IMG/VR virus record: IMGVR_UViG_3300028563_000039
Coordinates: 1-40,005 of that record
Reading direction: 5' to 3' (one strand)
DNA: 40,005 bases
Source of the DNA: a virus
Each line of letters begins with the position of its first letter. The stretch's first letter is position 1. Made by a program: the position numbers and the translations under genes. The notes under the pieces are model-generated. The model ran no database searches and was not told where the DNA came from. It was given only the letters and a program-made list of their open reading frames with translations. Positions 1 to 40,005 of this stretch are shown piece after piece.

Positions 1-2
1 CC

Positions 3-320
3 GGTGCAAAGTTCATTGGTAATAAAGAAGTCGTAAAAGTTATTCTTGATGATGGGTCAGAAATAGTTTGTACACCTGAACATCGTTTTATGCTTCGTGA
101 TGGTTCATATGCTGAGGCGGGAGATTTGTGTGGAAAAGAGCTAATGCCATTCAGTTTAGGGACTTGTCACTTTTCTCGTAACAATATTTTTTGTGTAAGA
201 ATTGAAGAATTGAGCATTGTAATTCCCGTTTATGATATTGAGGTTGCAAAGTATAACAATTTTGCGATTGCACACGATAGTCCAGGATTAGGAATACACG
301 GTGTAATTTTTGTTCACAAT
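3..320 (+). other. Intein 1 (C-terminal 106 residues visible), mini-intein
   Basis: The Hint block B motif TPEHRFMLRDGSY is at about 75-113, and block F (VYDIEVAKYNNFAI) is followed by the terminal VFVHN at 306-320. The next extein residue is Cys (321-323), as needed for splicing. Blocks B and F are only about 50 residues apart, so no homing-endonuclease domain lies between them. The N-terminal Cys/Ser and block A are outside the window. Confidence 0.85.
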
Positions 321-3320
321 TGCGAGATGGAACAGTGTTTGTCTGGTGATACGTTAATCGCGACGTCTGAAGGTTTTAAGAGGCTTGACGAGCTCGCCGA
401 AGAAAATAAAGTAGAGCTCAACAAGACGTTCATCGTGTATTCGTACGATCACAATGAAAGAAAAATTGTTCCTGCGCTCGCAAAACAAGCACGATACACT
501 GTTGATGAGAAAGCGTACAAGATAACGTTCGAGAGCGGTAAGACGATAACCGGTTGTGAAGACCATCGCTTGATGTTGGCCGATGGAACTTATTGTAAGA
601 TCAAAGACATTCACGTTGGAATGTTGATGATGCAGTACGTGAGACCAAATTTTTGTGATGAAGTCAAGTTTAACGCTCGACGTGAAGACTTTGTAAATCA
701 AGTTATTGATCGTACTGATGTGACATTTGGAAAGATTTTACGAACCGCGGAACGCGTCGGAGTAGATTTAAAGCAATTGTCAATTGCTCTTGACGTTTCA
801 AATAACAAAATTTTGAACATAATTGACCAGTTTGGATATAAAAGCTTTGAGACGTTTGCTCACGCATATTCAAACATTGAAAATCATTGTTATTTAATTG
901 ATCGTGAAGGAAATTTGATTAGTGAACAATTTGAATTGGTAAAAAACGTAGAATACGTTGGTATTTTACCACTTTATGATTTAACTGTTGATGGTTACAA
1001 AAATTTTGCGACTGACAGTGTAATTTCACACAATACTCCAGAGATAGCATCAACACTCGATATTGTAGCGGACGAAACATGTTTATCGGGAAATTCTATA
1101 ATTCCGTTGTTAGATGGTTCTCGACCTACGATATTAGAACTTTTTCAGTCAGGACGAAGTAATTTTTGGGTATATTCATATGATACAAAAACAATGAGAA
1201 TTGTTCCAGGATTAGTGACGTCACGTATTGTGAAAACAGGAACAAAACGTCTTTTTAAGGTTGAACTTGACGATGGAACGTCATTACGACTAACTGGTAA
1301 TCATCGTGTATTGTTGAGTGACGGAACGTATTCTGAAGTTAGCACATTGAACGTTGGATCAAGTTTAAAATCGCTTTATATTAAAATATCAGATAGAGAA
1401 TTTGGTGATCGGATACATAAAAATTGGGGAGACTACGTCAGTAGAACAAATCATCGAGTTATTTCCATTATTGAAGAACAAGAAGAAGATGTTTTTGATC
1501 TTGAAGTTGAACAGTGGCACAATTTTGCTACAACAGCGTCGCCAAAATCAACGTCATTTGTGTTTGTTCATAATTGTTCAGTCGACGACAAAGGCCGCGC
1601 TCTTCATGTCTACAGTGACAATCCAAAGATTAAAGAAACGCTTGAAGAATTATTCTACGACACATTGAACGTTGAATTTAGTCTTCGATCTACTGTGAGA
1701 AACGTAATTAAATACGGCGATGGATTTAATTACATAGACGTTCATCCAAACTATGGCGTCGTTGGTTCGTTTCCTGTTCCTGTCAATGAAATTGAACGTG
1801 AAGAGAATTATGATCGCAATGATCCGTTTGCAACGCGCTTTCGTTGGGTTTCAATGGGTAATAGGACTCTTGAAAATTGGGAGATAGCGCACTTTAGGTT
1901 AATGGGTAATGACCAATTTTTACCTTATGGGTGTTCGTGGATTGAACCTGCGCGGAAAATTTGGCGACAGTTAATGCTTCTTGAAGACGCCATGCTCGTT
2001 TACCGCGTATCAAGGGCTCCTGAGCGCCGCGTGTTCTACGTCGATGTCGGCAACTTGCCTGCAAATGAAGTCGAAGCGTACATGCAACAGCAAAAGCAGG
2101 CATTGAGGACGAACAGCGTTGTAGACAAAGATACAGGACGAATTGATTTACGATACTCACCACTTTCGATCGATGAGGACTACGTTATCCCAACGCGTGG
2201 TGGTGAGTCAGCAACTAAAATTGAAACGCTCGCGGGTCTTCAAAATCAAGGCAATGTTGAGGACGTCGCGTATCTACAGAAGAAGCTATTTGCCGCGTTG
2301 AAGATTCCTGCCGCATACCTTGGCTACGGCGATGCGTTGGGTTCTAAAGCGTCGTTAGCGCAACTCGATGTTAGATTTTCTCGTTCGATTGCCTCAATTC
2401 AACGCATAATCATTGCGGAACTCAATAAAATTGCCGTCATTCATTTGTTTGCACATGGTTTCAAGGGTGATGACTTACAGAACTTTGTGCTACGATTGTC
2501 TAATCCATCTACTGTCGCACAACAACAGAAACTCGAGCTCTGGCGCGCAAAATTTGAGATCGCAGGGTCAGCGCCAGAAGGAATTGCTTCACGTAACTTC
2601 ATTCGCAGGGAAATTCTTATGCTCAACAACGAGCAGATAGAAACCCTCGATGAGGAGCGCTATGACGAAAAGCTTGTTGATGCGGCAATTGATAACGCGG
2701 GTGCAGGTGAACAAGTTGTTGCAGACACAGGTGGTGAGAGCGACGAAGATTTGTTTGGTGGTGGAAGTGAAAAAGAAGGTGCTCCTGAAAAGGAAGAAAA
2801 GCCCAAAGCAGGTGCAGAAAAAGAGGAGAAACCTGAAAATGCAGGCACGTTGCCTGATGACGATTTGCAGCTGTTGACTTCGTCTGACATTGACGAGGAC
2901 GATGATTTCGTGAACAAGGCAATGCTTGAGTTAGACAGTGCGTTACCAATAAAACCAAACGGACATCTACAAAAAGCATTGTACAACAATCAAAGACAAC
3001 GTCATAATGGTGCATCATCAACGTACTCGCCTGAAGTAGACAGGATGGCAAAGACGGGTGATTTACTAAATGATCCGTACGACAAAAATTTCTTCAGAGA
3101 ACTTGCAACTGAGGGCAAAAATGCTACAAAACGTATTAAATTAACGAGTACGCTGCGCAAGACTTTGAGTGACATGGCAAACAGCAAGCGTTTTATAGAG
3201 GCAAACTTTGACGCAGGAACGGAAAAAAGAGTTTTGGCTGAGGGAATTGATGTACAGGACGAGATAGATGAATTAAATGCTAATAACGAGTTGGACATTG
3301 ACATCGATGTCGTATTATAA
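3..3320 (+). CDS. Portal vertex protein (T4 gp20-like), 5' truncated, with three in-frame inteins
   Basis: The frame is open from the first bases, so the true start lies upstream. After removing three Hint/intein segments the visible extein reads CEMEQ, then TPEIASTLDIVADET, then CSVDDKGRALHVYSDN and onward for 581 residues. This is the conserved portal core (a PEIAS..DI..DE segment followed by KYGDGFNYIDV and, later, IPAAYLGYGDALGSKASLAQ). The portal dodecamer sits at one capsid vertex, nucleates prohead assembly and is the DNA channel. The C-terminal 200 residues contain a Glu/Lys-rich low-complexity stretch (about 2755-2850) and an acidic tail. Its place upstream of a gp21-like protease matches the T4 20-21-22-23 order. 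Family assignment is confident; the need for three splicing events is inferred from the sequence. Confidence 0.9.
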   Translation, partial: GAKFIGNKEVVKVILDDGSEIVCTPEHRFMLRDGSYAEAGDLCGKELMPFSLGTCHFSRNNIFCVRIEELSIVIPVYDIEVAKYNNFAIAHDSPGLGIHGVIFVHNCEMEQCLSGDTLIATSEGFKRLDELAEENKVELNKTFIVYSYDHNERKIVPALAKQARYTVDEKAYKITFESGKTITGCEDHRLMLADGTYCKIKDIHVGMLMMQYVRPNFCDEVKFNARREDFVNQVIDRTDVTFGKILRTAERVGVDLKQLSIALDVSNNKILNIIDQFGYKSFETFAHAYSNIENHCYLIDREGNLISEQFELVKNVEYVGILPLYDLTVDGYKNFATDSVISHNTPEIASTLDIVADETCLSGNSIIPLLDGSRPTILELFQSGRSNFWVYSYDTKTMRIVPGLVTSRIVKTGTKRLFKVELDDGTSLRLTGNHRVLLSDGTYSEVSTLNVGSSLKSLYIKISDREFGDRIHKNWGDYVSRTNHRVISIIEEQEEDVFDLEVEQWHNFATTASPKSTSFVFVHNCSVDDKGRALHVYSDNPKIKETLEELFYDTLNVEFSLRSTVRNVIKYGDGFNYIDVHPNYGVVGSFPVPVNEIEREENYDRNDPFATRFRWVSMGNRTLENWEIAHFRLMGNDQFLPYGCSWIEPARKIWRQLMLLEDAMLVYRVSRAPERRVFYVDVGNLPANEVEAYMQQQKQALRTNSVVDKDTGRIDLRYSPLSIDEDYVIPTRGGESATKIETLAGLQNQGNVEDVAYLQKKLFAALKIPAAYLGYGDALGSKASLAQLDVRFSRSIASIQRIIIAELNKIAVIHLFAHGFKGDDLQNFVLRLSNPSTVAQQQKLELWRAKFEIAGSAPEGIASRNFIRREILMLNNEQIETLDEERYDEKLVDAAIDNAGAGEQVVADTGGESDEDLFGGGSEKEGAPEKEEKPKAGAEKEEKPENAGTLPDDDLQLLTSSDIDEDDDFVNKAMLELDSALPIKPNGHLQKALYNNQRQRHNGASSTYSPEVDRMAKTGDLLNDPYDKNFFRELATEGKNATKRIKLTSTLRKTLSDMANSKRFIEANFDAGTEKRVLAEGIDVQDEIDELNANNELDIDIDVVL
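336..1034 (+). other. Intein 2 (233 residues)
   Basis: It starts with Cys (block A, CLSGDTLIATSEGF), has block B (GCEDHRLMLADGTY), block F (PLYDLTVDGYKNFAT) and ends SHN before extein Thr (1035-1037). The roughly 100-residue insert between blocks B and F is too short for a full LAGLIDADG domain and shows none of its signature. It contains a helical segment (about 715-860, ...LKQLSIALDVSNNKILNII...) that resembles a helix-turn-helix and may be the relic of a DNA-binding or endonuclease module. Only five extein residues (CEMEQ) separate it from intein 1. Confidence 0.88.
1080..1574 (+). other. Intein 3 (165 residues), mini-intein
   Basis: It starts with Cys (CLSGNSIIPLLDG), has block B (LTGNHRVLLSDGTYSEV), block F (EDVFDLEVEQWHNFAT) and ends VFVHN before extein Cys (1575-1577). 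At 165 residues it is in the range of minimal splicing domains, with no room for an endonuclease. The extein between inteins 2 and 3 is 15 residues. Its start resembles that of intein 2 (CLSG followed by a hydrophobic strand), but the bodies are clearly diverged. Confidence 0.88.
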
Positions 3321-3334
3321 GTGGAGAAAGTAAC

Positions 3335-3502
3335 ATGAGTAAGACAGAAGACTTACAGTCAGAAGCTGATCAGATTTCCCAGTTGGTGTTGGGTTGTAAT
3401 AGAACACAAGCCTGGCAACGCATTAAGACGGGTGAAATGGCGAAGTCGGACTTTGCAAAACGTCTTGCAGAGTTAATGTTTTTGATTGCAGAAGACGAAT
3501 AA
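3335..3502 (+). CDS. Small hypothetical protein (55 aa) downstream of portal
   Basis: The ORF starts 14 bp after the portal stop with an upstream GGAGAAAG ribosome-binding site at about 3323-3330. It is a charged, probably helical protein (MSKTEDLQSEAD...; ...FAKRLAELMFLIAEDE). T4 has a small core gene (67) at this position, but I see no motif proving homology. The position and good RBS make it a likely real gene co-transcribed with the portal. Confidence 0.65.
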   Translation: MSKTEDLQSEADQISQLVLGCNRTQAWQRIKTGEMAKSDFAKRLAELMFLIAEDE

Positions 3503-3540
3503 ACACTTGAGTGGGTTACCGACTCAGAACAGGTAAAACT

Positions 3541-3611
3541 GCGTTTGTGGCTCAGTGGCACAGCCGTTCCTAACCGGAATAGACGTGATGTTCGAATCAT
3601 CACCAAACGCA
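3541..3611 (+). tRNA. tRNA-like element, degenerate anticodon arm
   Basis: The 7-bp acceptor GCGTTTG/CAAACGC is perfect. A D-arm (GCTC..AGTGGCA..CAGC, one mismatch) and a T-arm (TGATG-TTCGAAT-CATCA) are in the right order, and ACC follows the acceptor. The anticodon arm is about two bases short: GTTCC/GGAAT would leave a 5-nt loop. Shortening the stem gives loop CTAACCG with U33 and anticodon AAC (Val), but with a pyrimidine at 37. The T-stem can pair an extra base. It is either a decayed or an unusual tRNA, and its identity is unsettled. Confidence 0.45.
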
Positions 3612-3740
3612 CCGTATATTTTTAAGTTTCATAAGGCGACAAGAACAAGGATCGAACAAATCAGTAGAAGCACCTGTTGATATGGCATCGTCATCACCCT
3701 CTTGTCGGGTATGTGGTGATTAAAAATGTACAGACGCGAT

Positions 3741-3774
3741 CGAAGTGGTGCCAGACACTTTGATTTTTGTCTTT
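3741..3774 (+). terminator. Probable rho-independent terminator
   Basis: CGAAGTG pairs with CACTTTG (7 bp, one G-U) around an 8-nt loop and is followed by ATTTTTGTCTTT. It would end transcription from the portal/tRNA-like region before the gene at 3830. Confidence 0.45.
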
Positions 3775-3781
3775 AAGCAAT

Positions 3782-3789
3782 ATACTTAT
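3782..3789 (+). promoter_or_regulatory. ATACTTAT box (candidate late promoter)
   Basis: One copy of the recurring ATA(C/T/G)TTAT motif, just after a terminator-like hairpin and 40 bp before the TTG start at 3830. Confidence 0.4.
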
Positions 3790-3829
3790 TTTTGTATCAC
3801 GTTGAAGTGGCACAGAAGAGGTTGACACA

Positions 3830-4660
3830 TTGTCAAAATCACACAACAAAAAGCGTAACGTAACTCTTGTGTATGAATTCTTAGTTCAGACAATTGCTCA
3901 GGCATTGGTTGAAGGTAACAAAAAACGCTCATCGGGAGCACTAAAAATAATAAAACGAAGGTTTAAACCTGGAACTGAGCTTTATAAAGAGTTTCGCCTT
4001 GCAAATTCATTGATAAAAACTACTGTGTCTTCTGAGTTTGTTGCATCATCAATTCTTGGAGAGGCAAAGCAAGCGTCAAGGAAACATGACATCAAACTCC
4101 TCGACAAGGAGAAATCAATGTTGATACACGAAATTAATTGTGTATTGGGAGCAGAGACGTTTGAACAACGAATACAAAATTACGTTGAACATGCAACTGT
4201 TGCATCGTTGATAAATGAATGGAGATCTGAACGATGTGACATACAACAACTTGCAACGTTTGAAGACAAACTCGTAAAGATGTTGATTGCGGATAAAAGT
4301 GTAGCTGATGTGTTTGTCGTTGAGGGAACTCACAACGAAGATGAGCTCGTAATGGACGTAATGTCAAAAAAAATGGACGACAAGTATGGCACGTTATTAA
4401 CGGAACAACATAAAAAAATTGTTAAAGCATACGCAATGGGTGAAAATAAACTCAACGAAGAAGCACTAACGTTAAAGAATAACGTATTGAAAGAAATTAA
4501 CACATATAAATGTGGCACTGTCGTTAACGAAAAGTTGAACAAAGTCAAAGAAATGTTGGTGAACGAAAAATTTGAAACATCGAGCGATGATACCGCGTTG
4601 AAGTGCATTGAATATGTGAATTTATTGAATGAACTAAGGAGCGAAGAAGAAAATGCCTAA
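3830..4660 (+). CDS. Conserved head-cluster protein, possible prohead core component (276 aa)
   Basis: TTG start chosen because AGAAGAGG (3813-3820) lies 9 bp upstream and no ATG occurs until residue about 94. The protein is almost entirely charged and helical (KKRNVTLVYEFLVQTIAQAL... at the N-terminus, Lys/Glu-rich throughout), with no catalytic motif seen. It overlaps the prohead protease gene by 8 bp. T4 places small core proteins (gp67, gp68) between portal and protease, so a prohead core role is reasonable, but this is by position only. The start codon lies within a 15-bp palindrome (3822-3836). Confidence 0.7.
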   Translation: MSKSHNKKRNVTLVYEFLVQTIAQALVEGNKKRSSGALKIIKRRFKPGTELYKEFRLANSLIKTTVSSEFVASSILGEAKQASRKHDIKLLDKEKSMLIHEINCVLGAETFEQRIQNYVEHATVASLINEWRSERCDIQQLATFEDKLVKMLIADKSVADVFVVEGTHNEDELVMDVMSKKMDDKYGTLLTEQHKKIVKAYAMGENKLNEEALTLKNNVLKEINTYKCGTVVNEKLNKVKEMLVNEKFETSSDDTALKCIEYVNLLNELRSEEENA

Positions 4661-5261
4661 ACTATTATGTGAATACTATTCGCTCGACACAATTGATCCT
4701 AAAGAGGTGAAAAAGACATTTGACAATGAAGGTAAGATAATTTTACGTGGCGTAATGCAACGCGCGGATTCACTCAATCAAAATGGTCGTGTGTATCCAA
4801 TGTCAATACTTCAACGTGAGGTAAGAAATTACCAGAAGTTCATCATAGAGAATAGGGCAACGGGGGAGCTCGATCATCCGCCAGAGAGCGTGATTAGTTT
4901 GAAGAACGTGTCACACATTGTACGTGAACTGTACATGGATGGTAAAGATTGTTTGGGTGCAATTGAAATATTGCATAGAGTACCGTCAGGTTTAATATTG
5001 AAGGGTCTTGCAGAAAGCAAAGTAAAGATTGGAATATCGTCAAGAGGCGTCGGTGACGTGAGAGAAGAAGGAGATTACACTGTTGTTCTTGATAACTTCC
5101 AATTAATTTGTTTCGATTGTGTTTCAGATCCTAGCACAGTTCAAGCGTTCATGCTTCCAGAGTGTAGAGATGTCAGCAAAAGTGAGTTGCAAAAGCTACG
5201 AACACACTTTACAAAAGAAGATAGAATAGATAGAATTTTAAACAACATTTTGTGTAAATGA
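4653..5261 (+). CDS. Prohead core protease (T4 gp21-like serine protease)
   Basis: The protein has the family hallmarks: an N-terminal RADSLNQNGRVYP segment, catalytic His in GELDHPPE (H75), SLKNVSHIV (83-90) and catalytic Ser in GISSRGVG (S129/S130). At 202 residues it is close to T4 gp21 (about 212). Known function of the family: assembled inside the prohead, it cleaves scaffold, capsid protein and internal proteins after (L/I)xE to trigger maturation. Start ATG is preceded by AAGGAG (4636-4641) and overlaps the upstream gene. Candidate substrates in this window include the capsid protein and the proteins with I-x-E N-termini. Confidence 0.92.
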   Translation: MPKLLCEYYSLDTIDPKEVKKTFDNEGKIILRGVMQRADSLNQNGRVYPMSILQREVRNYQKFIIENRATGELDHPPESVISLKNVSHIVRELYMDGKDCLGAIEILHRVPSGLILKGLAESKVKIGISSRGVGDVREEGDYTVVLDNFQLICFDCVSDPSTVQAFMLPECRDVSKSELQKLRTHFTKEDRIDRILNNILCK

Positions 5262-5269
5262 ATACTTAT
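5262..5269 (+). promoter_or_regulatory. ATACTTAT box (candidate late promoter)
   Basis: Sits just after the protease stop codon and 13 bp before the start at 5283; an AAGGTGA Shine-Dalgarno follows it. Confidence 0.4.
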
Positions 5270-5282
5270 GACAAGGTGAATT

Positions 5283-5663
5283 ATGCCATTAGGTAATGTC
5301 CAACCCGGCGCGCAGAATGCTGTGGAATATCAAGTTCCGGGAATTCCGTGGGTTACGTCATCGACGACGGGAGTCAATGAAATAATTCACCACAGCTTTC
5401 CTAGAATTTCAAACGGTGTTGTTGTAAAAAATTCACTTGTAAGTTCAAATAATTTACGAGTTGGATTTACCACAAATGGATTGAAGGGTTCTAACTATAT
5501 TGAATTAGTTCCGGGCGAAAGCATCGCAATGGACGTTCGAATTATTGATCTATTCATTAGTGGCAGTTCAACAACATACACTACGTATGCCGAACTAACA
5601 ATGATTGATCGAACGATGTTAATGACGTTGACAGGTTCAAACAACGTGCAAGGAATTGGGTAA
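5283..5663 (+). CDS. Putative virion beta protein (126 aa)
   Basis: Starts VQPGAQNAVEYQVPGIPWVTSS and is rich in Ser, Thr, Val and Gly in an alternating pattern typical of beta-sandwich virion proteins. A strand ..RISNGVVVKNS.. is followed by ..LRVGFTTNG... ATG is preceded by AAGGTGA (5272-5278). Lying between protease and scaffold/capsid genes, it could be a head decoration or vertex protein; no family is recognised with certainty. The next gene follows immediately. Confidence 0.75.
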   Translation: MPLGNVQPGAQNAVEYQVPGIPWVTSSTTGVNEIIHHSFPRISNGVVVKNSLVSSNNLRVGFTTNGLKGSNYIELVPGESIAMDVRIIDLFISGSSTTYTTYAELTMIDRTMLMTLTGSNNVQGIG

Positions 5664-5667
5664 TTAT

Positions 5668-6114
5668 ATGAGCGGCGGGTTTAGTCAATCGTCAACAGGT
5701 GGAAACATTGTATCTGGTTCGTCATTGACATCAACGTTGAATGGCGCTCTTGAAACTACGCAACTTCTTGGAATTCCAAAGGCATCAACATTATCAAAAA
5801 TTTGGCGATTTAACGTGACAGGTAGTCAAAGCACGCAGGTAAGTTTTTTGTCTACTCCACGTGCGTCATTAGTCAGCGCAATATCAGGTAGTAAAATATT
5901 TTCGCTAAGAGGTGATCCATATACCGCGGTATATTATGCGTTTTCAACCGGTTCAACGGGTGAAAGCATAAGTTCTGTTGACGTAACCGGTGCGACTCAG
6001 TGTGATACACTGTTTCCTGGCGAGCGATTTGACATGCAAATTCCAATTGGAATAAGTTCTCTTATTGTGAGTTCTTCAGTGACAAGTTCAATTTCATTGT
6101 CAGTGAGTTCGTAA
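5668..6114 (+). CDS. Putative virion beta protein (148 aa)
   Basis: Start ATG at 5668 is preferred to an in-frame TTG at 5656, because AGGA at about 5651-5654 would be too close to the TTG. The protein is unusually rich in Ser, Thr and Gly (SGSSLTSTLNG..., ...SSLIVSSSVTSS... at the C-terminus), without Lys-rich patches. It resembles the preceding protein in length and composition (PGERFDMQIPIGISSLIVS versus PGESIAMDVRIIDLFIS), so the two may be distant paralogues. Likely a virion surface or decoration protein by context. Confidence 0.7.
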   Translation: MSGGFSQSSTGGNIVSGSSLTSTLNGALETTQLLGIPKASTLSKIWRFNVTGSQSTQVSFLSTPRASLVSAISGSKIFSLRGDPYTAVYYAFSTGSTGESISSVDVTGATQCDTLFPGERFDMQIPIGISSLIVSSSVTSSISLSVSS

Positions 6115-6125
6115 GCGGTGTCATC

Positions 6126-7034
6126 ATGAACAGACGCACCGCCCGTCGTCCTGCTCGCGTTGTTTCAAAAATTCAACCGCATAGTCAAATTTACGTAACA
6201 AACAACGGATCAGGTAATGTGTCAATCATTAATGATTCGACTGTTATTCGAACGACTGCAACTGGAACAACCTCACGAGGTGTGTGCTGGGACGGCGCGT
6301 CTCATGTATACATTCCTAACTCGGGAGCAAATAATGTTTCGCGAATAAATATTGCTACAGGACTCGTTGATGCAACGATTGCGCTCGCCGGCGGGCCGTC
6401 ATATTGTTGTTGGGATGGTGGAAAATACATTTATGTTAATGTTCCCCTCGTAAATACTTCGCGGATTAACATCGAAACGTTAGCGGTTGACGTTAATAAC
6501 GTTGCTAATGGTAACTCGTGGGGAATTTGTTATGATAACTCAACACACATGTATGTTGTAAATTACGTTGGTAATACAGTAACTCGCATCAACACTACAA
6601 CATTTGCAGTCGATGCAACGATCAATGTTGGAGCGAGTCCACGTGGCATATGCTATGACGGTGCAGGTCATGTGTGGGTAGCAAACGTTAACGGACAAAC
6701 CGTGTCTCGAATTAACGTTAGTACGGGTTTAGTTGACGCAACGATAGGCAGCGTAGGAACAGGTCCCGAAGGTATATGTTCAGATGGTACATGGGTTTAT
6801 GTTACAGCAATAACTACAAATACGGTGACTCGCATTAACTTAAATGGTATACAGGGTGGACAAATAATTGTTGGTGCTCGGCCTTCAGTTGTGTGTTGGG
6901 ACGGTGCAAAACACGTGTATGTTGGTAATTTTAATGGAAATAGCGTATCTCGCATTGATACGGCAACTTTTTTGGTCGATGCAACGTTTAATGTTGGAAT
7001 AAATCCATGGGGATGTTGTAGCGTAAGAAAGTAA
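6126..7034 (+). CDS. Seven-bladed YVTN-type beta-propeller protein (302 aa)
   Basis: Seven repeats of about 40 residues each carry a Y(V/I)xN-like strand and end in (S/T)RIN: SQIYVTNNGSG, SHVYIPNSGA, KYIYVNVPLV, THMYVVNYVG, GHVWVANVNG, TWVYVTAITT, KHVYVGNFNG. Each is preceded by a GxC(W/Y)DG-type turn. This is the YVTN/YncE-like propeller architecture, complete with seven blades. There is no signal peptide; the N-terminus is Arg-rich (MNRRTARRPARVV). Placed in the head gene cluster, it may be a virion surface or adhesion protein, or a receptor-binding factor. Cys residues recur at the same position in most blades. Confidence 0.85.
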   Translation: MNRRTARRPARVVSKIQPHSQIYVTNNGSGNVSIINDSTVIRTTATGTTSRGVCWDGASHVYIPNSGANNVSRINIATGLVDATIALAGGPSYCCWDGGKYIYVNVPLVNTSRINIETLAVDVNNVANGNSWGICYDNSTHMYVVNYVGNTVTRINTTTFAVDATINVGASPRGICYDGAGHVWVANVNGQTVSRINVSTGLVDATIGSVGTGPEGICSDGTWVYVTAITTNTVTRINLNGIQGGQIIVGARPSVVCWDGAKHVYVGNFNGNSVSRIDTATFLVDATFNVGINPWGCCSVRK

Positions 7035-7101
7035 TATTTAAAAAAGACGATGAACGACATATTTAATGATAACGTCGCTTAATGCGAAAGGAATATTTGA
7101 C

Positions 7102-7362
7102 ATGAAAACAGCAAAATTAACTACGTTACTTTTGAACAAGATTATCAAGGAAGAAGTTGCGAAATTTGGTGCCGAAGAAGACGTTGAAAAACGTGCCAAG
7201 GATACTGAAGAAGTTGATGCGGATGAAATTGCAGATAGTCTTGAAAAAAATATCGATTTCATACACGCTTTAAAAATTGAAGAAACTCGGCTTGTCGCCC
7301 GCCTTGAAAAAATCAAGGAACAACGTCGTAATATGTTGAAGAAAATTGCAGAGAAGAAGTAA
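7102..7362 (+). CDS. Small coiled-coil protein (86 aa), possible internal head protein
   Basis: ATG at 7102 is preferred to one at 7066, because AAAGGA (7087-7092) is 9 bp upstream. The protein is highly charged and helical (ALKIEETRLVARLEKIKEQR...). Its N-terminus MKTAKLTTLLLNKIIKE ends in I-K-E, compatible with cleavage by a gp21-type protease. It lies between the propeller and the proline-rich protein; function unknown. Confidence 0.65.
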   Translation: MKTAKLTTLLLNKIIKEEVAKFGAEEDVEKRAKDTEEVDADEIADSLEKNIDFIHALKIEETRLVARLEKIKEQRRNMLKKIAEKK

Positions 7363-7377
7363 TTGTAGAGGTATGTG

Positions 7378-7947
7378 ATGCCAAAAATTCCAAAATACAC
7401 AACGTTTTCTCCACCTGCTAATGCAAAGAACGTTTTATTGAACAGATTATTTGCATCACATGCAAGTCCTGATCAACTTCCACCTCAACTGACACTTGAT
7501 CCTGGAAAAGAAATTGAATGCGCCGCCGCAGTGCGAGCATTAGCAACAGCACCAGTCATCAACGGCGTTGGTGGTATTCTTCCACGAGATGGAATTCAAC
7601 AAGGAAACACTTTGTTATTTCCGAATGGCGTAGATTATACATTTGCAGGTCGTTCGCTTGATGATCCGACGCAGACACCTGATATTTCTAAGGTTTCTTG
7701 GAAAGTTGCAGGCGATCCAGCAAATCCGTATGTTCCAGATCTTTCTTCACCTGGTCCTGGCAAAACCGCAGGAACAGACAAAAATGTTGATCCACAAATT
7801 ACAACACAAGACGTAAAGCCGAATTATATTCCTGGCCAACCCGATAGCGCAACAAGAAATCCAGTTGTAACAGGAGCAAAAATTGCTGCAGCAATAAATG
7901 CGATCGACACGTCCTTACAAAAAGGTAGCTCAGGCGCGAATAATTAA
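7378..7947 (+). CDS. Proline-rich hypothetical virion-cluster protein (189 aa)
   Basis: ATG at 7378 (a GTG lies one codon upstream) follows an AGAGG sequence. The protein is rich in Pro, Asp and Gly, especially residues 85-165 (NPYVPDLSSPGPG...), so it is probably extended and partly disordered. No recognised domain. It is the last gene before a strong terminator, closing the protease-to-propeller transcription unit. Confidence 0.65.
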   Translation: MPKIPKYTTFSPPANAKNVLLNRLFASHASPDQLPPQLTLDPGKEIECAAAVRALATAPVINGVGGILPRDGIQQGNTLLFPNGVDYTFAGRSLDDPTQTPDISKVSWKVAGDPANPYVPDLSSPGPGKTAGTDKNVDPQITTQDVKPNYIPGQPDSATRNPVVTGAKIAAAINAIDTSLQKGSSGANN

Positions 7948-7965
7948 AGTTTCTTAATTTATTTT

Positions 7966-8003
7966 AATAACAAACGCACTTTTTTGGTGCGTTTGTTATT
8001 TTA
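7966..8003 (+). terminator. Strong bidirectional-type terminator hairpin
   Basis: Perfect 14-bp inverted repeat AATAACAAACGCAC / GTGCGTTTGTTATT around a T-rich 7-nt loop, followed by TTAAT. It ends the upstream unit before the scaffold gene. Confidence 0.8.
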
Positions 8004-8036
8004 ATGAACTTTTTTGTGTTTGTTCACATTTGACGA

Positions 8037-8044
8037 ATATTTAT
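8037..8044 (+). promoter_or_regulatory. ATATTTAT box (candidate late promoter)
   Basis: Located after the terminator and 12 bp before the preferred scaffold start at 8057; no clear Shine-Dalgarno follows. Confidence 0.4.
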
Positions 8045-8056
8045 GTGTTGGTACAT

Positions 8057-9817
8057 ATGTTAAATTTGTATGAAGAAGCACTTGCAGACGTTCGAAAGAT
8101 AAAAGAAGTTGCAGAAGAGAGCGCAAAACGAGCAATCGTTGAAGCTGTTATTCCAAGAATTCGTGAATTAATTGAGAGCGAGTTGTTGGGAGACGTTGAA
8201 GACGAAGCAAAAGGCGCTCCGGGATCACCTGATCTTCAAGGTGAACTTCTCACTGATGAAGATGAAATCATACCGACTAATACAGGAATTCCCGTAGATG
8301 ACATTCTTGCTTGTTCTCCCGAAAGTGCGCCAATTGTAGCATCTCAATCAGCAACGCCATCAACCGATGCAATCACTCTTCCGGACGAAGAAGGAAAAGT
8401 GACGTTAGATATTGATGCGTTGGTCGTTGAACCTTCAGCCGGAGAAGATTTTGTATTTGGTGATGAAATTGCACCCACGCTTAAAAAGGTTGCAGACGTC
8501 GCAGAGCCCGTTGAAATTGCATTGACTGTTGAAACATTAACAAAATCTGCAAAAAATGTTGTTCGTGCAGGCAAAATCAAGACAGTGCGTGAGTCAAAAA
8601 CGTATAAAGATCAATTTATCAAATTAATTTCACAAGTCAGAAATACCTATAACGTAGTACAGGAATCAAAGCTCGATAAAAACAAAAAAAAGGAGTTGGT
8701 CGAGCAGTTGAGAAAATGTTCAAGTTCGCTCCAGGAGACAATGAAAATCATGAAAAAAATAAATGAAGCTGACGTAACAATGAAGCTGACCGGCCTTCCA
8801 GATGACATGGACTTGGACGCGGTCGGTGTTGACTTGGTTGCCGATGAAGCTGAAGAAGAAACAGCTCCTGAGGGTGACGAAGCAGGTGAAGAAGACCTAG
8901 GTGACCTAGATCTTGGTGAAGACGAGGCCGCAAAAGACGTGCAAGAAGGTCGGTTGACTGACGACACCGTCGTTGAGATTGACGAAGGCATGCTACGTCG
9001 TGAAATTGCTCGAATGCGTTCTCTCAAAGAAGAAACTGAGCCACAGTCGTGGGGTCACGGCGCTGGTGACGTTGATCAGTGGACAGACGAAGGCGAGCCT
9101 CTTGAAATCGTTCTTGACGAAGCTGATGAAGACGAAGAAGACGACAAAGATCTTGATGAAGCTGATGAAATTGATGAGCTTCAGAATCGTCGTAAGGAAG
9201 ATGAAGAGGGTCCTGCGGTTGCTGACGGTCATCACTCAGAAGTAAATCCTTATGTTGAATCTTATCGACGTGAAAAGTTGATTCAGAAACGCATTAATGC
9301 AAAAATTGCTGAGACTCGCACAGCGGCTCGTGTAGCTCGAAAAGCAAATAACGCAAAGAAATTTAATGAAGCAAAGAAACTCTTTGTTAATTTGAACGCT
9401 CGTCTTGAAGAGAGCGTCAAAAAAGGTGAGAAACTTTCTCGAAAAATTACCGAGAACAAGAAGCAACAGAATGTTGCGTCACGGCCCACGAAGAAAGCCG
9501 ACGACCTTCGTAGTAAGTTGGCAGAATCTAATCTGCTCAACGTTAAACTGCTCTGCACTAATAAGATCTTGCAGACTTCGTTGACTGATGCGCAGAAGCG
9601 CGCCGTACAACGTCGATTTGATGAAGCAAAGTCAGTCGACGAGGTGAAAGCGTTATACAAGCGAGTCATCAAACAAGTTTCAAAGACCGACATTAATGAG
9701 GGCAAGGTGATTGGATCAGGTTCACAGTCAACGAAGACTTCAGGAATGACTGTCATCAGTGAAAATGTTGAAACTGATCGTTGGGCACAGCTCGCCGGCA
9801 TCAAGGCTGGAGAGTAA
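8057..9817 (+). CDS. Prohead scaffold / core protein (gp22-like by position)
   Basis: Start ATG at 8057 is used; an in-frame TTG at 8030 would place the promoter-like box inside the gene. The 586-residue protein is very acidic (Glu/Asp runs around residues 255-395) with helical coiled-coil ends. The C-terminal part has a LAESNLLNVKLLCTNKILQ segment followed by LT..QK...FDEAKSVDEVKALY, a pattern I associate with core/scaffold proteins of T4-like phages. It is immediately upstream of the capsid gene, as gp22 is in T4 (269 aa there, so this is over twice as long). IKE at residues 14-16 and other (L/I)xE sites fit degradation by the gp21-like protease. Confidence 0.75.
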   Translation: MLNLYEEALADVRKIKEVAEESAKRAIVEAVIPRIRELIESELLGDVEDEAKGAPGSPDLQGELLTDEDEIIPTNTGIPVDDILACSPESAPIVASQSATPSTDAITLPDEEGKVTLDIDALVVEPSAGEDFVFGDEIAPTLKKVADVAEPVEIALTVETLTKSAKNVVRAGKIKTVRESKTYKDQFIKLISQVRNTYNVVQESKLDKNKKKELVEQLRKCSSSLQETMKIMKKINEADVTMKLTGLPDDMDLDAVGVDLVADEAEEETAPEGDEAGEEDLGDLDLGEDEAAKDVQEGRLTDDTVVEIDEGMLRREIARMRSLKEETEPQSWGHGAGDVDQWTDEGEPLEIVLDEADEDEEDDKDLDEADEIDELQNRRKEDEEGPAVADGHHSEVNPYVESYRREKLIQKRINAKIAETRTAARVARKANNAKKFNEAKKLFVNLNARLEESVKKGEKLSRKITENKKQQNVASRPTKKADDLRSKLAESNLLNVKLLCTNKILQTSLTDAQKRAVQRRFDEAKSVDEVKALYKRVIKQVSKTDINEGKVIGSGSQSTKTSGMTVISENVETDRWAQLAGIKAGE

Positions 9818-9855
9818 AGTTAGTATTCTCAAATAAGGAAATAAAGGAAAACATC

Positions 9856-11787
9856 ATGAAATCATTTAGTTTAAATCAGTTGGCTGAAGGCATCCGAGAG
9901 CGGCACGTTGGTGCTGAGCGGAAGCGTTTGGTTGAGAAATGGTCACGTACTGGCCTACTTCGTGGGCTTGACGGTTATAAACGAGAAGCGATGGCGCAGT
10001 TGCTTGAGAACCAAGCCGCACACGCACTTCGTGAGAGCAATTCACTGTCGTCCGGTGGAGGCAACGTAGCTTCTTCTGGCCAGATGAGCGGCTTCACGAA
10101 CATTGCATTCCCGATCGTTCGACGAGTGTTCGGTGGGTTGGTTGCTAATGAGCTAGTCTCAATTCAGCCAATGTCACTACCGTCAGGTCTGATTTTCTAC
10201 CTTGACTACACCTATGGTAGCAACGTCGGTGGAAACGCTGGTGAGTCTCTGTCAAACACCGCAACTTTCGACACCTACGACCGCGGTGCTTCACTGTACA
10301 CCGCTCCTCCTGGCAAAGGGATTCAAAGTGGATCACTTGCTGCTGGTGGCATGTACGACCTAGCGAACGTTGGTTACAGCAAGGTTCACACCGGTTCTTT
10401 GTCGGTCACTGCTTCTTGGGCAGGAACTCAGACACAAATCGGCGAGTGGGGCAACGGCGTCAACAACAACTTCGTCGCTGGTGCAACGTTCACTTCTTTG
10501 ACTGGAACGAACGGCGTTCTCACCAGCTTCGATCCTCAGCTCGAAGCTGATCTGTCTGCCGGCACCGTGTCACAGTGTTGCTTTGCGTACCTTGACGTCT
10601 CGGCGATCAAGACCGCAATTCCGCAGGGTGACTTCCTTTCCGTCAACCAGATCGCAGTCTTTGCGTTCCCGACCTCTGGCAACGTGACAGCGTGGGGTCA
10701 GTCATATCAGAGCGGCACTGGCGTTCTCAACCTACGACGCTTGAACAAGCGTGGCAACTGGACTTCGACCGCGTTCACTCCGGACGCGCTCAATGGAACT
10801 CAGGTGCAGCTTGTCATACGTCTGTCAGGTGCAACCGCTCCGAACATGGCCGCAGTTGGTCATGACAATGCTTCAGGCGTTGCGCTTTCCATGGCAGTTG
10901 CCGACGGTCTAAGCGTTCAGTCTTCAGACGGCCTGCAGACAGGGGCGACCTTGACTGTTCCTTCGTTTGAGTCTGACTTTGGTTCAACTCCTGCTCCTGC
11001 GATTCCTGAGATCGACATCAAGATCGAGTCAATCTCAATCACTGCAACCACTCGGAAGCTTCGTGCTCGTTGGTCTCCTGAAATGGCACAGGACCTCAAC
11101 GCGTACCACTCGATGGACGCCGAGGTTGAGCTAACAAGCATTCTGTCTGAGCAAATTGCTCTTGAGATCGACCGTGAAATCTTGAGCGACCTCCTGACTC
11201 AGGCAAACGGTGCAAACATGTACTGGTCACGTGCACCCGGCATGTTCGTCAACAAGCTGACTGGGCAACCCGTCAACATGACGAACTCACTGCAAATCGG
11301 GCCGCAGTTCACCGGCACAATCCGAGAGTGGTACGAAGGACTGATCGAGACGATCATCGACGTCGCGAACACCATTCACCGCAAGACCCTTCGTGGAAGT
11401 GCAAACTTCTGCGTCGTGTCACCCGACGTTGCAACAATCCTCGAGAGCTCAGTGCTGTACAAGCCGAAGTTCTCGATCGACAGTGCAGGTCAGGTTGGTT
11501 CACCGTTCACGATTGGTGCAGAAGCTATCGGAACACTGTCAAATCGGTTCACCATCTACAAGGACCCGTACTTCGCAAGAAACCGGATTCTTGTTGGTTA
11601 CAAGGGTGGAACATATTTGGAATGTGGGTATGTGTACAGCCCGTATGTTCCTGTGATAGTTACTCCCACCATCTTCGATCCGGAAGCCTTTACTCCTCGC
11701 AAAGGTGTAATGACTCGGTATGGGAAGCGCATGGTCCGGTCGGACTTTTACGGGACAGTCACGGTAATGAACATGAACATAATTTAA
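9856..11787 (+). CDS. Major capsid protein (T4 gp23-like)
   Basis: ATG at 9856 follows AAAGGAAA (9843-9850). The 643-residue product matches gp23 in signature blocks: FPIVRRVFGGLVANELVSIQ near the N-terminus (T4 MVRRAIPNLIAFDICGVQPM), TRKLRARWSPEMAQDLNAYH then MDAEVELTSILSEQIALEID, and near the end RILVGYKGG...YSPYVPV and GVMTRYGKR. It forms the hexameric head lattice. LRE at residues 58-60 (then SNSLSS) is a good gp21-type cleavage site, close to T4's E65; LLE at 49-51 is an alternative. Longer than T4 gp23 (521), mainly through an insertion at about 200-370. It is visibly more GC-rich than its neighbours, consistent with high expression. Confidence 0.95.
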   Translation: MKSFSLNQLAEGIRERHVGAERKRLVEKWSRTGLLRGLDGYKREAMAQLLENQAAHALRESNSLSSGGGNVASSGQMSGFTNIAFPIVRRVFGGLVANELVSIQPMSLPSGLIFYLDYTYGSNVGGNAGESLSNTATFDTYDRGASLYTAPPGKGIQSGSLAAGGMYDLANVGYSKVHTGSLSVTASWAGTQTQIGEWGNGVNNNFVAGATFTSLTGTNGVLTSFDPQLEADLSAGTVSQCCFAYLDVSAIKTAIPQGDFLSVNQIAVFAFPTSGNVTAWGQSYQSGTGVLNLRRLNKRGNWTSTAFTPDALNGTQVQLVIRLSGATAPNMAAVGHDNASGVALSMAVADGLSVQSSDGLQTGATLTVPSFESDFGSTPAPAIPEIDIKIESISITATTRKLRARWSPEMAQDLNAYHSMDAEVELTSILSEQIALEIDREILSDLLTQANGANMYWSRAPGMFVNKLTGQPVNMTNSLQIGPQFTGTIREWYEGLIETIIDVANTIHRKTLRGSANFCVVSPDVATILESSVLYKPKFSIDSAGQVGSPFTIGAEAIGTLSNRFTIYKDPYFARNRILVGYKGGTYLECGYVYSPYVPVIVTPTIFDPEAFTPRKGVMTRYGKRMVRSDFYGTVTVMNMNII

Positions 11788-11817
11788 TTGAATAAAATCA
11801 ACTACTTATGAATGATT

Positions 11818-11843
11818 GAGAGGCTCGGGAAACTGGGCCTTTC
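11818..11843 (+). terminator. Terminator after the capsid gene
   Basis: GAGAGGCTCGG pairs with CTGGGCCTTTC (11 bp with G-U pairs) around a GAAA tetraloop, followed by GTCATTTAA. Located 30 bp after the capsid stop codon. Confidence 0.7.
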
Positions 11844-11930
11844 GTCATTTAAGATGCTTTGCACTATCTGCTTACCTATTTCTTCAAAAGAAATTTGTAC
11901 TCAGACGATATATAGTTTATATTTAAATTC

Positions 11931-12884
11931 ATGACAGACAACAATGTGACATGTAAAGAATGTAACAAAGTGTTTACGAATCCCGAAAGTATTAGACGAC
12001 ACGTTAAAATTCATGAAATGACATTTCAAGAGTATTATTTGAAGTGGGAATGTGATGGAAATATTCCACTTTGCAAATGTGGGTGCCAAAAAGAAACTTC
12101 GTGGAACGTTTCGTTAAAACGATTTGCAGATTTTGTGCGTGGACATCATGCATTTGGAAGAGAGAAATCTGATGATGAAAAACGTCGTATTGGTGAAAAA
12201 AATTCAATTAATCAAAAACGTTTTTTCAAAGAACATCCTGATGCGTGTGCTGCAAAAGTAATTCAATTACGCGCCGGTCTTACACCTGACGTTGAAAAAC
12301 GTAGAATTGATGCTTCAAATGCAGCATATAAAAATATGACATCTGAAGATAAACAACAATTTTCAGATCATGGTAAAAAATTATGGGCTGACGGCACATT
12401 AAGGATTGCACACGAAAAAGCAACAACAACGTATAAACGAAAATTTGCAGCAGGCGAATATGATTTTACTGAACGTAACGAAAAGTTGTCAAACTCAATT
12501 TCACAAAAGTACGTTGACGGTAAATGGAAATTTGCAAAAGGAAGACACAATTCACAAAAAACAGGGAAACAACATTATTATAGATCGTCGTGGGAACTTA
12601 AACTTATGCAAGAGTTTGACACTGATGATGATGTAATAATGTGGGAGTCTGAATTTATGAGAATTCCGTTCGAATTCAATGGAAAATGTAGAAATTACGT
12701 TCCAGACTTTCATGTCATTCGCAAAAATTGTGAACAACTTGTAGAGGTTAAACCTATGTCATTACGTGTTATTCCAAAGAACGTAGCTAAACGTGCTGCA
12801 GTGCTTGTTTTGTGTAATCTTCGCGGCTGGGAATATTTGGAGTGGTGTCCAAATGAAGAAAGTGTAAATAATGATGAAAAGTGA
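11931..12884 (+). CDS. Free-standing homing endonuclease, PD-(D/E)XK type with zinc finger
   Basis: Residues 8-28 form a C2H2-type finger (C8, C11, H24, H28) followed by TFQEYYLKW and a second CKCGC knuckle (48-52). The middle (75-200) has short basic repeats (..SDDEKRRIGEKNS.., ..ERNEKLSNSISQKYVDGKW..) like NUMOD-type DNA-binding segments of phage homing enzymes. The C-terminus holds a nuclease core: E222 in YYRSSWELKL, D259 in YVPDFHVI and ExK (272-274) in LVEVKP. The family cuts and spreads into intronless or variant sites. Insertion right behind the major capsid gene and terminator fits a mobile gene; it is AT-rich like its surroundings. Confidence 0.8.
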   Translation: MTDNNVTCKECNKVFTNPESIRRHVKIHEMTFQEYYLKWECDGNIPLCKCGCQKETSWNVSLKRFADFVRGHHAFGREKSDDEKRRIGEKNSINQKRFFKEHPDACAAKVIQLRAGLTPDVEKRRIDASNAAYKNMTSEDKQQFSDHGKKLWADGTLRIAHEKATTTYKRKFAAGEYDFTERNEKLSNSISQKYVDGKWKFAKGRHNSQKTGKQHYYRSSWELKLMQEFDTDDDVIMWESEFMRIPFEFNGKCRNYVPDFHVIRKNCEQLVEVKPMSLRVIPKNVAKRAAVLVLCNLRGWEYLEWCPNEESVNNDEK

Positions 12885-12895
12885 TATCATGTAAC

Positions 12896-13078
12896 ATGAA
12901 GTTTGCACCTGATATTCCACAAAGCGTTGTCTCGTACGTCACCGCAGCCAAGCGCGCAGATAAGGACCCAAGCGAGCGTTCTTACGCTGTTGGCTTGTGG
13001 CGTGGCCTGAGCCATGAGGAACAGGCATTAGCCGAGTGGGTCTTAAATGCAACTAGCAAGGACGACGTTCAATCGTGA
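12896..13078 (+). CDS. Small hypothetical protein (60 aa)
   Basis: ATG at 12896 is preferred to a GTG at 12881 that overlaps the endonuclease gene. The sequence (MKFAPDIPQSVVSYVTAAKRAD...LSHEEQALAEWVLNATS) is probably helical. No family recognised and no strong RBS. Confidence 0.55.
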   Translation: MKFAPDIPQSVVSYVTAAKRADKDPSERSYAVGLWRGLSHEEQALAEWVLNATSKDDVQS

Positions 13079-13164
13079 ATAACTCTCCCGACCTGTAATG
13101 GAAAACCACCACACGACTTTCGTGATGATGTGTAATCTTCATCAGAAAGTGATACATTCATTTT

Positions 13165-13476
13165 ATGAACAGCATTACATTGACAACGCATCACTCGTTT
13201 GGTTACGTCATGATTGAGTTTCGTCCAAAAACGCGAGACTTTGAGATTGCAGTCAATGTCAACGACGATGATTTCTTTGAAGACAATGACGCGCTTTCGT
13301 GGTCAGACAAGAACTTTGAAGTGCTCCCGTCTGACACCGAAAAGACGGTGCACGTGTTTGACAAGGATGGATTTGAGAGCGACGTTTCATTGTGTTATGG
13401 TGAACTTGCGTGGTGTAAATTAATAGGTGACGACAAAGCTCACCTATTTGAGGCTCATTTGCTGAGTATGAAGTAA
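13165..13476 (+). CDS. Hypothetical protein (103 aa)
   Basis: Acidic protein with a central DDDFFEDNDALSWSD stretch and a final LIGDDKAHLFEAHLL segment. No family recognised. First gene of the plus-strand accessory run after the homing endonuclease region. Confidence 0.55.
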   Translation: MNSITLTTHHSFGYVMIEFRPKTRDFEIAVNVNDDDFFEDNDALSWSDKNFEVLPSDTEKTVHVFDKDGFESDVSLCYGELAWCKLIGDDKAHLFEAHLLSMK

Positions 13477-13492
13477 TTTGTTGGACTCAAAT

Positions 13493-13825
13493 ATGGAACT
13501 ACACGACTTTGGAAATGGCCATGGCCCAATTCCTGCACATCGTCATCTGAATCCCGACGGCTGCTTGGGGTGCTGGGTGCCTGACGACTGGAACGTTGCA
13601 CCTGACATGTACGCGTTGTTGGACGATTATAACACGTGGGGACTCGATGGTGTTGCTGCATCAACAGAGATAGGCAGAATAAAGATTGTCTCCTGTGAGG
13701 AGCACGCACGGATATTGCGTGATAGCTATTGGCAAATAAATAATTGGCATATAAATCATCATCAACCAATGACAATGCCACAAGCGTCAATATTTTACGT
13801 GGAATATAAGTATGGAACTACATGA
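13493..13825 (+). CDS. HDFG-module paralogue 1 (110 aa)
   Basis: First of four tandem genes that share an N-terminal module of about 38 residues: HDFG(N/D)GxGxxxAHRH(L/I)NPD...G.W(V/I)PD.WNV.PD(M/K). Here it starts MELHDFGNGHGPIPAHRH (ATG 13493, with a TTG at 13478 rejected because the second copy starts at the same Met). The C-terminal part (WGLDGVAASTE...) is not shared with the others. The module resembles the N-terminal cap found on some phage and bacterial hexapeptide-repeat proteins, but no repeats follow it here. Function unknown. Confidence 0.65.
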   Translation: MELHDFGNGHGPIPAHRHLNPDGCLGCWVPDDWNVAPDMYALLDDYNTWGLDGVAASTEIGRIKIVSCEEHARILRDSYWQINNWHINHHQPMTMPQASIFYVEYKYGTT

Positions 13826-14066
13826 CTTTGGCGACGGTGCAGGCGAAGTACAAGCGCATCGTCACCTGAATCCAGACGGTTCACTTGGATTTTGGATTCC
13901 TGACGATTGGAACGTAGAACCTGACATGTACGTTGAGTACGTTGTCGCAAAAGCTCATTTTCAACAAAGGTTTGACAATGAGTTCATGCACATCTATGTC
14001 AAGCGTAACTTAGATGAAATATGTGAAGCGTCTCGTTACGAGATGGGTTCGTTGGAGAAAATGTGA
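13812..14066 (+). CDS. HDFG-module paralogue 2 (84 aa)
   Basis: Overlaps the end of copy 1 by 14 bp. Shares MELHDFG and AHRHLNPDGSLGFWIPDDWNV with it; the tail (..HFQQRFDNEFMHIYVKRNLDEI..) differs. The first dozen codons are almost identical in DNA to copy 1, which points to a recent duplication of the module. Function unknown. Confidence 0.65.
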   Translation: MELHDFGDGAGEVQAHRHLNPDGSLGFWIPDDWNVEPDMYVEYVVAKAHFQQRFDNEFMHIYVKRNLDEICEASRYEMGSLEKM

Positions 14067-14309
14067 ATGGAAACTCACGACTTCGGTGATGGCTCTGGAC
14101 AAATATTGGCACATCGACACATTAATCCCGACAGCGCGTTCGGTGGGTGGGTGCCTGATGCATGGAACGTTGCACCTGACATGTACGTCGCGTTCACTAG
14201 TGCACATGTGCCACTTTGGCACATGTGCGTTGATGAAATCTTGTCACGTGGTGTTTCTGTTAATGATGAAATTGAGATTAGTTTTGAGGTTGATGAGGTT
14301 GAAGAATGA
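14067..14309 (+). CDS. HDFG-module paralogue 3 (80 aa)
   Basis: Starts directly after the stop of copy 2. Module: METHDFGDGSGQILAHRHI then GGWVPDAWNVAPDMYV. Its own tail is short and acidic (SVNDEIEISFEVDEVEE). Function unknown. Confidence 0.65.
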   Translation: METHDFGDGSGQILAHRHINPDSAFGGWVPDAWNVAPDMYVAFTSAHVPLWHMCVDEILSRGVSVNDEIEISFEVDEVEE

Positions 14310-14620
14310 TTGAACACAAAACGCATGACTTTGGCGACGGAATGGGCGAAATTCCTGCGCATAGACACTTAAATCCAGATGGGTTGTTGGGTTATTGGAT
14401 TCCTGACACGTGGAACGTTGGGCCAGATAAATTTGTGTACTTGATCAATAAGCCCCGCATGATGTGCAACGAATTCAACGATATAGAAGTTCTTTCTCCG
14501 AAAGTCATAATTGAAAAAATTGTTAATGACGATGGCGTTGCTGTAGTATTAATGAATAAAAATGAAGATAGACTTACATTTGTGAATGAATTAAACGCTA
14601 AATACGTTACACTACTATGA
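14306..14620 (+). CDS. HDFG-module paralogue 4 (104 aa)
   Basis: ATGA overlap with copy 3. Module: THDFGDGMGEIPAHRHLN then LGYWIPDTWNVGPDKFV. The tail (..NEFNDIEVLSPKVIIEKIVNDDG..) is unlike those of the other copies, so each gene pairs the same module with a different C-terminus. Function unknown. Confidence 0.65.
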   Translation: MIEHKTHDFGDGMGEIPAHRHLNPDGLLGYWIPDTWNVGPDKFVYLINKPRMMCNEFNDIEVLSPKVIIEKIVNDDGVAVVLMNKNEDRLTFVNELNAKYVTLL

Positions 14621-14859
14621 AAACAATTCCTGTCGCAAATCGAAGCGTGTTGTTAGGAAAGCACACGAGTCGATTGAACAAATTTCACCTTGTCATAGGT
14701 TGGACTCACTTCAATGGGTGGTACATTGATTGGAAGTGGGCAGGAGCGCAGTTTAACTCAAGAATGTTGTTCAGGTTTGCTCCCGATGAGGCATGGGTAG
14801 AAGCAAAGTCTTACGAAGAAGATTTGCAGTCTACGTATAAATTTGGAAAAGAAAAATGA
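14617..14859 (+). CDS. Hypothetical protein (80 aa)
   Basis: ATG overlaps the stop of paralogue 4. Aromatic- and Trp-rich (HLVIGWTHFNGWYIDWKW), suggesting a small compact fold. No family recognised. Translationally coupled to its neighbours by short overlaps. Confidence 0.55.
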   Translation: MKTIPVANRSVLLGKHTSRLNKFHLVIGWTHFNGWYIDWKWAGAQFNSRMLFRFAPDEAWVEAKSYEEDLQSTYKFGKEK

Positions 14860-15059
14860 CTGAAAAACTATTTGATTGCGACGTTTGCGAAAGTTCAGTT
14901 GTGCTAAAGATTGGACCCGGTCGAAAACATGAATTTCGTCAAAAACTGCTTGACGTTCCTGACGATTTTTCAATTGCAACGTGTGAAGAGTGCGGTGAAA
15001 CGTACATGACACTGCGAGAAGCACAAGCTCTTGAAGAGTATTTCACTGCACTCAAATGA
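14856..15059 (+). CDS. Small zinc-ribbon protein (67 aa)
   Basis: Two CxxC knuckles, C8-C11 and C43-C46 (TCEECGETYMTLREAQAL), similar to the YgiT/MqsA-type zinc ribbon. In bacteria such proteins are often antitoxins or regulators; no partner toxin is recognised here, so only zinc binding is inferred. Overlaps the preceding gene by 4 bp. Confidence 0.65.
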   Translation: MTEKLFDCDVCESSVVLKIGPGRKHEFRQKLLDVPDDFSIATCEECGETYMTLREAQALEEYFTALK

Positions 15060-15164
15060 AAAGTGAGTTCACAGTGTCAATCAAGGTGAACTTTCATGAT
15101 TGTATTGGGTAATCATACATTCTTTGCGTGAAAGTCAATCTCGATTGAAGTGTACACGGTGATA

Positions 15165-15413
15165 ATGAAAAAGTACAGCTTGACGAACAAAAATGGGACG
15201 TATGTCTCAAGCGTTCCTGACTTATTTGGTGGCCACAGTCGCTTAAAAATTTACGGTCGTCTTGATTGTAAGTCTGCACTTTGTTGGATTGAAAAGGGAT
15301 TTTATGTTCACGACCGTGTGTTTTTCTTGAACGAACAGGATGCGATAGACGCGGGTTATCGTCCATGTGCACGTTGCATGCCCGTTGAATATCAAGCATG
15401 GAAAACGAAATAA
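15165..15413 (+). CDS. Stand-alone Ada-like metal-binding domain (82 aa)
   Basis: Matches the N-terminal zinc domain of the Ada methyltransferase: GGHSRLKIYGRLDCKSA... RVFFLNEQDAIDAGYRPCARCMP, with C35, C40, C68 and C71. By alignment, C35 is at the position of Ada C42, and G31 occupies the place of the methyl-accepting C38. A phosphotriester repair role is therefore doubtful; DNA binding or a structural role is more likely. ATG at 15165 is preferred to GTG at 15150. Confidence 0.7.
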   Translation: MKKYSLTNKNGTYVSSVPDLFGGHSRLKIYGRLDCKSALCWIEKGFYVHDRVFFLNEQDAIDAGYRPCARCMPVEYQAWKTK

Positions 15414-15458
15414 GGTGTTACACCATCTTTGACGAGATATCGTTTATGGACGGTAATA

Positions 15459-16928
15459 ATGACATCAAAGACATCACGCTCACTCATGGCTCGTGTATCA
15501 AACGAGCTTTACAACAAAGTTTTGCTCCTGGCATCGAAAGCAGGTGAGACGATAAGCGAGTTCGTTGCAAACGAGCTACAGAAGAACGTTCATGCACCTG
15601 TTGCTGACAAAAATTTGTTGGCTCAGCAACGTGAATTTGAGCTATGTAGGAGAGATCCAGCGTGGTTCATTGAGAACTATTGCAAAATAAAGTTACCTGT
15701 GAACAATGTCATAACTGCGTTTCAACCTTATCAATATCAAAAAGATTTAATCAAATCATTTGAAAATAAAATTTCTGTTATTTTAAGGTCACGTCAAATT
15801 GGCATGTCAACGTTGCTTGTCGCATATGCATTGTGGACAGCGTTGTTTAATAAAAAAACAATTTTAATCGTTACGTGTAATTTGAATACAACAAGAAATT
15901 TTAGCAATATACTAAAAGTAATGTTTGAAAATTTACCAAATTGGATGACGTCATCAAGTGATAAAGTAACGAATCACGGCGCATCATTCAATAATGGATC
16001 GATAATTGACATCGTTTCATATACGATTTATGCGGCCCGTGGACGTGTAGCAGATTTATTAATACTTGATGAAATGGCATGGATGAAAGACGCGTTCGAT
16101 GCATATGCACAGTGCGTAACAAAAGGAAAAATAATAATTTCAAGTACGTATAACGATGACGTTTCGAAACGTTTTGATGAAGAAAATCCGCTCGATCTTA
16201 GAATGCGACGTAAGATAGGTGAAAAGAAAATGGGAGACGATTTTAGAACGCTATTGTCAACGCATTCAAATGTGATCGTTTTGCCATATACGGTGTGTCC
16301 TAAAATGACGAATGACGTCATTGAAAACATTAAAAAGACAATGTCAACAAAACTGTTTCTACAACAGTTTTTGTGTGATTATTCAAGTGATGCTCAAAAA
16401 CGTCTTGACGCATTTAATAAAATGCGAGACGATATGATTTACGAAGGTACAAAACCACTTTATGACGACACGTTTGAATACGTTCCTGAAATTATAACAG
16501 TAAAAACAGACTGTGAATTACCGACGTATGTAAATTTTGTTTTGCCGAGTGATGATGGTAAAACTACAGAATATGCTCATAATCGTTATGTAAAAATAGA
16601 TGCTTTATCTGAAAAACTTCAACATGTAGTTCGTACGTACATTAATTCTCAAAGAGATACAATTAATTTGTGTAATCCCAATTCGCGATTAATTTTCGCT
16701 GTTAAGGAAAATTTTGAACATATAATTTCACTTTATCTTGATAAAGGAAGAGAAAAAAAGTATGTCATGACAGTGATAATTGATGGTGGAAAGTCGGAAC
16801 ATTATTACGATATTGAACGTTGGAGTGATTGTGAACAAATAATTGAAACTATAGTTTCAAGAGAAAAATTTACAATAACATCATGTGAAAATTCGTGGAT
16901 TGAACAAAAAGATGATGTCACTTCATAA
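15459..16928 (+). CDS. RHH-fused terminase-like ATPase without nuclease domain
   Basis: ATG at 15459 is preferred to a TTG at 15429. Residues 8-42 look like a ribbon-helix-helix DNA-binding unit (ARVSNELYNKVLLLASKAGE). Then follows a large-terminase ATPase: FQPYQYQKDLI (Q-type motif, about 88-98), deviant Walker A SRQIGMST (111-118, the usual Lys is Met), Walker B LLILDEMAW (200-208) and coupling motif ISSTYND (237-243). After about residue 360 no RNase H-like nuclease motif of gp17 is seen; the C-terminal 130 residues are an unrecognised domain. At 489 residues it is about 120 shorter than T4 gp17. It may be a diverged terminase paralogue rather than the packaging motor. Missense or assembly error is unlikely, because the frame and codon use are even. 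Confidence 0.7.
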   Translation: MTSKTSRSLMARVSNELYNKVLLLASKAGETISEFVANELQKNVHAPVADKNLLAQQREFELCRRDPAWFIENYCKIKLPVNNVITAFQPYQYQKDLIKSFENKISVILRSRQIGMSTLLVAYALWTALFNKKTILIVTCNLNTTRNFSNILKVMFENLPNWMTSSSDKVTNHGASFNNGSIIDIVSYTIYAARGRVADLLILDEMAWMKDAFDAYAQCVTKGKIIISSTYNDDVSKRFDEENPLDLRMRRKIGEKKMGDDFRTLLSTHSNVIVLPYTVCPKMTNDVIENIKKTMSTKLFLQQFLCDYSSDAQKRLDAFNKMRDDMIYEGTKPLYDDTFEYVPEIITVKTDCELPTYVNFVLPSDDGKTTEYAHNRYVKIDALSEKLQHVVRTYINSQRDTINLCNPNSRLIFAVKENFEHIISLYLDKGREKKYVMTVIIDGGKSEHYYDIERWSDCEQIIETIVSREKFTITSCENSWIEQKDDVTS

Positions 16929-17002
16929 TTCATGAATTACATTCTCTATACCCGATTCCACGGTCGGTTTTAACAAGCGTGGAAATGTCCGGAGACAAGA
17001 AA

Positions 17003-17293
17003 ATGTTTGAAGAACTAATTTACGACGAAGATTACTTTACTCCAACACGTTCAGCAATGAACAAGAACGCTCGCATTGAGAGCCGCGTCGATCGCACCGG
17101 CAAGGTTCGCACCGAGACTGTGCGTCGCGAGCCTGGAACTGTGCGAATTGCTGCGAGCACTAACGTCAACACGAATGCAACCACGGTGTACATTGACAGC
17201 CCGACTGATCGAGTTTCGCTTGATGGTCGAACAGCTCGCACGTTGTACACACTCTTGCAGAAGCATTATGAGAACGTGGGCAAGACTGCGTGA
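17003..17293 (+). CDS. Hypothetical protein (96 aa), GC-richer
   Basis: ATG at 17003 is chosen because GGAGAC (16991-16996) precedes it by 6 bp; earlier in-frame GTG/ATG codons lie at 16979 and 16985. Basic middle (ESRVDRTGKVRTETVRREPG) and a C-terminal segment with DRVSLDGRTARTLYTLL. More GC-rich than its neighbours. No family recognised. Followed by a terminator. Confidence 0.6.
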   Translation: MFEELIYDEDYFTPTRSAMNKNARIESRVDRTGKVRTETVRREPGTVRIAASTNVNTNATTVYIDSPTDRVSLDGRTARTLYTLLQKHYENVGKTA

Positions 17294-17318
17294 TTTGAAA
17301 GTATAATAAAGTAGAATT

Positions 17319-17350
17319 GAAACGCCTTTTTACGAGGGCGTTTCTCATTT
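17319..17350 (+). terminator. Rho-independent terminator
   Basis: GAAACGCC pairs with GGCGTTTC (8 bp) around a 10-nt loop, then TCATTTA. It closes the unit ending with the gene at 17003. Confidence 0.7.
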
Positions 17351-17393
17351 AAAGCGTGTGTACATCGACGTGAGCACATAATATTTTCTTCTC

Positions 17394-18005
17394 ATGCGAT
17401 TAAATGACAAGCAGACGTTGCTCACGATAAAAGCACTTTCACATTATATCAATATCTCTTTACAATGCGTTGCGAATGATGACGTTGAGAAAACAAACGC
17501 AAAATATCTGCTCCAGGCAATGGAAGATAATTTGTTAAATGAAAACGTTGAAGAACGTAAAATGACGTTGAATGAAGCGTATCATAACTACTGTGATAAT
17601 ATTGCTCGAGAGGATGAAGCAGAAAAACGTAGATTTGCAGCAGCAAAGTTAATACAAAACTATAACCCGATCTCGTTATGGAAACTTGTTCCGTTGTCAA
17701 TTGAAACACGTGTAATTTTTTCAACGTTTACAGAACGTGAAGATATTATACAAATAAAATTCGGAGAAGCAGTCGTTGAGGGAACATGTGACAGGATTGT
17801 GTTTATGTCGCTCACGCCAATTGAGGACAGCATGTGTAGCAAACATGACATAGACGATCTCATTAAGATAATCCGTAGCGGAAACAACCTTCAAATTGAA
17901 CAAAGAACACCGAATGGACATGTGTGGCACGAGTTTGAGTTGTTGGACCATCAGCTATATTCATTATTGGAGAGTGATGTCTTTTACGACATCGCGTTGA
18001 ATTGA
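17394..18005 (+). CDS. Hypothetical protein (203 aa)
   Basis: Starts after the terminator. N-terminal half helical (LTIKALSHYINISLQCVAND...), C-terminal half mixed beta with an acidic ..SKHDIDDLIKIIRSGNNLQ.. segment. No catalytic motif or family recognised. Next gene begins 1 bp after its stop. Confidence 0.6.
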   Translation: MRLNDKQTLLTIKALSHYINISLQCVANDDVEKTNAKYLLQAMEDNLLNENVEERKMTLNEAYHNYCDNIAREDEAEKRRFAAAKLIQNYNPISLWKLVPLSIETRVIFSTFTEREDIIQIKFGEAVVEGTCDRIVFMSLTPIEDSMCSKHDIDDLIKIIRSGNNLQIEQRTPNGHVWHEFELLDHQLYSLLESDVFYDIALN

Positions 18006-18006
18006 C

Positions 18007-18312
18007 ATGCAACACGTTCTTGAACAAGTTGTAGCATTACGTTATCCGGACATAAAAATTAAAGATGTGTGGTCAACGTATGATTTTGATAGAAATTACA
18101 TAGTTCGTATTTGTTATGAAAAAGTTGATTATGATATAAAATTTTCAGTATTTCGTTATTCACAGCATGAAAATGCAATGAATGTCACTGTTCAAAATTT
18201 TCTTACGTCTCTTGAGAAATTATTGCGTAAAATTGTGCGCGACACTGGATTTCGAATTGGAAAATCACTTGCATTTTCATGTAAAAAGTCACGTGGGCGG
18301 TGGTTGAAGTGA
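18007..18312 (+). CDS. Hypothetical protein (101 aa)
   Basis: Mixed alpha/beta protein (MQHVLEQVVALRYPDIKIKD...) with a basic C-terminus (CKKSRGRWLK). Directly follows the previous gene, so the two are probably co-transcribed. No family recognised. Confidence 0.55.
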   Translation: MQHVLEQVVALRYPDIKIKDVWSTYDFDRNYIVRICYEKVDYDIKFSVFRYSQHENAMNVTVQNFLTSLEKLLRKIVRDTGFRIGKSLAFSCKKSRGRWLK

Positions 18313-18357
18313 ACAACTCATCAAAATGGTGTAATATTGTTTCATGGAGATTTTTTC

Positions 18358-18579
18358 ATGAATATGTATGTTGCTTCTCTCAAGGATGCATCTGACGTCA
18401 AAGTTTCAATCGTCAATCGTCCTCTTGATTACGCGTTCGCTCGTGCAAAGTCAAATGGTGTCTCATTGCGTGTTGCATCGCTTGATAACGAGCGAAGAGT
18501 CCTTGACGCAGAGTATGTAGAAAATCGTGTCAACGTGGACGTCAACGACGGAATTGTCAACAAGTGTTGGGTTGGATAA
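18358..18579 (+). CDS. Small hypothetical protein (73 aa)
   Basis: ATG at 18358 is chosen because GGAG (18345-18348) precedes it; an upstream TTG at 18337 is less likely. Contains LKDASDVKVSIVNRPLDYAF. No family recognised. Confidence 0.5.
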   Translation: MNMYVASLKDASDVKVSIVNRPLDYAFARAKSNGVSLRVASLDNERRVLDAEYVENRVNVDVNDGIVNKCWVG

Positions 18580-18580
18580 T

Positions 18581-18808
18581 ATGAAAGAAATAGTGATTGA
18601 CGATGTTTTGCCACCGTTCATTTCAGTAATTGATACAGGAGATGCAATGATCGTCGCGTCAGCAGGTTTTGGGCATGCTTGGTGCAGGGACGAATTGGGA
18701 ATTGAAATTGACACTGTTCCTGACGTCGTTGAACCGGTGTACGATTGTGACTTGTCATATCTTGATGAAAAAGTGTCAGACGTTTCAACAATACCATTGT
18801 TTGTTTAA
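18581..18808 (+). CDS. Small hypothetical protein (75 aa)
   Basis: ATG at 18581, one base after the previous stop. Acidic (VPDVVEPVYDCDLSYLDEK). No family recognised. Confidence 0.5.
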   Translation: MKEIVIDDVLPPFISVIDTGDAMIVASAGFGHAWCRDELGIEIDTVPDVVEPVYDCDLSYLDEKVSDVSTIPLFV

Positions 18809-18844
18809 TTGTACACGTTTTGTGATGTGATGTAAATATACATC

Positions 18845-19036
18845 ATGTCTGCAACAATTGAAGTGTATCAGGAACGTTTAACATTGCTCGAAAATAAGTC
18901 AAATCGTACCTCCGACGAGGAATCCGAGTTGCAAACTTTACGAAGTGAGATTTGTAAGCTTCGTGAGGCTCACACAAGCAAAGGCAGTCTTTTGACTGAT
19001 ACCAATCGAAGCAACAAGACTTTGCTCAACGGGTGA
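18845..19036 (+). CDS. Small coiled-coil protein (63 aa)
   Basis: Heptad-like N-terminus (IEVYQERLTLLENKSN... ESELQTLRSEICKLREAH) predicts a coiled coil. An A/T-rich promoter-like stretch (TAAATATACATC) directly precedes the ATG. No family recognised. Confidence 0.5.
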   Translation: MSATIEVYQERLTLLENKSNRTSDEESELQTLRSEICKLREAHTSKGSLLTDTNRSNKTLLNG

Positions 19037-19038
19037 TT

Positions 19039-19185
19039 ATGTCTGTTGATTTGTCGAAGTTATCTGCGCATGATAAGAAAATTGCAGAAGATCTTTGTGA
19101 GTCAATTGCTGCTTTGCGCATCGCAGGAAAAGACACGCTTGAATTACAGAAGAAATTAGCAGATATTTTAGGAGCAAACGAATGA
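19039..19185 (+). CDS. Very small helical protein (48 aa)
   Basis: ATG at 19039 two bases after the previous stop. Reads MSVDLSKLSAHDKKIAEDL... and ends LQKKLADILGANE. Overlaps the next gene by 4 bp (ATGA), which supports it as real. No family recognised. Confidence 0.5.
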   Translation: MSVDLSKLSAHDKKIAEDLCESIAALRIAGKDTLELQKKLADILGANE

Positions 19186-19403
19186 CACAGGTTACAAATT
19201 TGTTACAACCAATCATTGCATCAGTTGATGGTCCACCGCCATACACGATTCGTGTAAATACAATGCCACAAGCATATATGACGCAAGGTGGTGCTCAAGG
19301 TCGTCCTGTGAAGGGCTACACGTACATACGTTATGATATTCTACCTGTAGAATTACAGGAGCGTATAAAGATGTTAATTCAAGCAAAACAGGATGGAATG
19401 TGA
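19182..19403 (+). CDS. Small hypothetical protein (73 aa)
   Basis: ATGA overlap with the upstream gene; AGGAG (19170-19174) upstream. Contains GPPPYTIRVNTMPQAYM and a C-terminal helix PVELQERIKMLIQAK. No family recognised. Confidence 0.5.
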   Translation: MTQVTNLLQPIIASVDGPPPYTIRVNTMPQAYMTQGGAQGRPVKGYTYIRYDILPVELQERIKMLIQAKQDGM

Positions 19404-19405
19404 TT

Positions 19406-19627
19406 ATGATCAAAATTAAAATAATGCCGCTTCTACATGAAGAATATGAAGCAACGCAAATCATGTTATTAGTTAATGATATAGAGAAAATTTCTACGTT
19501 AGTATTAACATATAAAGAGCTAAATGTATCGTTGAATGGAATGACGTGTGTTCTCGACGCGTTAGGTATTGAGTGGGAATTACAAGATACACGAAAGAAC
19601 ATGCAATGGCCGCACATGGATATTTGA
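19406..19627 (+). CDS. Small hypothetical protein (73 aa)
   Basis: ATG at 19406 (GTG at 19400 is an alternative). Mixed alpha/beta (IEKISTLVLTYKELNVSLNG). Its 3' end overlaps the methyltransferase gene by 22 bp in another frame. Confidence 0.45.
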   Translation: MIKIKIMPLLHEEYEATQIMLLVNDIEKISTLVLTYKELNVSLNGMTCVLDALGIEWELQDTRKNMQWPHMDI

Positions 19628-20238
19628 GTTCGTTAAAGAGGTTTATACAACCTATTGAAAATCCGTCGGTGATTGAAATTGGAGTTGATAGGGGTGTCAT
19701 GTTTTTGACGCTCGCCTATTTTCTCGTTCGCACGAAGCAGAAGTTTGACATCACCGGTGTTGACATCATGTTGCAGGAACAACTTGTTATCATGGCATCA
19801 AACATTGATTTGGTGTCGCAGGAACAGAAAATTAGACTACGCCAAGAAAATAGCTTGTCTTTGATGCCAAAGATTGTTGAAGAAATAAAGTGCGGTGCAC
19901 AAAAGCAGTTTGATGTGATGTTGATTGACGGTGATCACAATTATTACACGGTGAAAAAAGAGCTTGAACTGTTAAACAATTTGACGCATGAAAATAGCAT
20001 AGTGATAGTCGACGATTATTCCGGGAGATGGAGTAATCGCAATATGTGGTATTTTGATCGTCCTGGATATGAAAACTGTGAATTGGCGACACAAGAAATT
20101 GTCACCGAAAAACAAGGTGTAAAGCCCGCAGTTGATGAGTTTTTGGTGTCTCATGTTGAGTGGCAACACGAACAACCCATTCAAGGAGAACCCATTGTGT
20201 TGTTTCGAAAACATGAAGCTTTCATGCAAATGAGTTGA
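19606..20238 (+). CDS. Class I SAM-dependent methyltransferase (210 aa)
   Basis: Motif I-like VIEIGVDRG (22-30), an acidic residue after the second strand (TGVDI), and LIDGDHNY (106-113) followed by IVIVDDYSG (132-140). This is the pattern of the methyltransferase_24 / cephalosporin-hydroxylase-like group, which methylate small molecules or sugars. Substrate unknown. ATG at 19606 is used; a GTG at 19573 is possible and would extend it by 11 residues. Overlaps the preceding gene. Confidence 0.75.
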   Translation: MAAHGYLSSLKRFIQPIENPSVIEIGVDRGVMFLTLAYFLVRTKQKFDITGVDIMLQEQLVIMASNIDLVSQEQKIRLRQENSLSLMPKIVEEIKCGAQKQFDVMLIDGDHNYYTVKKELELLNNLTHENSIVIVDDYSGRWSNRNMWYFDRPGYENCELATQEIVTEKQGVKPAVDEFLVSHVEWQHEQPIQGEPIVLFRKHEAFMQMS

Positions 20239-20246
20239 ATAGTTAT
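20239..20246 (+). promoter_or_regulatory. ATAGTTAT box (candidate late promoter)
   Basis: Variant of the recurring box, 4 bp before the start at 20251, overlapping the end region of the methyltransferase gene. Confidence 0.35.
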
Positions 20247-20250
20247 ATAC

Positions 20251-20559
20251 ATGAAACGTGTAAATGAAATTGGTTCGCTCACGTGTTATTCGCCAAGGTC
20301 AAGTGTGGGTGGGAGCATGGTAGTTTCTTCAGACGAATGTGACATTGATGACGAGTTGCTCACTGATGGTGATGATGAACTTGATGAAGTGTGCGTTGCT
20401 CAATTGCGTGTGTTGATCAACGAGATCATACGTAAAGTTGGCAATAAATACGTGTTATATACGAAACATGTCAAGAACGGCAAACGTCGTCGTCTTGGAA
20501 CGCATGACACTCGAGCGGGTGCTGAAAGACAAGAAAAAGCAATTCATTCGCATCATTAA
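20251..20559 (+). CDS. Hypothetical protein with short basic C-terminal motif (102 aa)
   Basis: Acidic middle (DECDIDDELLTDGDDELDE) and a basic C-terminus KYVLYTKHVKNGKRRRLGTH, then AGAERQEKAI. The latter recalls a short phage motif (WxVxSxxGKxLGxxxTxxxAxxRxxQI) seen at the ends of many small phage proteins. Preceded by an ATAGTTAT box 4 bp from the start with no room for a Shine-Dalgarno. Confidence 0.6.
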   Translation: MKRVNEIGSLTCYSPRSSVGGSMVVSSDECDIDDELLTDGDDELDEVCVAQLRVLINEIIRKVGNKYVLYTKHVKNGKRRRLGTHDTRAGAERQEKAIHSHH

Positions 20560-20598
20560 GAAGTGTATTGTTGGTTCAACTTGTTATAGTATTTGATC

Positions 20599-21069
20599 AT
20601 GATAGAAGAGAACGTTACGCAACAAGTCGATGTCTCTGACGTTGATGATAGTGCAAATGATTTCATTTTTTCTGACGAAGAGCGTGAACGTCAGCGCCTT
20701 GCACGACGTCCAAATGTTGAACACCTTGACCTGGCAACGTCAGGAACAAAGTTTGCTCGTGTTGCACTGTTTGACGTGGGACAGCGCGTCGTAGTAGAGC
20801 GAATGACAACGCTATTTTCTGACGGTGAAATGCGATGGCTCGACACAAAGGTGTACCACGTGAAAGCCCTCGATAGGGAAACAGGCACAGTCAAGGCGAC
20901 AGAAGAAGACACTGATCACTGGTCGAACTTGAACTTCATGAGCGAAAAGCAAGTGTTTAGGATCGCACCGCCATGGCCAAAGAATCCGTTTGTAGACAAG
21001 CGTAGGCGGCGTCAAAGCAAGCAGATGAAAGAATTTCATGATCGCTTGCGTGGAGACGATGGCAAATGA
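20599..21069 (+). CDS. Hypothetical protein (156 aa)
   Basis: ATG at 20599 is used (TTG at 20593 also in frame). Acidic N-terminus, central beta-rich part (DVGQRVVVERMTTLFSDGEM... DTKVYHVKALDRETGTVKA) that could be a small barrel, and a basic tail (DKRRRRQSKQMKEFHDRLR). No family recognised. Confidence 0.6.
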   Translation: MIEENVTQQVDVSDVDDSANDFIFSDEERERQRLARRPNVEHLDLATSGTKFARVALFDVGQRVVVERMTTLFSDGEMRWLDTKVYHVKALDRETGTVKATEEDTDHWSNLNFMSEKQVFRIAPPWPKNPFVDKRRRRQSKQMKEFHDRLRGDDGK

Positions 21070-21242
21070 GTGATGTGCAACCCTGCGGAAATCCTGATTG
21101 TTGTGTTTCAACATTCATTGACGAAGAGACGCTGACGTTTGGCACAGGAAAGCTTGATGATTTTGGGTGTTGGGAATTTCCGTGCGAAGTGTGTGAAAAT
21201 GAGCATATCAAGTGTCTTGAAAAGGAAAAGAGTGACAATTGA
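21066..21242 (+). CDS. Small Cys-rich protein (58 aa)
   Basis: ATGA overlap with the upstream gene. Seven Cys, including PCEVCENEH and a CGNPDCC cluster, suggest zinc binding. Its 3' end overlaps the next gene by 44 bp. No family recognised. Confidence 0.5.
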   Translation: MSDVQPCGNPDCCVSTFIDEETLTFGTGKLDDFGCWEFPCEVCENEHIKCLEKEKSDN

Positions 21243-21552
21243 AAACGTAGTTTTATTGTTAATTGCATTAGTTTGTGCAGTCATAGCGTCTTGGCGTATA
21301 TCGTTAGTGATTGGTTTTTCAGCGATTAGATCAATATTTTCTGTAGAAAAAGAACGCGGTATGCGTCTGAATGAAACGTTAAAGTTAACCGAGATTTGGC
21401 GTGGCAAAGTAGTTAAGCTAAAGTCGGGCGTTCAACGCATGACAATAAGCAGCGTGACGACAAATCGTCAAGCATTTTGTGTGTGGCACGATGTGAATGG
21501 TCTTGCGCAGGGTTCGAATTTCTCGTTAGATTGTCTTGAGGAGGTTGTATGA
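21199..21552 (+). CDS. Membrane-anchored DUF2158/YodC-like protein (117 aa)
   Basis: Residues about 15-32 (ENVVLLLIALVCAVIASW) form a membrane segment. The C-terminus reads GKVVKLKSGVQRMTISSV then CVWHDVNGLAQGSNF and LEEV, which matches the small YodC-like fold (GDVVxLKSGGPxMTV...CxWF...). Exact start uncertain: ATG 21199 overlaps the previous gene by 44 bp, and GTG 21232 is an alternative. Function unknown. Confidence 0.55.
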   Translation: MSISSVLKRKRVTIENVVLLLIALVCAVIASWRISLVIGFSAIRSIFSVEKERGMRLNETLKLTEIWRGKVVKLKSGVQRMTISSVTTNRQAFCVWHDVNGLAQGSNFSLDCLEEVV

Positions 21553-21770
21553 AAAAATATGACGTTCGTGGAATCGATGTTTGGGTGTGTGATAATGGGT
21601 TGTGGAAAAATTTGGCTAACGCGAGCGATAGTTCAACGGCCAGATTTATAGCTAACGTATTGAATGAATACGAACGATCTCAAACATATGCAGAGCAACA
21701 ATACGCTAGGTGTGAACGTTATCGACTTCGCAATGTACAATTTCCTCCAAAGAAAAAAGTTGATTATTGA
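21549..21770 (+). CDS. Small hypothetical protein (73 aa)
   Basis: ATGA overlap with the previous gene and a strong GAGGAGG ribosome-binding site. Reads MKKYDVRGIDVWVCDNGLWK with a helical C-terminus. No family recognised. Confidence 0.55.
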   Translation: MKKYDVRGIDVWVCDNGLWKNLANASDSSTARFIANVLNEYERSQTYAEQQYARCERYRLRNVQFPPKKKVDY

Positions 21771-21803
21771 AACAAAAATGCTGTCACGTATTAATTTCTT
21801 AAT

Positions 21804-22442
21804 ATGTCAGACAGCGTTTCATTGCTCAAAGCCGCAGCAAAAAATAATGACGTTGTGTTGAAATTCATTGACAATGTCATTACATATGTTAAAAAACATG
21901 ACATTGTGTTGCGAGTCACTGAAGAAAAGAACGTAGACGGGCAGTATGCGGGCTATTTTTGTTCTGATCCAAAAGAACTGGCAATTGCAATTGGCAAGCC
22001 TCTCGAACAGTGGGTGCCTGTGTTATTGCACGAGTTGAATCATGGTGTTCAGTACGAAGAAAATCCGAGCCTGTTTGATCAGCTTGGTGAAGGTGAGGAT
22101 GATTTTTACACGTGGACGAGCGGTGAGATGCCGAAGCACTTTGACAAACAAACGTCGTTGATGAAGAGTCTAATGATTGAGAGCGACTGTGAACAACGCA
22201 CCGTAAATTCAATCATCAAGTATAATTTGCAGTTGATCATAAATCCCGTAGAGTATGCGCAGAAGGCAAATACTTACGTGACTTTTTATAAGTACGTAGC
22301 TCGAAAGCGCCGTTGGAATGTGCAAGGAAAAACGCCATACGAAGTGAAGAACGTGTGGAAACTGTTTCCAACAAAAGTCGAATTGTTTGGATGTCCATTG
22401 AGAAAAAGGTATAGAGAAGCATTTGAAAAGTGCATGAAGTGA
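21804..22442 (+). CDS. Putative zinc metallopeptidase (HELNH motif, 212 aa)
   Basis: Contains VLLHELNHGVQYEE with the HExxH motif at residues 76-80; E126 or E130 (MIESDCEQR) could be the third zinc ligand, as in gluzincins. A further SDPKELAIAIGKPLEQW segment precedes it. No signal peptide, so it would act in the cytoplasm or inside the virion. The family and substrate are not identified; HExxH alone can occur by chance, but the hydrophobic context is right. Confidence 0.55.
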   Translation: MSDSVSLLKAAAKNNDVVLKFIDNVITYVKKHDIVLRVTEEKNVDGQYAGYFCSDPKELAIAIGKPLEQWVPVLLHELNHGVQYEENPSLFDQLGEGEDDFYTWTSGEMPKHFDKQTSLMKSLMIESDCEQRTVNSIIKYNLQLIINPVEYAQKANTYVTFYKYVARKRRWNVQGKTPYEVKNVWKLFPTKVELFGCPLRKRYREAFEKCMK

Positions 22443-22448
22443 GGGTGT

Positions 22449-22622
22449 ATGAACACAGTGACGACTTTGTCAAAAATTGACGTAGAAAATATCGTTCGTG
22501 AATTTGTTCGAAAATCAGTCAAAGGCGTGACAATGATTGATGTGAAGATTCCAGAAGATTTAGAGATTAAAGTCGAGTACAATGCATTTGTGCAAAGCAT
22601 AAACAAAGAAGAAAAATCATGA
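22449..22622 (+). CDS. Small hypothetical protein (57 aa)
   Basis: ATG at 22449 after GAGGG. Reads MNTVTTLSKIDVENIVREFV and later EDLEIKVEYNAFVQSI. Its stop overlaps the alanine dehydrogenase start (ATGA), so the two are translationally coupled. No family recognised. Confidence 0.5.
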   Translation: MNTVTTLSKIDVENIVREFVRKSVKGVTMIDVKIPEDLEIKVEYNAFVQSINKEEKS

Positions 22623-23671
22623 TTACGACAATTGGCGTGCCACGTGAAATTAAGAACAATGAACGTCGAGTTGGGATGACACCTTCTGGCGTGTCGTTGA
22701 TCAAGTCAACGTATCAAAATCTCGTCAAGATTTTTGTTGAGACAAAAGCAGGCATCGGTTCGGGATATTCAGACAATGACTACGCGACAGCGGGAGCAGA
22801 AATCGTAGACAACGCATACGACAAAGCGCGTTTGATTGTCAAAGTAAAAGAACCACAAGCAAGTGAAATTGGTCTGATCAACGACAAACACGTGTTGTTT
22901 TGTTACCTACACTTAGCTGCGTCTAAGACTTTGACACAAGTTTTGCTCGACACAAAGTGCGTTGCGTTGGCGTACGAGACGTTAGTTATCAACGACAAGA
23001 CACCCTTGCTCTCTCCAATGTCAGACGTAGCAGGCAGAGTCGCAGTCCAACGTGGATCGATGTTTTTGCCGAAGTTACTATCAGGAGTCGTAGGCGTCCC
23101 AAGCGCACATGTGATGGTGATCGGTGCGGGCGTCGTTGGGACTTCAGCGGCAGAAACAGCGAAAGGCATGGGAGCACGCGTAACAGTTGTTGACACAAGC
23201 GTCGATGCGCTTAGACAAGTTGCGCCAATGTGTGTTGGAACTGTGCTTTGTGATAGCATCACTGGAAAATTGTTGGAAGACGTTGACATGCTAATTGGAG
23301 CTGTGCACTCGCCTGGCAAAAAGGCTCAACGCGTCGTGTCAAGTAGAGCAATGTCATATATGAAGCGAGGTTCAGTCGCAGTCGACGTGAGCATTGATCA
23401 GGGTGGTTGTTTTGAGGGAAGTCACGCTACGTCACATGATGAGCCAACGTACGATCTCAATGGCATAACTTATTACTGCGTACCAAACTTGCCTGCCGTC
23501 GTGCCACACACCTCAACGAGGGCTTTGTGCAACGCAACGCTTCCGTACGTGAAGAAGCTTGTTACGAGCGAATTTGATGCGTTCCACTATGACATGTTTT
23601 CTGGAGCGCTAAATCTACGTGATGGTGAGATTTGGAACAAGGCTGTGAAAGATGTATACGATGGAACATGA
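22619..23671 (+). CDS. ald: Alanine dehydrogenase (NAD-dependent)
   Basis: Catalyses reversible oxidative deamination of L-alanine to pyruvate and ammonia with NAD. The full-length pattern is present: IGVPREIKNNERRVGMTPSG at the start, KVKEP (75-79), YLHLA (96-100), Rossmann loop GAGVVG (169-174) with D192 after the next strand, and IDQGG (259-263). Residues matching the known catalytic or substrate set are R17, K75, H98 and D260, so the enzyme should be active. It has 350 residues against about 370 for the bacterial enzyme, the shortfall being mostly at the C-terminus. It lies in the accessory block, translationally coupled at both ends, and is an unusual phage metabolic gene. NAD(P) transhydrogenase alpha subunit is related, but HLAA and the ligand residues favour alanine dehydrogenase. 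Confidence 0.9.
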   Translation: MITTIGVPREIKNNERRVGMTPSGVSLIKSTYQNLVKIFVETKAGIGSGYSDNDYATAGAEIVDNAYDKARLIVKVKEPQASEIGLINDKHVLFCYLHLAASKTLTQVLLDTKCVALAYETLVINDKTPLLSPMSDVAGRVAVQRGSMFLPKLLSGVVGVPSAHVMVIGAGVVGTSAAETAKGMGARVTVVDTSVDALRQVAPMCVGTVLCDSITGKLLEDVDMLIGAVHSPGKKAQRVVSSRAMSYMKRGSVAVDVSIDQGGCFEGSHATSHDEPTYDLNGITYYCVPNLPAVVPHTSTRALCNATLPYVKKLVTSEFDAFHYDMFSGALNLRDGEIWNKAVKDVYDGT

Positions 23672-23906
23672 GTACGTCGAATATCCGTTACTGCCTAAGT
23701 CAATCGTTAAATACGTAATTTTACGACAACAAATGTTTGTTGCATACGATCGAAATAAAGACGACGGAACGTCTTACGAGGCGTGGTACTTGACTAACAA
23801 TCACAATGATAACTTTGTGTTGTCATATAAATCTGCGATTGATGCACAAAGACACACAATATCAGGAGACACAATTCGAATAATCATTGACGATGTGTTG
23901 GTGTGA
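23661..23906 (+). CDS. Small hypothetical protein (81 aa)
   Basis: Starts inside the end of the dehydrogenase gene; ATG at 23661 or 23652. Aromatic-rich (MFVAYDRNKDDGTSYEAWYL). No family recognised. Confidence 0.5.
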   Translation: MEHEYVEYPLLPKSIVKYVILRQQMFVAYDRNKDDGTSYEAWYLTNNHNDNFVLSYKSAIDAQRHTISGDTIRIIIDDVLV

Positions 23907-23909
23907 ACA

Positions 23910-23917
23910 ATACTTAT
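23910..23917 (+). promoter_or_regulatory. ATACTTAT box (candidate late promoter)
   Basis: Lies 4 bp before the start at 23922, too close for a Shine-Dalgarno. Confidence 0.45.
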
Positions 23918-23921
23918 TATT

Positions 23922-24761
23922 ATGAACTTATTACGTCAATATATTAAAGAATCAATAATGTTTCTTGAAAAAGATCCGGACGTACTTGAATATAAAAATA
24001 GTGATACATGGTATGATAAAGGAAAATACATCGGATCTGACGATGCATGGCATTCAAAAGCAATTGTTCATGTGTTTGTTGAACCAGATGGACAAAGAAT
24101 AGCACGTGCAAAAATTAATGGACACTGGAAAGCATGGCATTATGATGGTATATTAGGAAAAGCAAAAAAAGAAAAACCACTTCCAATATTAGACAAGAAA
24201 TATAAAAATTATAATTGGTATCATCTTTCACAAAATGATCTTGGAGCGTCATTCACATTTATTCCAAGAATACCAAAACATCCAATGAATGCTAATGGCG
24301 GGATGATAGAAGATGATTTTTCCGTACGAACAAGTTGGGCACCCGACATAAAAAGTGCGTTAGATGCTTTATACGGTGCGATTGGTGAAGATAAAGTATT
24401 ATATGTGTATGCAACCAATAAATTACCAGGCGAAGTTGACGTAGAAAAAAACTTTGATGATGCACCGTCATCTCCCGGAAACGAATATGGCGAAGATTTT
24501 GATGTCAATAAGTTTGTTAGGTGGGGAAAAGAAGAAGGCTTGTCACAAGAGCTGTTAGAACCTCCAGAAGGTGCAGAAGCAATACGAGCGTTGAAAGGAC
24601 AGGTACCCGATAGTCCTAAAACACATGAACACTGGGCAACCGAACCAGTAAAAGCAATAAAAATAGGAATGCTAAAGTTTGATCGAGGCAAACCCTATGT
24701 TGAAAATCGTTCACAACACGATGTCGGGAGACATATTTTGAATGATACTTATTTGTTGTAA
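23922..24761 (+). CDS. Candidate capsid-targeted protein, paralogue A (279 aa)
   Basis: N-terminus MNLLRQYIKES contains I8-K9-E10, like T4 capsid-targeting sequences cut by gp21. From residue about 98 it shares a domain with the protein at 28099: YHLSQNDLGASFTFIPRIP, then IEDDF..R.SWA, YVYA.N.LPG.VDVE, PSSPGNEYGEDF and THEHWAT. Residues 20-90 are a Trp-rich segment missing in the paralogue. The common domain is not identified; packaged ADP-ribosyltransferase-type effectors such as T4 Alt are a loose analogy only. It ends by overlapping the first base of the gp13 remnant. Confidence 0.65.
   Translation: MNLLRQYIKESIMFLEKDPDVLEYKNSDTWYDKGKYIGSDDAWHSKAIVHVFVEPDGQRIARAKINGHWKAWHYDGILGKAKKEKPLPILDKKYKNYNWYHLSQNDLGASFTFIPRIPKHPMNANGGMIEDDFSVRTSWAPDIKSALDALYGAIGEDKVLYVYATNKLPGEVDVEKNFDDAPSSPGNEYGEDFDVNKFVRWGKEEGLSQELLEPPEGAEAIRALKGQVPDSPKTHEHWATEPVKAIKIGMLKFDRGKPYVENRSQHDVGRHILNDTYLL
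24745..24752 (+). promoter_or_regulatory. ATACTTAT box (candidate late promoter)
   Basis: Inside the end of paralogue A and 8 bp before the gp13-remnant start, the same arrangement as before the intact gp13-like gene. Confidence 0.4.
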
Positions 24762-24928
24762 TGACGACATTTGCTCAAACTGTCCATCCCACGCCGTTCG
24801 AATATTTTTCCAGCGATCCAGCATTTATTGCAGATGCTGATGGAATGGCAACTTTTGTGCTCCGTCGCTTAGGAAATGACTCGCTCAGCGTCGAGCTAAG
24901 TAAAAAAGAAATTTTCACGAATATATAA
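24761..24928 (+). pseudogene. Truncated duplicate of the gp13-like neck gene 5' end
   Basis: Encodes 55 residues (MTTFAQTVHPTPFEYF..., ...DADGMATFVLRRLGND...VELSKKEI) that match the first 51 residues of the neck protein at 25818, then ends IFTNI-stop. The match covers start codon and upstream box. Third-position differences are many, so it is not a recent copy or assembly error. It looks like the left scar of a recombination or insertion that brought in the two genes at 24945 and 25259. It could still be translated. Confidence 0.8.
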
Positions 24929-24944
24929 TCTATTAGGAGACAGT

Positions 24945-25259
24945 ATGAAAATCACAGAAGCACAGTTACGATGTATAATTCGACAAGAAATTAAAGGTTC
25001 AAAGAAAAGCATTCGAGAGGGTTCTGCGCCACCAAACTCTGTATCAAAGGTTGCAAGTTTGATAAACAGCGTCTTATTTTCAGACAGTCACATCACGGTT
25101 GACGTAAAAGAATTAGAGGCTGCGTTGAACGCTGACAAAGAAGTAGTCGGACGTTTTCCGACAGAGGGTGAAGTCGACGATATTGTGATGGGCGGCGACG
25201 ACGGCTTGAAGGCTAGCATGTTCCCGACGGTGTCAAATTTGTTAGCAAGCCAATTCTAA
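24945..25259 (+). CDS. Candidate capsid-targeted small protein (104 aa)
   Basis: Strong AGGAGA Shine-Dalgarno just before ATG. N-terminus MKITEAQLRCIIRQEIKG has the L8-R9...I12 signature, and I23-R24-E25 gives a gp21-type site. The rest is acidic and helical (VDVKELEAALNADKEVVG). No fold recognised. Lies between the gp13 remnant and the intact gene. Confidence 0.6.
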   Translation: MKITEAQLRCIIRQEIKGSKKSIREGSAPPNSVSKVASLINSVLFSDSHITVDVKELEAALNADKEVVGRFPTEGEVDDIVMGGDDGLKASMFPTVSNLLASQF

Positions 25260-25804
25260 TGTTAATAACAATTAAAACGCTTCGATCTCTCATTAGGGAA
25301 ACAATTGACAACACGTTCACGAATAAAAAACGTGAAAGAGACGAAGCGTTAGAATTGTTAAAACAAAAGCATCCTGACGTCATTGTAGACGACGTGTATT
25401 TTTCGCTGTTGTATAGCACACAGTCATTGTTAGACAACGAAAAACTAAAAAGAATGGGTGTCGACAAAAATGAATTGAAACACGTGTTAGACACTGAACC
25501 TGCAAATAAATTTTGGAACGTTGAAACAACTGAAGATGATTTACGAATTTATCGAATTTTAGAAAAACAAAAGTTACTATCAGGAGAGAAAATAGCAAAA
25601 GCAGGTGCTGTCAAAGTTGGTGACACGCTCGTACACAGAAAAAATCAAAATGTTGAATACGATCCTTGGCCCGTTGGTTTGTTTCAAGTCGAAAAGATAA
25701 AACATCGTGGCGGCGAGGTTTCAATTTATGTTGTCGATGAAAACGGTAAAAAAGATCAATTCGATCTTGAGACAAACGAGACAATAATCGTTAGAAAAAC
25801 GTGA
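25259..25804 (+). CDS. Candidate capsid-targeted protein (181 aa)
   Basis: ATG overlaps the previous stop. N-terminus MLITIKTLRSLIRET has L8-R9 and I12-R13-E14, exactly as in the protein at 28099. The middle is charged and helical. The C-terminus (VKVGDTLVHRKNQNVEYD... LFQVEKIKHRGGEVSIYVV) looks like a small SH3-like barrel. Function unknown. Confidence 0.6.
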   Translation: MLITIKTLRSLIRETIDNTFTNKKRERDEALELLKQKHPDVIVDDVYFSLLYSTQSLLDNEKLKRMGVDKNELKHVLDTEPANKFWNVETTEDDLRIYRILEKQKLLSGEKIAKAGAVKVGDTLVHRKNQNVEYDPWPVGLFQVEKIKHRGGEVSIYVVDENGKKDQFDLETNETIIVRKT

Positions 25805-25811
25805 TACTTAT
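25804..25811 (+). promoter_or_regulatory. ATACTTAT box (candidate late promoter)
   Basis: Ends 6 bp before the gp13-like start at 25818; no Shine-Dalgarno between. Confidence 0.45.
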
Positions 25812-25817
25812 ATCTAA

Positions 25818-27014
25818 ATGACAACATTCGCGCAAACTGTGCATCCCACTTGCTTCGGGTACTTCGACGCAGACCAATCCTTCATTTCAGATGCCGATGG
25901 GATGGCAACGTTTGTTCTACGTCGCCTAGGAAACGATGTTTTAAACGTCGAACTTTCGAAAAAAGAGATTTGGGCGTGTTTTGAAGAGGCAACGCTTGAG
26001 TACGGCCGCCTCGTCAATGAGATGCGCGCACAGTCTGAGCTCGTTAACGTGCTCGGAATGCCGACGGGCTCAACGGACCTAACGAACACGTACCTGCGCC
26101 CGACAATGGAATACCTGTTCAGGCTCGCAGATCCGTACGCAACCGCGGCAGGCGTGGGTGGAAACTACGATGCAACACTCGGGTACATAAATTTGAAATC
26201 AGGTGTTCAAGACTACAGCCTTTATGATGATTTGTACAATGCAGAAGTTCCCACACCAACACTGATGTACAACACGCAGGAAGCCGGAATGCGCGGCAAG
26301 ATAACAGTTCAAGAGGTGTTTCATTTTGAACCATTTGCGGCACAACAGTTCTTGTTGAACGCGTCGAACGTGACGAACTTCTTGGCGTCTAACTTCAACT
26401 ATGAGAGTTACGTAAACAGCACAATATTCTACGTGTTGCCTGTGTTTGAAGACGTGCTTCGAAGGCAAATGTTGGAGACGGCGTTTAGAGTTCGCAGGAG
26501 CAATTACTCATGGGAGATCATAGGGAGCAAAATACGACTGTATCCGATTCCTGTTAGTGATTCGCAGATGGGAAAAGTTTACATCAAGGTGTTTAATGGT
26601 CAGATGAATTCGTTGAACAGCTCAATTGGTGGAAACCAAGGTGGAGATGACACAATCTATGGGATTAACGGACCTGCTAACGCGCCGTATTCAATAGTAC
26701 AATATGCTTCAATCACAAGTCCAGGAAGACAGTGGGTGCGAGAATATACACTTGCATTATCACGTGAGACACTCGGGTTAACTCGTGCCAAGTTCACTCA
26801 ACTTCCAATTCCAGGAGACAATGTAACGTTGAATGGACCTGAGTTGATTTCACAAGGTAGAGAAGATCAAGCGAGACTAAGAGACAAATTAGTAGAGTGG
26901 TTACAAAACTTTAGTTCAGCAAAACTCCTCGAGCAACAAGCTTCGATCGCAACTTCAATGCAACTATTGTTGAAATCGATACCCTTCCCAAAGGGAAGCA
27001 TCAGAATATTTTAA
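25818..27014 (+). CDS. Neck / head-completion protein (gp13-like, 398 aa)
   Basis: N-terminal FVLRRLGNDVLNVELSKKEI followed by an EEATLEYGRLVNEM helix matches the LRRLG...VEL...QI...DEAL pattern of gp13-type proteins of T4-like phages, which cap the filled head with gp14 before tail attachment. The C-terminal half has SWEIIGSKIRLYPIP and YTLALSRETLGLTRAKF. T4 gp13 is about 309 residues, so this is longer. GC is higher in the first third. An ATACTTAT box lies 6 bp upstream and a diverged fragment of its 5' end at 24761. Confidence 0.75.
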   Translation: MTTFAQTVHPTCFGYFDADQSFISDADGMATFVLRRLGNDVLNVELSKKEIWACFEEATLEYGRLVNEMRAQSELVNVLGMPTGSTDLTNTYLRPTMEYLFRLADPYATAAGVGGNYDATLGYINLKSGVQDYSLYDDLYNAEVPTPTLMYNTQEAGMRGKITVQEVFHFEPFAAQQFLLNASNVTNFLASNFNYESYVNSTIFYVLPVFEDVLRRQMLETAFRVRRSNYSWEIIGSKIRLYPIPVSDSQMGKVYIKVFNGQMNSLNSSIGGNQGGDDTIYGINGPANAPYSIVQYASITSPGRQWVREYTLALSRETLGLTRAKFTQLPIPGDNVTLNGPELISQGREDQARLRDKLVEWLQNFSSAKLLEQQASIATSMQLLLKSIPFPKGSIRIF

Positions 27015-27055
27015 TTTTTGTGTACGTTTGAAGTGTAATTTCATACAATTAAATA

Positions 27056-28066
27056 ATGAATGAAAAAACGCCACTTGAGAAATATCTTCAACTTATTGAA
27101 TATTGGAAAGTAAACATCCCTATTTTTACAACGAAAAAACACGTTGGGTATGAAGCGCATCATCCAATTCCAAAATCTTTTCGAAAAATTAAACAGGAAT
27201 TTAAAAATGAAATCACGTTTCAACTTGAAAAATTTTATTCAATAAATGAAGTAGTGATTGTTCCATATCATATTCATTTTGAATTACATACGTTACTTGT
27301 TGAAATATTTCCTAAACAATCTCAGGAATGGTTCAAAATGAACAATACGATGTTTTGGTTGTTAGGAAATAATAAAATCGATAAATACCAAATTTCTTCG
27401 GAAGATTATACACAAATAAAAACTCGTGCAATCGAAGCGCTTAGTATGCTGAAGGCTACTCCTGAAGGAAAAATAAAATCACATAATGCGAATTTGGGTA
27501 GAAAGCCGACAGATGAAGCGCGCAAAAATATGAGTGTTGCTCAACTAATTGTACAAAATCGTTCTGAATTAAAAGAGAAATCTAAAAATAGAACTGAATT
27601 GTGGAAAAATGATGATTATCGTAAAAGTGTAAAAATTGCGATGAAAGCCGGTCACACTGATGAAGTTCGTAAGAAAAAAAGTATTGCTCAAAAAATTACA
27701 CAAAATCTTCCTGAAGTGAGAATGAAAACAGCTGAAACGAATGGAAAGATTGAAGTGTATGAAAAAAGATCAATTGCGATTTCAAAATCATTTGAAAAAC
27801 GCGACAAAGATATAACAATCAAACGTATGCAGGATGCGAATATTGAACGTTTTAAAGATCTAAAAGAACGTGAAAAAGCAAGCAAAAAACCAAAACTTTT
27901 CTTTGTATTACGACGTATGGCAAAACGATTAGCAACAATATTTGACATTGAAGATGTCAAAATAACGTCGAGTATTTCAGTAAATCGAATTTCAAAATTA
28001 TACGTACACAAACAAGGTGTCATTCCTCGAAAATTGAAGTCAAAAGTTATCTCTCACAAAATTTGA
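27056..28066 (+). CDS. Free-standing HNH homing endonuclease with NUMOD3-like repeats (336 aa)
   Basis: HNH signature YEAHHPIPKSF near residue 35, then INEVVIVPYHIHFELHTLL. The middle carries repeated short basic helices (NLGRKPTDEARKNMSVAQL, then GHTDEVRKKKSIAQK) typical of NUMOD3 DNA-binding modules, and the C-terminus is basic. Such enzymes spread into neighbouring sites of related phages. It sits directly after the gp13-like gene and is very AT-rich, as expected for a mobile gene. Different family from the endonuclease behind the capsid gene. Confidence 0.8.
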   Translation: MNEKTPLEKYLQLIEYWKVNIPIFTTKKHVGYEAHHPIPKSFRKIKQEFKNEITFQLEKFYSINEVVIVPYHIHFELHTLLVEIFPKQSQEWFKMNNTMFWLLGNNKIDKYQISSEDYTQIKTRAIEALSMLKATPEGKIKSHNANLGRKPTDEARKNMSVAQLIVQNRSELKEKSKNRTELWKNDDYRKSVKIAMKAGHTDEVRKKKSIAQKITQNLPEVRMKTAETNGKIEVYEKRSIAISKSFEKRDKDITIKRMQDANIERFKDLKEREKASKKPKLFFVLRRMAKRLATIFDIEDVKITSSISVNRISKLYVHKQGVIPRKLKSKVISHKI

Positions 28067-28085
28067 CGGGTTTTTCTTTCAAAGT

Positions 28086-28093
28086 ATATTTAT
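28086..28093 (+). promoter_or_regulatory. ATATTTAT box (candidate late promoter)
   Basis: Five bp before the start at 28099, after the homing endonuclease stop. Confidence 0.4.
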
Positions 28094-28098
28094 TTTGT

Positions 28099-28698
28099 AT
28101 GTTTCTTACGATTGCAAAATTACGTTCTCTTATTCGTGAAGGTATTGAGGAAGATTTTAAGTATTTTCATTTGTCATCAAAAGATTTGGGAGAAACATTT
28201 ACATTCACGCCACGTTTGCCAAGATTTCCGTATGTAGACGACAATCAGGACGTGATTGAGGACGATTTCACTCCTCGAGTTTCATGGGCGAAGAGCGTAG
28301 ACGACGCATTGAAGGCATTACATCCTAACGATTCCGGAATATTTTACGTTTATGCTGTGAATTCGTTACCTGGACACGTTGACGTTGAAGAGACTTCAGA
28401 GAATGGACCGAGTTCGCCTGAAAACGATTACGGTCCCGACTTTGTTTTAAGTAAGTACATTAATTGGGCAACTGAAAATGACGTTGAAGTTTATAAAAAA
28501 GGAAATACAATAATTGACGTTGAAGACTGCGTTCCTGATGCAGAAGAAACACACGAACAATGGGCGACAAAACCTATCACTGCAAAACAGGTAGCGATAA
28601 TTTATTCAAATGGAAATAAGTGGAAAGAGTTGTCGCAAGAGGAGATGTCAAAGATTGGAAAACCAAAAGATTTCGAACGAATCACAAAGTTGAAATAG
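28099..28698 (+). CDS. Candidate capsid-targeted protein, paralogue B (199 aa)
   Basis: ATG at 28099 is chosen over an upstream TTG (28063) because it gives MFLTIAKLRSLIREG, with L8-R9 and I12-R13-E14 as in the protein at 25259. After a short linker it shares the domain of the protein at 23922: FHLSSKDLGETFTFTPRLP, IEDDFTPRVSWA, YVYAVNSLPGHVDVE, GPSSPENDYGPDF and THEQWAT. The paralogues flank the gp13 region on both sides. Domain identity unknown. Confidence 0.65.
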   Translation: MFLTIAKLRSLIREGIEEDFKYFHLSSKDLGETFTFTPRLPRFPYVDDNQDVIEDDFTPRVSWAKSVDDALKALHPNDSGIFYVYAVNSLPGHVDVEETSENGPSSPENDYGPDFVLSKYINWATENDVEVYKKGNTIIDVEDCVPDAEETHEQWATKPITAKQVAIIYSNGNKWKELSQEEMSKIGKPKDFERITKLK

Positions 28699-28702
28699 TT
28701 AT
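28695..28702 (+). promoter_or_regulatory. ATAGTTAT box (candidate late promoter)
   Basis: Overlaps the previous stop codon and ends 4 bp before the papain-like start at 28707. Confidence 0.4.
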
Positions 28703-28706
28703 TTGC

Positions 28707-29513
28707 ATGTCCAACCACAAGTACGGGTGCATTCGAGATACACAGGATACGCGAGATTTTACGCAAAGCGCGTCAGTGATTGAACATGTGTCGATCTACG
28801 CGCATAATTTTGGCGTCGCATTAGGGTTGACTAAACCAAAAACCGTTGATTTACGATCAAAGTTACCGCCTGTGTACGATCAATTAAATACGGGATCATG
28901 CACTGCAAATGCGATCTCGGCAATACTCGCATATGTCTATGCAATGGAAAAATTGAAAGTTTTTATCCCGTCGCGGTTGTTCATATACTATAATGAGCGA
29001 GAAATGGAAGGAACAGTCAATTCTGATGACGGCGCTCAAATACGTGATGGCATCAAATCAGTTGCAAAGCAAGGTGTGTGTGATGAGGTGAAGTGGCCAT
29101 ATATTGAAAGCAAATTTGCCGTAAAGCCACCGATCGATTGTTACAAACAAGCTTCGCAGCACGTTGCGATTCAATATTATCGTATCGACAATAAATCGTT
29201 GAACAGTCTCAAAGCTTGTCTTGATGCAAATGCCGCAGTCGTGTTTGGCATTACGCTGTATGAGAGCTTTGAGAAGGGCGATTGGTCAGAGACAACGTGC
29301 GTGATGCCGTTTCCAAACGTGAAGAATGAAGAGGAAATTGGCGGGCATTGTATGTTAATCTGCGGCTATGATGACAAAAAGAAAGTTTTTCTCGTAAGGA
29401 ACTCATGGTGTAAAGATTGGTGTAAGAATGAAGGTGGTTACTGCTGGATCCCGTTTTCTATCATGACGAGTGATATGGTAAGTGACTGTTGGACTATAAC
29501 CATTGCAAAGTGA
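28707..29513 (+). CDS. Papain-like (C1A) cysteine protease (268 aa)
   Basis: ATG at 28707 preferred to an ORF start inside the previous gene. Oxyanion Gln and nucleophile in YDQLNTGSCTANAIS (Q59, C65), His in GGHCMLICGYDD (H214) and Asn in VRNSWCKDWC (N232) form the full papain triad. The VDLRSKLPPVYDQLNTGSC lead resembles mature C1A N-termini; no signal peptide or long propeptide is seen. It may act in the host cytoplasm, on virion proteins, or on the cell wall or an envelope if released. Such proteases are uncommon in T4-like phages. Confidence 0.85.
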   Translation: MSNHKYGCIRDTQDTRDFTQSASVIEHVSIYAHNFGVALGLTKPKTVDLRSKLPPVYDQLNTGSCTANAISAILAYVYAMEKLKVFIPSRLFIYYNEREMEGTVNSDDGAQIRDGIKSVAKQGVCDEVKWPYIESKFAVKPPIDCYKQASQHVAIQYYRIDNKSLNSLKACLDANAAVVFGITLYESFEKGDWSETTCVMPFPNVKNEEEIGGHCMLICGYDDKKKVFLVRNSWCKDWCKNEGGYCWIPFSIMTSDMVSDCWTITIAK

Positions 29514-29558
29514 GAATATTCATCTGAGTTATAAGACGTTTTTATTTATGCGAAGAAT

Positions 29559-30083
29559 ATGTTTAAACTGTTGTTGATTACGACTTTATTTATCAGTGCG
29601 TGTTTTCCAATACGATGGACGCATCCAACGATTATGTCGTTCAATGATCAACTTTTACCAACATATGTGTGTGCAAACGTTCCAAGTGAGCAGTTTGACG
29701 CAGTAAAAATTGCATTCGAAGAATGGAACGTTGCATTGGCTTTGTGGAAGCGGTTTGTCGTTGTTAAAGATGTACAAAGTGGATGTTCATACTTTGTGAA
29801 TGAAACAAAAATCAATCAATGCAGCGGCGATTCAGCAATTGCGTGTGCTAACGAAATTGGCGGGAACACAATATTTCTAAATTACGGTAAATACGAAAAA
29901 GCAACAAAAAACATTGTCATGCACGAAATTGCTCACACGTTGGGTGCGCAACACGTATCTGACACGTTAATGAACGAAACGTACGATAAATACACGTATG
30001 AGTGTCCTGACGTGACAACAGTTGCGCAGGTGGCGGCCTATAATCGGCTGAATTTGGCGACGTTGTCGTGGTGTTATAGGTGA
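29559..30083 (+). CDS. Matrixin-like zinc metalloprotease lipoprotein (174 aa)
   Basis: N-terminal MFKLLLITTLFISAC is a lipoprotein signal with lipobox Cys15. The metzincin motif HEIAHTLGAQH is at 122-132, with a Met-turn residue at M138 (SDTLMNETY). The protein should be exported and lipid-anchored in the host envelope, where it could cut envelope or extracellular proteins. Several Cys suggest disulfides. Not a known T4 gene. Confidence 0.8.
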   Translation: MFKLLLITTLFISACFPIRWTHPTIMSFNDQLLPTYVCANVPSEQFDAVKIAFEEWNVALALWKRFVVVKDVQSGCSYFVNETKINQCSGDSAIACANEIGGNTIFLNYGKYEKATKNIVMHEIAHTLGAQHVSDTLMNETYDKYTYECPDVTTVAQVAAYNRLNLATLSWCYR

Positions 30084-30091
30084 ATACTTAT
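30084..30091 (+). promoter_or_regulatory. ATACTTAT box (candidate late promoter)
   Basis: Directly after the metalloprotease stop and 4 bp before the gp14-like start at 30096. Confidence 0.45.
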
Positions 30092-30095
30092 TGTC

Positions 30096-30761
30096 ATGCC
30101 ACGTCTCTTTGTTGGACAAAAAGAAATTAATTTTCTTGCGGATATTACGAAAGAGCTCACGCACGACGTTGTGGGAACAGAAATCGTTTATTATCCCATC
30201 AATGAACTCAAAACAAAGACGCACGGCATCTATAACGAAAGTTCTGCAAAAGTATTCGACAATCCAATTCGAATAGCAGCGCTCATTGACACGACAAATC
30301 AACAACAGACTACGACGGGGAAATTCGGAGTCGATGCGCACTGGACAATCGAAGTCTATATTCAGTATAGAGATTTGTTAGACAGGGGAATAAATTGTAA
30401 CGTCGGCGACATGTTTTCTTTTTCTGACGTGTTTTATCGTGTTGACGATAAGGTGATACTGAAGTCAAGCTTTGGGCTTCCCGAGTACCGCAATTCAATA
30501 AAGATCACCGGTGGGAAGGCTCGTGAGACTGAGTTTCAGGCGCTCATTCAGGGCCCAACAGACGAGAAGTACACCGACGCAGATGCTGTGCAAAAAGTTT
30601 TTGTTCAGGAAAGAGGGTTTTCTGAAAATTCACAAGGCAAGACTGGCGACAAACGTGCAATGATTGAGAATGGAATTTTGGAATTACCTCCCGACGGGCC
30701 CAAAGAGGTGTCACCACGTGGCAACGACGAAGATACAGGCAGTTCATTCTACACCGATTAG
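30096..30761 (+). CDS. Neck protein (gp14-like, 221 aa)
   Basis: Pattern matches gp14: FLADITKELTHDVVGTEIVYYP, then IYNESSAKVFDNPIRIAALI, KFGVDAHWTIEVYIQYRDLL, VGDMFSFSDVFYRVDD and EYRNSIKITGGKARETEF. T4 gp14 (256 aa) has the equivalent ECYYVPRE, NFGMQVQDEVTLSI, EGDLIYFPMDNSLFEI and ITAGKF blocks. It should join gp13 on the head neck. The C-terminus is acidic. gp13 and gp14 genes are separated here by about 3 kb of accessory genes. Confidence 0.75.
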   Translation: MPRLFVGQKEINFLADITKELTHDVVGTEIVYYPINELKTKTHGIYNESSAKVFDNPIRIAALIDTTNQQQTTTGKFGVDAHWTIEVYIQYRDLLDRGINCNVGDMFSFSDVFYRVDDKVILKSSFGLPEYRNSIKITGGKARETEFQALIQGPTDEKYTDADAVQKVFVQERGFSENSQGKTGDKRAMIENGILELPPDGPKEVSPRGNDEDTGSSFYTD

Positions 30762-30795
30762 TGTACGAACGTAATGTCATAATTTATATTATTAT

Positions 30796-31041
30796 ATGAT
30801 AAAGTTAAACATACGAGTTCAGTCATCTCTTTTGGAGATACAAAATCCCACAAAGTTCATAACGTTGGATATACCAGACAATTGTAATGATATTTTGTTG
30901 ATCTTAGAAAAGGATGCGCTCGCCGCGCGCGTCCGTGGTGAAACGACTTTTGATGATAAAGGTCACGAGGTAATTGATTTCAATATTGTAAAGCTTGCGG
31001 GTGTAAAGTCAGGAACAAAGCTTGCAACTATCGATGTGTAA
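30796..31041 (+). CDS. Small hypothetical protein (81 aa)
   Basis: Beta-rich sequence (MIKLNIRVQSSLLEIQNPTK... ITLDIPDNCNDILLILE). Preceded by an A/T-rich stretch without a clear Shine-Dalgarno. No family recognised. Confidence 0.5.
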   Translation: MIKLNIRVQSSLLEIQNPTKFITLDIPDNCNDILLILEKDALAARVRGETTFDDKGHEVIDFNIVKLAGVKSGTKLATIDV

Positions 31042-31070
31042 CATTTTGTGATTTGTGATAATATGCTGAT

Positions 31071-31319
31071 ATGAAGTCAATCACAATTTTTTCAGTGTTT
31101 CTATCATTATTTTTGGGTGTAAACGTTTGCGTCGCTCCTGCTTCTGCACACAATGATTGCACTGGTGACAGAAATTCAACGTCATGTTCGTGTCCTGAAA
31201 TTCGCCACGATGAATTTGTGATCGCACCTTGCAATGCAACGTGTTATGAACCACGCTCTGCGCAGTGTTCGTGCAACACGTCACGAAACGCAAACGAATG
31301 TAGCTGCGTTCAGTATTGA
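31071..31319 (+). CDS. Secreted Cys-rich small protein (82 aa)
   Basis: Sec-type signal peptide (MKSITIFSVFLSLFLGVNVC... cleavage after ASA, residue 26). The mature part of 56 residues holds nine Cys, many as CxC (SCSC, CSC), so it is probably disulfide-bonded or metal-binding outside the cytoplasm. Unknown function; envelope or periplasm target inferred. Confidence 0.65.
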   Translation: MKSITIFSVFLSLFLGVNVCVAPASAHNDCTGDRNSTSCSCPEIRHDEFVIAPCNATCYEPRSAQCSCNTSRNANECSCVQY

Positions 31320-31332
31320 CAGGAGTTATAAT

Positions 31333-31872
31333 TTGAAAAAGTTTTTTGTTCCCGCGTTGTTTGCGTTGACATTATCAAGTGCTGCCTTTGCAGATGGTCC
31401 AACTTTACGAGAGACATCGCTTTTTATAAAGCAAAAAGTAAACGAAATTAGGCCAGATGCATTCTCTAACGATGAGAAACAAAATTCAAGTCTACATGAT
31501 TACGCTGCAAACGTGTATTTTGTTGGGTTCGATGCGCCTCAATGTGATGACGCTGCGTTTTTGTTTAAAACGTCAGGTGGATTGACATGTCGTGGAGAAC
31601 AAGACAAATCATATTCGAGAGTAGACATACAAAACGTTAAGTATGTAACTTACGTTTACTTTCCCGAAAGTAATTCGTCAAGAATTGAAATAAGATTTAT
31701 CGATCCGATCAATTTTGGTATCACCGCAGCGGTTGATGATCAGTGTGATTACATGTCAATAACAACTGACGCGTTATATTTACATTCTTCGTATAATGGA
31801 ATAATGAGTCAAATCGGCAATGCGCTGAAATACATACATGACATGTGTCCAGCAAAGAAAGAGCTATTTTGA
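31333..31872 (+). CDS. Exported hypothetical protein (179 aa)
   Basis: TTG start supported by AGGAG at 31321-31325. It gives a signal peptide KKFFVPALFALTLSSAAFA followed by DGPT. The mature protein has a few Cys and a ..DDQCDYMSITTDALYLHS.. region. Periplasmic or secreted; unknown function. An ATG-led extension (31234) would destroy the signal peptide layout and is rejected. Confidence 0.65.
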   Translation: MKKFFVPALFALTLSSAAFADGPTLRETSLFIKQKVNEIRPDAFSNDEKQNSSLHDYAANVYFVGFDAPQCDDAAFLFKTSGGLTCRGEQDKSYSRVDIQNVKYVTYVYFPESNSSRIEIRFIDPINFGITAAVDDQCDYMSITTDALYLHSSYNGIMSQIGNALKYIHDMCPAKKELF

Positions 31873-32135
31873 TGATTGACGACGACAAACCTCTTCCATA
31901 CAGATCTAAAAAGGATCGCAAAAAGTGGTGTAAGGGAAAGCCTGGCATTGAACACGTGCTCAAGTGCATGCATTACGTCGGTGCGTATCACGAAAGTCAT
32001 CCCGTTTGGCGTGAGCTCGTCTGTGTCAACTGTGGGAAGAGATTGGATTTTTATTTTCCACTGTCAGCGCTTATACGCGTTGAAGATCGTGGTTGCGTGT
32101 ACAATGAAAAGAAACCCGATTGGGTAGATTGTTAG
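31872..32135 (+). CDS. Small hypothetical protein with Cys pair (87 aa)
   Basis: ATG overlaps the previous stop. Basic N-terminus (RSKKDRKKWCKGKPG) and a VCVNCGKRLDF knuckle suggest one metal-binding site. No family recognised. Convergent with the minus-strand HNH gene, overlapping it by 4 bp. Confidence 0.55.
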   Translation: MIDDDKPLPYRSKKDRKKWCKGKPGIEHVLKCMHYVGAYHESHPVWRELVCVNCGKRLDFYFPLSALIRVEDRGCVYNEKKPDWVDC

Positions 32136-32509
32136 ACGAGTAATTTGTTCTTCTTTGCTTCTGTTATGATCTCATCTCGCTTTGTCTGATCAGCAAGAAT
32201 AAGCGCGGCGTCTTTTGACACGTTTGGATTGTAAGCCCGCCAACTATCACCGTGGCCAATGAACAAGTGACACTCTTTTTCGTGTTGCATGCACAACGTG
32301 ATCAAGTTGTTCTCGTCAAGTTCAAGCTCGGGATGCAGGTGAAACGGGTGCATGTGGTGAACTTGTAACTTTTCTGTTCCTCCGCACGCTGCACATGTTT
32401 TGTTTTTAGACAAAAAATCTCTTTCGACCTTGTGCCACTCGGGTGAACGTGCAGGCGTTGTTTTTTCAAATGCGGTTTTCTCTTGTAGGTGCTGATCAAC
32501 GTTTAACAT
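32132..32509 (-). CDS. HNH endonuclease (125 aa), only minus-strand gene
   Basis: Contains CAACGG then KLQVHHMHPFHLHPELEL and NNLITLCMQHEKECHLFIGHG, the HNH fold with CxxC zinc pair, as in small phage and bacterial HNH proteins. It reads toward the genes at 31872 and before. Its ATG lies in a 21-bp palindrome shared with the divergent gp15-like gene. Probably a mobile or accessory nuclease inserted between gp14- and gp15-like genes. Confidence 0.85.
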   Translation of the reverse strand: MLNVDQHLQEKTAFEKTTPARSPEWHKVERDFLSKNKTCAACGGTEKLQVHHMHPFHLHPELELDENNLITLCMQHEKECHLFIGHGDSWRAYNPNVSKDAALILADQTKRDEIITEAKKNKLLV

Positions 32510-32527
32510 AGTTATAGGTTAACTATG
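32507..32527. promoter_or_regulatory. Palindromic divergent promoter/start region
   Basis: CATAGTTA-TAGGT-TAACTATG is an 8-bp-arm palindrome whose outer ends are the minus-strand start (CAT, 32507-32509) and the plus-strand start (ATG, 32525-32527). ATAGTTAT on the plus strand and ATAGTTAA on the minus strand are near copies of the late box, each about 9 bp from its start. Confidence 0.5.
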
Positions 32528-33820
32528 CCAACTCGTCAAACAGCATCTCTGTACCAAAAGAGTTTGTTTTCTGTTCCACCACTGCCAACGGGTTATTCGG
32601 CAACACCAAGCGATTTGTTTATTTCGCCTGTTGGCATTGAGGACGTTGACAAGGCACTGTTCAATTTATTTGATAAAGAAATCGGATTTCAAGTCTCTGG
32701 TGACGATGTCGACGGCGCGAAAAAGTTAAGCGTTGTGTTTCAAGCAGGTGAAAAGTGGGCATTGTTGAAAAAACTTCGTTCAATGCGCGATAGAAATGGA
32801 AGTTTAAAACTTCCAATAATGAGCGTGTTACGAACTTCTGTTGTACAAGATTTGGCGACAGACGTCAACGGGAGAGGAATTAACCAGCAAACGGGTGAAC
32901 TAGTTGTTAAACGCCGTCTCGATAAGAGCGACAGGACATATCAAAATAGTATTAATCGCCTTGGAATACAGCACCAATCGAACGTTGTATCAACAGATGT
33001 TAACGCACTGCCAATGACTTCAAAAAACATAAGCGATCTATTGTTGTCAGATCCAGATGTTGTAGCCGGAGCATTGTTGAAATCTAATAAAACCAATAAC
33101 ATATTTGAAATTATTGTTCTGCCATCACCACAGTTTTTCACTGCAACGTACGAAGTAACATTTTGGGCGCAGTACACTACACACATGAATCAATTGTTGG
33201 GACAGTTAATGGGTTCATTTTTGCCACAAGGAAACGCATGGAGAATTGACACACCAACAGGTTATTGGTTCATCGCGGTCGTTGACAATAATTCTTATTC
33301 ATCAAAGGAAAACGCTGATGATTTTTCCAATGAAGAACGGGTGATAAAGTACGAGTTTATCGTCACAATAAAAGGATATTCGTTTGCACCTCGCGAGCCC
33401 GGACAACCCATACCTGTGCGAAGGTACGTGTCAGCGCCTCAAGTGTCATTTGAAGTTTCAACGAACGAAGCTTCAACGCCATCGGGTATAATTGACCCGT
33501 TTTTAGGTGCCGACGATCCCACGCTACCAATGAATAAAAACGTAAATAAACGTGTAGATCAACGATTTGATGGAAACACGTTATTGTACAAAAATCCTGG
33601 TTTCGCTGAAGAAGACGCAAGCCCGCAAGATCCAGCGTTGTTGACAATTCCACGAGGTGTTCCTGTTGCACGTTATAAAAAGGTTACGACAATAAATGGA
33701 AAAGGTCAACCAATCACAAGGTACGTAAAGGTGCACAGCGTCAATAAATTCACTGGTGAAAGTGTTATTGCTATTGGTGATGCATCGTTGGGCAGCGTGA
33801 GTTTGTTGCTTGATGAGTGA
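32525..33820 (+). CDS. Tail sheath stabiliser / terminator (gp15-like, 431 aa)
   Basis: N-terminal ALFNLFDKEIGFQVS, KLSVVFQAGEKWALL and LKLPIMSVLRTSVVQD mirror T4 gp15 blocks. FFTATYEVTFWAQYTTHMNQ then LLGQLMGSF match gp15's YELSIFTRYEDDMFQIVEQILPYF, and ERVIKYEFIVTIKGYSFAP matches RRIEWSLTFEVNGWMYPP. The family caps the sheath and attaches the tail to the neck. Longer than T4 gp15 (272 aa), with a Pro-rich, poorly conserved C-terminal third. Next gene is the sheath, as expected. Confidence 0.75.
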   Translation: MPTRQTASLYQKSLFSVPPLPTGYSATPSDLFISPVGIEDVDKALFNLFDKEIGFQVSGDDVDGAKKLSVVFQAGEKWALLKKLRSMRDRNGSLKLPIMSVLRTSVVQDLATDVNGRGINQQTGELVVKRRLDKSDRTYQNSINRLGIQHQSNVVSTDVNALPMTSKNISDLLLSDPDVVAGALLKSNKTNNIFEIIVLPSPQFFTATYEVTFWAQYTTHMNQLLGQLMGSFLPQGNAWRIDTPTGYWFIAVVDNNSYSSKENADDFSNEERVIKYEFIVTIKGYSFAPREPGQPIPVRRYVSAPQVSFEVSTNEASTPSGIIDPFLGADDPTLPMNKNVNKRVDQRFDGNTLLYKNPGFAEEDASPQDPALLTIPRGVPVARYKKVTTINGKGQPITRYVKVHSVNKFTGESVIAIGDASLGSVSLLLDE

Positions 33821-33889
33821 GTAGATAAATATACAACAACTCAACTGCGCGTTGATTGTATATAATTAGTTCTTAGGAGACTTTTTTCT

Positions 33890-36859
33890 ATGGCGTCCGA
33901 ACAAATACTCAATTCACCTGGTATTCTTGAACGAGAAATTGATCAATCACAACCTTCACCCACAGGACCAATTGGCGTACCTGCTGGTGTTATTGGCACA
34001 GCAAACAAAGGTCCAGCATTTGTGCCTGTCGTGGTTGGGAATATTGGTGAATTCACTAATACGTTTGGTGGACTTGACATACACAAACCTGGAACTTACG
34101 CGGCTAACGAATGGCTAAATAATCGGACTGCTTTGACGTATTTACGCGTTCTCGGAGCGGGTTCAGATGCAGAAAATGCATCGACTGGCGAAACACTGAA
34201 CGCAGGATTGAGCGTGCTTCCTGATGTGTCAACGCGGGTTCCAGGACGTCATACAGGTATGGTTCAATTTTTGACGCAGCAAGGAAACGTTGCGTCTCAA
34301 GAAATTGCAATGCCGATGTTTACCGACAACGATAGTTTTAGCGGTGGCACTGCAAACGTCGTTCGAGGAATAATTTTGCTAACGACTGGCTCTCGTGCAA
34401 TGGTTCAAAGCGGCAACGCGTCAAGTGTTGCAGCGTTCGTTGGCGCCGGCCCAAATGACTTGGCAACTGTCGTGAACGGACAGTTCAAATTGATAATTTC
34501 AAGTAGTAATTTGAATGTCACTACAGACGGTAATGCGGGTGTTGCAATATACAGCGCATCGTTTGATCCAAATGATCAAAATTATTTTGGGAAAATTTTG
34601 AACAAAGATCCTAAACAATTTGCAACTCGTCAACATCTTTTATACGCCGATTTTGCGGTTGACGCAGAAGTTTTGTCTTCTTCCTACGCCGCAATGCTGT
34701 CAGGTTCATCAGACGTCATTAATCCTGTTTCAAACAGAACGTACATTAATGCATTTGGATCTTTCAAATCACGTTATAAGACGGCAAAAACGTCAATGTT
34801 TATTTCGCAACCCTTTGGCACGAAAGAGTATGACTTATTCTACTTCGAAGCAATGGACGATGGTGCCTACGCGAACACATTGACAAAGATAACAATAACA
34901 AATTTGCACGCATCTCTTGATCCTGCAAACAAATACGGTACTTTCACTGTTCAAGTGCGTGCATTCGATGATACAGATACAAACATGAACGTTCTTGAAA
35001 CATATCCAGGTTGCACGTTAGATCCACAAAGCGATCATTATATTGGCAAATTAATCGGTGATCGAAAAGTGTTCTTCAATTTCGACGTAGAGGATAGTGA
35101 AAAACGCGTCGTTGCAACAGGCAAGTATGCAAATGTTTCAAAGTACATCAGAGTACAAATTGTAGAAGAGGTTGAGCGCGCTATTCTGCCACAGACAATT
35201 CTACCCTTTGGTTTCAGGGGCGTTGAATTACTGAAAACAAATGACGCAATGGGCGATAAGGTCACAAAATTTCCGCGCCTTGCAGGTGTCTTGGGCGCGC
35301 AAAACACAATAACGGGGTCTGTGTTACCGCCGATACCTTTTAGATTTAAGGTTACACGTGGTGAAGTTCCGACTACGCAAACATTCATCGGACAACCTGG
35401 TTCTACAGAAGTGACGAATCCAAATTTTTGTTGGGGCGTTAAATTTGAACGAAACGATAATCCGACGAACGCAAATCTATCATCAGAACCCAACGCGTTG
35501 ATTTCGGCGTGCACAAAGTTGTTGGGCATTGCTCAACTTGACACTGTCGTCACAGGTTCTGGTGCAGACACATTCAACAATAATAAATTTACACTCGCCA
35601 GGGTTGCATTGTCTAATGGTGCAATTACGGACCTTACGTCGTCTGTGACTGATCACATGCGTGAAGCCGCATACATACGCAATGCAACAGTTAACTCAAC
35701 GGATTATACAATAGTCGATCAGGGTGCAGCAAAGCCAAGATTGACGCTTGCGTCATTGCTACAATCGGGATCCGCGGCAACGTTCAATCAATTTTCACAC
35801 TATGCAAAATTTTCAACATTTATGCACGGTGGATTTGACGGTGTAAATTTCTTGGATCAAGACGCAGTCAGAATGAATGATAAAATTTCATCGTTTGATG
35901 CTCTGGGCGGCGCAGAACAAAGCTATGTGTCACCAGGACTTGCGTCAAACATGGGTGGAGTTGGTCAAAAAAATAGCACTGTCGCTTCGTATAGAAAAGC
36001 GATTGACATCATGACAGACAAGATGACGGTGAACGTCAACGTGCTAACTATTCCTGGAATTCGTGATTCGTTCATCACTGATTATGCTGCACAAAAAGTG
36101 AAGGAATACGGGCTCGCATTTTATATCATGGACGTACCATCGTATGACGATGCACAAAATCGCCTGTATGATACGTTGGTTAAACCGTCTGTGAATAGAA
36201 CTGCAAACGCGTTTGATACCCGTGCAATTGATAATAACTACGTCGCGACGTACTTCCCTGACGTATCAATTGACGATACAACGAATAAACGTCGCGTAAG
36301 AGTTCCTGCGTCAGTCGCAGCTCTCGGTGCAGTTGGATTCAACGACAGAGTTGCCTATCCCTGGTTTGCACCCGCTGGGTTTAACCGCGCTGCGCTTGAT
36401 GATGTAAAGTCAGTTGTAGTTCGCCTTAACACCGCAGATCGTGATCGATTGAGCAACAGTCGAATTAATCCAATTGCAACGTTTCCACGAGCAGGTTTTG
36501 TGATTTACGGTCAAAAAACCTTGCAGGTCGCAAAGACGTCATTGAATCGTGTGAACGTGCGAAGACTATTGCTTGAAGTCAAGCGCATCGTAATGTCTGT
36601 TGCAAATGGCATCGTGTTTGAACAGAATACGCAGGCAACGAGAGCGTTGTTTGTGAAGTCAACGAATGAACAACTTGGGTTAATTCAGGTTCAGTCTGGA
36701 CTTGATGATTTCAACGTTATCATGGACGATACAAACAATTCAGTTGAAGACGCCGCTGCGAATAGGCTGAATGGGCGAATAGTACTCGTTCCAAGTAGAA
36801 CAGTCGAATTCATAGGAATTGATTTCATTGTGAGTAATTCGGGAGTCGAATTTAAATAA
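33890..36859 (+). CDS. Tail sheath protein 1 (gp18-like, 989 aa)
   Basis: N-terminus ILNSPGILEREID then GVPAGVIGTANKGPAFVPV and AANEWLNNRTALTYLRVLGAG are the sheath signature. The C-terminal FPRAGFVIYGQKTLQVA and RVNVRRLLLEVKRI are the conserved sheath closing domain. T4 gp18 has 659 residues; the extra length is in the central protruding region. It forms the contractile tube around the tail core. AGGAGA (33875-33880) is a strong ribosome-binding site. Confidence 0.93.
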   Translation: MASEQILNSPGILEREIDQSQPSPTGPIGVPAGVIGTANKGPAFVPVVVGNIGEFTNTFGGLDIHKPGTYAANEWLNNRTALTYLRVLGAGSDAENASTGETLNAGLSVLPDVSTRVPGRHTGMVQFLTQQGNVASQEIAMPMFTDNDSFSGGTANVVRGIILLTTGSRAMVQSGNASSVAAFVGAGPNDLATVVNGQFKLIISSSNLNVTTDGNAGVAIYSASFDPNDQNYFGKILNKDPKQFATRQHLLYADFAVDAEVLSSSYAAMLSGSSDVINPVSNRTYINAFGSFKSRYKTAKTSMFISQPFGTKEYDLFYFEAMDDGAYANTLTKITITNLHASLDPANKYGTFTVQVRAFDDTDTNMNVLETYPGCTLDPQSDHYIGKLIGDRKVFFNFDVEDSEKRVVATGKYANVSKYIRVQIVEEVERAILPQTILPFGFRGVELLKTNDAMGDKVTKFPRLAGVLGAQNTITGSVLPPIPFRFKVTRGEVPTTQTFIGQPGSTEVTNPNFCWGVKFERNDNPTNANLSSEPNALISACTKLLGIAQLDTVVTGSGADTFNNNKFTLARVALSNGAITDLTSSVTDHMREAAYIRNATVNSTDYTIVDQGAAKPRLTLASLLQSGSAATFNQFSHYAKFSTFMHGGFDGVNFLDQDAVRMNDKISSFDALGGAEQSYVSPGLASNMGGVGQKNSTVASYRKAIDIMTDKMTVNVNVLTIPGIRDSFITDYAAQKVKEYGLAFYIMDVPSYDDAQNRLYDTLVKPSVNRTANAFDTRAIDNNYVATYFPDVSIDDTTNKRRVRVPASVAALGAVGFNDRVAYPWFAPAGFNRAALDDVKSVVVRLNTADRDRLSNSRINPIATFPRAGFVIYGQKTLQVAKTSLNRVNVRRLLLEVKRIVMSVANGIVFEQNTQATRALFVKSTNEQLGLIQVQSGLDDFNVIMDDTNNSVEDAAANRLNGRIVLVPSRTVEFIGIDFIVSNSGVEFK

Positions 36860-36883
36860 ACAAAAAGAGAAATTGAATAGTGA

Positions 36884-36914
36884 ATGCACCCTAACGGGTG
36901 CGTTTGCTGTTTAA
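36884..36914 (+). terminator. Terminator between the sheath genes
   Basis: ATGCACCC pairs with GGGTGCGT (8 bp, one G-U) around TAAC and is followed by TTGCTGTTT. Confidence 0.7.
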
Positions 36915-36948
36915 TAACTAAAATTAGTTAAAAGTTCAAATGTCATCC

Positions 36949-36956
36949 ATATTTAT
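36949..36956 (+). promoter_or_regulatory. ATATTTAT box (candidate late promoter)
   Basis: After the terminator and 13 bp before the second sheath start; a GAGG Shine-Dalgarno is at about 36962. Confidence 0.4.
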
Positions 36957-36969
36957 GTGTTGAGGAACT

Positions 36970-39867
36970 ATGACGATCACCTACGGTTCAGCCGGCGTAA
37001 CTGCAACAGAAATTGACATATCGGGTCCAGTTGTACAAAAACCCACAGGTATTCCTGCTGGCGTGATTGGCACGTCGCAAAAAGGTCCTGCTTTTGCTCC
37101 AATAACTGTTGGCGTGTACAGTGACTTTTCTGCCAAGTTTGGCGCAAGCGACGGAAAGAAATTCATGCCACTTGCTGCCAATGAATGGTTACGAAACCAA
37201 AGTTCATTGACTGCTGTACGAGTTTTAGGCGTTGGCGATGGCAAGACGCGCAATCCCAATGGAACGGTTACAAACGCCGGATTTACCGTCGGTGAAAACG
37301 AACCGAACACGTCATTACCGACAAGCGATCCCACATACGGCAATTTAGCGTATAATCCTTATGCAATTGCTGGTGGTCCCAACGGCCGCACGTACTTCTT
37401 AGGCGCGTTGATGTCGGCGTCGGCGGGTTCAACGTTATTTTCTTCTGCCTCGATAAATCTTCCGTCAGTTCCCGTAGTTCGTGGCGTGGTGATGGCTGCG
37501 AATGGTGTTATTTTGCGACTTGCAAATGACGAGTACAACAATGCGAATCCACCGTCAAATACAATCGTAGCTGCCGATATAACTGCACATGGCATGTCTG
37601 TTGGAACGGTGACAACGTCAAGCAACGGGACAGTAAAACAAGATTTTAGATTGCTGTTGAACGGCATTCCAGGAACCGATCCTTCGTATCCAAACGTCAT
37701 TACTGCGTCATTTGATCCAAATGCGTCAAATTACTTTGCGAACGTGTTTAACACTGATCCATATAAGCTACAACAAACAGGTCACTTTTTGTACACGAAC
37801 TATGACGTATTAACGTCACAGGCAACCGTAAATGGAACGGGCATAACCGCTGGTTCAACGTTAGCATTTTTGGTCACCGGTTCATCAATTGCTTCTGCAC
37901 CGAATTACGAAGCGTTTACTGATAGATTTTCTAATGCACGTTCACCGTGGATTGTGTCACAAAAATTTGGTGGAGTCGCACAAAATCTTTTTAGACTTTG
38001 GGCACTGGATTCTGGCGCGAACATTTCAACGTTATACAAGATTTCAGTTGAAAACATTGCTGCATCGTCTGACAACACGAATCCATTTGGAACGTTTGAT
38101 GTAACAATTCGTGATTGGAACGACACTGATGGAAACGTAAGTTATCTTGAACAGTGGCGTGGATTATCGTTAGATCCTTCGTCACCACGTTATATTTCAA
38201 ACGTCATTGGCGATCTACACACATACTTTGATTTTGATCGTTCTGACAGTGAACAAAAACTCGCAATCGATGGTGATTATGAAAATGCGTCGAACCTTAT
38301 TCGAGTTGAAGTGTCAGACGACGTTCAGAATGGGTCAATTGAACCCACCGCGTTGCCATTCGGTTTCGCTTCACCTCTGCACTTGGTAACAACGTCAGGA
38401 TCTCTCGACGGAACAATTTCTCACTTTGTGACAGGTGCAATTCAACCGCCGCTACCTCTACGACAGAATGTAACAAACGGTTCAGGAGCAAAAGCGTTAG
38501 TTAACCCACAACTTTATTGGGGCGTTCAATTTGAACATCAGGCTTCACTCGACATGCCAAATGGCACAACGTTGAAAAATGCGTCATTGAATTCTTGGAC
38601 AAAATATTTTCCTGAATTTTCAACAGTTCCAGTAGTCGTTGGTGGTGATACTTTCTGTAACAATGCGTTTACACTTGAAAACGTAAAAGTTGTCACGAGT
38701 TCAATTGGACTTGCGGACCCAAGCGCTTGGGCATCTGCGACATATGCACGTGATGGTAACATTGTCGTTGATGACAATGCGAAGACACGTCCGTTGAAGA
38801 TTGACGATCTGACGTCTGCAAATAGACGTTTTATAAAGTTCACCACGTTGATGCAAGGTGGGTTTGATGGTACGAATATCTTTGATCGCGATGAAGCGGA
38901 GATAAATAACGCTGCGGTCACTGCAGACATGGACAATGTTTCGCGTGGTAGGAACAATGGTCCAAACGTGATGGCGTATAGAAAAGCAATTCAGCTAATG
39001 CAATCGACGACAGAAGTTGACGTGCAACTATTGCTTGTCCCAGGCATTCGTCATCCCGCAGTCACTGACACGTTGATTTCTGCGGTTGAAGATCGCTTTG
39101 ACGCTCTTGCAATCGTTGACATTGAACAACTTGATGGTAATGGCGATAACGTTGTCGGAGACGATCAACAACCTGTCGTAAACGCAACAGCCGAACAGTT
39201 CGCGGGTAGGTACGCCGACAGTTCATTCGCCGCCGCGTACTTTCCTGACGTAATCATGACAGACCCAACGACAAAAACAAATGTCGTCGTGCCGCCGTCA
39301 GTTGCAGTGCTTGGTGCGTTGGCTCTCAACGATAAGTTGGCTCAACCATGGTTTGCACCGGCAGGCATGACACGAGGTTCACTCCAGACGACACTTGAGA
39401 CAAGGGTGAAGTTATCCAAAAATGATATGGACGCACTCTACGATGTCAACATCAACCCGCTCGTTGCGTTTCCAGGCAACGGCACGGGTGGAACCGCTCC
39501 AACGGGCGGAGTCGTCGTGTGGGGTCAGAAGACGCTACAGGCTTCAGCAAGTGCATTGGATCGCGTCAACGTCAGGCGGTTGCTCATCAACCTGCGTCGT
39601 CAGGTGCGAGACGTTGCGCAGACGATAATGTTTGAGCCCAACAGGGAAGCGACATTGGCAAGGTTCCAGAACGCAGTCACTCCAATATTGGCGAGGGTGC
39701 AGAAATTGTCAGGCATCGAGAAGTACAAGGTGCAGATCGACACGACAACTACTACACAGGCTGATGTGTTGAATAACACAATCCGCGGTGCGATCTTCGT
39801 GGTACCGTCTCGCGCTGTTGAGTTTGTCAAACTTGACTTCGTTGTGTCGAATCCAGGTGGCGCGTAA
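36970..39867 (+). CDS. Tail sheath protein 2 (gp18-like paralogue, 965 aa)
   Basis: Shares with sheath 1 the N-terminal GIPAGVIGTSQKGPAFAP and AANEWLRNQSSLTAVRVLGV, the middle LDPSSPRYISNVIGD, and the C-terminal VVWGQKTLQASASALDRVNV then RRLLINLRRQV. The two are diverged but alignable throughout, so they arose by an old tandem duplication. Having separate promoter box and terminator, it can be expressed independently. Both copies have complete N- and C-terminal domains, which suggests both go into the sheath or that one serves a special position. Confidence 0.92.
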   Translation: MTITYGSAGVTATEIDISGPVVQKPTGIPAGVIGTSQKGPAFAPITVGVYSDFSAKFGASDGKKFMPLAANEWLRNQSSLTAVRVLGVGDGKTRNPNGTVTNAGFTVGENEPNTSLPTSDPTYGNLAYNPYAIAGGPNGRTYFLGALMSASAGSTLFSSASINLPSVPVVRGVVMAANGVILRLANDEYNNANPPSNTIVAADITAHGMSVGTVTTSSNGTVKQDFRLLLNGIPGTDPSYPNVITASFDPNASNYFANVFNTDPYKLQQTGHFLYTNYDVLTSQATVNGTGITAGSTLAFLVTGSSIASAPNYEAFTDRFSNARSPWIVSQKFGGVAQNLFRLWALDSGANISTLYKISVENIAASSDNTNPFGTFDVTIRDWNDTDGNVSYLEQWRGLSLDPSSPRYISNVIGDLHTYFDFDRSDSEQKLAIDGDYENASNLIRVEVSDDVQNGSIEPTALPFGFASPLHLVTTSGSLDGTISHFVTGAIQPPLPLRQNVTNGSGAKALVNPQLYWGVQFEHQASLDMPNGTTLKNASLNSWTKYFPEFSTVPVVVGGDTFCNNAFTLENVKVVTSSIGLADPSAWASATYARDGNIVVDDNAKTRPLKIDDLTSANRRFIKFTTLMQGGFDGTNIFDRDEAEINNAAVTADMDNVSRGRNNGPNVMAYRKAIQLMQSTTEVDVQLLLVPGIRHPAVTDTLISAVEDRFDALAIVDIEQLDGNGDNVVGDDQQPVVNATAEQFAGRYADSSFAAAYFPDVIMTDPTTKTNVVVPPSVAVLGALALNDKLAQPWFAPAGMTRGSLQTTLETRVKLSKNDMDALYDVNINPLVAFPGNGTGGTAPTGGVVVWGQKTLQASASALDRVNVRRLLINLRRQVRDVAQTIMFEPNREATLARFQNAVTPILARVQKLSGIEKYKVQIDTTTTTQADVLNNTIRGAIFVVPSRAVEFVKLDFVVSNPGGA

Positions 39868-39886
39868 TCAAACGAAATCATAAGTC

Positions 39887-39915
39887 GAACGCACCTACGG
39901 TTGCGTTCTTCGTTT
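39887..39915 (+). terminator. Terminator after sheath 2
   Basis: GAACGCA pairs with TGCGTTC (7 bp), extended by CC/GG with one bulged T, then TTCGTTTA. Confidence 0.7.
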
Positions 39916-39930
39916 AAACAATGTGAGATA

Positions 39931-39938
39931 ATATTTAT
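39931..39938 (+). promoter_or_regulatory. ATATTTAT box (candidate late promoter)
   Basis: After the terminator and 18 bp before the start at 39957. Confidence 0.35.
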
Positions 39939-39956
39939 TCGTTGAAAGATGGTACA

Positions 39957-40005
39957 ATGAAACTAACACACATGCAACTACGAAAGCTGATAAACGAAGT
40001 ATATG
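39957..40005 (+). CDS. Candidate capsid-targeted protein, start only
   Basis: Reads MKLTHMQLRKLINEVY before the window ends. L8-R9 and I12-N13-E14 repeat the N-terminal signature of the proteins at 24945, 25259 and 28099. Weak GAAAG-type ribosome-binding site about 9 bp upstream. The rest of the protein is outside the window. Confidence 0.55.
   Translation, partial: MKLTHMQLRKLINEVY

Follow-up and report, generated by a model that had tools for sequence, protein, structure and literature searches.

Alanine dehydrogenase (AlaDH) is a classical enzyme, and the question raised by the DNA analyzed here is what a complete gene for it is doing in a virus contig. Metabolic genes are a known kind of phage gene, and genes of photosynthesis, carbon and nucleotide metabolism are known in phages. 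The contig comprises 40,005 bases, and its whole length is referred to below as the window.

The window represents part (40 kb) of the genome of a distant T4-like myovirus (Table 1). The AlaDH gene is located within a block of virion genes, downstream of those for gp20, gp21, gp23 and the terminase, and upstream of the neck and sheath genes. The preliminary description of a complete gene carried by a phage thus holds, with a full frame, lacking internal stops, and phage genes on both flanks. The GC content and codon usage of the gene are inside the range of its neighbours, and within the 40-kb window no metabolic partner gene was found beside it. According to the structural proteins, the nearest phages in GenBank are Microcystis phage Mel-JY01, the Flavobacterium "immuto" phages, Rhodothermus phage RM378 and uncultured large phages, at identities of roughly 27–50%, varying by protein; no near-identical phage was found in GenBank, and the window had no nucleotide match there.

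Table 1. Features of the window (all coordinates refer to the 40,005-base stretch).
Feature	Position	Strand	Evidence and remarks
Portal protein gp20 with intein	3..3320	+	PF07230, 4.7e-67; intein PF14890, 1.3e-32
gp21-like prohead protease	4653..5261	+	PF03420, 3.2e-20; phrog_207
Major capsid protein gp23	9781..11787	+	PF07068, 6.3e-77
Terminase large subunit-like	15429..16928	+	phrog_5989, 6.8e-28; phrog_2, 3.3e-19
Upstream neighbour of AlaDH	21804..22442	+	212 aa; HELNH motif; kept in all three phages
ORF in the gap between upstream gene and AlaDH	22449..22622	+	57 aa; read from sequence
AlaDH, complete	22619..23671	+	350 aa; ATG at 22619, stop ends at 23671; Pfam, TIGR00518, 1PJB, AlphaFold2 model
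AlaDh_PNT_N (substrate) domain	22634..23032	+	PF05222, 5.3e-38; residues 6-138, with R17, K77, H98, M134, S135
Clade-specific loop deletion site	23072..23077	+	K152/L153 junction; GGxG of cellular AlaDHs missing
AlaDh_PNT_C (NAD-binding) domain	23048..23638	+	PF01262, 1.3e-57; residues 144-340, with GxGxxG 169-174, D192, D260, N290
Variable insert between AlaDH and neck gene	23652..25804	+	Absent in L002
Neck/head-tail adaptor gene	25818..27014	+	phrog_211 (Ad2), 2e-8
Tail sheath genes (two)	33890..36859, 36970..39867	+	phrog_23, 1e-43 and 4e-57

Several other products of the window were noted. The two tail sheath genes are consecutive and encode unusually long proteins (989 and 965 aa), a papain-like C1 cysteine peptidase (28620–29513; PF00112, 1.1e-10) is encoded among the neck and tail genes, and the protein encoded at 11931–12884 combines a C2H2 zinc-finger-like start with a TnsA-like/head-closure endonuclease end.

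On its domain content, the gene encodes a full-length protein of the AlaDH/PNT family with both domains. The two Pfam domains occur in order along the full length (130.8 and 195.1 bits, versus cut-offs of 30.4 and 23), the NCBIfam alaDH model TIGR00518 is matched at 9e-102 (340.7 bits), and the top solved relative is the Phormidium AlaDH 1PJB (4e-81), other solved AlaDHs being weaker. Chance as the source of these domain, family and structure matches is excluded. Moreover, an AlphaFold2 model produced from 40 homologues (mean pLDDT 92.3, pTM 0.89) resembles 1PJB with a TM score of 0.94 and the M. tuberculosis AlaDH 2VHX (with NAD+ and pyruvate) with 0.92. Among the AlaDH chains, TM scores of the predicted model ranged from 0.91 to 0.94, with an rmsd of 1.6–2.0 for most chains; for domain I of transhydrogenase (PntA) they were mostly 0.85–0.87, with an rmsd near 3. 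A PntA identity was rejected on the scores and on this lower likeness of the predicted fold, and the PntA cut-offs were missed (NF006942, 138.6 bits against 383; TIGR00561, 119.2 against 444.4). The TIGR00518 equivalog cut-off of 391.85, a naming threshold rather than a biochemical feature, was not reached by the window protein, and its two closest phage relatives gave similar scores (L002, 328.4 bits; L003, 339.9 bits). The claim is therefore limited to membership of the AlaDH/PNT family, AlaDH-like by its active site.

These two relatives, L002 and L003, derive from other metagenomes and carry AlaDH (90% and 86% amino-acid identity, respectively) at the same place, with counterparts of the window's 212-aa gene upstream and of its neck gene downstream. 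For AlaDH, dN/dS is 0.07–0.09 at dS values of 0.7–1.4, and no frame damage was seen in the window. Because the gene is syntenic and under purifying selection in L002 and L003, it belongs to the late-gene block of this phage lineage; it resides in phage genomes and has been subject to long-term purifying selection. No contigs were found that lack AlaDH at this place, the other relatives (L095 and L097–L099) not extending to the site.

Contaminating host DNA, a chimera created in assembly or a passenger gene recently acquired and decaying had to be weighed against this residence, since AlaDH homologues are widespread in bacteria and a few of the records of phage AlaDHs are probably host DNA: L100, the 3-kb Listeria "phage" records and the unverified S. 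aureus record H1 look like ordinary bacterial DNA and are not to be counted as phage genes. Such an origin is refuted for the window gene and retains practically no probability, as the gene order is common to three contigs from different metagenomes, the nearest cellular protein is only about 48–50% identical, dN/dS is below 0.1 and the frame is undamaged; synteny and dN/dS alike exclude contamination and chimerism. The preliminary description had named a contaminating host contig, and absence from related phages, as the outcomes that would speak against a phage gene. Phage genes were found on both sides of AlaDH, and L002 and L003 both keep it under purifying selection.

The upstream 212-aa gene is 94% and 83% identical (amino acids) in L002 and L003, with a dN/dS of 0.04. 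Its HELNH protein, for which no family hit was obtained and whose low-confidence model had no fold match, is possibly a metal-dependent hydrolase. In the window, the stop of the 57-aa ORF overlaps the AlaDH start as ATGA, which suggests translational coupling of the two. The ORF is absent from L002 and L003, in which the upstream gene nearly abuts AlaDH.

The interval between AlaDH and the neck gene is an insertion hotspot (window 23652–25817, L003 9002–10176, L002 7310–7349). It is empty in L002, where the neck gene is directly 3' of AlaDH. The window insert contains several ORFs and a truncated duplicate of the 5' end of the neck gene (approximately 24761–24928, with 116 of 169 columns identical); no relatives were found of the downstream neighbour of AlaDH at 23922–24761. 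The L003 insert carries a minus-strand, 354-aa endonuclease-like ORF (9062–10126), with repeats of the neck-gene start on both flanks. The sequence TACTTATT appears shortly ahead of start codons in all three phages (window 3783, 23911 and 30085; L002 7336; L003 10165 and 14283). Some copies are part of the duplicated neck-gene start and others are not, and the sequence could represent a late promoter or start signal.

The active site was compared with those of 83 other AlaDHs, nearly all of them cellular. Residues R17, H98, D260, N290, M134 and S135 are invariant in that set, and all are present in the window protein. Within VKVKEP, the lysine that is both invariant and catalytic is K77. The preliminary description had assigned this role to K75, a less conserved lysine two residues ahead, and in this respect it is corrected, while R17, H98, D260 and the Rossmann loop are kept as it had stated. 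The Rossmann motif (G169-A-G-V-V-G174) and the NAD-ribose Asp192 are retained; since Asp192 is present, the window enzyme should be NAD(H)-dependent. Window residues R17, K77, H98, M134, D260 and N290 correspond to Arg15, Lys75, His96, Met133, Asp270 and Asn300 of the M. tuberculosis enzyme, of which we take Asn300 to be a catalytic or substrate residue. The roles of the other five have been described, His96 and Asp270 (equivalent to window H98 and D260) being essential (PMC4691113).

The clade formed by the three phage enzymes departs from its relatives in several short segments, as defined in an alignment of 109 AlaDHs. Seven residues are missing between residues 152 and 153, and with them the GGxG loop ahead of the NAD domain, which is 98–99% conserved in relatives and is not known to be required. 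The loop is gone in the window, L002 and L003, and a comparable gap occurs in only one other row (L117). Two further short deletions are shared by the three proteins, one of approximately 3 residues around position 65 and one within the NAD domain, and all these deletions are nearly unique among the 109 AlaDHs. Position 237 is Q in all three and proline in 100% of the others; its segment matches the end of the NAD-contact loop (M. tuberculosis residues 238–247; PMC4691113). The trimmed segments and Q237, none of them named in the preliminary description, probably account for the failure to reach the TIGR00518 cut-off; oligomer state or substrate use may also be affected by them. An enzyme of the AlaDH family with an altered substrate range (e.g., 2-aminobutyrate, serine or glyoxylate) would be in keeping with the deletions, with Q237 at the end of the NAD-contact loop and with the score below the equivalog cut-off, and amino acids besides alanine are substrates of some AlaDHs (PMC10401832). 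However, R17, K77, H98, M134, S135, D260 and N290 are identical to those of true AlaDHs, and a changed substrate is considered unlikely.

In the phylogenetic tree, the AlaDHs of the window, L002 and L003 group together (100/100); a long stem (1.7) leads to this clade, which is nested in a supported set (100/97) of 26 rows. These are mainly Bacteroidota, the rest being Verrucomicrobiota, Planctomycetota, Campylobacterota and a few others. The position of the clade beside Sulfurospirillum is unsupported (69/14), support being confined to the wider set. Because the nearest cellular proteins are only about 48–50% identical and the stem is long, the clade is judged to be old and phage-specific. The trees separate the phage AlaDH clades from one another; since AU tests of the main clades failed to reject a common origin (p 0.15–0.60), repeated capture of AlaDH by phages is suggested rather than demonstrated.

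Retention of the active site, together with selection, argues for catalysis. We infer activity, direction, timing and benefit alike. With moderate confidence, we favour the reading that AlaDH is an auxiliary metabolic gene resident in a T4-like myovirus lineage and that its product is an L-alanine dehydrogenase, catalytically competent and NAD-dependent, which most likely deaminates alanine. Within its run of virion genes, AlaDH would probably share a transcript with the gene upstream of it and be translationally coupled to that gene; production of the enzyme would accordingly fall most likely in mid to late infection. Host L-alanine would be used in the reaction L-Ala + NAD+ + H2O -> pyruvate + NH4+ + NADH; the ammonia released would enter nucleotide and amino-acid synthesis, and the infected cell would gain carbon from pyruvate and reducing power from NADH. 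The neighbours of other phage AlaDHs (see below) fit a supply of carbon, nitrogen, nucleotides and redox equivalents. The roles suggested in the preliminary description (a source of pyruvate and ammonia, a change in alanine pools, or NAD balance) are all possible.

The same enzyme could run in reverse (pyruvate + NH4+ + NADH -> L-alanine), yielding alanine for protein or cell wall, reoxidizing NADH or answering oxygen shortage. Amination is a serious rival because the family is reversible and purified AlaDHs are usually more active in that direction (PMC10401832), and the sequence evidence is identical for both directions. We nevertheless regard it as rather improbable, on the supposition that nucleotide demand in phage infection exceeds alanine demand and that free ammonia is normally low. 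The strongly conserved position within a structural block might alternatively indicate a non-catalytic or moonlighting protein, structural or virion-associated for example; this is very unlikely, since every catalytic residue is under purifying selection, in the window and in other phage lineages, and metabolic genes inside late blocks are, as a matter of general knowledge, common in phages. 

The earlier view that phage AlaDHs are unusual is fair, but they are not unique, being found in approximately 27 viral contigs, in the cultured cyanophage S-N03 and in the uncharacterised PHROG 25893, although a few of these are probably host DNA. At least two other phage lineages carry the gene. The first is a T4-like clade of ten contigs (L105–L112, L115 and L116), several of which contain gp23 and/or terminase; we presume it to be marine, judging by the IMG source numbers and by the company these contigs keep. 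In four of these contigs (L106, L110, L111 and L116), a malate dehydrogenase gene is directly downstream of, or overlaps, AlaDH, and in L105 a PurN-like formyltransferase is directly ahead of it. The L110 pair occupies positions 7995–10071, and its malate dehydrogenase exceeds the NCBIfam cut-off (tested for L110). The second lineage is S-N03, whose AlaDH (gp053, YP_010669068.1) is annotated as a "hypothetical protein", passes TIGR00518 at 428.5 bits and groups with L103 in the tree. The equivalent of window Asp192 is glycine in all ten contigs and in S-N03 (L090), and the cofactor in both lineages may therefore be NADP(H). In addition, a divergent AlaDH occurs on L117, a 245-kb contig with gp23 and a nearby gene of the IMPDH/GMP-reductase family.

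No published description of a phage AlaDH was found among 5.4 million open papers, and the enzyme goes unmentioned in the paper on S-N03. We tentatively propose, as a possibility held with some doubt, that AlaDH is an unrecognised auxiliary gene, taken up more than once by T4-like phages as loop-trimmed, phage-specific enzymes and paired in some with malate dehydrogenase. If so, AlaDH and malate dehydrogenase would form a small module in those phages that, while virions are being assembled, draws usable carbon and ammonia from alanine and keeps NAD(P)H in balance. One lineage retains the gene at a fixed site and other T4-like lineages also have it, which suggests that control over alanine, as a nutrient or redox handle, is worthwhile during infection. 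The "hypothetical protein" of S-N03 can be named AlaDH, which provides a laboratory phage for testing the role.

The nearest known system is the bacterial Ald (EC 1.4.1.1; Phormidium lapideum 1PJB/1PJC and M. tuberculosis Rv2780, 2VHW/2VHX). The window protein shares with it both domains, the predicted fold (TM 0.92–0.94), the catalytic and substrate residues, the NAD-type Asp and GxGxxG. In contrast, the window protein is shorter (350 aa versus approximately 361–377) and approximately 40–50% identical to the bacterial enzymes, the GGxG loop and two short segments are gone, and Q237 replaces proline. Domain I of PntA has the superfamily and fold in common with the window AlaDH, at a lower TM score (approximately 0.87); unlike PntA, the window protein has no membrane part and retains the AlaDH substrate residues. 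Among phage proteins, the profile of PHROG 25893, a cluster listed with no assigned function, matches residues 5–343 (2.8e-78). The AlaDHs of the ten-contig clade are likewise phage-resident, but are only 37–41% identical to that of the window and form a separate clade. Similarly, Synechococcus phage S-N03 is a T4-like myovirus carrying an AlaDH with its catalytic residues retained, whereas its enzyme is 41% identical to that of the window, has another gene neighbourhood, keeps the GGxG loop and bears glycine in place of Asp192.
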